Positions 1 through 64,000 of a stretch of 64,000 nt of DNA are shown here, in pieces. Made by a program: the position numbers and the translations under genes. The DNA comes from Spisula solida. Taxonomy: Eukaryota > Mollusca > Bivalvia > Venerida > Mactridae. A model generated the notes under the pieces. That model was not told where the DNA came from. It worked only from the letters and a program-made list of their open reading frames with translations, and did not search any database. The stretch is taken from contig OX365954.1 of NCBI GenBank assembly GCA_947247005.1, positions 2,992,001 through 3,056,000 on the forward strand. Reading direction: 5' to 3'. Numbering within the stretch: the first letter of the stretch is position 1; the number at the start of each line of letters is the position of its first letter.

Positions 1-639
1 TTACTAAATGAGACTTAGTATGAAACTCTCTCATACCATCTGGAATGAGGAGTCAAGAATATTTAGAACTTATTTTACAGTCAAACAAAACCATTTTTAA
101 TTTTGATTAATTTATTTCAATAAACAACTTACCAGTACAATTAATTTACAGTTTATGCCAATCCACATTTGCACTTAATTCCCATATTCTTGGAATGCAT
201 GACTGTAGCTTTACGCTGAAAATTTAGTATACTATAGCCCCAGGACAGTGTTCTCATGTTGCAGTTCATACTTAGTCTATATGTAGTATATATACTATCT
301 GTGGTATTTTTATTCTTTTCATTTGTAATGAATAGTTCTTTTATGTCTTTATTCATCTCACTAGTAGTAACTGATATATTTATTGTTGTTGGTATTCGTA
401 CCAGTTTTGGATCAGGGGTGGTCATGAATTAGTTAAGACTGCTTTACACAGCTACCAATCATATATAGTTCTGGATTGCTATCGGGAAATGTGATGTTAT
501 TCTCTACTCTATTGTGTTACTCGAAGGATAAAACATAAGATAACTACTAGGTGAAGTATAGAAATACCACAAGCATGCTGCTACTATAGTTTTCTTAATA
601 CTTGTATCAATGTTACGTAATTACTTCTTACTAAAACAG
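1..639. other. HDAC6 intron, nothing recognised
   Basis: AT-rich sequence before the first visible HDAC6 exon. No exon for the preceding part of deacetylase domain 1 was found. Confidence 0.5.
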
Positions 640-3600
640 TTTGGTCCGGAGTTGGTGATTGCATCCTGTGGATACGATGCTGCTATAGGAGATGTTAAGG
701 TAAAAACATTGCGATAGGGACCCCTTGTGATAGCATACAGTATACCTTTAGTGCCCCAGTGTGACCGTGTATCTCTAGTGATATGTTTAGGCTGAACCCT
801 TACTCCTATGGATTCATGTGCCAATACTATGCATTGAACACTAAACACATAACTCTAAATTAGGGTATAAACCTTTTCATTGACACTTAAATCTACTGTA
901 ATATTTGCTTTTCAACTCTTTAGTTGTTCTTTGGCAAATAAAACATGGTTAGACTTTTTTTAGCCAATGCATACTTTGACGTCATAAACTTAGGAGCCAC
1001 ATTGTTTTACAATTTTCATAATGCAGTTTCAGTTTATTGACATAATTACCATTTCATAATGCTTTTACAACTCAAATTTGATCATTGCTTGTACCAAACT
1101 GTTTCAGGTTCTTGAGTTAGTATGATATATGTATCATGAGCAGCATAAAGCCAGAGTTTTGTTGTTGTTTTTTTATTTAGACTTTGGTGAATGAAATGCC
1201 TGCAGGAGGAGGGGAAAAAATAAAAACTTCCAAAGTATAGCTACCATGCTTTTGGTGATGGACTAGTTGTTCGATTAAAAGCAATCAACAACACTCAGTG
1301 TTAGGTTCCATAAACTTAAGCAGCCAATTTATCTTAAGACAAGTACACTGCACTGAAGCACTTATAATACAAGCTTTTCATTGATAAAATAATAAAACAA
1401 GGCAGGCACATTACCATCAAAACATTATTTGCAATTTCGGTTTTTCAAGTTTTTCAAAATATTTTAAAATGACAAAAATTGGACAGGAGGGTCTGAGTAA
1501 TGAAAAATCAAAGAACTCTGGCCTAATGGTCAGGACGGCAGTCATTTGTATGATTTTCTTAACTTTCAATGTTATTGTATTATGAACATGTAAGCTTTCG
1601 TCCAATATAATATATCTTTGGTGATAAGGAACTGTTTTGTGTTCAACTAATCTTAACAATTATTTCATAAATTATTAAAATGTTCAAAATGTGCTGGCTA
1701 TTAAAATGTATGCTCTATATTTGACTGTATACATCATTATTATTAGAATTGACCTTTGTACCTTTAAGCTTTTAAAATTTGCAAAAAACTTTACATTTAC
1801 TAATTTGGTGAATAGTGTTGAAAATATTTACAAAATCATAACATAAGTGTAGCATTTTTGTAATTAATGTTTTCATCATAATGCATTGATTAGCTGATAT
1901 TGTTGGGGATATTGATAAAACAGTTGTCTGTCCCACAGGTAACTGTATCATTAATGAAGAGTAAACAATTTTTTTTATAAAATTTATAATTTCTATGATA
2001 ATATAAATTTTAAAAAAAAATTTGTTTACTCTTTATCAATGATACAGTTACCTGTGGTCTGTCCCTCCATCTCTCCAATAAACATATTTATAGTTTGTAT
2101 TTCAATGTTATACAGGGAGAGATGATGGTGACACCTGCTGCCTATGCTCATTTCATACATATGATCAGTTCTCTAGCTGAAGGTAGAGTGTGTTGTGTAT
2201 TAGAGGTACGTTACAGTTTATAGAATTATGTTACTGTAAGGGATGACTGGTAGATAGTTTGTTTCATCCATGGACGGGTTCCAGTTCAAACCTCAGTAGG
2301 ACCCAAATCCTTTAAAAACATGCAGTAATTATGACTATTACAAGGATAGTGCTTGGATTGATTTGCCTAGTGTAAGGTTTAATGGATTTGTCTATGGCAT
2401 GGTACCACAACATTATATCAAATGTAGGTACAATAAATTGATACCTCAACACATATTCCATCAAAGCATTACAGTTTGTTACATCCAGTTGCTGAGATAT
2501 TGAATAAGGGACACTATAGTTTGATGAAATGCTGGAAATAGGTAACAGAAAATGTATGATTAAACTATGTAAATGTATATGTTGTACATTAATAAAAGAT
2601 GAAATTATTTGTGAATGAAGTTTCAGTTAGAAACGTGAGGTACGATTGTTTGCCATCACTACGTGTACTGTTCATATTTGTCTTCTGAGATCTAAGCTGT
2701 GCAAAATAAATCAAAACTACCCATCTGCCATTGCCATGCACTTTTATACCAGAGAATTTTAATGCTATCATATTTGTAATTCAGGGTGGATACAATATCA
2801 AATCATTGTCCGAGGGTGTTGCATTAAGTGTGAGGTCATTGCTAGGTGATCCGTGTCCTTTACTGAAACCATTAGCAGAACCTTCAGACAGGTAATGTTC
2901 TATCACTGTTGTTCTTTGGTTTTATTATTTCTTTATCCTAGCCACCGAGACCTCCCATATGGGTGACATCCAGAGAAGATTTTTTAAGTGTTTTTTCTTT
3001 AGAAATAAGGCATGATATCAAAGATGCCACTGTTCCAGAAGCATCCCTGGGTTTTACATGCCAATGTTAAGCATCATACAGTTTATAGCCTCATCAAAAA
3101 TTATTGTGAGTAAATCAAGTACTGCCTTACTTTATAAGGAGTTTTAAAATTCATATAGGCTATACACACTATCTATGAACCTCGAATATCTATCTGCCTG
3201 GTGTCTTAAAATAGGGATAGGAGTTGGGGAGTATTTGTACTCAGAAAGTAGGGGTTTCATATGTCGAATTGGCTAGTCCTTTAAACAAGTTGAATCTAGT
3301 TGAACCTATATTTAATGAACATTACTTCTACATACGTTAAAGGCCTTTATAATGATTTCAGTATAACAGAGATTATATTGAATGTTATCAAGTGTTTATC
3401 ACCTTGGCCTATATAATGATTTCAGTATAACAGAGAGTATATTGAATGTCATAAAGTGTTTATCACCTTGGCCTATATAATGATTTCAGTATAACAAAGA
3501 GTATATTGAATGATATCAAGTGTTTATCACCTTGGTCTATATAATGATTTCAGTATAACAGAGAGTATATTGAATGTTATCAAGTGTTTATCACCTTGGT

Positions 3601-4803
3601 TTATATAATGATTTCAGTATAACAGAGAGTATATTGAATGTTATCAAGTGTTTATCACCTTGGTCTATATAATGATTTCAGTATAACAGAGAGTATATTG
3701 AATGTTATCAAGTGTTTATCACCTTGGTCTATATAATGATTTCAGTATAACAGAGAGTATATTGAATGTTATCAAGTGTTTATCACCTTGGTCTATATAA
3801 TGATTTCAGTATAACAGAGAGTATATTGAATGCTATCAAGTGTTTATCACCTTACTGGAAGAGTTTATGTTATCAACCAAAGCTAGAGGAAGATGATGTC
3901 TGTGATTATGATGGTGTCAGCTCAGATCCACCCAAGTAAGTCAAACATTTTCATTGGATGTAACCAATCACATGGCTGTACAATGAACAGTACAAGCTCC
4001 CCAGAGCGACCCTCTCTAAAGCAAGAACCTCTCTACAACAACAAATTCAAAATTTCCCACAGATAATATTTACTTTAAATTTAATTTCTGTAGAGCAACA
4101 ACTTCGACATTATGGCCAATATTTGCAGATCCAGAGGGTGTTGCTCTACAGAGGTTGTACTGTATTTCCAAATTGTTAAAGTAGATTTCTGTTGTACTGC
4201 AATTGTTTTATAATGGAAATAAATTTATGCAAAGATCTGAATGAATGGTCAACTGGCAGGAAACACTTAGATATGATTTCTTGGATCTTTAAGTCTGTTG
4301 TTGTGATGTTTAAGATTGACTAAATTGAACATGAGATTATAGCTCGGAGAATTTGATGTGATCCTGACCTTTATGCATGAATATATTACAAGGTTCTTAA
4401 TAAATTCTGCGAGCAAATCATGCAATATCAGTCCTTTAGATTTGTGTTGGTATTACACCTCGAGTGTCTTCGTGGTATTTCCCGCTAAATAAAACATACA
4501 ACCTGGATTACAAATATAGGCAATATATCAGCTGTTAAATTATGCTAATAGAAGGTCGAGAATCGTGTCAAATTCTCTGCACTATACTAGCACTGTATGT
4601 TCATACCTTATCTATATATTCTATCTATCCTCCTGTAGGGAAGGTGTTGTATTTGAAAGCAAGGAGACGAAGCCAGTAGAGTATGATCTAACGTATATAT
4701 ATCCATACCAGGTGGAGGCTGATTATATACAAGCTGAGGATAAATGGAACACTGTGATTGATGGTTTAATACAGGAAACATCTCTATCTGTACCTCCACA
4801 TAG
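640..4803 (+). CDS. HDAC6: HDAC6 deacetylase domain 1 (C-terminal part) and inter-domain linker
   Basis: Five exons (640-699, 2116-2205, 2785-2891, 3810-3935, 4639-4803). They encode the block with the zinc-ligand Asp ([11 protein letters not shown]), then [11 protein letters not shown], the catalytic-Tyr motif LEGGYN and the closing helix [17 protein letters not shown]. The visible ligand Asp and Tyr are intact, so nothing here suggests an inactive domain 1; the His-His dyad lies upstream of the window. Exon 4639-4803 is an acidic linker with no recognised motif before domain 2. Exon 3810-3935 is the last unit of a 64-bp tandem array containing its own splice acceptor (see findings). Confidence 0.93.
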
Positions 4804-7800
4804 GTCAGTAACATAAATTCTCAATCTGAAATTATATTTTTATCTTACAGTCAGTTCGTCAGATGTTTGCATATACATGTATGTATCAAGAATTGAGTTG
4901 ACCAGTGAAAGGCTTCAGTTTTCATTGTAAAAACATTGAAAGTATTGCAAATGTTTTCAAAATCCAATGGTTTGGCTTGTAAACCTTCAACAAACAAATA
5001 GACGGCACATTCTCCACCCTGGCGTCTTGTCAGTTGCTGAAAATATTGCACTTACTACAGTTTGTATATCATTTTTTTGCTCCACTATTTGTAGAATAAG
5101 GGGTGCTAATGCAGTCACCCGAGCGTCGGCGTTGGCATTGGCGTAATGCTTATGTTAAAGTTTAGGTACAGGTTTTTTAACCTCATATATGTTCATAGTC
5201 CTTTGAGATATTACTTTCATACTTTGCATCACCATCATGACCCCAACCCATACACAGGGGTAGGTAACTCGATCAAGCATTTTGGTGAAATTATGCCCCC
5301 CTTTTTCAACTTCGAAGCCCCAACCTCTACACAGCAGTGGGTAATGCTGATGATATGAAGCATTTTGTTTTGAATATATAATGATTATACCATCCTAGCA
5401 TGGCACTGCGAATAGTGAAGTGTGATGTTCGTGGACAGCTCTTGTTAAAGTGAGCTGCTATGGATATATGCTGTTTTCATTTGCTAAAAGAAAAAATATA
5501 ATCCATTTGAAATGACTTTGATAAAGAAAGTTTTACATCTCTTTGAAATCAGTATGCTTTTTAGCTCACCTGCCACAAAGTGGCAAGGTGAGCTTTTGTG
5601 ATTGTTGTTTGTCTGTCGTCTGTCCGTTAGCTTTTTCACCGTTAACACTCTAGCACTCTCAATTTTGGTCAGTAGTTGTATCTCAATGAAATATAGGTCA
5701 AGTTCGAATATGGGTCATGTGGGGTCAAAAACTAGGTCAAGAGGTCAAATAATAGGAAAACCATGTTAACACTCTGGAGGCCACATTTTTGCTCTGATCT
5801 TCATTAAACTTGGTAAGTAGTTGTATCTCAATGAAATCTAGGTCAAGTTGGAAGTTGGGTCATGTGGGGTCATTAACTAGGTCAATAGGTCAAATAAAAG
5901 GAAAACCTTGTTAACACTCTGGAGGTCACATTTTTGCTTTAATCTTCATGAAGTTTAATCAAAATGTTTATCTTGGTGACCTTAAGGTCAAGTGCGAAGT
6001 TGGGTCATGTGGGGTCAAAAACTAGGTCAAAAGGTCAAATAATAGGAAAACCTTGTTAACACTCTGGAGGCCACATTTTTGCTTTGATCTTCATCAAACT
6101 TGGTTGGTAGTTGTATCTCAATGAAATCTAGGTCAAGTTTGAAGTTGGGTCATGTGGGGTCAAAAACTAGGACAAAAGGTCAAATAATAGGAAAACCTTT
6201 TAAACACTCTGGAGGCCTCAGTTTTGCTTTAACCTTCATCAAGTAAAGTCAATATGTTTATCTTGATGACGTTAAGGTCAAGTTCAAAGGCCATGTTTAG
6301 CAGGTGAGCGCCCCAGGATCTATGATCCTCTTGTATAGAAACACTCATGTTTTTGTCTGATGTTACCCAGTAAGTCTTCTGTTGTGCAATTTAGTCTTCA
6401 TGATTTTATGGGAATTAAAACTAGAGCTTCACAAGACATACGTCTCACAAATTATCATTGTTATATCATCATCTGTTTGTATACCTAGCTTTATTTGTGT
6501 ACCTTGAACAGTATATGAGAAATACTCCGAAATAGAAACTTGCCAAAAAAAATTAACATGACTAGGTACCGACCCAGACATGGCGGCTCTTATTTCAGTT
6601 GTTCCATTTTACATTAATTGTACCTATATTTTGTTTGTTATATTCCAGGACATGTCTGATTTATGATAAAGGAATGAAAGCTCATAAAGCTATAGACTAT
6701 GCAAAGTAAGTGAAATATTTGGTTATTGCTACTTCAACAAAACAATCTGGTGGCTTAATGTTGTACATTGTTTAAATGAGCTAATTAACAAGTATAGTTG
6801 CTATTATTGATTTATTTATTATAATTAAATAATAAAACAAGCAATGACGTATTACGATAGAAATATATGGCCTGCCATAAAGGAAACTGATGTGCCAAGT
6901 AACAGAAAAAGTTAAGATTCACATGGAACATATGATGACTTTAAAGGGACTGCCTCACGTATTGGTGTATTGCAAAAATAAAATTAAATTGTCAAATATT
7001 CATGTAATTTTGGTGTAGTTGCCTGTATATGCCATAAACAACCACATTGACATAAAAAATAACTTGGGAAACATCAGCATTTTGTAGTAATTAAGCATTT
7101 TTTACATGCAAAATTCTATAGGGTATTAATACCCTATAGAATTTGCACTACTATCACTAAAACTGCCTGAAATTTGTTTCCATTCGATGAAAATGAATAG
7201 CGAAATGCACCGAATACCTCACAGATGTTTCGGCTTTACTTTGTTGAAGTTACTTTGATCATTTGTGAAGTACATAATTCTAAAAGCATTTTGGCAGGAA
7301 ACTCTGCGATATTTTCAAAAAGAAAAATGCCCAGTGCCGAATATCAAGAGTGATTTAAATTGCTTATATGCCATAAATCTTTCATAAGCATCCACCAGTG
7401 GCGTTCTATTACATAAATACTTGGTAAGGTAGGAAAATCACGTCATACAAAAATTTTAGCCCGATCTGTGAGGCAGCACCTTTAAGCATATTGAATAGTC
7501 CAATACAAATTCTGCAGAATTGGCCAATTTAGGAAATAAATTTGATGGAATTACTGCATGAAATGTAATTTGAAGAAACTTTTAGTCTGCCATTTGATAT
7601 TGATATTATGTTATCATAGTGTGTATGACAAGCTTACTACAGACAAAATACTTACTAAGTTGAATATTGATACATTCATCCTGGCCCCCATGGCTGAGTA
7701 GTTGTAGTTAAGGCTTCTACTTGGGGAGCTGAAGGTCCAAGGTTTCAATAACAGTGGGTTCTGTTGTGGATAGTGAGGAGCCACCAGCAAAGTTAGATAA

Positions 7801-10528
7801 TTGTTTAATTGTAACAATATGCCTATTTGCATGGACTTAGTATTAAGAAGTAAATGTGCTGAAAAATTAGATGTCTTACTATATCCAATTGGCTGGATGA
7901 AAGTATTCGGTTTACATTCTATTATTATTTGTGTTTACAGTCATCCTGAAAGTCCATCTAGAATATCCCGAATCTATGATAAACATGAGGAATGGGGGCT
8001 GCTAGATAGATGTCTTCAGTTAAAGGTATGTTTACTATCAGTGTAGTGTTTGTTGTTGTTGTGTCGCCTGAAAAGGCGACATATAGGTGTTACTTTGGCG
8101 GCGGCGGCGTCACAAATTGCTTGTCCGGAGCATAACTTTTTCACTTTAAGTTCAAATGACTCAAGAATTGGTATGCATGTTTCTTGCAATAAGCCGGAGT
8201 GCAGTGCGCAAGAACCATAACTCTACCTGTCATAGTTTTTGAATTATTTCCCTTTGATTGATTTTATTTGAGCATTTCTTGTCCGGAGCATAACTTTGTC
8301 ACCTTAAGTTCAAATGACTCTAGATTTGGTATGCATGTTTCTTGCAATTAGCCGAAGTGCAGTGCGCAAGAACCATAACTCTACCTGTCATAGTTTTTGA
8401 ATTATTTCCCTTTGATTGATTTTATTAGAGCATTTCTTGTCCGGAGCATAACTTTGTCACCTTACGTTCAAATGACTCAAGAATTGATAAGCATGTTTCT
8501 TGCAATAAGCCGGAGTGCAGTGCGCAAGAACCATAACTCTACCTGTCATAGTTTTTGAATTATTTCCCTTTGATTGATTTTATTAGAGCATTTCTTGTCC
8601 GGAGCATAACTTTGTCACCTTAAGTTCAAATGACTCAAGATTTTGTATATATGTTTCTTGCAATAAGCCGAAATGCAGTGCGCAAGAACCATAACTCTGC
8701 CTTGCATCGTTTTTTAATTACTTCCCTTAGATTGATTTAATTTGAGCATTTCTTGTCCGGAGGATAACTTTGTCACCATGAGGTTGAATGACTTGAAACT
8801 TGGTATGCATGTTTCTTACCAAAAGTCCAAGTGCAGTACACAAGAAACGTAACTCTACCTTGTGCCATTTTTCAATTTTTTCCCTTTGATTGATTTTATA
8901 AGCATTTCTTGTCCGTGGCATAACTTTGTCACCATAACTATTAATGACTCAAAAATAGGAATGCATGTTTTTTTGCTGTGACATGAAGTGCAGTGCGCAA
9001 GAATCATAACTCTAGCTTGTGTAGTGTTTGAATGATTCCCTTCAGATTGATTTTATCAGGACATTTTTTTGTCCAGAGCATCGCTTTGTCGTTTTTAGTT
9101 CAGATGACCAGAGAACTCTTGTGAGTCTGATAGGTAGCCCTATACTGGATAGTTTTCCATGACAAATGTGCATTTCGTCAGGCGACACATGCGACTCGCG
9201 GAGCTTTTATGTAACATTACTGGTGACTGAAATCAAGGGAGGGGGAGTGCATTGGCTGTTGTATGTCACATATAGCAGCAATAGCTCAGTGTTAACACAC
9301 TGGGGCTGTCAATCCAGAGGTATTGGGTTCAATGCCCGGCATGGTAATTGGACTTTTCGGAAATATTTATAATAATATTTCCCGCTGTATCTGATTGTGT
9401 AGACTGCATCTGGGTAAAGGTGCTAGGAAGCTGTGTTTTGGTGCTATACAATGGGCACATTAAAGAACCAGGCTGTCTATTCAAAATAAGAGCAAGGCTC
9501 ACTTCTGCAGCACCAGACATGCCTCTATCTAATGCCTCTCTCTCACTTCTGGGCCTTTCTCTCATTCTGTCCCTCTGGTCAGATCATGCTGTATCTGCAC
9601 TGGTAGAGGATGCACCTGTACCCTTGTTGCTGCAATACTAAATGTAAAGTGCCTTTGAACGTGTGTTCGTATGAAAAAGGCGCTATATAAATCTGGTATA
9701 TTTTTATTTATGTCCGAACCCCTAACATCAGGTATGGTGCGCTACCAATTGTGGTAATCCCAAGGCCATCTCACTGCAGTTAGGGTGGTTGTGCCTGAAA
9801 TCCATATTATAATCATGTTTTTGTGTGAGTGTCTTGAATGATGTATCCATGCTTATTTGTAATATTCTGAAGGTTTCACAAACAAACATCTGCTTGGTAT
9901 ACCCATAAAAATGGCCGTATTTGAGAAACTATTAGGGGTCTTCAGGGAATTTGATTTTGTCTGTTTTGGTGAGCTGACTGCATATAATTCCCATCAGTCA
10001 TCGGATTGCTTACCAAAAGCGTTCATTTCATGTAAATGTTTGTCAATAAATGTTTTATTGTGTTTTGTTTTAGTGTCGTCTGGCTGAGTTTGAAGAGCTA
10101 GAATTAGTACACAGGTAATAATTCAATGTTGTACAGCCATCATGTAGTTGCTATAAATATTGCAAAGTTTGCTGTTTGAGAAAGTGAAAGCAGAGGATCA
10201 AACACTCACTGTCTGTCCTTGATTAGGTCTTGGTACGGTAAACTTAATGATTAATTTATTCCATTTTTTGTGATCGCTCTTCATCCTTCTTTCGTACATT
10301 CACAATTGCTTGTGTTGACATTAGAGGTCTTAAATTTGGCCTAATATTCATGAAACTGGGTGACAATGATAATCTCAGGACAATCTTGGCCAAGTTCAAT
10401 ATTTGGTCAAAAACTATTTGACTGACCTTACCACATCAAGCACATTAAGTAAACAAATCTGAGTTCTTGAAGGTAAAGTAAATCTAAACTTTTGTTAAAT
10501 GACACATAGCTGATACAAATTCTTACTG

Positions 10529-10596
<68 letters not shown>

Positions 10597-13500
10597 CATA
10601 TGATATAACATAATTACATGTTCTGCTGCTTACCTGGACAAACCAAAGCATTACACTGTACCTACTACATGTATTAAGTGAAATTATTTTTACACTATTT
10701 TATGACATTTTCTAAGCCAAGCTTTAATTGAGGAGATGAAGTTGACACAAGATTTCTCTGAGGAAAAGTTGATAAACTATGGGAAGGAATTTACTTTGCC
10801 TGATGAACAAATCCCTGTGTTTGTGAATAATGTAAGCTTGGTCGGGATTCCTTATAACCCATGTAACCAGGATACCTTGAAATATTGTCATAGTGTTACC
10901 ATGGTAACAATAATCAGTTATCCCCAACTGTATACAGTAGAACTTTGATGTCTGGAAGAGTTTTGCCTGGAAGACCCTTGAAACCTTGAATAGGTTTTGC
11001 AGTCCGGCAAAATGATGATGTACATTGTACTAGTAAATGGCACATGCATCGAACAGGTAGATTTCTCGAACGACTTTCTCTCCCCAAAAGCAGTTCCAGG
11101 CATCAAAGTTCTACTGTATATAACTCTAATAGTATTCACATGTTCAGACAGACAGGATGTGACCATTCTGCAGATCAATCTGAATGCGTCTATGATTTTA
11201 TGAAGTTTTAATTCATGTATTTATCATTTTTCACCATCAAATGCTGAAGGTTCTTGACAGCTATGAATTGTTGCCGACTTGCAAAATTGAGCAAACATTC
11301 GACAATTTCAAAATAATGATCTACAGTAGCCTCCTTGTTTCACGGTAGGAATCCCTTTACACCGCTTCTCAGTTCCGCCAGAGAATTGTTCTGTTTTCAT
11401 ATGACTCTGACAGAACTGAAAACCGATGTAACACTCGAAAGGAACTCATATGTCATGTATCCTGAGTTTCGCCAGAGTGTTACATCGGTTTTCAGTTCCG
11501 CCAGAGCCATATGAAAACAGTACAACTCTGACGGAACTGAGAAGCGGTGTATAAGGATACATATCGTGTTGCATGTAATGTTACCCTGTCATATTAACCT
11601 GATCCATATAATCTCTCGTTTTATACAGTTAACAGTTCAGTGCACAAACTATAGTAAAACTTGTTGATACCACTCCATTCAGTATTCATTATTATTCTTG
11701 GGGGAATAATTTTCATTGATTTTATCGATGAAATCGACCACAAAATGATATTGCCATGATTATTCAACCTCTAAAATATGTTACAAGGGTCAACCTTTCA
11801 GACTTAAAAATTTAATAGTCTAAAACTAAACTATTCCACAATAGTCTGTTTTTTTATTGACATGAAAATGGCTGTAAAATGACTTTGAGACAGTTAACCA
11901 ATGAAAACATGTTTTGTAAAAGATTGACCAATAGAACAAGAGTAGACAATAGTGGGTAGTCATGAAAACTAATTTTGAATTGACTGTAATGGTGGAGTTG
12001 CTATAGTTTATCCATACAGTCATGAAGAATCATGTTTACCTATTCAGAGCAAGAGATAAGCTGCATAGTGGGATAATCAAAACAACAAAATTACATGTAC
12101 AGAGTGACAGAGAAGCTGCGTATTGGAGTAATTACCCAATTAATTTTTCTAAAAACCCAATAGATTTTGATAGGAGGGAGTAAGAAAAAGCAAAGACAAT
12201 CTGAAATACCCAAATAGAAAATGGGGTTATAGTAAAACATAGTACATAAAAGATCATTTACCCTATGAGTTTTATTTATCACATAACCTGCGGTCCAGGA
12301 GTGCCGTAAAGCCATGCCGTAAATATTGTTCGGCACTCCCAGACTGTGTTATAAATATTTAAATTAGCTTGACGTGACGTTAGCCAATCCATGCATTGAT
12401 CCGCCAATGACGTCAGGATAATATCACCGTCGCCATGACGTTGATATCATTGTACCGCTGAATTTTGGCTGAAACATATGCAGCATACATCATCCTTTTG
12501 AATAATAATGTGCATTTTTAAAGGTTATGTGATAAATAGAATCTTACATTCGTGCTCATTACATAAGAGTTTTATTAAACTCATCGACAAAAATAATATC
12601 ATTTTGTCCACTCGTTTAATAAAACTCGTATGTAATGAGCACTCATGCAAGAGCCTCTATTTAATACTCAATTATACTTTGTCAAAACCCAAATAAAATT
12701 GAAACTCGGTGGTAAAATACCAATTAGACTAAAACCTTATCTGTTGCTCTGGCCTATTCTTGCCTAGAATGCTGTATCTATGCTTATTTGTAGTCGGAAA
12801 CATATTGAGTTTATGAAAGATCTTGAAGAAAAAGATATACCAGAATTGATGCACTTACAGAGGGGATTTAATTCTATTTTTCTTTCAAAAGTGAGTTTTT
12901 TTAGTGTTTTTTTTAGCTCACGTGTCACAAAGTGACAGAGTGAGCTTTTGTGATTACTCTTCGTCCGTCCGTCGTCCGTCCGTCGTCCGTCCGTCAACAA
13001 TTTGCTTGTGTAGACACTAGAGATCACAATTTTGGCCTAATCATTATGAAACTTGGTAACAATGATCATCTCAACAAAATCTAGGTCAAGTTCGATATTG
13101 GGTCATCTGGGGTCAAAAACTAGGTCACCAGGTCAAATCATAGAAAAACCTTGTGTAGTCACTAGAGGTCACAATGTTGACCTAATCTTTATAAAACTTG
13201 GTCACAATGATAATCTCAACAAAATGTAGGTCAAGATCGATATTGGGCCATCCGGGGTCAAAAACTGGGTCACAAGGTCAAATCATTGAAAAATCTTGTA
13301 TAGTCACTAGAGGTCACAATTTTAGCTTAATCATTATGAAACTTGGTCAGAGTGATCATCTCAACAAAATCTAAGCCAAGTGCGATATTGCGTCATATTG
13401 GGCCAAGAACTAGGTCAAATCACAGGTCTTGCATGTACTGCTACAAAAGGTGAGCGAACTAGGGCCCTTTGGGCCCTCTTGTTTCTTCATTTTACATAAT

Positions 13501-16500
13501 TTTGAACTAATGAACTCTTATCATTAGCACTGACGTAAATATGTATTAGTATATGGAACGCTTGAATACCAAGAGGGTATCGGAATATTAACGCCTCGGT
13601 CACAATCATTTAGCTCTGATGGTTTTACAACATGGTCATAGCATATTTCTGAGAGGAAAAGGGGCCTGTAACACTATGAAAATGATAAGTAAGGAGTATA
13701 TATTCAGGGACAGTGTTGTTGTCACAATAATCTAAAGGGATGGTTGATGCTGGTAAGCCAAAACCTACTATGTAACCCAGAAAAACTGTGTATTCCACAT
13801 CTAGTACCAACAATGCTTTATCAACACAATGAGCTACTGCGTACAAGTTACCTGCCAGCAGATGATTATTTTAAGCATCGGAGTTAATGTGTCCGAGGCA
13901 TAACTGTCTGCATCTTTCTTTTCTATATATAGTTCAAGAAACATACGTTAGTGATACCAATTATCTCTTGTTTCAACAGCAATATTTGCCTCCTAGCTCA
14001 ATGGTTAGCACACTTGCCATCTAATCTGGCGACCAGGGTTCAACTACAGGTGGAGGCACAAATATGCCTGCCATATTTCAGCAGAAAGCTGACTGGCAAA
14101 TAAAGGCTATGCTTGGCATGAATTAATCAATGTAAATTACAAAATGCCTTACATTTAATGTGATTCAGTTTCAATGTTGATGTCCTCATATCACTTTGAT
14201 TTAATGATTTTATTACAAAATTGATTAACTTGAATTACTGGATGTTTGAATGTTGAAACAATAAATTATGATGATCTTTATTTTGAGTATGGTGTATGTA
14301 TAAGAAAGAAACACTTGATATTTTTACTGGTATAGCTATTTTATTACATGTTAAATTGTGTAAAATTGATTGGTAATAAATTGTATTTTGTAATGATAAG
14401 TGTTCTACATGTCATTGTCATACATTCATACAGGAGACATATATATGTGCTCGGATGGCAGCTGGCTGCACGTTAAAGGTGATAGATACAATACTAGAAG
14501 GGCAGGTATGTACAGGACATGTTTCGCTTATAAAAATATATTAAGGTTACACAGGGGCCCTACTGCTCCGGATATTCTGCTGAAAATAAAAGTTATTTAA
14601 TGAAAAAATACCAATAATTGTCAGAGTTATGGTCATTTGAAGTTTAATATGCTGAATTTTAATAATAGAACACTGTTTGAAACACACCTTTGGTGTAGGG
14701 ATGTGTGCTTATGGCACCCGAAACAGACTGGGGTCAAATTTTCAGGATTTGACATTATTAGAACCCCTGATAGTAGTAGCCATTATAAGGTCTCTTTCAC
14801 AAGCATAAATCTTAAAAATTGTGCAGTTTCCCCCAAACATGAAGCAAGTCCTATTGTAACCAAAAGACAACAAGGATATGGTATAATTCCCAAGTTGGAA
14901 AAATCCCTGATTTCGGTCAATTGTATGTACATGTAGGGTAGCAAACTTGAAGTTTGCAGGAATATTTAAGACGATGTGTTTAAATCAAATGTTGGAAAAA
15001 ATCATTCACATGATAAAACTATTTTTGATATATTTGATTTTAAACATGAAATTTAAATTGATATCAGTTCTTAGGTTTTGACAATTAAATGTCTGTGATT
15101 GTATTCTAAGGATTGTTTGTTTCTTATTATAGGCAAGAAATGGAGTTGCAATAGTGAGGTATGTATCTGGCCCAGATCTCCCAAAACATCTCAATCTGAG
15201 CTAAATCTCCACTCAAATATTGCCATGTGTCTTTATGTTAATTTTCATGAGAGGTTAAACTCAAAATAGGCATCAAGAAACAGAAACATTATTTTGAGTT
15301 TTGATAACGTTTGGCATGTGATAGATATGACCACCAATATTAATCATCTTTAATGTCATGTTTTGTTTTATTAACATATTAATATAACCATGTCTGTTAG
15401 TTTGTACATCATTTATGCCATTTGGTCAACCTTATACTACAAACAGGTTAACCTTTTACACCATTTTATGCCATTTGGGCAACCTTATACTACAAACAGG
15501 TTAACCATTTACACCATTTTATGCCATTTGGGCAACCTTATACTACAAACAGGTTAACCATTTACACCATTTTATGCCATTTGGGCAACCTTATACTACA
15601 AACAGGTTAACCATTTACACCATTTTATGCCATTTGGGCAACCTTATACTACAAACAGGTTAACCATTTACACCATTTTATGCCATTTGGGCAACCTTAT
15701 ACTACAAACAGTTAACCTTTCTTGGAATTCATTATCTACTAACAACTATTCAACATGTGGAGAACATGACATTGGCCAATGTCACAAAAGAACATATTCG
15801 TATCAATATACATTCCAAATACACATTACGATTAGATCAGAGATGACCCGTGATCATAATTTGTTATTTTCAATATTCAAGTAAACTATCAAACTGTATT
15901 TCAGCAAATAATACCCTGGTACTCTCAATATATGATACTATGTGTATATTGTAGACCTCCAGGACACCATGCAGAATGTGGTAAACCAATGGGCTTCTGT
16001 TTCTTTAATTCTGTTGCAATAGCAGCACGATATGCTCAACGCAAATTTGGAGTCAAAAAGTAAGTACACGTAATCATTTCTCATCAGAATAATTAATACT
16101 GTATGGTAAATAGCTTCAAGGTCGATGGTTAGTAAAATGTTAATGTACATTTTCATGTAAATAATCTATGTAATGCTAGATTAGTCTTGAGTGACATGAC
16201 CTGAACTTGACAAAATAATTTGATTAACGTAAACCTTACAAATCACTATTAGTCTCATACCGTTGTGGCAATGGATACCATCTGGAAAGAGGAGAGTGAT
16301 TAGTATAAGTTATAAGAACTAGTGTCACAATCAACCTAAAATTAATTAGTATGAATACATGGCTGGCTTAGAATTAGAAGGTCATAAGTGCAACTTAAGA
16401 CCTTATATGATGCATGCATATTTGAAATCTGCATCACTAGGCGCTTCTTATGAGCCTATTTTTATGAAAATCATGTTGACCAAACTGAAGTTTAAACAAC

Positions 16501-19500
16501 GAGACAGTCATAAAATCAGAAACATCAATCTAAAAATGAAATACCTGAAATATAACTTGTGACACGTTCAATGGTAGATAACTTGATTGTTTTATGTAGA
16601 AAAACACATCTAGACCAGATTGCAACTGTTCCTGGCCCGATGATGCGTTAAATAGTGGATTCCTGTAGGGGGGGGCGGAAAAAAGTGTTTCCAACCTGTC
16701 TCTTATATATAGTAATGAAGGGATGATGGGGAATTTCAAAACTCTGTATTTTGTGATATAATTTCTAAGGCCTGTGTTCTAAGCCAGTGACATGCATGTA
16801 TGTATTGTTGTATATAAGAACATACTATGAATATCACAAATATGATACATGTATTACATATAAGCTTTTCTTACAGGGTTCTTATACTTGACTGGGATGT
16901 TCACCATGGTAACGGTACTCAAAATATGTTTTATGAAGATCCCAGGTGAGTCAGATTGTCCGGTTTTATCTGGTTTAACGCTTGAGTGACTATCTGAATC
17001 CACAATCAACTGTACTGGTTCGGTGCACTGGTTGTTCATGATTTTTTTTTTTCTTAGATCTTTTAGAATATTTTAATTACATGCACAATTTTATAACCTA
17101 CTACAAGTTACATTAATACAAAAATCTTTTAAATCTGTATAAACTGTATAAATTGATATTTCAATATAGGAACAGCTCAAGAAATCAAAGTATTTTAGCT
17201 AAGGTCATGGAAATTTCATCATCATGTGCACTGCAGTTATGTTACGTTGGAATTAGGTTTCAGGAGAGTGACCGCTCTTGTTTGAATTTTTTTTATGTCT
17301 TATGTTAAGTTGATTTGCAGTTTCATAATTATGTTTATTTATCTTCAGTATATTGTACATATCACTACATCGATTTGATGGTGGGTTCTTTTATCCTACA
17401 TCCATGGATGGTAACTATGATAGAGTGGGTGTGAATGATGGACGGGGGTATAACGTCAATATACCTTGGAATTATGTAAGTTGTCATTCTCTCTTTGGCT
17501 TGGATAATATTGTTGAGTATAATAATAAAGAACAAGTTTAATAGAGTTTAAAATAGCACAAATTACGTATTAAAACATTATTTTCAGGTTCTGAAGCAAT
17601 TCTAGAAATAAGTAAATATGTTTACAAGTTTGAAACTTGACAGAATGTTTTCCCCTTAAATAATTTTTTTAAACTGTATTTTTAATTGACCTTAAATATT
17701 CCTTACTTACAAAGCCTGCCTGCATAGTGCTATTTGTAGAGTATTAACAGGGTTTTCATTTGACCCTTAAATTGATCTTTTGACATGAAATTTACAAAAT
17801 GCCATTTGTGACCTTCAGGATCCAGACTGAAGGGTCAATTTCTGCTTGAAATTATATGTATGTTGGTTACAAACAGTAAAATATGGAACAAAATTATCAA
17901 AATGACTCTTGAGTGTTGAGCCTCTAGAGGTGCAGCCCCAAGTGAAATCCCTTGGTTATGTATGACCCTGTTGATCATTAATCCTTGGTTGGGCATTTAA
18001 ACATTGTCCTATTCTTCTGAGACATTGGCTACAGTCATGACCTTCACCTGGTTGTCAGTTCAATGCAGACTGAAAAGTAGTTCAGGATTAATTCCAGAAA
18101 AGTGGTTAGTTCAACTGGTGGCTATTTATAACTAAATCAGTGTTGAAAAATGGAGTAAAACTAGATGGTATTAATTTCTTTGTGCAACATTGTAATTACA
18201 GGGTGGTAAAGGAGATGCTGAATATCTGGCTGCCTTCCAACAGATTGTCATGCCTATAGCGTATGAAGTAAGTACTTCGTGTCGTCTGCTGTCAGATGCT
18301 TACTGTAAACCAATTAACTCTCAAGAATACTAACTTTGCATTTTGCTGATCGTTGGCATATTTTCGACTACAAATTTTCCCGTTTTCAAGTTTCCCGCAA
18401 TGTCCATATTAATGTTTTTAGCACTTTCACAGCAACTTAATTTTGCGAACTTCTACCATTTGCGAACTCAGCAAAATTAAATCGCGCAAAATAATTTCTT
18501 GGTTTACAGTACATTGTTATTTTGAACTTCCAACAAAGTCTGAGAAAACATGTAGTTTAACAGCATTTTCTTCAAATTTGGCTAATAATTAAAATCATTT
18601 CACAGCACATGAGACAGATTACTTGATGAAGATTGAAATTTGGTCAGGGAGATTTCATGGATTGGTACCCTGTCAAATATTGAGTTTGGTGTACATTTGT
18701 GTTACTGAAAATATTGTACTGAAATCCTTACGTTTTAAGAAATATGAAGCAGCACATAGTTAACAGAACTCTCTCTTCAGTTGAGTCAAAAGTGACCACA
18801 GAAATTTGTGTGGTAGTCTTATCTAACCTCATAACATGAACAAACTATTGAACATTTTAATGGTGTTTCTCATCATTTTCTACTTTTAAAATGGTTGTTA
18901 AATTCTTACTAATTTATCTTGTTCTGTGTGTTTCAGTTTGCACCAGATTTGGTATTAGTGTCAGCGGGATTTGATGCTGCGATAGGAGACCCATTGGTAT
19001 GTTTGTATGGGTAAATACGGTTTAACCTCTCAATAGTAATATACCCAGTGTTGGCCCGGCATCTACTGATGCGGGAGACATATAGTGATTGTCCTGTCTG
19101 TTCGTCAGGATTTGCTGCATTAGGAAGAATGAACTTTTCTACAGAAAATAAAGTAATTTGATTAAAAAATTCAAAGAATCAACAAACTTAAGGTCATTTG
19201 AAGTTTTTAAAGCTGAATTTAACAATAGAACAATGTTTGAAACAGTGTATTGGTGTAGGGATATGTACAAATTGCACTCGAAACAGACTTGCATCTACTT
19301 TTCAGGATTGGGTATTATGCCTCAGTAGGACCCCTGGGTTTATTATTGAGAGGGCTTATGTTTGAGGTTTTACTGTAATTCTCATTAGTTGGTGTGATGT
19401 TAAATATATCCATTCTAACACAACCAGTAAGGTTTATTCTGAGAGTCGATGCATTTAGCTATGATAAAATTTAAACTTGGTTTGTAGATTTTACTTCAAA

Positions 19501-22500
19501 TTTCCAGATTTGAAATTTTCAGATTTGGAAACATTACCAATTATTGGAAAAGTTTACATGTATACTGTATTGTTATGATGTAAATAAGCAAATACATTGT
19601 TTTGTATTATTTTAGGGAGGGTGTAAAGTGACCCCAGCTGGCTATGGTCACATGACACACATGTTGAGTGGTCTAGCTAATGGCAGAGTTGTTGTTGTTT
19701 TAGAGGTAAACATCTTTGAAATTCCTTTGTAACTTTTTCAAGAAAATCTGTTGTGTCACTGTTGTAGTTGTTGATTATCAAATGATCACTCCACAGGTTG
19801 GTTGGATTATTGTTTTTGTGGTCACTCTTCGTCTATCCGTCTGTCTTCCACTTCTGGTGTGTCACTTAAGTTCATATTTTTGACCTATTTTAAATGAAAC
19901 TTGATCACAATGATCATCTTAACAAAATCTATGTCAAGTTTGATATTGGGTCATCTGGGGTAAAAAACAAGATCACTAGGTCAAATCATAGAAAAACCTG
20001 TGTACTCACACTGCGTAGACACCAAAGGTCATTGGTTCCAATGATCATTTCAACAAAATCTAGGTCATGTTTGATATTGGGTCATCTAGGTGAGGAGAAA
20101 GGCTCTATGGCCCTCTAGGTTTTTGTTGCTATGATTTAATGTATTTGTTTTCCTTATTAAAGTATTTCTATTTTTAGGGCGGTTATAACCTTGTATCTAT
20201 AGCAAACAGTATGGCTACCTGTACCTCAGTACTGTTAGGTGATCCTGTACCAGTATGGAGATATGAACAACCTCAGAATGTGTAAGTTCTCGTATAGTAT
20301 TTTACCCAAGTTCTAGTGTGCTTTACTACATGTTGTTAGTTTCCACCTCAAGAATAGAGATTAAAGATTAGATTGCTGGCTGTGTCATATCAAGTTCTTT
20401 TAAAATGATCCTGGTAGAGCTTGGATACTTGGTAATTGGTACACAAGGGTAGTCCTTGGATTGGTTGGCCCTGTGTCATGAAAGTGATAATGTAGTCAGT
20501 CTCCATAGTACTGAAAAACTGTCTGTGGGACTTTAAACCAACATTCAAAAATATCAACTTTGAATTGATATTCATGGAATTGATATGCATCCAGTATTGC
20601 AGTCTATGTAGCCTTTAAAAGAGCATTTATTCCAAGTACACTAGGTTTGTGTGTAGACTATTATTATACAGCTATCCATTAAATTGCCAAAAGTTATATA
20701 ACTTAGACAGTGTCCATGTTCAACGTATTCAAAATTGAAAAGATCATTACTTTCTACAGATATTCTACGTATGTAAGCTGAACAAAACTTATAAATGGTA
20801 CATGATCAAGTGCTTGTTTTTTGCTATGTACTTTATAGAACATCATTAATCACCCCTGTCGGTTTGCCCTCCTGTCATCCACAGGTTACTAGTAATGAGT
20901 GGCTGTTAGTGTTAGAGATTTGCAAATTTTGTGTGGATCAATGTATTAATTGCCAAAATTCACATTATATGTGTAAAGTGACTGTTTTAGTTCTGTTCTG
21001 TGTGCATGTACTTGCATACCTTCACTTTGTTGCTATGATGTAACTAGTTTAGCTTCATCTTTCAGGGCAGTGCAAGCTATCTGTGATGTACTAGATACTC
21101 AGAAACAATATTGGAAATCTCTCAAATTTAGAGGTAAGCAATTTTACCTTAAACTGATCGAAATAGATCGGTGTTATATGTTCTAGTTGTTACTAGTATC
21201 TATTCCTTTAAGTTTGTGCCTTCCTAAAAGATTGTGCATTTTAGCAAACGTTGATTGCAACAAAAACATGGTACATCTTGTCTGCGGTGAGTTTTGTCTG
21301 AGTACCAATTTTACTGTTTACATATTCACCGCTTCTGGTTTATGAAATTGGGAAACAAAAGTTGTTCTCATGAGCAAAAAAGGACTAATAGATAAATAGA
21401 AAAAATGTTCAATTTTATGTAACAAAACTTTTTATCGGCAAAATCCTTTCTAAGGGTTTTTAATGACATCATCAGTTTATGTGCACGAACATATTGCACC
21501 TGTTTAGATCAAGACTGTAGACTGCATGTAACTCAAGAGGCCAATTCTGTTTTCATAGTTTAATATTCAATTTGTGTTTGGAGTTTGTTAATAAACAGAG
21601 AATTGATCACAGATATTGTTTATCTCATGGTTGGTTCAAGTGGATTTGATTTTGTGCAGATACACCCATTTCAAATGTAAGAGGCGCAAACTTGTAGGTG
21701 TAGAGGCTACGTATTTAAAACACCTTGTCAAGCTCCACTAATACCACCACTTTAATTATATTGATATGTTGTGGACGTTTGCAATATTGTAATGTACCAA
21801 ACTTTCAAAGTGATAATTTTAGAACAAAAACAACCAAATCGCTATTATCACCACTTTCATGTATGGCTTTATATTGATATAATGGACATTATATTATGTA
21901 GAGAATTGATTAATTATTTTCAGTTGGTATTCCTGAGAAAGATAAGAAGGCTGTAGAAGATAGGTCAGAAGACTCAGTAAATGCCACCACTGCAAGGTTA
22001 GTACATGCATCAATCTATGTAGTAGTGTGTGGTTTAAATAATTATATTAACACCTGTAAATCACTTAATTTTCACGTAACTTTTATTTTGCTTTTTTTTT
22101 CGAAAATTTCAAGATTTTTTTGTTGACAATGTCCAATTTCCAACTTTGTATTGCAAAATTTTCTCGATAATAATGATTTCGCGTGTCAACATCCTGGAAA
22201 TATGAGGGGAAATAAAACTCTTGCAAAAAAAGTGATTTACAGTTCACAAATCTGATACAAAGCACATTATACATTGATCTATTCATTCGCTCAAGCACCC
22301 TGCCATTTTTTCAAGCAAATACTGTATTCTTTATTATGCTTTCCCCTTATTCAATTCCTGGTTCTGTTTTGTTTAGTGATTGTATTTTGTATGGTTTTGC
22401 CATGCTAAAAGATTGTAGAGTTTCATTATAGAATATAAGTTGGTAAATGAATTCTGGTAACTGTACTGAGAAATATTGACTGAATACTTGAGAGTATAAA

Positions 22501-25500
22501 TTTTGTTGATTAACTTAAACGATTACTACATAGACCTTAAATCCATATATCTACATGTTCTGAGAAATTGAGACTTAGATTGATTTCATTATAAAAAAAA
22601 TACTAAAAATCAGACAGAGTTAGATTGTTTACATCTTAAAAAAAGATACTAAAAATCTGAGAGGGAAAGGCAACACTCAACTTAAACAGCCGATCACAAA
22701 ACCCATAAAAACAACACAGACAACAATTACACAGCACAATGCCCAACTGTTTACATCATGTCAGTTTACTTGAAAAGAATTGGTCATCAATATGTGTATA
22801 CCAATGTAGTATGAAGAGACAGAACTAGTATACCAATGTAGTATGAAGAGACAGAACTAGTATACCAATGTAGTATGAAGAGACAGAGCTAGTATACCAA
22901 TGTAGTATGAAGAGACAGAACTAGTATACCAATGTAGTATGAAGAGACAGAACTAGTATACCAATGTAGTATGAAGAGACAGAACTATTATACCAATGTA
23001 GTATGAAGAGACAGAACTATTATATGGATTTCAGGGGTATATACAAATAAAATTATACAGTGGCTGAAAAATTGGACTTGAAAAATTGTTGACATAACTG
23101 AATGTCGACATTACTGATGCTGACATAAAAATCTAAATTCTTAACTATTGTTTCAGTTCCGAAGTAGACAATTTGACAGAACAGCTGAGTACTGTGAAAG
23201 GTACGTAGAATTCATTGAATTTTATCTGTTATTTTGAATAACCCTTGAGCATTGAAAGCCTAGTGGTAGAGCAGCCACTGATAGTGCAGTATGTCTGGGA
23301 TTCACTCTGTAACCATGTCAGACCCAAGGCTAAACTTAAATACAAGTTATGCCAGCTTTTGAATGCACTTGGCACTAAATAAGTAAACCTTTTCTTCTCT
23401 CATACTCTTGTGGTGATAGGTATCCACTGGATCGATCCAGGTGTCAGGAGTGTAGTAGTTTCAGAAATTGTTTCAAAATCAACCAAAAACTTATATTATG
23501 TATGAATTCATGTTATAGTGCATATGAAGGAATTAAGTAAATATGAATACCAATTTGGCTGTTGTTATTGTGGTATTATATTAACCTATTGTACAATTTA
23601 CATATGAGATATTGTACGATTAGAATATTGAAACAATAATGAGACATGTATAGTTAGTTTATTTAGGTCTGTCACTTCTATACAAACAATTAAAATCATA
23701 TTAACATAGTTAAAAGTGTCATTATCTGTTTTCCAAGGACTATAGATATATATAGTATTCCAATATGGACAAAGAACAAGAAAAGCATTGTATAACTTTA
23801 ATTTATCACATGTTTGACGTCGCGGTAGCGTAATAAAGCCATCATTTATTTTTGATAATACACTAGTGTAATAAAGCTATCACGCGATGTCATTCAAAGG
23901 ATAGGCGACGTCGTCAAAATCGCACGTTTATTATAGTGAAAAAAAAGTAGCTATTTTATGTTTCGGCAGTAGGCTAACATGCGATAAAAAGAACATTACA
24001 TTTGTGACTTTCCACATTGAATTTATTAAACTCGTTGAAAAAATCGATAAAATGCTCGGCAGAGGCTCGCATTTTATTATTTTATTAAACTCGTTTAATA
24101 AATTCAATATGGAAAGACACTCATGTAATATCCTCTATATACTGATGAAAGTGACGTCACATAGTGTTGGTAAACAAACATACTTTCGATAAGTAATGCT
24201 TGCGTTAGGTAAAATTGCGCATTTAAATCATGTTAAAATTAAAATAAAATATTCAAAAGCCATAGTTTACCTTTTGTTTAACAAACATTTGTCGTTCTGA
24301 GGCCTTTGTGGTTAATTCCTATGAGTCACAGCTCCAAACTATTGTTACGGATTTACTCTAGACGAATATGCATGTCTAAAATAGCCTAGTTATGACCTGT
24401 ACAACCATAATGCATTGCGCACTTTGGTAATCATCAAATGTAAATTTGTGACGTATCTAAAAGAAATCTTTTTTTCGGGTCAAAACCACAAAACTTAGTG
24501 GTTTGATCATTTTCAACAAATAGAGGACACCCGAAAGATCACAAAAAATATTGATTTATAAGAAAAACAGTCGTTAATAAGTTTGCTTAGGGACTTAGGG
24601 ATTTAAAATTAAATCTTGGAAGCAATCCAAAACCTGTCGATTGAAAATTCATCGATGAGGATGTGTCACAGAAAATGTTTATATTTTTTTTAATATATAT
24701 CAGTTCATGAATTTTTTATCAAATTGAATTACTTACAAACTCAAAGGATTTATTGGTGGTGTAAGCTGTACATGTTCTTCAAAATGAGCGTATAATGCTG
24801 ATAGTTATAAGGTTTCATCTACTGTGTGCCAACCTGTATTGTTCTCTCTAGTTTATTGATATGAGTCATTTATTAATTCAGCTGTTCGAGTAGACGAGTA
24901 CTTAGTGTTGATGTGTAGCACTGCTTATTTAAACTATAACTGACTTAAAATAAAGGTTCACTTATCTCATAATTTTGGATCCGCATATTGATATATGTGG
25001 TCTGTGTCTTACTATAAACAATCTGCCATCGACCAATGAAATCAGATTTTACAAATTGCAAACTAAAAGTAGAAATTGAGAGTAGAAACAGATATAATGG
25101 ATGATAAAATTGTTTTCAATACAAAACTCAGACAAGATGATGAAAATATCAATTAAATTAACTTTCACAGGAAAAAAATCGCATGAAAATGTGGATATTG
25201 CATTAACCAATCAGATACGTCCTTACATTTCGCCTCGGTTGAAAACGAAAGTAGACTTGCGTGTACTTGTGAAATACTGTAGGTATAATAATAATGATTA
25301 ATTTTCCTAACATTTCCTGAAGACATGCTTTAATTGTGTTTAATTATAGTGAACATAGTTAATTAAGCTGTCTGTTGCTCATTGGTCAACTAGAGCGTGA
25401 CTCAGTATCACCGGACAGATATTTGCAGGCTGCAGGGATGCACACGTCTGTCTCGGTTTTGTGCAGAGCATTTATTGATTTTCAATGTTAAGTTGGAATA

Positions 25501-28500
25501 TCCCTTCTGCTAGTTTATGTTTAGTTGTATTTTCTTTTTGTCTGTGATTCTAGCTTTGATTTGTAGAGATATATAAAAAGGTTTGTAGACAATATTTTAA
25601 AACAGGATTTGTTCAATTTCTTTCTACTTGAAATCATTAATGCTTAATGCTGGTTTTAATCAATCTGTTACTGTTGTTTATTTTTGTATTGTGCGTTAAC
25701 AACGACAACAACAATGAATTAGTGATGTATGGAATCCTCGCCATCAAAATTCACAAAAAACATTGAAATGGTTCTACGACAAGCTGCTAGATTTACAACA
25801 AACAGATTCAGAAATACAAGCAGAGTAACTGACATGATAGATCACCTGAATTGGGAAAGCCTAGAGTCCAGACGTCAGAAACAACAACTCACGATGTTCT
25901 ACAACATCGTCCACAACAAAGTAGACATCCCACCTGACAAGTACCTCTAGACAGCCAGATCCATGCCCAGGGCCCCTCACAACACCAGATTTCTACAACA
26001 TCACGCATCTACAGATACCTACAAATACAGTTTCTTCCCACTGACCATCCCTGTGTGGAACAACTTAACAGCCCCTGTGGCTGAGGCTCCTTCCTTGACA
26101 TCTTTCAAGAAGGAGCTTGCTAAACTCTCATTCTAAGGGGACCACTTCGCTCAGATATGATGTACAGTCATGTGATAGGTGTTGAGCTATGTCAGCCAGG
26201 ACTCAGTCCCTGTCACCGCCACGGAAGCTGGACAGGTCAAGTGCCCTCCATCGTCTTGAACGAGTCTATTCTTCAATACTTTTTCTATCACTCTTTCCTT
26301 TTCTATCTAGCGCACCGTTAAATTATTGTCAAGTATGACAGCTTAACGTATTATGTAGATTTAGATTTCGATGTGTCAGTAATATAAACTATACTTTAAT
26401 ATTATTTGACATTGCCAGTGTAGTGACAGAACTGTGTACCCGGAAATACGGGTGTTAGTAGTTACCCAAGATGCCGCAGGATATTCTTGGAGGCCACAGC
26501 GAGCAAGTTCAGCGGGTTGTAGTACCCCTGATGTTGGAGAGTTCAGCGGGTTGTAGTACCCATGAATGAGAGTTATGGTATGTACCGGTATTGTATTTTA
26601 AGTATATACATGTGAGAAGCTGGTGTTGGGCGAAGGGCAGTGTCAGCTCCAAAATATTGGGTGGGAGGAGGAGAGATTTGATAGTGTGCAGCTTTTCCTT
26701 GACGAAGGAGCAGGGTAGGTACTGCACGACGCGGAAGGGATTGCTGGCGGTCGTTAGGCTTACAAGGCAGTTTAGACACTACCTGTTGGGTAAACCTTTT
26801 ACAGTTAGGACGGATCATTAGAGTCTTAGGTGGTTGATGGGGTTCTACGAACCGCAGGGTCAGCTGGCGAGATGGTTGGATGAGCTGTCTCGGTATAATA
26901 TGGTGGTAAAACACCGGGCTGAGCGCGAGCACTGGAATGCAGATGCGCTGTCCAGGATGCCAGCAAGTGCTGGTCGGTGCTGGAAGCTGTGTTGGTGTGC
27001 GTCTAGGTAGTTTACCCTGTGGGGGGTGTGGGTACGGTAAGGAGGCTCTTGATAATTGGGCCTCATTCTTCTCAGAATTAGATGACGTGCCATTGGCTGC
27101 TAGGCCAAGGTTAACCTGTGAACTGGAACAGTGCTCATCAGAAAGTGGAGAGAAGGATCCGGACGGTTTCTAGAGACTGGGAAATGATTGCGTGCGGGTC
27201 TCCATGCGTTGAGCAGGAGATCCTAAGGGAGAGGTTGTACAGGGTGTTCATTGTGGGAACAGGAGGTGTCCAACACAGAGGAGGCTGATCTGAGGGGGTG
27301 GCAGTCGGCCATCGACATTATTCCGTGGGCAGTCGAGGAGCCTTAGGTTTGACAGAATTGGTTAGTGTCAACATCGTGACTACTGCATATAAAGGACAGG
27401 CACAGCAGATCAGGCTGATGGTAGTACTGGGGCAGTTCCCAGGAAGGTCCCTGAGTCAAGGACTGGTAGGCCCAGTCAGGGGAACACTGCATTTAGTACT
27501 GGGGGCAGTACTGGGCAGTTCCAAGGATAGACCCTGATGGAAAAAGGGGACAGTGTGTACACTGTGGATAGTGTGGAAGGTAGTACTGGGGCAGCTCCCA
27601 GGATAGACCCTGAGGTATTGACTGGATGGGCAGGTCAAGTGAACACTGCAGATCATGGGGAGGGTAGTACTGGGGCAGATCCAGGATAGACCCTGAGGTA
27701 TTGACTGGAAGGGCTGGTCAAGTGAACACTGCAGATCATGGGGAGGGTAGTACTGGGGCAGATCCCAGCAGAGACCCTGTTGTGTTGACTGGTAGGGCCG
27801 GTCACGTGAACACTGAAAATCATGCAGAGGGTAGTACTGGGTTACTTCCCAGGAAAACCCAACTCCAAGAGGCTGTACCTCCGGAGGGAAGCTTCGGGGC
27901 TGCAGTGAGGTGGTTGAGTAGTTTGGTGGTTGGTGCCGTGAAACCAGCTTGGGTTAGGTACGGCATATCCGTGGAGGTTTGGGGCCGTGAAACCAGCATG
28001 GGTTTGGTCCAGCATATGCATGGAGGTTTGGAGCCGTGAAACCAGCGTGGGTTCGGTCCGGTACGTGCATGGAGGTTGGAGCCATGAAATCAGTGCAGGT
28101 TCGGTCCGGCATGTGCATGGAGGTTTGGGGCTGTAAACCAGTGTGGGTTCGGTCCGGTACATGCGGGGAGGTTGGGGCCGTAAAACCAGTGTGGGTTCAG
28201 GCTGGGAAGCGAGGAAGTACCAGTTCCGGAAAGAGTCTGCAAGAATCATGCGAGTTTAAAGTGGGGAGGAGTGTAGTGACGGAACTGTGTACCCAGAAAT
28301 ACGGGCGTTAGTAGTTACCCAAGATGCCGTGGGGCATTCTGGGATCGCCCTCTTGAGCAGCGGCGGCTATGTTGGAAGGCCGTTGTGAACTGACGTTGTG
28401 GCGTCATGACTAGCAGAATAGTCCCAGACGACTGATAAGGTAGGAAACCTTGCTAAATACCATTTCCCTGTGTGTACCTACTGTAAAAACCATACCAAAA

Positions 28501-31500
28501 ACAAAGAATTATCAAATTTATATGATCTTTGCCAAAAACTATCGAATATTGGTACCCTTTTACAAAAAATAAGTACATGTAGTAGATATTTACAAAAAAT
28601 ATTTACATTTTTAAACCAAAAGTTGTTCATGGTTCATTAAACAATTCCAATACACACAGTTTTAAAACCAGCTGAACTGCAAATATTAAAAAAGCCTCTT
28701 AGAGGGACAGCAAGCTTGTCTAGGTCATTGATGGAAATAGATCTTTGTATTTACATAATTATGTGAATATTTCACACATTAAAGAAATAAAGTTGCCCGG
28801 AAAACCAAAAATTACTATATACAGTAAAGATAAACAATGTAATCTATGAGTCATTTCTAACTAAATGCAAGGCAGTTAAATAATGTAATCTGTGAGTCAT
28901 TTCTAACTTTGTAAGGCAGTTAAATAAATTTACAGTATACAAAATCATTACATATGTCTTGAGGTGTGTTGTTTCTTTGTCAAACTGAACATGTATAATG
29001 ACACAATTTCATGGAAAACCAGACTTATTCTAATATTACTAAGAATTTAGCGTAAAATATTGATTTTTAGGAGTAATTTAGTTAGTACTTATATTCTGTT
29101 CCCAATGTACATTTCTGTCATGTCTAATATTGTATTAGAAGATTCTGGTGGTCCTTTCTGAGCATATATATAAAGTTGATCTTTGTGTCTTGTATTTTAT
29201 CAGAAGTGACAGTGGTGTTCAGTGCTTAAAATATTCATAGGGAAACCTTGGTTGCAAGTTGATTACCTTGATTAAAGTATGTATGGTTTAGTTTCAATAT
29301 CTCTTATCTTGAGTATTGTGTAATTACCACATTTTGGTTTAGTTTTAGTTTCAATATCTCTTGTCATTAGTGTTGGGTAATAATGATGAGTTTCGATGAT
29401 AATAATACTTTGTGATCAGATGTCCCTAATAGGGGATCACAATACGGTATGTTGATAAATCACTATGTTTCTCAATGTTTCGACCTAATGAGGTCTTCTT
29501 CATGAGATGTAACACGTTATGCATTCATGCTATCAATACTGCAAAAGTATGTAAAGCAATTGAGTGTTACACCTCTTGAAGAAGACCTCATTAGGTCGAG
29601 ATATTGAGAAACAGAGTGATTTATCAACATACATAATAATACTGTTTATGTTGACTGATTGCTTCTTTTACTGGTTTCCGTAATTATGAAAATGTACAAT
29701 ATTCTGAAATTATATTTCTATGTCCAGAATACATGTATATTTCTCTGGTCAGTTGTCAAATGTCAATGACAGGCTTTTTGGGTAGTATTTGACAAACATT
29801 TATTATAATAAATCGGTCATTCAATTTTAATTTCAACCATTTCCAGCGACATAAAAAAATTTGAACTTTGTCTACTATTATTTCATTTATTCATAAACTG
29901 GTTTTGTAATGTATCAAGAGAAATTACTGACTCCACGACCATACATTTAGAATGTATCCTCATGCTGGGACAGGTTTCACTGTATTAAATGATTTCACAG
30001 CGCTGATAGTTGTTTGTACTTGAATATATACATTATCATGTTGCATGAGTAATAATGATGCAACATTCACCAGAAACTGGCTGTGAGTTGTGATGTTGTA
30101 TCTATAGTCAATATTGATTCTTTTGGAACAATCTTTCTCCAAGTTTGAAGCGATTTTCGGATCAATAACACACAGCAACAATTACATGACTTGTTGCTTT
30201 TTGGATAATATAAGTTTAAACTCTGTTCTAGGTTAGACCTACTGTCTGTAAACTCTGTTCCAGGTTACACCTACTGTCTGTAAACTCTGTTCCAGGTTAC
30301 ACCTACTGTCTGTAAACTCTGTTCAAGGTTACACCTACTGTCTTTAAACTCTGTTCTAGGTTACACCTACTGTCTGTAAACTCTGTTCTAGGTTACACCT
30401 ACGGTCTTTAAACTCTGTTCTAGGTTACACCTACTGTCTGTAAACTCTGTTCTAGGTTACACCTACTGTCTTTAAACTCTGTTCTAGATTACACCTACTG
30501 TCTGGTGTACATTGTACCTCCTAATTTGAACTTGCTTTAAAAATACTTCATTGACTGCATAGGATGTAGATATGCTGGGGGATTAATTATGTTCAAAATG
30601 GTGTTTATTTTTGCCTTCTAACTCTACTATGGAATGTTGGGCAATGATATGGTCTGCAATTTCTTTCTTTAAACCGTTATTGAGAGCTGTGTTTTAACTA
30701 TTTTTAGCTCACCTGTCACAAATTGACAGAGTGAGCTTTTGTGATCACTCGTCGTCCGTCCGTCGTCCGTCCGTCTGTCCGTCAACAATTGGCTTGTGTA
30801 GACACTAGAGGTCACAATTTTAGCCTAATCTTTATGAAACTTGGTCACAATGATCATCTCAACAAAATCTAGGCCAAGTTCGATATTGGGTCATCCGGGG
30901 TCAAAAACTAGGTCACTAGGTCAAATCATAGAAAAACCTTGTGTAGTCACTAGAGGTCACAATTTTGACTTAATCTTTATGAAACTTGGTCACAATGATC
31001 ATCTCGACAAAATCTAGGTCAAGTTCGATATTGGGTCATCCGGGGTCAAAAACTAGGTCACAAGGTCAAATCATAGAAAAACCTTGTGTAGTCACTAGAG
31101 GTCACAATTTTGACTTAATCTTTATGAAACTTGGTCACAATGATCATCTCGACAAAATCTAGGTCAAGTTCGATATTGGGTCATCCGGGGTTAAAAACTA
31201 GGTCACAAGGTCAAATCATAGAAAAACCTTGTGTAGTCACTAGAGGTCACAATAATGACTTAATCTTTATGAAACTTTGTGACAATGATCATCTCGACAA
31301 AATCTAGGTCAAGTTCGATATTGGGTCATAAGGGGTTAAAAACTAGGTCACAAGGTCAAATCATAGAAAAACCTTGTGTAGTCACTAGAGGTCACAATTT
31401 TGGTCTAATCTTTATGAAACTTGGTCACAATGATCATCTCAACATCAGCTAAGTCATGCTCGATATTGGGTCATCTGGGGTCAAAAACTAGGTCACTATG

Positions 31501-34500
31501 TCAAATCATAGAAAAAGTTTGTGTAGTCACTAGAGGTCACAATTTTGACTTAATCTTTATGAAACTTGGTCACAATGGCCATCTTAACAAAATCTAGGTC
31601 ACATTCGATATTGGGTCATCCAGGGTCAAAAACTAGGTCACAATGTCAAATAATAGAAAAGCTTTGTGTAGTCACTAGAGGTCACAATATTGGCCTAATC
31701 TGTATGAAACTTGGTCACAATGATCATCTTAACAATATCTAGGTCAAGTTTGATATTGGGTCATCTTGGGTCAAAAACTAGGTCACATGGTTAAATCATA
31801 GAAAAACCTTGTGTAGTCACTAGAGGTCACAATGTCGACCTTATCTTTATGAAACTTGGTCACAATGATCATCTCAACAAAATCTAGGCCAAGTTTGATA
31901 TTGGTTTATCTGGGGTCAAAAACTAGGTCATTAAGTCAAATCATATAAAAACCTTGTGTAGTCACTAGAGGTCACAATGTCGACCTTATCTTTATGAAAC
32001 TTGGTCACAATGATCATCTCAACAAAATCTAGGCCAAGTTTGATATTGGTTTATCTGGGGTCAAAAACTAGGTCATTAAGTCAAATCATATAAAAACCTT
32101 GTGTAGTCACTAGAGGTCACAATATTGGCCTTTTCTGTATGAAACTTGGTCACAATAATCATCTCTACAAAATCTAGGTCAAGTTCGACAGGTGAGCGAC
32201 CTAGGGCCCTTTGGGCCCTCTTGTTTGCAAATATGTTGTGTAAAGAGAAAACTAACACATTCAAGTCAAAATTAAAGGCAAGATAGCCAGGCCTCTGCCA
32301 TACCCTCATAGTGATGGATATTATCAGGAATGGGGTGTTGAGATTGAAGAATATAAGTTGTAAGAACTTGTTTCATAGTCAACCCAAAACAAATAGTATA
32401 ACCAACATTTAATATCATATGTATTGTCTGACCAGATTAAACTGAGACTCTGATCAAAATCCGTATACGCCCGGCTGTACTCGGCTGTTTTCGATTTGTA
32501 TGTTTATTTACTACATGTGCAGTAATCTCTGCATTTATATCACAATTCAAAAGAAAAATCAAGCAGGAATAGTAGTGCAGTGGAAACGTTTGCGCCTTTA
32601 ACGCCAGTGGTCGCAGGTTCAAAACTTACTGTAACCTTTTGACATTATTATTTTTACTTGAATCAAGGGGATTATGTTTAAAACTTTCCGTACGGTCTTA
32701 TATTATTTGGTCTTTAATTTCGGTTTTGCAATATTTCCAATTGCATATTTCTTTATTATAAGTACATGAACAATGTTTCAACGACTTGTCCATTATATAT
32801 TTAATGTATGCCTGAATTGTGTAATGGATATGTGAACATAGGGATGATTATAATTCACGAATAGCATACTTGCATATAAAGAAAAAAAAAGTTAAAAAAA
32901 ACTATTGTGTTTGCCTCGAACCAGATACCTTGTGGTCTACAAACTGCACACTCAACCACTGAGCCATCGCATATTGTTATCTAGTAGCAACTCAATACAG
33001 CGGCATATAGCGATAAATATAATTATATGTTTTAATAACTTGGGAAATTTCCGGAGTTGAACGAATTATGCAAGGAGTCTCAGTTTAATCTGGTCAGACA
33101 ATACATACACACATTGTAATCCAGAATTAAAAACGTTCAACTTTCAGTTAGTAGTGGAGATACTGACACAGAAAACACAAGTTCACATACAGACGAGCAA
33201 ACATCAACTGTAGATAACATGGCTGAGCAAGGAACCAGTGGTGGTGCTGAAGGAGGATCGGACAAGTTCAGCTCTCCTAAGGAACTTCTAGATTATTATG
33301 ATAAAAAGGTTTGTTGTCATGTAATCTTTGTAGGTTGAGTAAATGCAGGGGTCCTACTGAGACATAATGCCCAATCCTGAAAATGAGTCGCAAGTCTGTT
33401 TACTTAGGTGCCATTGGTATATACCCTTACACCAAAATCTCAGTTCAAACATTGTTCTATTGTTAAAATCCAGCTTATGAAATTTCAAATAACCATAACC
33501 TTCTCAATTCTTTGAATTTGTAGGACCCCTTGTACGCCTGGTTTATACTAATTTATTTTAGGTCAATTGTTCATTATTGTCATTTGTTTGTGCTCGACTG
33601 AGACTGTCACAAGTTTGTGGTCATTTGTTTATTTCCCTGCCTGATTGACCAATGACCTCCCAAGAGAAAAGACAGTTGTGTGATACAATGAACATGAAAA
33701 TTAGTCGGAAAATTTATTAATTAACCAGTATGTGATGTTGTGTACTTTTTGTTTCAACTGGAACCAAGTTTCAACAGTTTTATGGGACTGGTTTTAAGGT
33801 ATCGGGTCAGAACAGCCCACTTACAAGAAAGGCCCAGTATAAAGTACCAGAACGACCCAAACTCGAGGTGTACCGAAAGGGCCAACTTTCAAAAATCAGA
33901 GTTTACAAACAACAATTATGCTTGAATAATATAAATATTTGAGCTGTTAAGTGCAGGAAACAAACTATACCTTAGTATTTTTCAGTTCATTTCGTAAGAA
34001 CACATCATCAAATCGTGATTAAACTTTATTTATTAACTGGGCCTTCTTGGTTAGTGGGCTGTTCTGGTCAATGAGCTGTTCCGACCCTGATTTGGTTTAA
34101 ACCTTGAATGTTTTTAAATAAAATGTCAATGTTTTGTGTCGTTTCCTCCTGTACTGTTACAAATATTTCTACTTGTTGCTGTATTTTATTGCAGGGTGTT
34201 CCTGCCATGTATGCTGTAGAACCTCTGAAATGGTGTGAACATTTAGAACAAGTTACACCGTTACCAGAGAAAGAACTGGACGTAACTGATCCTTGTGAAG
34301 ATTGTCAAGCCAGGGGAGAGAACTGGGTCTGCTTGATTTGCTACAAGGTAATCTTGAGCCCACTTGATTAGCACAGCAGAGTGCTAGAAAATCACACCAA
34401 ACATTTGGTTAAATTCAGAGGTTTAGGATTCCGGATTTCACAGTTTACAGATGATTACTTACACCAAATGAGAGTTGGGCCCAGAATCTTTTAACTGCTA

Positions 34501-35764
34501 CTTATTTTGTAGTCAAAGTCGCCATGATCTTTAACATTACATTTTGGCTACAATGGGGGCATGCATGTTTTACAAAGTTTCATATCTACGGTTACCGTAT
34601 TGTTGCTAACTTTGTGACTAAATTTGTATATTTAATGTTGCAGGTATACTGTAGCAGATATGTAAAGGAACATATGGTGAAACATGGAGAAGATGCCAAA
34701 CATCCGATTGTACTCAGTTATGCTGATCTCTCTGTATGGTGTTATGATTGTGACAACTATCTCGCTAATGAGGTACTGTATCAGCTATATATTATTTGAT
34801 TCCAAGTAATATTTTATGCTGGCAGCTGACATGAGGAGCTTATAAAGTTAACACTTCCATTAACAATCAATTACCACCAATATTTTAAGCAGCCAAAGGT
34901 AAAAAACAAATTAAATTTTTAAAGAGTCATTTGATGTTAAGCACTTCTGTATCAAACCGCCAGATGCTTAATTAAGCAGCCATTATTGATGATTCCCTTG
35001 TATGCCAAGCATAGCCTTTACTTGCCAGTCAGCTTTCTGCTGAAATATGGCAGGCATATGAGTGCCTACACCTGTAATTGAACCTGGGTCCCAGATTAGA
35101 CGGTAAGTGTGCTAACCATTGAGCTATGGAGGCACATAAATATGTATAAATGTCATATTATTCCCCTTCACTAGTATTACATGTAAATATCTGATCACCT
35201 GTTTGCTCTATTTACATCTCTGTTAAATTGTTTACATAGTTTTGAATGTCCTTGTTAGTCCCCTACCGTTTTTTGACCGAAGGGGACTATAGGTTTGCCC
35301 TCTGTCCGTCAGTCAGTCAGTCATCCGTCATGTCGTACGTCAAAAAATCTGGATCCTGACATAACTCAAACAGTTTCCAAGCTAGGTTTATGAAACTTGG
35401 TATGTGGCTAGGGGGCAATTAGGGGATTATGCATGTCTAAACATATTTTGATTCTGACAAATATTGTGGTTGCTATGGCGACAGAAAGAGTGAAAATATG
35501 CCCAAATCTGGATCCTGCCATAATTCAAACAGTTTCCAAGCTAGGTTTATGAAACTTGATATGTGGATAAGGGGATTATGCACGTCTACATATAGTTTGA
35601 TTCTGACAAAGATTGTGGTTGCTATGGCAACAGAAACATTGAAAATGGCTTCAAACCGGTAGGGGACTTCTGTATTGCTTGCAATTCTTAATTACTTGTT
35701 TATCATATTTCAGAAACTGAACCCAGCGTTAGAATCTGCCCATAAAAGCAAGTTTGGCAAGTGA
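640..35764 (+). CDS. HDAC6: Histone deacetylase 6 (HDAC6), 3' part of gene, 25 coding exons
   Basis: Zinc-dependent cytoplasmic deacetylase of alpha-tubulin, cortactin and Hsp90 that also binds ubiquitin through a C-terminal finger (family knowledge). Exons read by me: 640-699, 2116-2205, 2785-2891, 3810-3935, 4639-4803, 6649-6705, 7941-8025, 10074-10114, 10717-10831, 14434-14505, 15133-15158, 15955-16059, 16877-16945, 17349-17475, 18202-18267, 18937-18996, 19616-19705, 20178-20281, 21066-21133, 21924-21996, 23157-23200, 33148-33308, 34195-34347, 34644-34772, 35714-35764. All junctions are GT-AG and phases match throughout; the total is 2244 nt, 748 codons ending in TGA. Order: end of deacetylase domain 1, linker, complete domain 2, acidic linker, ZnF-UBP. 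Two deacetylase domains plus a UBP finger separate it from HDAC10. The start codon and most of domain 1 lie before the window. Confidence 0.95.
1934..2056. mobile_element. hAT-type foldback MITE with 8-bp target duplication
   Basis: A near-perfect palindrome about 123 bp long. Both ends read CACAGGTAACTGTATCATT inward, with a poly(T)/poly(A) centre. It is flanked exactly by GTCTGTCC at 1926-1933 and at 2057-2064. An 8-bp duplication is the hallmark of hAT transposition. Confidence 0.9.
3362..3873 (+). repeat. 64-bp tandem array containing HDAC6 splice acceptor and exon start (8 units)
   Basis: Units begin at 3362, 3426, 3490, 3554, 3618, 3682, 3746 and 3810, an exact 64-bp period. Each has TAATGATTTCAG followed by TATAACAGAGA, i.e. 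acceptor plus the first ~46 nt of the exon. Only the last unit continues into the full exon (3810-3935). Confidence 0.95.
3988..4162. mobile_element. Pogo/mariner-like MITE
   Basis: Inverted ends CAGTACAAGCTCC and CAGTACAACCTCTG, with related sub-terminal sequence GAGCGACCCTC / GAGCAACACCCTC. The CAGT... ends resemble Tigger/pogo elements; the flanking TA is clear only on the right. Confidence 0.55.
4340..4592. mobile_element. TIR MITE (AGAATTTGA family), copy 1
   Basis: Inverted termini around GAGAATTTGATGTGATCC and its inverted counterpart at 4560-4585. A related copy in opposite orientation lies at 40262-40505. Superfamily not determined. Confidence 0.6.
5563..6334 (+). mobile_element. 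Helentron/HINE-like element, AGCTCACC family, copy 1
   Basis: Starts AGCTCACCTG with a hairpin (CACAAAGTG region), then CTGTCCGT-like simple sequence, a core of tandem units containing GGGTCATGTGGGGTCAAAAAC, and an inverted CAGGTGAGCG followed by a terminal hairpin GGATC-tat-GATCC and CTTGT. The architecture resembles bivalve pearl/HINE elements (from memory). Lies in an HDAC6 intron. Confidence 0.75.
6649..21133 (+). CDS. HDAC6: HDAC6 deacetylase domain 2 (complete)
   Basis: Fourteen exons encode a full class IIb deacetylase domain. It opens with [10 protein letters not shown] and [20 protein letters not shown]. Counting from the first residue visible in the window, the active-site His pair in RPPGHHAE is about 319/320, zinc ligands in [11 protein letters not shown] are Asp357/His359, the third ligand in [11 protein letters not shown] is Asp450, and the catalytic Tyr in LEGGYN is 490. 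The spacing between these matches the human domain 2 residues (a constant offset near 292). All catalytic residues are present, so an active tubulin deacetylase is expected. The domain ends near [14 protein letters not shown]. Introns are 0.3-3.6 kb and filled with repeats. Confidence 0.95.
6945..7481 (+). mobile_element. TTAA-flanked MITE (Kolobok-like), copy 1
   Basis: TTAA at 6941-6944 and 7482-7485 flanks inverted ends AGGGACTGCCTCAC / AGGTGCTGCCTCAC. Copy 2, same orientation, is at 60065-60600. TTAA targets occur in piggyBac and Kolobok; the AGG start favours Kolobok. Confidence 0.8.
7684..7790 (+). mobile_element. Possible tRNA-derived SINE fragment
   Basis: TGGCTGAGTAGTTG resembles a tRNA A box and GGTCCAAGGTTTCAA an eroded B box. 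Short and degenerate. Confidence 0.3.
8059..9205 (+). mobile_element. Helentron/HINE-like element, TCGCCTGA family
   Basis: Begins GTGTCGCCTGAAAAGGCGAC (hairpin), then about seven tandem units of ~156 bp starting TTGTCCGGAGCATAACTTT, and ends TCAGGCGACAC followed by GCGACTCGCGG. The architecture is the same as the AGCTCACC family with unrelated sequence. HDAC6 intron. Confidence 0.7.
9275..9700 (+). mobile_element. tRNA-derived SINE
   Basis: The head has an A box TAGCTCAGTGTTAACAC and a B box GGGTTCAATGCCC; the body is about 330 bp and the tail AAAAGGCGCTATATAAATC resembles LINE-derived 3' ends used by SINEs. HDAC6 intron, same strand as the gene. Confidence 0.75.
10531..10592. repeat. (TA)n microsatellite
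   Basis: About 31 uninterrupted TA dinucleotides in an HDAC6 intron. Confidence 0.97.
10935..11116. mobile_element. Pogo/mariner-like MITE with TA duplication
   Basis: Inverted ends CAGTAGAACTTTGATGTCTGG / CAGTAGAACTTTGATGCCTGG, each flanked by TA. About 182 bp; it starts about 100 bp after HDAC6 exon 10717-10831. Confidence 0.85.
11360..11549. mobile_element. Foldback MITE, ~85-bp arms
   Basis: Two nearly complementary arms starting CACCGCTTCTCAGTTCCG, each containing AACTGAAAACCGATGTAACA, around a short loop; flanked by TA on both sides. Would form a long hairpin if transcribed. Confidence 0.9.
12275..12660. repeat. Foldback/inverted-repeat element
   Basis: Nested inverted repeats: TTATCACATAACC near 12290 versus GGTTATGTGATAA near 12525, and GTGCTCATTACATAAGAG near 12552 versus its complement near 12635. 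A structurally similar foldback is at 23990-24160. Confidence 0.6.
12915..13482 (+). mobile_element. Helentron/HINE-like element, AGCTCACC family, copy 2
   Basis: 5' hairpin around CACAAAGTGACAG, a CCGTCCGTCGT simple repeat, three ~145-bp core units, then GGTGAGCG and the terminal hairpin AGGGCCCTTTGGGCCCT plus CTTGT. Confidence 0.8.
13988..14160 (+). mobile_element. tRNA-derived SINE, family B, plus orientation
   Basis: CCTAGCTCAATGGTTAGCAC (A box) and CCAGGGTTCAACTAC (B box). The body GCAGAAAGCTGACTGGCAA is shared with the inverted copy at 34950-35145. Confidence 0.7.
14552..14769. mobile_element. hAT-like MITE, CAGGGG family
   Basis: Ends CAGGGGCCCTAC and ACCCCTG with the shared interior AACAGACT...CAGGATT. 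Related copies near 19140-19336, 33346-33532, 38821-39000, 48417-48664 and 54545-54640. CAGGGGTCC is a common hAT terminus. Confidence 0.6.
15168..15330. mobile_element. Partial TIR element (GATCTCCC family), abutting an HDAC6 splice donor
   Basis: CTGGCCCAGATCTCCC begins 9-10 nt after the end of exon 15133-15158. The interior matches 45846-46086. Only one end is clear here. Confidence 0.6.
15416..15713 (+). repeat. 53-bp minisatellite, ~6 units
   Basis: The unit contains CCATTTGGGCAACCTTATAC and AACAGGTTAACCATT. Units are nearly identical. HDAC6 intron. Confidence 0.95.
18303..18509. mobile_element. TIR MITE with TA duplication
   Basis: Ends CTGTAAACCAA / TTGGTTTACAG flanked by TA on both sides; AT-rich interior with repeated TTTTGC/GCAAAA motifs. 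Confidence 0.75.
19140..19336. mobile_element. hAT-like MITE, CAGGGG family (one clear end)
   Basis: Ends GTAGGACCCCTG at 19336; interior GGTCATTTGAAGTTTTTAAA and AACAGACTT as in the other copies. The left end is not defined. Confidence 0.5.
19797..20120 (+). mobile_element. Truncated helentron-like element, AGCTCACC family
   Basis: Core units ATATTGGGTCATCTGGGGT and CTAGGTCAAATCATAGAAAA without the 5' hairpin; eroded 3' end. Lies in an HDAC6 intron between exons 19616-19705 and 20178-20281. Confidence 0.65.
21924..33308 (+). CDS. HDAC6: HDAC6 acidic/Ser-Thr-rich linker between domain 2 and zinc finger
   Basis: Three exons (21924-21996, 23157-23200, 33148-33308) give roughly 93 residues rich in Asp, Glu, Ser and Thr, e.g. 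[14 protein letters not shown] and [17 protein letters not shown], ending [12 protein letters not shown]. No SE14-type repeat like that of mammalian HDAC6 is seen. Phase 1 at 23200 joins phase 1 at 33148, so no extra exon is needed in the 10-kb intron, though an alternative exon there cannot be excluded. Confidence 0.85.
22054..22242. mobile_element. TIR MITE, CTGTAAATCACTT ends
   Basis: Ends CTGTAAATCACTT and AAGTGATTTACAG enclosing about 160 bp of AT-rich sequence in an HDAC6 intron. Confidence 0.65.
22795..23030 (+). repeat. 32-bp minisatellite, ~7-8 units
   Basis: The unit reads through ATACCAATGTAGTATGAAGA; single-base variation only. Ends about 125 bp before HDAC6 exon 23157-23200. Confidence 0.95.
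23245..23420 (+). mobile_element. Possible tRNA-derived SINE
   Basis: GCCTAGTGGTAGAGCAGCC resembles an A box and GGGATTCACTC an eroded B box. Confidence 0.4.
23990..24160. repeat. Foldback element
   Basis: TTTCCACATTGAATTTATTA near 24009 is the inverted copy of sequence near 24090-24115, around a central hairpin with GCTCGGCAGAGGCTCGC. Confidence 0.6.
24370..24690 (-). repeat. Interspersed repeat X, copy 1 (opposite to 58655-58990)
   Basis: About 320 bp shared in inverted orientation with 58655-58990, e.g. GGAAGCAATCCAAAACCTGT and AATAGAGGACACCC. No coding capacity and no obvious termini. Confidence 0.7.
25729..26136 (+). pseudogene. LINE (Jockey/CR1-like) reverse transcriptase C-terminal remnant
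   Basis: The frame reads [37 protein letters not shown], then a stop codon at 25948-25950, then in the same frame [19 protein letters not shown] and [11 protein letters not shown] with stop at 26134-26136. This is the typical end of non-LTR retrotransposon ORF2 proteins. The fragment is 5'-truncated and carries one nonsense codon; inactive. Confidence 0.85.
26640..26960 (+). pseudogene. Ty3/gypsy RNase H domain remnant
   Basis: [20 protein letters not shown] and [14 protein letters not shown] are followed by TAG at 26819-26821, then [20 protein letters not shown], then [10 protein letters not shown]. This is the diagnostic RNase H block of gypsy polyproteins, inactivated by the stop and frameshifts. 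Confidence 0.85.
27420..27855 (+). repeat. ~83-bp tandem array inside the gypsy remnant (~5 units)
   Basis: Units begin GTAGTACTGGGGCAG and include GACCCTGAGGTATTGACTGG; spacing is about 83-84 bp, with one rearranged unit near 27500. Confidence 0.75.
27930..28205 (+). repeat. ~49-bp tandem array inside the gypsy remnant (~6 units)
   Basis: The unit contains GGCCGTGAAACCAGCGTGGG and TTCGGTCCGG; ends about 55 bp before the polypurine tract. Confidence 0.8.
28441..29448. other. HDAC6 intron, no recognised feature
   Basis: AT-rich sequence. A small direct duplication (TGTGAGTCATTTCTAAC, 28840-28925) is the only structure noticed. Confidence 0.5.
29449..29630. repeat. Inverted repeat with hammerhead-ribozyme-like cores
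   Basis: Arms of about 65 bp, TGTTGATAAATCAC... and its complement, each containing GACCTCATTAGGTC (a perfect 5-bp stem with a CATT loop). On the minus strand the left arm reads CATGA, then this hairpin, then GAAAC, which resembles a hammerhead core. Penelope-like elements carry such motifs. Confidence 0.6.
30219..30503 (+). repeat. 32-bp minisatellite, ~9 units
   Basis: Unit GTAAACTCTGTTCTAGGTTA followed by CACCTACTGTCT; single-base variants. HDAC6 intron. Confidence 0.95.
30706..32224 (+). mobile_element. Helentron/HINE-like element, AGCTCACC family, longest copy
   Basis: 5' hairpin at AGCTCACCTGTCACAA, a CCGTCCGTCGTCC tract, then about ten ~148-bp core units (GTGTAGTCACTAGAGGTCAC; TTGGGTCATCCGGGGTCAAA), CAGGTGAGCGACC and the terminal hairpin GGGCCCTTTGGGCCC plus CTTGT. 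No coding potential. Confidence 0.85.
32421..33109. mobile_element. TIR element, ~690 bp, with tRNA-like segments in both arms
   Basis: About 30-bp inverted ends GTATTGTCTGACCAGATTAA...GAGACTC at 32421 and 33109. Inner segments at 32575-32645 (plus) and 32905-32975 (minus: GGCTCAGTGGTTGAGTG, GGTTCGAGGC) look like tRNA heads. The right end is 38 bp from HDAC6 exon 33148-33308. Confidence 0.8.
33346..33532. mobile_element. hAT-like MITE, CAGGGG family, complete copy
   Basis: Ends CAGGGGTCCTACTGAGACAT and TTTGTAGGACCCCTTG; begins 38 bp after HDAC6 exon 33148-33308. Confidence 0.7.
34195..35764 (+). CDS. HDAC6: HDAC6 ZnF-UBP ubiquitin-binding finger and C terminus
   Basis: Three exons (34195-34347, 34644-34772, 35714-35764). 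The first has [14 protein letters not shown] and [10 protein letters not shown]; the second [32 protein letters not shown]; the third HKSKFGK then TGA at 35762-35764. The zinc-coordinating Cys/His pattern is complete, and the Arg of CSRY and the Trp of SVWCY, used by this family to hold the free C-terminal Gly-Gly of ubiquitin, are kept. The protein stops directly after the finger. Confidence 0.95.
34950..35145 (-). mobile_element. tRNA-derived SINE, family B, minus orientation
   Basis: The minus strand reads CATAGCTCAATGGTTAGCAC and CCAGGTTCAATTACAGG, then the same body as 13988-14160. Confidence 0.75.
35257..35690 (+). mobile_element. Helentron/HINE-like element, AGTCCCCTACC family
   Basis: Starts AGTCCCCTACCG with a hairpin closed by AGGGGACT, a CTGTCCGTCAGTCAGTC tract, two core units (TCTGGATCCTG...CAGTTTCCAAGC), then the inverted CCGGTAGGGGACTT and a terminal hairpin ATTGCTTGCAAT. 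Ends 23 bp before the last HDAC6 exon. Confidence 0.75.
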
Positions 35765-35787
35765 AGCAGTACGGTTCTAGATGAACA

Positions 35788-35935
35788 CAGTAAATGGTGG
35801 ACCAATATAACAACAGGCTTTCCATATTGTTTGCCAAAGTAAATGGTGGACCAATATAACAACAGGCTTTCCATATTGTTTGCCACAGTAAATGGTGGAC
35901 CAATATAACAACAGGCTTTCCATATTGTTTGCTTC
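35788..35935 (+). repeat. 49-bp triplicate in HDAC6 3' flank
   Basis: Three copies of a unit starting AGTAAATGGTGGACCAATAT, the first 24 bp after the HDAC6 stop codon. Confidence 0.95.
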
Positions 35936-35989
35936 AGTCACTATTGCCTTCTACAGTTTCCTTAGTGTAATGCAAGCATCAGTACTTGT

Positions 35990-36640
35990 GTATCTGTGCA
36001 CTTAAGTTATGATGTCATCAATATGCGTGTATCTGTCCACTTTAGTTATGATGTCATCAATATGCATGTATCTGTACACTTAAGTTATGATGTCATCAAT
36101 ATGCGTGTATCTGTCCACTTTAGTTATGATGTCATCAATATGCATGTATCTGTACACTTAAGTTATGATGTCATCAATATGCGTGTATATGTGCACTTTA
36201 GTTATGATGTCATTGATATGCTTGTATCTGTACACTTAAGTTATGATATCAACAATATGCCTGTATCTGTACACTTAAGTTATGATGTCAACAATATGCC
36301 TGTATCTGTACACTTAAGTTATGATGTCAAAAATATGCCTGTATCTGTACACTTAAGTTATGATGTCATCAATGTGTGTGTATCTGTACACTTAAGTTAT
36401 GATGTCAACAATATGCCTGTATATGTAAACTTAAGTTATGATGTCAACAATATGCCTGTATCTGTACACGTAAGTTATGATGTCAACAATATGCCTGTAT
36501 CTGTACACTTAAGTTATGATGTCAACAATATGCCTGTATATGTACACTTAGGTTATGATGTCATCAATGCGTGTGTATCTGTGCTCTTAATTTGTGATGT
36601 CATCAATATGTGTGTATATCCAGAGGATTATGAGGCCAAT
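35990..36640 (+). repeat. 39-bp minisatellite, ~16 units, in HDAC6 3' flank
   Basis: The unit contains ACTTAAGTTATGATGTCATC and a variable ATATGCSTGTATCTGT part. The 39-bp period keeps one frame open for 215 codons, an arithmetic consequence of the repeat rather than evidence of a gene. Confidence 0.95.
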
Positions 36641-36939
36641 TAGTGTTGATTTTATGATATCAAGTTTTTAATATTTACTACTTTTTATGGAATCATGTAG
36701 AAAGTACCTGAACTTAAAATCATCGTAATGGTTCCAGTTGTGTTTTCACTGGTCTGTATTAATTTTAGTCTGTTGTATCATCTCAGTAATTGTGTTTGTG
36801 CTGTTCGCCGGTGCAATATTTTTGTTGTTATTTGGTTTTTCAATAATTTGACAATCTTCTTAGCAGTATTCTTTGTTTCTGATATGTGTATGTGTAGTAG
36901 TGTGTATAGAATATGACTTCTAAATGTGGACCAACTTCG

Positions 36940-37010
36940 GGCAGTCGGCAAGTGCAGGGTCCCAGGTTCAAGCCCCGGTCCGGCTACACATTTTTCTCAC
37001 CCTGTTACAT
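36940..37010 (+). mobile_element. tRNA-like SINE fragment
   Basis: CAGGTTCAAGCCCCGGTCCG resembles a tRNA B box and acceptor end; too short to classify. Confidence 0.35.
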
Positions 37011-37083
37011 ACATGCATCACAGCAATATCTCTAACTATAAATTCCTTCTAAACATGTCTTAACAATAAGTTATCAGGAAATA

Positions 37084-37774
37084 CAGTCAGATCTCAATAC
37101 AACGACGCTGTTTGTTTCCAAGAAAAGTCGTAACGAATATGTCGATATACTGAAGGTGAGCTATTATGATCACTCTTAGTACGTCATCAGTCCGTGCGTG
37201 CGTCAACAATTCATTCAAAAGACATCTCTTCCTAAACCACATGACCAATTCCAACCAAATTTCACAGGAATGTTTCTTGGGTGGTCCTTTCTAAAAATAG
37301 CTAAAAGAATTATAAAATCTTTTAAAAAATCGTAAAAAATCAATCTGGCCAGATTTCAAAATAATTTGACAGAAATAGTGGTTGGGTGACCCTCTTACAA
37401 AATTGACATTTTTATCGTGATTCGTCAAAAGACATTGCCGCCAGTGGGTGGGGTCCTGTTTTCCCTACATACCATAGTAAAATCTTTTAAAATATTGTTC
37501 TCTAAAACTGGTATTTCATGTTAAATGGGTAACAATGTTCCTTGGGTTATCTTTTCTAAAAAGAGCTAAAAGAATTAAAATCCATGCAGAACTCTCAACC
37601 AATAAGAAATTTTTTTTTAAAAAAACATGAAAAATATGGTTCTACTGGATCAATGTGCACAGGTGAGCGACCTAGGGCCCTATGGGCCCTCTTGTAATAC
37701 TTGTGTCCCCTAATTTTATGTCAGTATAATGAATTTGTCAATATATCGGGTGTCGTTATATCGAGATCTGACTT
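37084..37774. mobile_element. Pogo-like TIR element, interrupted by a helentron-like insertion
   Basis: Left CAGTCAGATCTCAATACAAC, right inverted AAGTCAGATCTCGATATAAC; sub-terminal GTCGATATACTGA / GTCAGTATAATGA. The middle is occupied by the element at 37154-37695. Confidence 0.7.
37154..37695 (+). mobile_element. Helentron/HINE-like element, AGCTCACC family, nested copy
   Basis: Eroded 5' end AAGGTGAGC, TCAGTCCGTGCGTGCG tract, divergent core, and intact CAGGTGAGCGACC plus terminal hairpin GGGCCCTATGGGCCC and CTTGT. Confidence 0.75.
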
Positions 37775-38820
37775 TAGTTCTTTATTCAGGAAATACTGTC
37801 TAATGTAATGTGGCTCTTGCTAGGCTCTTTAAGTCTTAATATATTAGTCTGATACTGTTTGATCATTATTTAGAGGTAAACATATTAATAATATTTAAGT
37901 TATGGAATGAATTGCTATTTAATTAGTTTATGAACCTGATCATTATTTAAAGGTGAACATATTAATAATGTTTATATTTAAGTTATTGAATGAATTGTTA
38001 TTAAATCAGTTTATGAATCAATCATCTATATCTTGGAGCATTAATAGATCTACATATGAATTGTTGCCAATCCCAAAATGTGATACATGTACTGTGATCT
38101 TTCATTAATAAATTATAATACTGTATGAACATTTGATACAATTGATTTGTATTATTGCGACATTTTATCTCTTGAAACCAGGGTTTTAATACTTCACTAT
38201 ATACTAGAAATACACAAGTCAAGTTGAATAGTGGAATTCACAGTTGGTGGTTCACTAGACTGCCCATAGATTCTCAGGTTGGACAAGATTTGTTCCTCTA
38301 TGTTATAAGCAATGGTTGTGTCATCCACATGTGAATAAATTATTACAGTAATTGCAAGCTGAAGAGCAAGTTAAAACTGGTTGATAACAAATACCAAGAA
38401 AAATCCATAACAACCTGACTGATAATTTGTCCATGGTTATGTTGTAATCTGAACAAAGCAAGTTACAGGTTTGATTGGTCAAGTACAGACTAGTTTATGT
38501 AAATATATATTATTTTATAGTCGGGATATACTGGTATTATATAATACTACATATATGTACTCACATGTTAAATCCTGAAGTTTAGCACAATATTGTTATT
38601 GCAATATTTTGTGTGGTATGACTGGAAGGTTCTTCCTCTATGCTTTCGTTGTTATGATGAACTCAATGGTCTAAATGTGCTGATTTTGCTGATTAAGAAT
38701 AAATACTATTTAAAAGTGTAAAGGAGTTTATTTACTTTTATATAAAATTGTATAAGTATGTGTATTTTCAGAAAAGTGCAATTTTATTGACCTGACTTTG
38801 CGGTATCTGCACACTATAGA

Positions 38821-39000
38821 CAGGGGTCCTACTGAGACATTATGCCCAATCTTGAAAACAATGTGGAAATCTGTTCCAGGTGCCATTAGCACACACCTAA
38901 ACTAGGTTTCAAACATTGTTCTATTGTTAAATTCAGCTTATGGAACTTCAAATGACAATTACTTGGTTAAAACTTCGAAAAATTTTGTGGAACTTGTGGA
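38821..39000. mobile_element. hAT-like MITE, CAGGGG family (one clear end)
   Basis: Begins CAGGGGTCCTACTGAGACAT; the far end is not defined. Lies in the convergent intergenic region. Confidence 0.5.
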
Positions 39001-39672
39001 TATATGAGTACCCGGACACTCGCAACAGCCCTACTCTTCACATACATTTACTGGTACATATTCAGATATGCAACCTCCCTTCTATTAGTATCAAGGGTTT
39101 CCATTGCCCGATAAATACTCCTATGACATGGAACAGAAACTTGTCTGCGCCACATGTTTTAAAGTCTTGTAGAGACTGCACACATTTGGATGGATGTAAT
39201 GCTCTTCACATACATTCTTACAATTCTACTTCACAACCTCCCTAATATCAGTTAAAGTGCTGTAAGATAATGCTCAGGTTACTTTGATTTAAGCTGTCAT
39301 AGGTGTCAATTGCATATGCAGCAATCCAGCTTGTTTGATCTTGTGAGTCATACAGAGACACATCACCCTGACCTCTACTCTGACATTGAAAAACTTCATG
39401 CAGATAGCCAAGCATAGAGCTATAGAAGTAGGTAATGCATAGGTGAAAGTTTTCTGATGGCGTTCTGAATTTTAGACATGTCCCGAGGACGGGTCTCCTG
39501 ATGGCTTAAATCTTGCAATAAGCTTAGTTAATATGTGGAAGCTGAAGCTGGTAAGAAATATGATTTAAATCAGGCAGAAAAACAACTAATGACCTCACAA
39601 CTGTCCCAGTCAAATGCACACAGAGAACGGGGATGGAAAAATCATGGAGAAAAACAATGTCTTATTCTTTCG

Positions 39673-40548
39673 TTTATTTTATCATCAAGATACACTCATT
39701 AACAATTGTAGGAAGAATGAAACAATTTGGTTAAGACCAGTGATGAAATATGTACAAATATTACACTAACACAAGGCTAAAACTTCATATATATACATGT
39801 ATCTACATGTACCTAAATCATAAATACTACATACACATATATCACAGCTATAGTCTGTGTTAGAAGCACAGATACTACAAATACAAAACATGTCCTCGTA
39901 CCCAATGTCATAGTCATTCACAGACACTAGGGGTTATTAAAAGATTAACCAATATTCTGTCAGGAGCATGTGTAATTTTTCTCAACTGAATAAATTTTAA
40001 CATCAACTTGCATTCACAACAAACAAATTAAAACAACTGTGGCATGATCTTCCAGAAAAACTGAATGAATATGGAATGAAGAAACAGAGGTGAGGAAGTA
40101 AAACAAGTTAACCTGCCAATACTTATAAAGACAGAAACAGATTTTACTCGTTTCACTCCGTACCTAAACATGAACAGTTATATAATGCCTCAAAATACTG
40201 AATGGTTCCAAATAACACAGACTTTATCATTGCATACAGAAATGTCCTTTTTTAATATGACCTAAAGTACAGGGAATTTGACACGGCTCTCGACCTATTA
40301 GCAAAATTTAACAGCTGATATATTGTCTGTATTTATAACCCAGATGTATGTTTTCATAAGCAGGGAGTATCAAGGTGTAATACCAACACATATCTCAAGA
40401 ACCGATATTGCAGGATTTGCTCGTGTAAATTTATATATTCGACACAAGAACCTTGCAATATATTAATGCATAAAGTTCAGGATCAAGTCAAATTCTCTGT
40501 GCTATAAAAACTTTGAATTCTGCCCATCTTGTGCTTTCTGGTGGAGTT
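39673..40548 (-). other. CFAP20DC: CFAP20DC probable 3' UTR with poly(A) signal
   Basis: Downstream of the TAA at 40549-40551 on the minus strand. A minus-strand AATAAA lies at 39673-39678, about 870 nt after the stop. A MITE copy (40262-40505) falls inside this segment. Confidence 0.4.
40262..40505. mobile_element. TIR MITE (AGAATTTGA family), copy 2
   Basis: Inverted relative to 4340-4592: GGGAATTTGACACGGCTCTC at the left, GGATCAAGTCAAATTCTCTG at the right, with shared interior AACAGCTGATATATTG. Inside the CFAP20DC 3' UTR. Confidence 0.65.
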
Positions 40549-43500
40549 TTAACTCAGTTCATAGTATGTGCATGTTTTCGGGTCATAGTAACAATTTAAC
40601 TGTGAATCAAATAAAAGATCTAACTCTTCTTCATCGTCTGTATTCTTAGGTGATTCACCTGAAAATATAAATCATGAATATATGCATTTGTTTAATGTAG
40701 GGAGCGGTGGCCTAGAGGTAGGGTGTGTGCTTTGGGATTGTGAGGTCCCTGGTTCGATCCCAGTCTGCGCCAGTGCTTAATATATCTGAGCAAGAATAAC
40801 CCACAATGCTCAAATCAACAAAGGTATGAATTGGTACATGTGAGGGCGGTGAGTGTACATGTTCAATATTCCTGGGCACTGTACCTCGATGTTGGCTGCA
40901 TACCCTCCAGGACAGAAATAGTATCCCCAGGAAGACTCAAACGCAGGGTTCCTTAGATAGCCCAATGACCAAGTTAAGCTAAACTGTCAAAGGGTGGCTG
41001 AACAGCTTAACTGCTGAAAGCAGCCCTCTAAAATTAGTAACTTAACTTTTAACATTTAATTAATGCTTTCCAACAGGCATATATGATATTTGACTGGAAT
41101 TGTTGGCTATTCTTTCAATCAATCTGCAGAAAAGTTCATTCTTTCTATTGCACCAAATTGGTTCACCAATTAAGATATCCACAAAAATTATACATTATGA
41201 TTATAACCCCTGATACAAGCTGTGTAGATTACACATACCTGTAACACTGTATGGTTTCCTTGGTGACGGATTACTGAATGTGGAGACATCATCAAGAGAG
41301 TTTGAGACAGGAACACTATGTAATACTGGTGGACTACACACACCACTCCATTCTCTGTAAATATATCAACATCACATCACAGAATATATAAAAATCACAT
41401 AACAGAATGTATAAACATGACATAACAGAATGTATAAACATGACATCACAGAATGTATAAACATGACATCACAGAATGTATAAACATGACATAACAGAAT
41501 GTATAAACATCACATCACAGTATATATAAACATGACATCACAGAACATGACATCACAGAATATATAAACGTCACATAACAGAATGTATAAACATGACATC
41601 ACAGAATATATAAACATGACATCACAGAACATGACATCACAGAATATATAAACGTCTTGTAACAGAATATATAAACGTCTTGTAACAGAATATATAAACA
41701 TGACATCACAGAATGTATACACATGACATCACAGTATATATAAACATGACATCACAGTATATATAAACATGACATCACAGAATATATAAACATGACATCA
41801 CAGAATATATAAACATGACATCACATAATATATAAACATGACATCACAGAATATATAAACATCACAAAACAGAATATATAAACATGGCATCACAGAATAT
41901 ATAAACATGGCATCACAGAACATGACATCACAGAATAGATAAACATGGCATCACAGAACATGACATCACAGAATATATAAACATGACATCACAGAATATA
42001 TAAACATGACATCACATAATATATAAACATGACATCACAGAATATATAAACATGACATCACAGAATATATAAACATGACATCACAGAATATATAAACATG
42101 ACATCACATAATATATAAACATGGCATCACAGAATATAAAAACATGGCATCACAGAACATGACATCACAGAATAGATAAACATGGCATCACAGAACATGA
42201 CATCACAGAATATATAAACATTACATCACAGAATATATAAACATGACATCACATAATATATAAACATGACATCACAGAATATATAAACATCACAAAACAG
42301 AATATATAAACATGGCATCACAGAATATATAAACATGGCATCACAGAACATGACATCACAGAATATATAAACATGGCATCACAGAACATGACATCACAAA
42401 ACATATAAACATCACATCACAGAATATATATACATGGTACTAGTAAGTCAAACTGTTAACCATGAGTAGTATGCAATAGAATACGTATGGTTATATAACG
42501 TACTTGTAGACAAGTTACCGTATGTCAATAGCCAGTGCTTTAATTTGCCCATCAGCCAATTTGTACATGTATATAAATTATTTAGTATAATATTTTACTG
42601 TCAAAATGAGCCAGACTTTCTATCATGCAAATTATTTCAAGGAAAGACAATTTAGTATAAAAAATAACTGGCTACTGATACTGCTACTTTTACCAACATC
42701 TGCGAACAGTGATGACATTTACTTTGTATGGTGTACCAATAACTACTCAATGTAACAATTTATCTGATCTAAATTTCATTACTGGTAATTCCTTTAACAA
42801 TAAGCTTCTACAATGAGACAATACGTACCTAGGATCTGTAAACGTATCTGAACTAAGTCGTATTTGCATCTCAGGGTGGTAATTATGTGATTTATGTGGC
42901 TGGAATAAAAGTAATAGTTAATTCACAATGTACTTATTCAACGTGTATACACAGAATCAAACCTACTCTTTTTAGTAATCAAGTTCAACAAACTGGAAGC
43001 CATTAAGGTTTACAGGCACTATGCACAACCTGACATATGCACAACTAAACCTGCTTCCGTGTGTAAATTAATTTTGTTCAAAGGTCAAATGGTATTAAAA
43101 TCATCTTTAGTATTGTATAATGCTATTTTGTACATGATTGTGTTATAAAATAATCATGTATTTTATGATCAACTAGAAACACAGCCCGAAAATGAACTGG
43201 TCGGAAAATGTATCAATTCCATTGTACATTTATGTGATACTTACAGGAGCTTTCCATGTACTAAAACTAGTGTCATCATCATCACTAATCATCGTCGGCG
43301 AATCATTGCTGGCACCCAACATGGGCCGGGAACCATTCATCATATTATTGGTTTCAATGACACCCCTAGTTGGTGATTGGGAACCAGCAGTTCCTAAATG
43401 CTCAGTTTTAGATACAGGGGCTGTGCCATTTTCAGCAGGTTTGTTGACTTCCATGAAGTTTTCAGGCTCAAACTCAGCACTCCTGGCTCCCTGGATAGCC

Positions 43501-46500
43501 GCTAACATTTCCATCTCATCAGAAGCAGTTAGATCTTGGTAAGCATACTTTGAGAAATCGTACCCTTTCTGAAAATATTTAGATTTCCATATCAAATATT
43601 TATTTTCATTTGGAAGAAATCAGTTCTAAAATATTACATAATACTGATACAAGTTTTGAGTTATCATTTGTCACAATTACAATATTACTTTTGATATGGG
43701 ACAATGTAATACTACTTGAAAACTATCTAGGCTGTAGAACTGAATGTAATGCTTCCAGAGACTCTCAAGTGACCATTTGTAACAACGTAACAAGTTTAAC
43801 TTTAAATCAATTTGATTATGGGAAGTGGTATTCGTTACACCTGTTTTGAATGCATGCATGCAAAATATAAGCTTAACCATTAACAGTATAACAATGCTAC
43901 TGTAACGCAACATAGGTAATATATACAAGGACTTACATTTTCAGCTTTAGTATGTGAGAATCTGGCATCTGTAAGGGGAATCTCTTTTAACATGGTCCTA
44001 CTCATCCGAGAGACGAAACTACGATCTGTGATACCTCCTGTATATGTGGGACTACCTGATAAACCCTCATCATTATCACCATTAGGTATACCACTCAACT
44101 TGGGAACAGGAATGCCATTCTCCATTCTAGCACTGGCAAGTTTATTATCACTAGAAAATACACCCGAAGACGGTGGAAGACAGTTTTTCACACCTTGACT
44201 TGAGTTAGTTCTGGAATGTGTTCGAGTAACACCACTGGATTTCATATTATTGTTAGCTCTGCTACCACTATTTGGCCTGCTGCCTGAGCCAGGCCGAGTA
44301 CCACTGTTAGGTCGAGTTCCACTGTTAGGTCGAGTACCACTGTTAGGTCGGGTCCCACTATTTGGTCTAGTACCACTATTAGGCCTACTTCCACTACTGG
44401 GTCTAGAACCTTGTCGGTTAGGGTTCCAATGTTTATCATCCCCACTATCAGAAGAAGAATCATCATTAATAAAATCTTCCTCCGGGCGTGGTCCTCTTGA
44501 CTTGGATCCTTCCTTTTTCTTATGTCTGCTGCTGGTCGAATGAGTGGCCTACAAAAATTGCATAGATGGGAAAATTATCACAGCTATTGAAGTACTGTAT
44601 ATAAGTGGATATTTTTGCAGGTCTCAAAATTAACAAATTTTTGACAAATAGCATGTGGAAATATCAGTGTTTCTTTCTTTCTTTGTAGGGCGAAATATAT
44701 TAGTAAGTCATGTGATTACTCCAAAAGTTGTAATCAATTATTACAATTACAAGTAACGATTACCCCATGTCTGATGGCGGATGACCTGTTTGACAGATCA
44801 CCCCACATCCAACATATGCAAAGCAATATAACCCATTTCTTCAACGTAGGCACAAAAAGGTCATAAGTAATTTCAAAACTAACCACACAATATTTATAAC
44901 AAGTCATTAAGAATTGCCAGCAATACAGAAGTCCACTACCAGTTTGAAGCCATTTTCAATGTTTCTGTTGCCATAGCAACCACAATTTTTGTCAGAATCA
45001 AAATATCATAATCCCCTTATTTTCATAAACCTAGCTTGGAAACTGTTTCAGTAATTTCAGGATACAGATTTTTTACGGACAGACGTTCTAACGAAACAGT
45101 ATTTATGTGGCTACAATAGGGAATGAAGAAACGTAAAAAGAAAATTCTACTATTGTTTTAACTATTTTCAACTGGTTTGTCCATAAAAAGTAGCCATGTA
45201 AGTACCCGTTTGTGGGCGCGGACTGTCTGACATATACATTTTAAACACCTAAAGACGGTATCAGATAATATGTGTAGATTTTCAAGGATCAATACGCCGC
45301 TAAAAGGGCAAAAACTTGTAGACACTTCGAGTAACTGAGGTAGACTATACCTTGTTTACAGCAGATTCGGTTAAATACTGAGATGGTGATGCATTCTTCT
45401 GTCGAGGTGCAGGTTTAGGTTTGGATATAAACAAGTAAGTACCATCATGATCCTCCCTGTAATATATAAAGTGTTTATCAAATTATTGTAGTGTCAACCT
45501 TACTTGAAAGAACTTGCCATACTGGCTTTAGCTTACTGTTTAAGCACATTCACATTACAAATTCTACCTTTTAATGGCAGGCATCAGGCTGTTACACACA
45601 CTGTACCAACTATTTAAAGTAAAATTACAAGCATTTTTTTCCATGGAATAAAAACCAAATGAACCAATCTGTATATTAATGTTAATTCAACTTAATTGAT
45701 TTTAAATTTAGTAAATTTATGACACCATGTGAGTGAAAAGAAAATTAATGTAATCATTTTTAATCCAAGTCCCCGAGTTAAAATGTTTGTGAATATTTGA
45801 AAGAGACTGATATTGATCTTTAATTTATACATCATACCCAGAACCAGGCCCCGATCTCCCGAAGCATCTCAACGTGAGCTAATCTCATCTCAAATATTGT
45901 CAGGTGTCTTTGAGGTAATTTCCATGAGAGGGTGAGCTCGAAATTTGACATCACAACACAGAAACATCATTCTCATTTCAAGAGCTCAAAAATCAGATCT
46001 ATCAAAAATTATGACTCTGATTTGAGCAAAATCTCAATTTGAGTTGAGATTTTTACTTGAGATGCTTCGGGAGATCTGAGCCAGAACTCACCTATCACTC
46101 CCATCCTCCTGATCATCTTCAATTTCTTCATCCGAACTGTCTGGATTACTCAACCTCATATTGTTGCGCAATATTTCTATTACATCAGCAACTGACTCCT
46201 CCCCTTCTGCTCCATCAGGCTGGTAATTGGACGGTCTGTATTCTATATATAGATCATATATATACAGAAAACAGTTTTAGAACAATACTTTTCCACATCA
46301 TATATATTCAATACCCTCTCTTGGCAAATCTCCACTTAGAGCTCATGTGGGCACTTCAATACCCTCTCTTGTCAAATTACCACACTAAGAGCTCATTTGG
46401 GCAATAAACAAGGAAAAGGTTTTCGAAATACATATTTGAGAAAAAAATCAAACTATTTAAGTAAACACTCAAAATTTGGGTGTAAGTACAGACTTAAGGC

Positions 46501-49500
46501 TTAAGTTAAAAACAACATAACTTAAAATGATCAAGCTACTAAAATAGTGTCATTTCAAAAGGTCAGAACTAAGTAAACCAATTAGTTTACCTTTTCTCTG
46601 AGGTGGTTTATGTTTTCTATGTGTATCTACAGGTGGCCGTCTGACATGTTCAGCAGATGTTTGTCTAGGACCAGATTCTGTACTACTACTGCTAGTATTG
46701 AGTTCACCCTCTGACACGACACGGCCTCGTCTTGATTCATTATATGGACTATGCTGATTAGAGGAGACTGATGATGCACTCGTTCCAACACCTTCATCTG
46801 TAATTATGTTGATTATTTACATATACAGTCAACTCTCGTTATCTCGAAGTTCACGGGACCGTTGAAATAACTTCGACATAACGAAAATTCGAGATAGGAT
46901 TTTCTGCATCAAAGTTGCAAGTTTACTAATTTCTGTCATTTTACGGGTCGCCGCCATATTGCTATGTCGACATAGTCGTGAGAAATGCTTAATTTGATAT
47001 TTACGTACATGTTTTACTATTTAATCATTTTTTACAAATAATTGTTTGAGATGACATGTAAATTGATGTTTGGACGCATCTCGAATCTTCAGGACAAAAG
47101 ATCATATTTGTGCACATTGTCGCAAACAAATAAATGTTCAACAATGGTAGGCGCGAAAATTACAGGTAAATCGAAGATTTGATACTGGTGAGGCGTGAAA
47201 AATAATTGCCGCTAGTCGGATACAATCCGAATTCGACCCGACTTCGAGTTGAACAATACAATTAACCAGCAAATTAGTTAATCGGGATCAAATACATAAT
47301 TCGAGATAACGCAAAATTCGAGCCGAATTCGAGCCTTAACTTCGAGATAGGTCTCGAGATTTCATATAGACAAAGAAGGAGAAAAATCGGGACTTGAAAA
47401 AAACTTTGACATAACGGAAGATTCGATATAAGCGAGTTCAAGATAACGAGAGTTGACTGTAAATGTGTCAAAATTCTACAGAAACCAAAGATTCAGAGAA
47501 GGCCTCTGCAGAAAACTCAAGTGCAGCCAAAATGTCATGAGCACAGTCACCTTTATGATGATAATGATCAATAATGATAATATTATGTAAAATGTTTCAT
47601 GTCATTAGCATAAATAATTTGATGATAAATGTGACAAAATATTACAGACTGCAAAATTGGGAAATCTATTTAATACACATGTACATACAATAGCTGTTTT
47701 TCTGTTCTGTGAAAACAGTACATCAGCTCATCACAGAGTGAAATAAGGTTTAATTTTGATCTTAGTCTTACATCGAAAACACAGATATCCTCTACTTACC
47801 GTAAGTAAATCAAAGCACATAATATCACTCTGGCTTTAATAAGCTAACAAATGACATTTCCTGGTATAAATAATGTTCAACAACCCGTGAACTACAGCTA
47901 GGTTATAGACTATAAACAATACATCAGAGAGTTCAACTTGCACCCACCTTTCTGTGATCCAGCACTGGACATTCTGTCCTTACCCGCACTATTATTTTTA
48001 AATCTTGCTGGACGACGTCGTACTCTCTCATGTGAAGGTTCTCTAGGTGGGTGTGGCTGTACCATGCCGCCTTCACCATGTAAACTCTCTGTAAATTTCA
48101 GATGTAAAACATAAACTGTAGAAGTGGATATTTCCACATGTCAAAAAGTTAGTGAATTTTTAATTTCAGACATTTGAAATACTAGCAATCTTTTTTTTAG
48201 TTTTAAGTAGAGATCTTTGTAGGCCCAAATTTACACTAGCGGGAATGTAAGCAAATTTTGCAAATTCATGAAATTTCGCACAAAAAATAAAGCATTCATC
48301 AAGAATGTGCTGAATTCCAAATTTTTTATTACAGTAATTTTCCAGAAACTCATTTCCTAAAATATTTATTACTATAATATCTATATAAGTTAGTGGACTA
48401 TAAAATCAGGGGTTCTACTGAGGAATACTACTCAATCCTGAAAACAAGTTGCAAGTCTGTTTGGGGTGCCAACAGCACACATCTCTACACCTTAACTAGG
48501 TTTCAAACACTGTTTTAACTTTTATTGTTAAAATTCAGGTTATGGAACTTCAAATGATCATAACTTTGTCAATTATTTTTCTTCAAATAACTTCCATTTT
48601 ATGCAGAAAAGATAATTCTTTCAAATGCAGCAATCCAGATTATTCAGAATTGTAGGACCCTTAAATACAGGTTTGATAAAATCTCCTATCTTACTTACTT
48701 GCACCTGGTTCTTTATCTACAGCAGTAGAAGGATCTGAATATTGCCTCTGATGTCCTTTACGCACCATAGCTGGTTTATCTGGTGGATTAGGTACAAGCT
48801 GGTGTCCCTCTCTTATAGACACACCTCCAGCTTCTTTAACTCCTCCCCCAGGGTCACGCCCAGTATATAAACTGTCTCTGCTCACTGACATATCTTGATA
48901 TCCGGAACTCGTCACACCATCTACACACAGAAAATGTCAATTTTGAAAACAGTTCAAACTCTTTCTGCTGATCAAAATTCCAAAATAAACAAGATATGTT
49001 TGTAAAACATGTATGCCCCCATAGCACCCGAATAGTGACCTTGATCTTCGACCTACTGACCCCAAATCAATATCTACTGGTGATAACCAAAGTTCATGTT
49101 AAGTTTGAGGATCCTAGGGTCAAGTGCTCTTGTGTTATTAAATTGAAACGACGACTGACATGTGCCAAGCAACTTCATTAAAGATGGGGAGGGGGGCATC
49201 ATAATAAAAGTTTATATGAGTTTATATGAATTGAACTAATAAAAGAACCTCTATATCTTACCTTCAGCTCGGGAATTACTCCTAATGCTCCTATTTGTAA
49301 GATTTCCTCCATTCTAAAACATATATATATATATACATTTCATAATGAGCATAAATCTAAAGTTCACTTAACTACATATTATCTGAATAGGTTGAATATA
49401 TCACCAGTATTTAAAATTGTAAGGAGGACTTATCATATGAACTATTCTTTAGGAAATCACAACAACAAATCACTCATGGTCAGTCTTAAACTTGAAATGC

Positions 49501-52500
49501 CATCCTGCAAGAAAGATACTCGAAAACACTTCTTCTCAATCAGGGTTATTTCTGACTGTAATGCCCTTCCTGAAAACATTATTAGTTCACTGTCTTTGAA
49601 TACGTTTAAACACTGGCTTGACAACTTCATAGATGATATGAAATACACTGTTCATCCAGATACTACCTGGGTATCTTCTTAAGAGGGGGTTATATAAGTT
49701 TACCAAACTTGCGACCCTACAACGATGTAATACTATGATGTACAAGAACACCTCAAACTGTCTTGTGCAAAAAAAACAAAGTTCCCTACAATTTGTTACA
49801 ATATCATTCACAGCCCCCCCCACCCCTCCAACAATGAGAAAAACCTCAATCATTGTAACACTAACCCTCCATGTCCATTACTTTTAAAACAACCAATATA
49901 AAGAAATAACACTGGAATAACAATACATGTATTTCTAAAACTATAACCAATGTAAAGAAAAGATACTGGAATCATTACTTTGCTTAAAATAAAAACAATA
50001 ACTAGACATAGAGTATTTTTATTAAAGCAAGCATTTGTAAACATTTGTGATCAAAGTAGATAACTTAATCAAAATGATAGGTGTGAAAACAAACATAACC
50101 AACTGCAAAAACCACAGCAACTACCACCATAAATAAGCATAACAATGACAAATGTAAGACAATATTACAGAGTACATGTACACAGAAATTTTGAATATAC
50201 AATGTACAATGCTAAAGTAAGAAAGCATATCATGTATACAGTACCATGAGTTACCATGAGAGTGTGTCAGACAGCATGCAAGGGTTTTAAAACTAGCACC
50301 GTATGACTCTCACGTTTAACATATTAATAAGAATCTAGCTCAATAAATTTGAGGTTCCACGGACAAAGTTTGCTGTCAACATACAGTATTGTCCTTTGCT
50401 CAAGTCTTAGCAACTTAGATCTCACGCTTTTTTTTAAATATCAACATAACTATAATCTGACCACATTAAACTGCGACTCAGTCTCAGTTTAATGAAGTTT
50501 ACTAATAGCACCGACAGAAAAACAACAACAATCACCAAGATGATTACTAATCTATGCCCAGTTTCTTATCACTCATGTCACATTCAATAAAGTCCAGTTT
50601 CAACAAAACTCTCAGCATGTCACCATTTAATACAATACAAGCGTAGACATGATGTTCAAACAGACATAAACTTCCACCACCATACCAGGTAGCCAATCAA
50701 CACACACACCATACCAACTAATCAACATATACATGATCTTACATTGATATATTTGTGTCTCACAGAATTTTCAAGTTGTGAGCATTTCCCTATAGTACTT
50801 CTTCTAACCAATGGTGAGTGTAGAAACTGTTAAATTAATTATATGATTATGATGGTCTGAATTATGTAACAGTGTATTACAATTAGGCATACTTAATTGC
50901 AGTAAATTCGGTACGCTTAGATCTGCATTATTAAAATAAATGCACTTAGTTGTATGACTAATACTACAAAAATTAAAAAATTTATATGAGCGTAGAAAAA
51001 CTGGAAGCGTCTGATTTAATATATGAACAAGAGGGCCCAAAGGCCCTAGGTCGCTCACATGTCATAGTAGTGCATGCAAGTCCCTATGGTGACCTAAGTA
51101 ATCATTTATATTTTATGAATTAAGATTCAGGAAAATTCAGCCTCTAGTGCAAACATTTTCTATGATTTGACTTAGTGACCTAGTTTTTAAACCCAAATGA
51201 CCCAGTTTCGAACTTGACCTAGATTTCATAGTGACAAACATTCTGACCAATTTTCATGATAATAGGGTCATAATTGTGTTCACAAGGTTTCTAATATTTG
51301 ACCTTATGACCTAGTTCATGACCCTACTTGACCTATATTTCATGGAGACAAACGTTCTAACCATGTTTCATGAAGATTGGGCTATAATAATTATTGTAGC
51401 CTCTTGTGTGTTCATAAGAAATTGTGGTCAGACAGAAGAATGATCACAACAGAGCTAAAAAACAATATGTCTTCTCCACTATATGTGGGAGGCATAATTA
51501 TACTCACATCTCTAGAAGATTTCTTTACAGAATTTTGTGACGTTCTCACATTTACACCCGACACTTTGGATCCAAATGCGATATGGAACTCATTATTAGC
51601 TGATGACCTTCTTCCACTTGCACTCAGGTCTGTAAACACAATCACACAACTTATCTATCTTACCAACACATTGCCAATTGAACATTTTACAATATATGTT
51701 AATCAGATTCACATTCAATGGCAGTTTAACATTTCCTAGGTTGGTTTGATCTTTGAAAATATCCTTAGGCATATATTTTGCTGTTTTGTTCTAATTGATA
51801 TGTTTTCAACATTAATTTAGTTGTCTGATACACAGTGGTCAGTTAACTTATACTAGGGTCGCAAATGCAATCTAATCACTTTAGTCTAATTTGGCTGGGA
51901 GGACATCAGCTGGTAATCAGAGTAATGTGTGTCTGTTTTGACATATGCATTGCTACTAATTGGTAGGCATCCGTCATATGCATTGCTACTAATTGGTAGG
52001 CATCCGTCATATGCATTGCTACTAATTGGTAGGCATCCGTCATATGCATTGCTACTAATTGGTAGGCATCCGTCATATGCATTGCTACTAATTGGTAGGC
52101 ATCCGTCATATGCATTGCTACTAATTGGTAGGCATCCGTCATATGCATTGCTACTAATTGGTAGGCATCCGTCATATGCATTGCTACTAATTGGTAGGCA
52201 TCCGTCATATGCATTGCTACTAATTGGTAGGCATCCGTCATATGCATTGCTACTAATTGGTAGGCTTCCGTCATATGCATTGCTACTAATTGGTAGGCAT
52301 CTGTATGGTGCTTAAACATCAGGCACACATCCCATATACGGCATTGTGCGAAGTTCTGGTCATTTGTGACCTAAGTAACAACCTGTTTTCATGGAATTCA
52401 TTATCGACCAGTGCTAATATGCTCTTACAACAGGTGGAGGACAAGACCATAACCAAGTCGAGGAAGACCTGCATGACCCAGTATCGTACCCTGGTCACTC

Positions 52501-53720
52501 GGGTGACAGTGACACGCAAGACATAGTGCTCCAACAGACAGACTCCTAATTTTGCAAACGTAAAAATACAGATTTTATGAGATTAAACATAGATTACCTA
52601 AATCTAGTGCACTGCTTACAGAACCTCTCATGTCTCCAGCACCTCGTAATCTCTCAGCATGTTTTATCTTGTCTATAGTCAGCAACTGTAACAAAACATC
52701 AAAATATTACAGAACACATTGTTTTATCTTGTCTATACTCAGCAACTGTAACAAAACATGACAATATTTTATAAAATGCTATATCTCAGTCATCTGGGCC
52801 AGATATTCTTTAATACCCCAAGTTCAAAATTTTGGTACATTTAAAGATATTTTTGTTTATTCAGGTTTAGTTATTACCAGTGGCATATTCCTCTTACCAG
52901 TTTTCCTGGACTGTATCCTAACCAGTAATAATCTAACCGTCCACAAGGAACCAGTGTTCTTTGGTTCTGACACTGATCAAATGATTCAATATCATCCTGA
53001 TTTTATGTCCAAATTCAGGCCCTTCCCCAGGTGCAGAAGGTGCAGAAGGTGCTGACATACCACAGCACCTTAAAGCCAGAATAGGCATGCCCAAAGAGCC
53101 TTTAATCCTAATATGGTGTTTTTAAATCACTAATGGGTGTTTGTTTTTGTGGTCTGTATTGTGTTATTTAAGTGATTGTGACTTATATGTTGTGAAAAGG
53201 TGCTGACTTATAGTTTACCATGCAGTAGAAATGTCATCGATAGAAACAATATCAATGATTCTACAATATTGTTCAGTAGATTGATAATCAACTTTGCCAT
53301 TTGAAATATCGATACACGGGTAAATAAATGGAACCACCAAAATTCTTGTATTCCCTGCACAAAAACTTTAGTGAATCATGACTTATAGGCCAGTTACTGG
53401 TTCATCTATATGTGCAGATTAATATATTGATGTAGCATCAATACTTGACTCCTGATATGTCATAATCAGTGATATGCCTCAGAACGAATCAAAGTTAGCT
53501 TTTAAGTTAAACTATGTTAAACTTTTTGGATCTCCTGAAGCACAAATCCTAGCGTTGCCACAGCACCTTAAAAAAATTCTAGAGAAGAGCTTGAAAATGT
53601 TACTCAATTAATAAACAAGTTTTAGTACCTGTGTTTGATGATTAACCTCTGTAGCAAACTGACATTGTTTAGGTATATGATCTATCTCACCACTGTTGCT
53701 TGGTACACATCCATACAGTT
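40549..53720 (-). CDS. CFAP20DC: CFAP20DC disordered middle and conserved C-terminal exons
   Basis: Fourteen exons encode a Ser/Arg/Pro-rich, probably disordered region. Recognisable islands are CQFATEVNHQTQ with LLTIDKIKHAERLRGAGD, NEFHIAFGSKVSGVNV, an acidic SSDEEIEDDQEDGSD stretch, six-residue NSGTRP-type repeats (about residues 621-672), SRMSRTMLKEIPLTDARFSH joined to KGYDFSKYAYQDL, and an acidic tail DDEEELDLLFDSQLNCYYD. The islands are where orthology is clearest; the rest is low complexity. Confidence 0.88.
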
Positions 53721-56700
53721 CTACAATACAATAACATTGTAATCCTTCCAAATCTTATAATATGAGGGCATTCAGAAAATATGCGCCGTAACGATGTTTG
53801 AGTGGAATAGTCATAATGTTGTAATATATTCAATAATGCTCAGATTAGAATAAAGTTTCATTTTCTTAATAAAGATGTTTTATTAAATTTTATATAGAGA
53901 ATAAAAGGGTAGTGACATGAACGAGTAAGTTAATCTGGCAATGTGGAGGAATTTATCAGGTGAGCCCTTGGCGAATCCAGCAAATTCTGCAGCTTAGCCA
54001 AATAAACATTGTGACAGGTGAGCGCAAAATTAAATAATTTTCCAATGTATTTACCCCATTGTAACAAAGGACCTTTTAAGTTGATTCTGACTGTTATCTA
54101 ATCAATATTTACCGTCATCTCCGACCGTATCTGGTGGTTGACTCTTCATGGTAAATATTCTACGAATTCTACAATTAGCTGATATTGTAACACTATCTAA
54201 CATCTTGTAAGTCTCACCACGCCACGTCTCTCCCACCATTGATACCATGTCTAAACACAAGTTTAACCACTGCAAGACAAGAATTAATACCATGTCTAAA
54301 CACAAGTTTAACCACTGCAAGACAAGAATTGATACCAGGTCTAAACATGAGTTTAACCACTGCAAGACAAGAATTGATACCATGTCTAAACACAAGTTTA
54401 ACCACTGCAAGACAATAATTGATACCATGTCTTAACACGAGTTTAACCACTGCAAGACAAAAATTTATACCATGTCTAAACATGAGTTTAACCACTGCAA
54501 GACAAGAATTGATACCATGTCTAAACATGAGTTTAACCCAGTGCAATTGCAAGTCAGTTTCGGGTGCCATTAGCACACATCCTTACACAAACCTGTTTCA
54601 AACATTGTTCTATTGTTAAAATTTAATTTTTGAAATTTCAACCGCAGGGGTGTCAACAGAGCCAAATTAAAAATCCTGAAAATCATACACAACCAACCAT
54701 TTTTGCCAAATAAGATCCATTTAACTGCATCATTTCCATATTTTACTCAGTTTATATTGAATAAAATCCTACCGAGCAGATTAAATTGACCATTTCTTAA
54801 GATATTTTCATGGAATTACTTTTAATTTGGTCTGAAACTATCGCTCTTTCAAGATAAATCCGGAATTTCGGATAAATCAGGAATATTGACACCCCTGCAA
54901 ACGACCTTAACTTTGTCAATTCTTTTAATTTTAAAAGGCAAACCAATAGACATCCACCAGAATTTCTTACATTGATAATTAACTTCTGATTTTCTATTTA
55001 CATATTTTCTTTATAATATACCATTCAACATTATATGTTCAAATACTAAAGTAACCTGTTTAAGTATGGCTAGCAGTAACTAGTCAAAATCAAGAACTAT
55101 ACAATAAACATGGACAATTACTTACAATGCCAGTTTTGACAATTTTCATAGGGACTTTAGCATGTAATGGTGTAATATGTATATCCTTCTGGGCTGTAGA
55201 CAACATGAGGCGTCTTTTATTATTCTTCATGTCAGAGAGTCTGGAAAATAAAAATGAACTGTAGGATTTCAATAGTTACTTATAGTGAATAAGATAAGAA
55301 CAACAATTTTACTTTCCAAGTATAAAATCTAAATCCAATACTGCATTTTTAATAATAAACTGCACAGTATGTTGGTATTTCTGAGGTGGCAGACAAACTT
55401 GCAACATCCGTCCATGCATCCAGAGGCCCAGCACAAAATCAATATGTCTCCCCCACTATATGTGGGTGAGATAATTCAGTATATAATTGAACAAGCACTC
55501 CTTACCCTAACTCCATGCTGAAATCAAGGCCTTTCTTCATTGCTATCTGAACTATCAAGTATCTCTGAATTAAATGCACTGAAAATACATAAACTTGGAA
55601 GATAAGAAAATGAAAAGTCATACAATACAGTGCATGTTTTGTGTATATATGTGTTTGTAAATATGTTATAACGATGTACATGTTGTACAAAATAATAAAT
55701 TATATGTTCTGTTCTGTACAATAATATTGCAAAATAAAAGGCAATTAAATTTTCACAAGGATTAGTATTTATCAAAATTAAACAAACAAAAGTACAAAAT
55801 GTACATGTAGTACAAAATTTTACAAATTATATTATTGTACATATTAAATTTATTGCCTATGAATAAACCTCATATTTAAATATTCAATATTGTTAGGTTT
55901 TTTTATTGAGCATTTTTCTGTACAATAGGACATGTCAATTTACGTCAAAAAATCACCTAATACTTTTAACACTCCCTTTTGCACAAGAATACTATTTTGT
56001 AAAAATACTTTATAAAATTTACTTACATGAGCCCCTTGCATCCTTGGGAACCTGCATTTTCGTAGTAGCAGTTGGTCCATCAAGGCTGTAGGAAAAACTT
56101 TTAATTTCTTTGTCATAGTTCTAAAAAAGGAAAAACAAATCTTAATTTTAAAATACTGGTAGCACAAATTAAATAATAATGAAATTTACGCATAAAATTT
56201 CTGACTAAGTAAATATAAAAACTTCATTTTCCTAACACAGAAAATAACAAAAACTAATTATAACTTAAGAAAACGCCACCAATCTGTTTAAATATAAAAT
56301 ATATGACCTGCAAAACTGTCAGTATTGCATAGTAGGTAATACACAGTGATTTTTTTCCTTCTTTATTAGGGTCCGGAAAACGGACCCGTTCCCAATTGCA
56401 AATAGGCTATAATTTTCCCAAAATTGAATGGACAAATTCCCAATAAACAATTTAAAAAAATAATTTTCAAAATCGGACATAAAATGATAAAGTTATGAAC
56501 ATTTTGACAAGATGTCTAGCATAAAAATTTCAAGAAACCAGTAAACATTCACATGTCATTTACATGTAATCTCTTTTTCTATTTTGTTTGGCCTTTCTGC
56601 TTCATGGAAATTCCCAATTTCAAGTTGTCACGACGCAAAAATTCCCAATCTGAATGGACCCAGACCATTTCCCAAAGAGGCAAAAAAATCACTGATACAG

Positions 56701-59331
56701 GAAAAACCTGAATAATACTAGATATGACTTGGTTTTCCAAGTTTTAATCTTCATATACTGTAGGTACTCTATGGTACATATCTCAATACATATATTAATA
56801 CAGTACATCACCATCTTTATAAAATGTACAAATACCAGATAATATAAATATCAAATTGTCTCGTAATTTCCTTTGAGACCTTTATTATTATATATACAGT
56901 AGTTAATTAAGTCCAACATTAGACTTTACACAAAACAATGAGAAGACTAGAACAAACCTTTGACACAGATCCTGAGATTTTCCATAAAGCAGTTGATTCT
57001 TTTTGCTGTGGAGAAAATATCTCAAAATATGGCCCACCCTGAAATGCATCAGTAAATTAAATAACAAGGAAATATGCAACATACACTGATAAGTCAATAT
57101 CCCAATAAGATGATTCAAAGTATAAAGTTTTAATGTTGCATAAATATAGATGCAAAGCATATTGCGAACTTGGAATACCTGCAGGTGTGTAGTTTGTATC
57201 TGCAGGTATATAGTCTATACCTGCAGGTGTATAGTCTATATCTGCAGGTGTATAGTCAATACCTGTAGGTGTGTAGTCTATATTTTCAGGTGTGTAGTCA
57301 ATACCTGTAGGTGTGTAGTCTATATCTGCAGGTGTGTAGTCAATGCCTGCAGGTGTGTAGTCTATATATGCAGGTGTGTAATCAATACCTGCAGGTGTGT
57401 AGTCTATATCTGCAGGTATGTAGTCTATATCTTCAGGTGCATAGTCAATATATACAGGTGTGTAGTCTATATCTGCAGGTGTGTAGTCTACATCTGCAGG
57501 TGTGTAGTCTATATCTGCATGTGTGTAGTCTATATCTGCAGGTGTGTAGTCAATGCCTGCAGGTGTGTAGTCTATATCTGCAGGTGTGTAGTCAATACCT
57601 GCAGGTGTGTAGTCTATATCTGCAGGTATTTCTTTCTTGTTTGGGAAAGGTACCGGTACCAGACAAATTGTGAAAACTTGCGGCGTTTTTTCTCAAATTG
57701 GGAATTTTTGAGAATTCTTAAAAAAAACGACACCTATCTTATTGATGATAGAAACTAACATAAAAGCTTGTGCATGATATGCCATGCATTTCCTCATATA
57801 AAATGCACACATTATAATTTATGGCATGACTTGCGCAGCCAAGATGCACCAGATTGGGAATTATTTTCCTCTGAAATTGGGAAAATGGATAATTTTTCTA
57901 ATTGGGAAGCTACCTTTTAGGGGTACCTAACAAAGAAGGGGAAAATCTCTGGTAGTCTATATCTGCAGGTGATTAGTCTATATCTGCAGGTGTGTAGTCT
58001 GTATCTGCAGGTGTATAGTCTATATCTGCAGTTGTGTAGTCTATATCTGCAGGTGATTAGTCTATATCTGCAGGTGTGTAGTCTGTATCTGCAGGTCTAT
58101 AGTCTATATCTGCAGGTGTGTAGTCTATATCTGCAGGTGTGTAGTCTATATCTGCAGGTGTGTAGTCTATATCTGCAGGTGAATAGTCTATATCTGCAGG
58201 TGTGTACATAGTCTATATCTGCAGGTGTGTAGTCTATATCTGCAGGTCTATAGTCTATATCTGCAGGTGTGTAGTACTGTAACTAGAGTTTATTGGTGTA
58301 ACAGAGAAATATAAATGGGTTTGTGTGTTACCGCTGCCACGGAAATACATTAGACGGAATGGCAACTCATTCGACCCCCCACTATATTTCCTATATAGGC
58401 CGCCATACTGGAATGAAATATCGCGATCGGCTTACTTGTACGAGACTTAACGAGACTTGGCGAGATTCTCAAGTTGGCGCTATTTTTCCCCGCTAGCCGC
58501 CGCCATCTTGGATTATTTCATAAATTCAGCCTAATTTGTCAATGAGATATTTGTTTTCATTTAAAGCAACTCTTCGTCAAAATAAGCAAAGATGGGAATT
58601 TATTTGTTCCCTTATGTGTTTGGAAAGTTTTTGTATAGATAGTTCCGACGATTCATCTGTCAATTGTGACATAGACCACATTTTCTGTGACCTATCCTGA
58701 TCGATAAATTTTCAATCGACGGGTTTTGGATTGCTTCCAAGATTTACTTTTTTAAACCCCTAAGGAAACTTATTTACGACTGTTTTTCTAATAAATCAAT
58801 ATTTTTTGTGATCTTTGGGGTGTCCTCTATTTGTTGAAAATGATCAAACCACTTAGTTTTGAGGTTTTGACACGAAAAAAAGATTTCTTTTGGATAAGTC
58901 ATGTTCACAATTATCGTGCTTACCGAAGCGCGCAATGCATTATGGGTAGTCAGGTCATAACTAGGCTATTTTTAGACCTGCTTATCCGTTCTGTGTATAT
59001 CCGTGCCGCTGCCACCGTTAAAAATAACTTAAATAATGACCCCCTGCCTCATACCCCGACAGGAGGCAACCCTAGACAGATAAGCTGTCTGCAAGTGGCT
59101 GCTTAAAATTCTGACAGTCCAGCCACTACACGGGCATCCCTGTATAGATTGCGTCGAAATGGTTTGACTAGGGGCAACCCCTACTGTTACAGTGACTAAC
59201 TCAGCAACTGTATGACCCCTGATCATATGATTGCCCTTCCAAAACCCCTGACAGCTATAAACATTATACTTAATGGTGTGAACATTATACTTACAAATAA
59301 TTTGACATACCTGATATTTGTCTTTAAACAT
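40549..59331 (-). CDS. CFAP20DC: CFAP20 domain-containing protein (CFAP20DC / C3orf67-like), complete, 20 coding exons
   Basis: Function is poorly known; the N-terminal CFAP20/DUF667 fold is shared with the ciliary inner-junction protein CFAP20. Exons in transcript order: 59311-59331, 56958-57038, 56027-56120, 55506-55578, 55126-55240, 54113-54269, 53629-53720, 52598-52685, 51508-51629, 49262-49313, 48699-48920, 47948-48088, 46591-46797, 46092-46242, 45351-45456, 43937-44548, 43245-43568, 42829-42899, 41239-41354, 40549-40658. All junctions are GT-AG with matching phases; the sum is 2955 nt (984 residues). The start MFKDKYQ followed by GGPYFEIFSPQ, the segment FHIAFGSKV, and the end LNCYYDPKTCTYYELS match what I recall of vertebrate CFAP20DC. 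The gene is convergent with HDAC6 and divergent from DCPS. Confidence 0.93.
40703..40990 (+). mobile_element. tRNA-derived SINE
   Basis: A box GGTGGCCTAGAGGTAGG and B box GGTTCGATCCC, followed by about 230 bp of body. In the last CFAP20DC intron, opposite to the gene. Confidence 0.65.
41361..42430. repeat. 23-bp minisatellite, >40 units, abutting a CFAP20DC acceptor
   Basis: Unit AAACATGACATCACAGAATA plus TAT, with variants lacking part of the unit. The array starts about 6 bp intronward of exon 41239-41354, so it occupies the place of the polypyrimidine tract and branch site. Confidence 0.95.
44258..44415 (-). repeat. CFAP20DC: Coding 18-bp repeat (NSGTRP) in CFAP20DC
   Basis: Within exon 43937-44548 an 18-bp unit is repeated about eight times, encoding near-identical hexapeptides such as RPNSGT, with RPSSGS and RPGSGS variants at the ends. 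It is in frame and uninterrupted. Repeat number is likely polymorphic; no function is known. Confidence 0.85.
44897..45080 (-). mobile_element. Fragment of helentron-like AGTCCCCTACC family
   Basis: Inverted match to the 3' part of 35257-35690 (ATTGCCAGCAATACAGAAG, TTTCTGTTGCCATAGCAACC). CFAP20DC intron. Confidence 0.65.
45846..46086. mobile_element. TIR MITE (GATCTCCC family) abutting a CFAP20DC splice donor
   Basis: Ends GGCCCCGATCTCCCGAAGCA and TGCTTCGGGAGATCTGAGCC. A possible 7-bp duplication CCAGAAC is seen on both sides. The right end lies about 5-10 bp from the last base of exon 46092-46242. Confidence 0.75.
46300..46405 (+). repeat. ~50-bp direct duplication
   Basis: Two copies of TTCAATACCCTCTCTTG...GAGCTCATNTGGGCA in the intron upstream of CFAP20DC exon 46092-46242. 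Confidence 0.85.
46826..47459. mobile_element. Pogo/Tigger-like TIR element with TA duplication
   Basis: Ends CAGTCAACTCTCGTTATCTC / CAGTCAACTCTCGTTATCTT, TA on both sides, 634 bp, with repeated ATTCGAGATA motifs inside. No transposase frame. Confidence 0.85.
48417..48664. mobile_element. hAT-like MITE, CAGGGG family
   Basis: CAGGGGTTCTACTGAGGAAT to TTGTAGGACCC; located directly after the donor side of CFAP20DC exon 48699-48920. Confidence 0.6.
51037..51400 (-). mobile_element. Helentron/HINE-like element, AGCTCACC family, minus orientation
   Basis: Begins ACAAGAGGGCCCAAAGGCCC then GGTCGCTCAC, the inverted 3' end of the family; contains TTTGACCTTATGACCTAG. The 5' end is lost. Confidence 0.7.
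51941..52305. repeat. 33-bp minisatellite, 11 nearly identical units
   Basis: The unit contains ATGCATTGCTACTAATTGGT and AGGCATCCGTCAT. Near-perfect identity implies recent expansion. Both strands stay open because the period is divisible by three. CFAP20DC intron. Confidence 0.97.
52661..52762 (-). repeat. 60-bp direct duplication spanning a CFAP20DC splice acceptor
   Basis: GTTTTATCTTGTCTATA and TCAGCAACTGTAACAAAACA occur at 52661-52700 (real exon start at 52685) and again at 52721-52760 (decoy start at 52745). One substitution (G to C) separates them in the exonic part. Confidence 0.9.
54113..59331 (-). CDS. CFAP20DC: CFAP20DC N-terminal CFAP20 (DUF667) domain exons
   Basis: The first six coding exons give about 180 residues with the CFAP20-like pattern: GGPYFEIFSP, NYDKEIKSFSYSLDG, LHLIQRYLIVQIAM, NNKRRLMLSTAQKDIHITPL, HAKVPMKIVKTGIWLNLCLD, SVTISANCRIRRIFTMKS. 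WLNLCLDMVS and ANCRIRR correspond to the WNQIQFNLLD and ANCRIRR blocks of CFAP20. The start ATG at 59331 is supported by the conserved MFK beginning and an exact donor after seven codons. Exon 54113-54269 lies at the end of a 45-bp acceptor-containing array. Confidence 0.92.
54225..54540 (-). repeat. 45-bp tandem array containing a CFAP20DC splice acceptor and exon start
   Basis: Acceptors (minus strand TCTTGCAG before TGGTTAAAC) fall at exon-start positions 54269 (real), 54314, 54359, 54404, 54449 and 54494, an exact 45-bp period, with a broken seventh near 54539. Confidence 0.95.
54545..54640. mobile_element. Fragment of hAT-like MITE, CAGGGG family
   Basis: GCAAGTCAGTTTCGGGTGCC and AAACATTGTTCTATTGTTAA match the family interior. 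It directly follows the truncated end of the 45-bp array. Confidence 0.5.
56344..56694. mobile_element. MITE with CAGTGATTTTTTT ends and 5-bp duplication
   Basis: 351 bp between CAGTGATTTTTTTCC and GGCAAAAAAATCACTG, flanked by ATACA on both sides. The interior has repeated TTCCCAATT. A divergent relative sits at 57628-57953. Confidence 0.8.
57170..58275. repeat. 21-bp minisatellite, >35 units, interrupted by a MITE
   Basis: Unit CTGCAGGTGTGTAGTCTATA plus T, with PstI-like CTGCAG in most units; broken at about 57628-57953. CFAP20DC intron 1. Confidence 0.95.
57628..57953. mobile_element. MITE inserted in the 21-bp minisatellite
   Basis: The right end inverted reads CAGAGATTTTCCCCTTCTTT and TAGCTTCCCAATT, matching the left end of 56344-56694; the left end is eroded. 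Repeat units resume directly after it. Confidence 0.65.
58655..58990 (+). repeat. Interspersed repeat X, copy 2
   Basis: Inverted relative to 24370-24690 (e.g. GGTTTTGGATTGCTTCC, GGGTGTCCTCTATTTG). In CFAP20DC intron 1. Confidence 0.7.
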
Positions 59332-60060
59332 TGTTAAAGATTCTTGCAAAATTGCAAAGTGCTTGAAGTTGAATGCTTGTCCAAAAGTTGGAAACTCAGT
59401 ATTTTCTTTCCAAAATCATCGACGACTTTTACAACATTTTATAGAGTTAATTCATCGTGTAAATGCTACATCGTATATATGATTACATTGTACTAGTTGT
59501 CAAATTGGAGTAAGAATACGACAATAATGGAAACTTTGGTTACGGGACATCCCAAAATATGCATTTGTCGGCCATCTTTGTTTATCATTCTATTGCACAA
59601 TGAAAATGACCAATCAGATTACAGTCGAGATTAAAAGTCCGTATTGGACTATCCCGTACAGACACGGACTAGAATAGAATAGATTAGAATATAGTTTATT
59701 TTCCAAATTCTGGACCCTCTCGGGTATACAATTAATACAATTTTGATATTTATATAAAAGGCAATCCAAAATTATGTGGATTAAAAAGCGCACCTTTACA
59801 ACAGCCTACGTGACACGTGACGAAATGGAGTAAAATTAGTCGTTTTAGCCTTTACACGAATTTTGTCGTATTTAAGGAAAACTATTTTTAGAGAAATTTG
59901 AACAAGATACAAGAATATTTTGTACTTCGGATATATCATGACAAACTTAAGTTATATAACATTAGCTAATAGCTATTTTCCGACAAACATAGGTAAACAA
60001 ATACAACATACATTTTACTAGTAATTAGAATCACACTTGAGCATACATATTAAACATGAA
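59332..60060. other. CFAP20DC 5' flank, no distinct promoter
   Basis: AT-rich; an inverted CCAAT-type motif GACCAATCAGA near 59606 and CGGCCATCTTTG near 59571 are the only promoter-like strings seen. The transcription start is unknown. Confidence 0.3.
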
Positions 60061-60064
60061 TTAA

Positions 60065-60600
60065 AGGTGCTGTCTCGCGTACGTTGGTGTATTGCAAAAA
60101 TCAAAATAAAATCGTCAAATCACGATTCGCGTAATTTTGGTATAGTTACCTGTATATATATGCCATATACAAGAACACTGACATTTAAAAGAACTAGCGA
60201 AATATCGACATTTTGTAGTTATTTAGTAGTTTTACACCCAAAACTCTATATGGTTATAATACCCTATATAATTAACACTTCTCTCACGTAAATTGCTTGG
60301 AATTTGTTTGCATTCAATGAAAACGAATTGCAAAACGAACCAAATACCTCACTGATGTTTACGCTGAAGTTTGTAGATGTTACTGTTCTATCACGCGTGA
60401 ATTACATAATTCACAAAGCATGTTGCGCTATTTTTAAAAGGAACAATACTGGATGCGCAATATCCAGCGTGGTTTAACTTGCTAACATGCATAAATATTT
60501 CATAAAGCATCCGTTAGTGGCGTTCTATTACATACATATTTGGTTATGTAGGAACATTACTTCAAACAAAAAATTTAGCCTGATCTGTGAGGTAGCACCT
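60065..60600 (+). mobile_element. TTAA-flanked MITE (Kolobok-like), copy 2
   Basis: TTAA at 60061-60064 and 60601-60604; ends AGGTGCTGTCTCGCG / AGGTGCTACCTCAC. Same orientation as and similar along its length to 6945-7481. Confidence 0.8.
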
Positions 60601-61076
60601 TTAAAACTGGAAAGCACATTTAGCATATAAGTACACAGCAATGATATAAATGCGGCATGTCAAGCATAAATGACTTTTCGAGCCTACATAATTTATATCA
60701 GTAGCAACAGAAAGATATTTCAAACATATTAAAGAATTACCATGGAACATAAACAAACTACCGCATTTATAAATGATAATTAAGAAATTCAATTAAGCAT
60801 ATCTAGAATTAACTTAAAGAAAATAAGAGGTATATCAAGCCTAAAAATTCCGAGCATTCATGTAAAGAAGAAGCAACATAAAAGCATATCAAAGAATACG
60901 TGCAAATGTAAATCCGTGAGCATATCAAGTATATACATAATTAATCATAGAACATAGCGATACAAGAAGTTTCAAAACATATATTAGAATTATCACGGAA
61001 CATTTCAACATTTATAAATAATAAATAAGAATTCCAAGCATAAGTATATAGAATAAAAAAACCGATTGGTATAATT

Positions 61077-61123
61077 GTATTCTCTGATCAAGTCATTGTG
61101 TAATGCCGAAACGTTGAGAATAC
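61077..61123 (+). ncRNA. Hammerhead-ribozyme-like motif (degenerate)
   Basis: CTGATCA (canonical core has G at the sixth position), then a short hairpin CATT-gtgt-AATG, then CGAAACG, with outer pairing GTATTCTC / GAGAATAC. Possibly the trace of a Penelope-like element or retrozyme. The altered core suggests it is inactive. Confidence 0.35.
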
Positions 61124-61479
61124 ATGGTTAATTTATTTCAACGCGCGTTGTTGTTGACATTTATCTTTATTAAGCATAAAGAATTAAATTAGTGGAATAA
61201 GAGATAACCAAAACGCCGATAATGTCAATATTGATTGACAGAAAAATATTTTCCCTCAGAATATGACTCTAGATAGCCCGAATAAAAACACACAATAATT
61301 AATTACTTTGGTACTTTTATTTCGACGCGTACAACGTGTTTGATTGATGGGGTGTCGGTCCGTATTTTTACACTACATTTCGACTGATTCATATCAACTT
61401 CTTAATGGACAGACTACGCGGTTTTCGCAAGAATCCTGTACCACACAGAGAACTAATATAGACAGTCCACGACCTAGCC

Positions 61480-62400
61480 AAAGGGGTAAACCCAGACGAA
61501 AAAAGCAATCACCATGGACTTCTCAAAAGCATTCGACAAGGTTCCACACAACCGTCTGCTACAAAAGCTAGAACACTATGGAGTCCGAGTCACGATCCTA
61601 TCTTAGGTTAGAGTTATTCTAACCACCCCGCACCGAGCAGGTAGTCCTAGATGGTTCGAGGTCTTCATTTGCACCTGTTTCATCTGGAGTACCTCACGGT
61701 AGCGTTTTGGGCCCATTGCTCTAGACCACCTTCAGTTATGGGAGAACAACTTGCAAATGGCTTTCAACCCGGACAAGTGCAAAGTCATCCACATAACTAC
61801 GAAAAAACATTACAAACCAACTACTCCATCCATGGCGTTCAGCTATCAACTTCTAACTCTGCAAATAACCTTGGCATCAAAATCACACCTGCTCTTTCCT
61901 GGAACCAGCACATCAGCAACATCACTAGTAAAGCTAATTCAAATAATTTCTACGCCGCAATATAGAGTCATGCCCGCAGTCAGCTAAATCATCTGCCTAC
62001 AATACGTTCGTTCGACCGTCTGGTCTCCTCAATGCTCATACTGAAAGTCTCCCTAACCAACTTAAGATGGTTCAGAAAAGAGCAGTCAGGTTCGTTAAAA
62101 GAGACTTTAGAAGAACAAGCAGTGTATCTGAATTGATCACAGATCTGAAGTGTGACACCCTACAAAGAGGCATGCTCGAGATCATCTAAGACTGTCCATC
62201 CGCTTCAAAATCCAACAAAAATGTGTCGATGTCACATCAGACCCACGTCTACGCCACTAAAGCATCATACCAACACAGCTACTTTCCAGCAAGCATCGTC
62301 CTCTGGAACAAGCTCCCCCAGGTCGCTGTCAGCCAATGCACCTTGGCAGGTTTTTAGACAGCTCTGGCAGGACTAAACAGCTAGACCACTGCTTCGTTTT
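61480..62400 (+). pseudogene. Rearranged LINE reverse transcriptase pseudogene
   Basis: Pieces in several frames: MDFSKAFDKVPHNRLLQKLE (61514 on), SSGVPHGSVLGPLL, MAFNPDKCKVIHITT, KRAVRFVKRDFRRTSS, ASIVLWNKLPQVAVS and a final LAVFRQLWQD. The catalytic YADD/FADD region between SVLGPLL and AFNPDKC has been deleted and frames shift repeatedly. Dead copy. Confidence 0.85.
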
Positions 62401-63599
62401 TAATCAGATTTAAACTGTAAAAATGAGACTTTTTTAAACACAACAAAACTTATATATTTGTAAACTGCATAAAAGAAGTGCCTGACTGTTGTTTGTGAAT
62501 AGTTTTAATACTCTCGAATACTCAAAATGAGGGATGAGATTACTGCTCATTCTGGCCATATTTAATGTTTTTTATAGAACACAAACTCTAGCTAGCTCTG
62601 TAGCTAAAACATGTAATATTCCAATACTCAAACATCCTTGACTTGGTGACACTTTCTATAGTCCTATTTCTGGCATAATAAAGCATGTATATATATACAT
62701 GTATAGAGGCGTCCTCTTTTCCGGGTCTTAGTTATCAAACGTAAAAAATTGTATGAACCAAGTTGTTCTACCTCATACAGACATAGTTTTAAAGCCTCAG
62801 AAATCATATCCGTAAGTTAAAATTGGGAGCATAGTATGATCGAATATTTTTAGTTGTAAGTCAAGTGTTAAATCCTGATTGTTAATTCTAAGGCGTCTAA
62901 ATACATTGCTTTATTAGCTTGTATGATTACATGTTGTATACAGGACAGAAATGAAGGCATTGAATAGTTGTCGTATGTTATACTTACGTACTACGTGTAT
63001 ATTATTATTTCATTTCTAATGCCAGAGTTTCTTTTTTGTTACTCAATATCTAGACTTTGGTGAGTGAAATATCCACAGTAGGAGGGAAAAATAAAATCTC
63101 TCAAAATATAGCTACGACGCTAGCTGTTGGTGTTGGACTAGTCAATGACGGTTTGATTTAAAGCAATCAAAGAACTCTGGCCTAAGTGGGTTTTTTTGAG
63201 CTGACTGACTTCACAATGTCTCGCATTCCTGCGGCAATATATCGTAAAAGAACTATGTACAACAACAATAACTAACTAAAGCTTTGAGCAAAAACTGATT
63301 TACAAATTTTAATAACAGTGACTTTAAACTAAACCTGTACGAAAATAGTAGCAATATTACAGCTCTAAAGCAAAAGATATAAACACATTTGAGATCTTTG
63401 TCTAAAGTAACAATAAAATAGCTGCTTTGTAGAAACATGTAGCTCAAAATCATGGATATACTCTTTGCTAAAAATTGACTAGGAAATACACTCCGACATC
63501 ACTGAAAATTGTCAGAAATGAGTGCTCCAAAATACAAATGTGTTTTTTAATACTGAGCTATATTCAAAATCTGAAACGTGATCAGGCACATTAATTAAA
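62401..63599. other. Intergenic upstream of DCPS, nothing recognised
   Basis: AT-rich, no gene or clear repeat; one stretch (63050-63110, GACTTTGGTGAGTGAAATAT) resembles 1180-1225, suggesting another low-copy repeat. Confidence 0.4.
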
Positions 63600-63728
63600 T
63601 TTCTACTTCGTTATAGAACTTTTGGTCTTTCACGAGCATGACGAGTTTTGGTAGTAAGAGGGAAACAACTGCGATAATGGCGCGCGAAAAAATAGACTTT
63701 CGTCCCTTGGATACTCTCTTTTAAGAAA
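63600..63728 (+). promoter_or_regulatory. DCPS: Probable DCPS promoter / 5' UTR
   Basis: Just upstream of the DCPS ATG are AATGGCG (YY1-like, near 63676) overlapping GGCGCGCGAAAA (E2F-like, near 63679) and no TATA box. This is typical of housekeeping promoters, but motif matches alone are weak evidence. Confidence 0.35.
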
Positions 63729-64000
63729 ATGTCCGGGAAAATGGACGCCGGTGACGAGGTACCAAGTAAAAAACAAAAATTGGACTCCGGTGTCAACCAA
63801 TGTGGAGATTCACCTGATGTTTTAGATGATTTCAAAGGTTTCGAAATACAGAAAATAATTGCTGAAAATGCCAGATCTAAAACTGCCACCGTGCATGCGA
63901 AACTGAACGGTGAACATGCTGTTGTTCTTCTGGAGAAAATGCCGTTTGATGTCCAGCACATGGAGCGTTACCTGTCGGGTGAAACTCGTTTAAAAAATAC
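63729..64000 (+). CDS. DCPS: DCPS, scavenger mRNA-decapping enzyme (m7GpppX diphosphatase), first coding exon, partial
   Basis: DCPS is a HIT-family hydrolase that cleaves the capped residue left after 3'-5' mRNA decay. The reading frame opens MSGKMDAGDEVPSKKQKLDS (a basic KKQK stretch like the nuclear signal in this family) and continues FKGFEIQKIIAENARSK, HAKLNGEHAVVLLEKMPFD, VQHMERYLSGE. This matches the N-terminal swapped-dimer domain of DCPS. The start at 63729 is the first Met after an in-frame TAG at 63693-63695; a second in-frame ATG at 63741 is also possible. The reading frame is still open at the window edge, and the catalytic HIT motif lies beyond it. Confidence 0.9.
   Translation, partial: MSGKMDAGDEVPSKKQKLDSGVNQCGDSPDVLDDFKGFEIQKIIAENARSKTATVHAKLNGEHAVVLLEKMPFDVQHMERYLSGETRLKN

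Follow-up and report, generated by a model that had tools for sequence, protein, structure and literature searches.

Tandem repeats that span an intron-exon boundary have been described in amphioxus under the name of mirages, with BflGb6, BflGb9, Adh3 and TnC as examples, and similar repeats lie over splice sites in lancelet PGBD5 (PMC3087553, PMC3902484). Adh3 data and globin RT-PCR are reported to suggest that splicing is regular despite the repeats (PMC3087553), and the Adh and TnC mirages are reported without aberrant mRNAs (PMC3902484). In human segmental duplications, repeats at such boundaries can generate alternative splicing (PMC2812944). A further class of tandem units, each with a splice motif, is formed by the dual-specific arrays of polyubiquitin UBC, in which AGGT sites delimit whole monomers and are used stochastically (PMC10809524). 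In the literature searched, where most subscription journals lay outside coverage, the name mirage was met only for lancelets and no mollusc mirage was found.

The array studied here lies in the HDAC6 gene of a clam-like bivalve. The window, i.e., the whole 64-kb stretch of DNA analysed (G000:C12:2992001-3056000, from a genome of 931,988,947 bases in 36 contigs), contains most of this gene on the + strand; it starts about 7.7 kb upstream of the window, where the 5' exons lie, and ends about 35.76 kb inside, with a weak match for the last exon. Its identity was established by matches to solved HDAC6 and by exon-by-exon matches to Mactra HDAC6, and the best-ranked HDAC6 protein among the 120 of 7815 matches listed is that of Mactra antiquata, with which the best-aligned 59% of the query shares 84% identity. 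Comparison with Mactra located the exons of domain 1, the linker, domain 2 and the ZnF-UBP, so that two deacetylase domains and a ZnF-UBP are found in one gene. The earlier note, made from the letters of the window, had already named the gene as HDAC6, and this is borne out by the matches to solved HDAC6, by downstream exons for domain 2 and the ZnF-UBP, and by the 5' exons that precede the window. The exons and the intron that frame the array are as follows:

2785 to 2891, + strand: HDAC6 exon preceding the array, 107 nt, ending AEPSD, phase 2 at its end, donor at 2892
2892 to 3341, + strand: native portion of the intron preceding the array
3810 to 3935, + strand: real HDAC6 exon, 126 nt, ending DPPK, donor CAA|GTAAGT
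4639 to 4803, + strand: next HDAC6 exon, its phase matching that of 3810-3935
21066 to 21133, + strand: domain-2 exon starting at the equivalent intron position, where no array lies (Tandem Repeats Finder, TRF; Mactra comparison)

The exon at 3810-3935 aligns over its full length with Mactra HDAC6 at 77% identity, the adjoining exons fit in phase, and the sequence from 3810 can be aligned to all 27 database HDAC6 sequences examined, with small gaps in some. Domain 2 repeats the exon layout of domain 1 (60, 90 and 104 nt versus 60, 90 and 107 nt), and its acceptor at the equivalent place, 21066, backs 3810 as the real exon start. Within domain 1, two neighbouring 60-nt phase-0 exons were observed, at window positions 640-699 and about -317 to -258 (L003:9683-9742), which encode alternative versions of one active-site stretch, one of them ending SCGYDAAVGCAE; they look like mutually exclusive exons. 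Among relatives, 20 of the 28 listed proteins were readable at this stretch: seven carry both versions in tandem, ten the C-type only and three the D-type only. The Asp of the D-type exon is, we presume, a zinc ligand.

The array itself consists of eight units, in each of which the closing 20 nt of the intron are followed by the opening 44 nt of the exon:

3342 to 3853, + strand: whole array, eight tandem 64-bp units
3342 to 3405, + strand: unit 1, decoy acceptor, exon-like from 3362, preceded by native intron
3406 to 3469, + strand: unit 2, decoy acceptor, exon-like from 3426
3470 to 3533, + strand: unit 3, decoy acceptor, exon-like from 3490
3534 to 3597, + strand: unit 4, decoy acceptor, exon-like from 3554
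3598 to 3661, + strand: unit 5, decoy acceptor, exon-like from 3618
3662 to 3725, + strand: unit 6, decoy acceptor, exon-like from 3682
3726 to 3789, + strand: unit 7, decoy acceptor, exon-like from 3746
3790 to 3853, + strand: unit 8, with the acceptor that opens the real exon at 3810

TRF called the repeat at 3348-3853 (period 64; 7.9 copies; matches, 97%), and the acceptor motif TAATGATTTCAG, which ends the 20-nt intron part, is present in all eight units at a spacing of exactly 64 bp. A chance repeat was ruled out, as a 35-base core of the array gave eight matches in the window at up to 3 mismatches against none expected from 100 shuffles. The array occupies a single place in its own genome, at 100% identity. 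The eight exact copies described earlier are thus confirmed in number and spacing, although the units are near-identical rather than exact, with 8 of 64 columns variable, and the exon part assigned to each unit, put at about 46 nt, has to be shortened to the 44 nt given above. As claimed, only the eighth unit runs on into a complete exon. The statement that the intron side is alike in all eight holds within the 20 nt and fails beyond them: acceptor 1 follows native intron, whereas acceptors 2-8 follow the exon-derived sequence of the preceding unit. For acceptors 6, 7 and 8, the upstream 64 nt are identical.

The locus thus shows tandem, minisatellite-like units that span an intron-exon boundary and copy its splice site, the boundary being set by the proteins of relatives. 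As in amphioxus BflGb6, the repeat comprises the 3' end of the intron and the 5' part of the exon; BflGb6 has two haplotypes of six and three units, compared with eight units in one assembly here (PMC3087553, PMC3902484). The 64-bp unit falls within the 10-72 bp given for Adh3 and below the 150-160 bp of BflGb6, and the host gene is a mollusc HDAC6, whereas these published mirages are in lancelet genes (PMC3087553, PMC3902484). The human genes share minisatellite expansion at an exon-intron boundary; there the paralogs are recent and the repeats are linked with new introns as well as alternative splicing (PMC2812944), whereas HDAC6 is conserved and has a single clear exon in frame. An array of the UBC type (PMC10809524) was rejected: AGGT is absent (0 of 8 units), and a unit length of 64 is not divisible by 3.

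Use of any decoy would have the same consequence. When the exon ending at 2891 is joined to acceptors 1-7, all seven give 18 residues (a split Ser, 14 exon-like residues and W-x-I) followed by TAA TGA, the TAA being supplied by the acceptor motif of the next unit; acceptor 8 leaves the frame open. The about 17 codons before TAA TGA that the earlier note had predicted therefore become 18 residues, and translation of the joined exons likewise agrees with its claim that HDAC6 would be cut short after deacetylase domain 1, since the stop is located just behind that domain. By coordinates, acceptor 8 yields an exon of 126 nt and acceptors 7 to 1 yield exons of 190 to 574 nt. A protein search for the truncated product scored none of 38 candidates; it admitted 119-380 aa and detected no HDAC6 at all, and the full truncated protein would, by analogy with Mactra, measure about 430 aa, so that this search hardly bears on the matter.

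Splice signals were compared using a matrix built from 20 other HDAC6 acceptors. The array acceptors score 0.3-3.4, the 20 others score 0.1 to 16.4 in a leave-one-out analysis, and 18 of these 20 exceed 3.4; the array acceptors are weak, though within the range of the gene. An earlier score that placed the array below all 18 other acceptors was set aside after the leave-one-out analysis, as the same 18 had trained its matrix. With this smaller matrix, some other AGs outscore 3810, e.g., one before 3159 and one 8 nt inside the exon; the exon boundary is accordingly placed by the proteins of relatives, not by acceptor score. A TTTAT motif with its A at -28 precedes acceptors 2-8, with no AG nearer than -35, and acceptor 1, in native intron, has just two matches, one at -47, from which an AG at -21 separates it, and one at -13. 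This gives a hint that the coding exon may now rely on a branch point made from exon-derived sequence, and a hint only, since the motif is degenerate and several ordinary HDAC6 acceptors have no such match at the usual distance. Donor-like sites inside the units reach at best 3.3 compared with 10.2 for the real donor, in a matrix whose scores are rough because one of its 18 donors (near 34348) is misplaced, and with such low values the units are unlikely to serve as small exons. Local RNA folding predicts low accessibility at all eight acceptors, with units 1-3 slightly above unit 8; the idea that RNA structure hides the decoys was rejected, as the last acceptor has no folding advantage.

Divergence among the units was used to trace their history. 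Three of the eight units (4, 6 and 7) match the consensus exactly, one base separates each of units 5 and 8 from it, and three bases separate each of units 1, 2 and 3; unit position 3 is C in units 1-3 and T in units 4-8. The private base of unit 8, at position 44, is a C that makes the codon GCT (Ala) in the coding copy, and the decoys encode Val (six of seven) or Asp (one of seven). In 27 database sequences, 23 of them from named molluscs and four without a name, this codon is Val in 24, Ala in two (Mya and Pinctada) and Thr in one (Mactra). The Val kept by most decoys thus looks like the older residue, and as the decoys hold the common residue of relatives while the coding copy has Ala, the units appear to be separate, older passengers. 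This pattern may correspond to that of amphioxus mirages, in which the inner units evolve in concert and the boundary unit is set apart, the comparison resting here on one haplotype with identical units 4, 6 and 7, a private base in unit 8 and three differences in each of units 1-3. In the exon-like parts of units 1-3, three of five private changes alter an amino acid; five are too few to test, and the variable decoy units look unconstrained. Purifying selection on the acceptor motif, identical in all eight units, was not argued, since with variation confined to 8 of 64 columns a stretch of 12 unvaried ones is unsurprising.

Considering these data together, we think it likely that the array is a minisatellite mirage in a clam-like bivalve HDAC6 that is mostly silent, with acceptor 8 mainly used and decoy RNA probably decayed. 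The array anatomy, the stop produced by every decoy (seven of seven), the alignment with relatives and the domain-2 acceptor support this reading, as do the Val kept by most decoys and the frequency of arrays, which makes one overlap in the gene unsurprising by chance; its exon-definition and decay steps draw on general principles of splicing, and its silence on the amphioxus analogy. The array would have arisen when a 64-bp piece across the HDAC6 intron-exon boundary was duplicated in tandem. The spliceosome would mostly splice the exon that ends at 2891 onto acceptor 8, since the exon so obtained measures 126 nt and has a good donor at 3935 to define it, against 190 to 574 nt for the exons from the decoys. 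If the branch point lay solely upstream of the array, the first AG would be favoured; the coding exon is therefore expected to use one inside the array, and this sequence would serve as codons in the real exon and as intron elsewhere. RNA spliced to a decoy, having an early stop before many later junctions, would probably be removed by nonsense-mediated decay, and copy number should drift without much consequence for the protein.

Several observations weigh against a mostly silent array. The identical 64 nt upstream of acceptors 6, 7 and 8 mean that the acceptor itself gives 8 no advantage, exons of 190 or 254 nt are of ordinary size, the array acceptors are weak and outscored by some nearby AGs, and folding leaves the decoys unhidden, with units 1-3 even slightly more accessible than unit 8. 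The same upstream identity, together with the stop from all seven decoys, would fit leaky decoys, by which acceptors 1-7 capture a constant share of the transcripts and decay then removes it, the array acting as a passive dampener whose effect depends on copy number, so that the output of full-length HDAC6 drops as copy number rises. The human duplicated genes, in which boundary repeats can change splicing (PMC2812944), speak for such leakage and against silence; the amphioxus mirages of the same anatomy, which reportedly leave regular splicing undisturbed (PMC3087553, PMC3902484), speak the other way, and we regard leaky decoys as unlikely. A further reading, in which the array is a brake on HDAC6 tunable by copy number, each unit adding a near-equal decoy that leads to decay and array length varying in populations with an effect on phenotype, appears very unlikely; if it were true, more units would mean less full-length HDAC6.

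An assembly error, in the eight units or in their number, has a precedent in one amphioxus mirage that was aberrantly assembled in a draft genome (PMC3087553). Here, the private variants in the units, the assembly into 36 contigs (15 of the 16 with sizes displayed measure 44-69 Mb) and the similar arrays elsewhere in the genome make an artefact highly improbable, although the exact unit number could be wrong or haplotype-dependent. The earlier note had proposed either a buffered hazard or a switch. The former fits the amphioxus mirages, for which regular splicing is reported (PMC3087553); the latter lacks support here, since the changes in units 1-3 alter residues as unconstrained sequence would and a fragments-only search found no truncated product. 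A regulated switch, in which tissue- or stage-specific decoy use yields a stable HDAC6 whose sole deacetylase domain is domain 1, draws on the stop directly after that domain and is nonetheless scarcely credible, given the decay predicted from the many later junctions, the apparently unconstrained decoys and, as hardly a test, the 119-380 aa search that recovered neither this product nor any HDAC6.

The genomic setting was also assessed. Arrays with units of 20-100 bp in at least five copies number 11 in the 64-kb window and seven in 190 kb elsewhere (19 stretches at positions chosen blind); the window is therefore rich in minisatellites. Random placement of the five gene arrays over 35.2 kb with 23 exons gave 0.30 expected overlaps between a unit and an exon edge and a probability of 0.27 for at least one, and placement of ten gene arrays of any copy number gave 0.60 and 0.46, in a model that ignores selection against overlaps and in which a few exon borders are approximate. 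One such overlap in HDAC6 is unsurprising by chance (P about 0.27). Among other repeats of the window, a 21-bp unit, ATATCTGCAGGTGTGTAGTCT, forms two arrays 325 bp apart (57175-57627 and 57952-58275, with 21.6 and 15.2 copies) and includes CAGGTGTGT, so that the AGGT motif is present in it. Tandem arrays with a 145-bp period lie at 5665-6242, 13005-13417 and 30793-32188, and another contig also has an array of this period (L017:5803-6659). A 222-aa open frame on the minus strand at 43880-44548 includes a tandem repeat of 18 bp that keeps the frame and is SGTRPN-like (TRF array 44291-44410); it probably sits inside a coding exon. Open frames at 26570-27010 resemble the RNase H region of Ty3/gypsy-type retrotransposons.

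By analogy with amphioxus, the HDAC6 array is probably a harmless example of a mirage, and it would extend mirages from lancelets to a mollusc. It also constitutes a natural test of 3' splice-site choice: with the same 64 nt upstream of acceptors 6, 7 and 8, any preference for 8 would have to stem from position or from the sequence that follows, not from the acceptor itself. Such an array may, moreover, be a raw stage for intron lengthening or the recruitment of new exons, as proposed for the amphioxus globins (PMC3087553).
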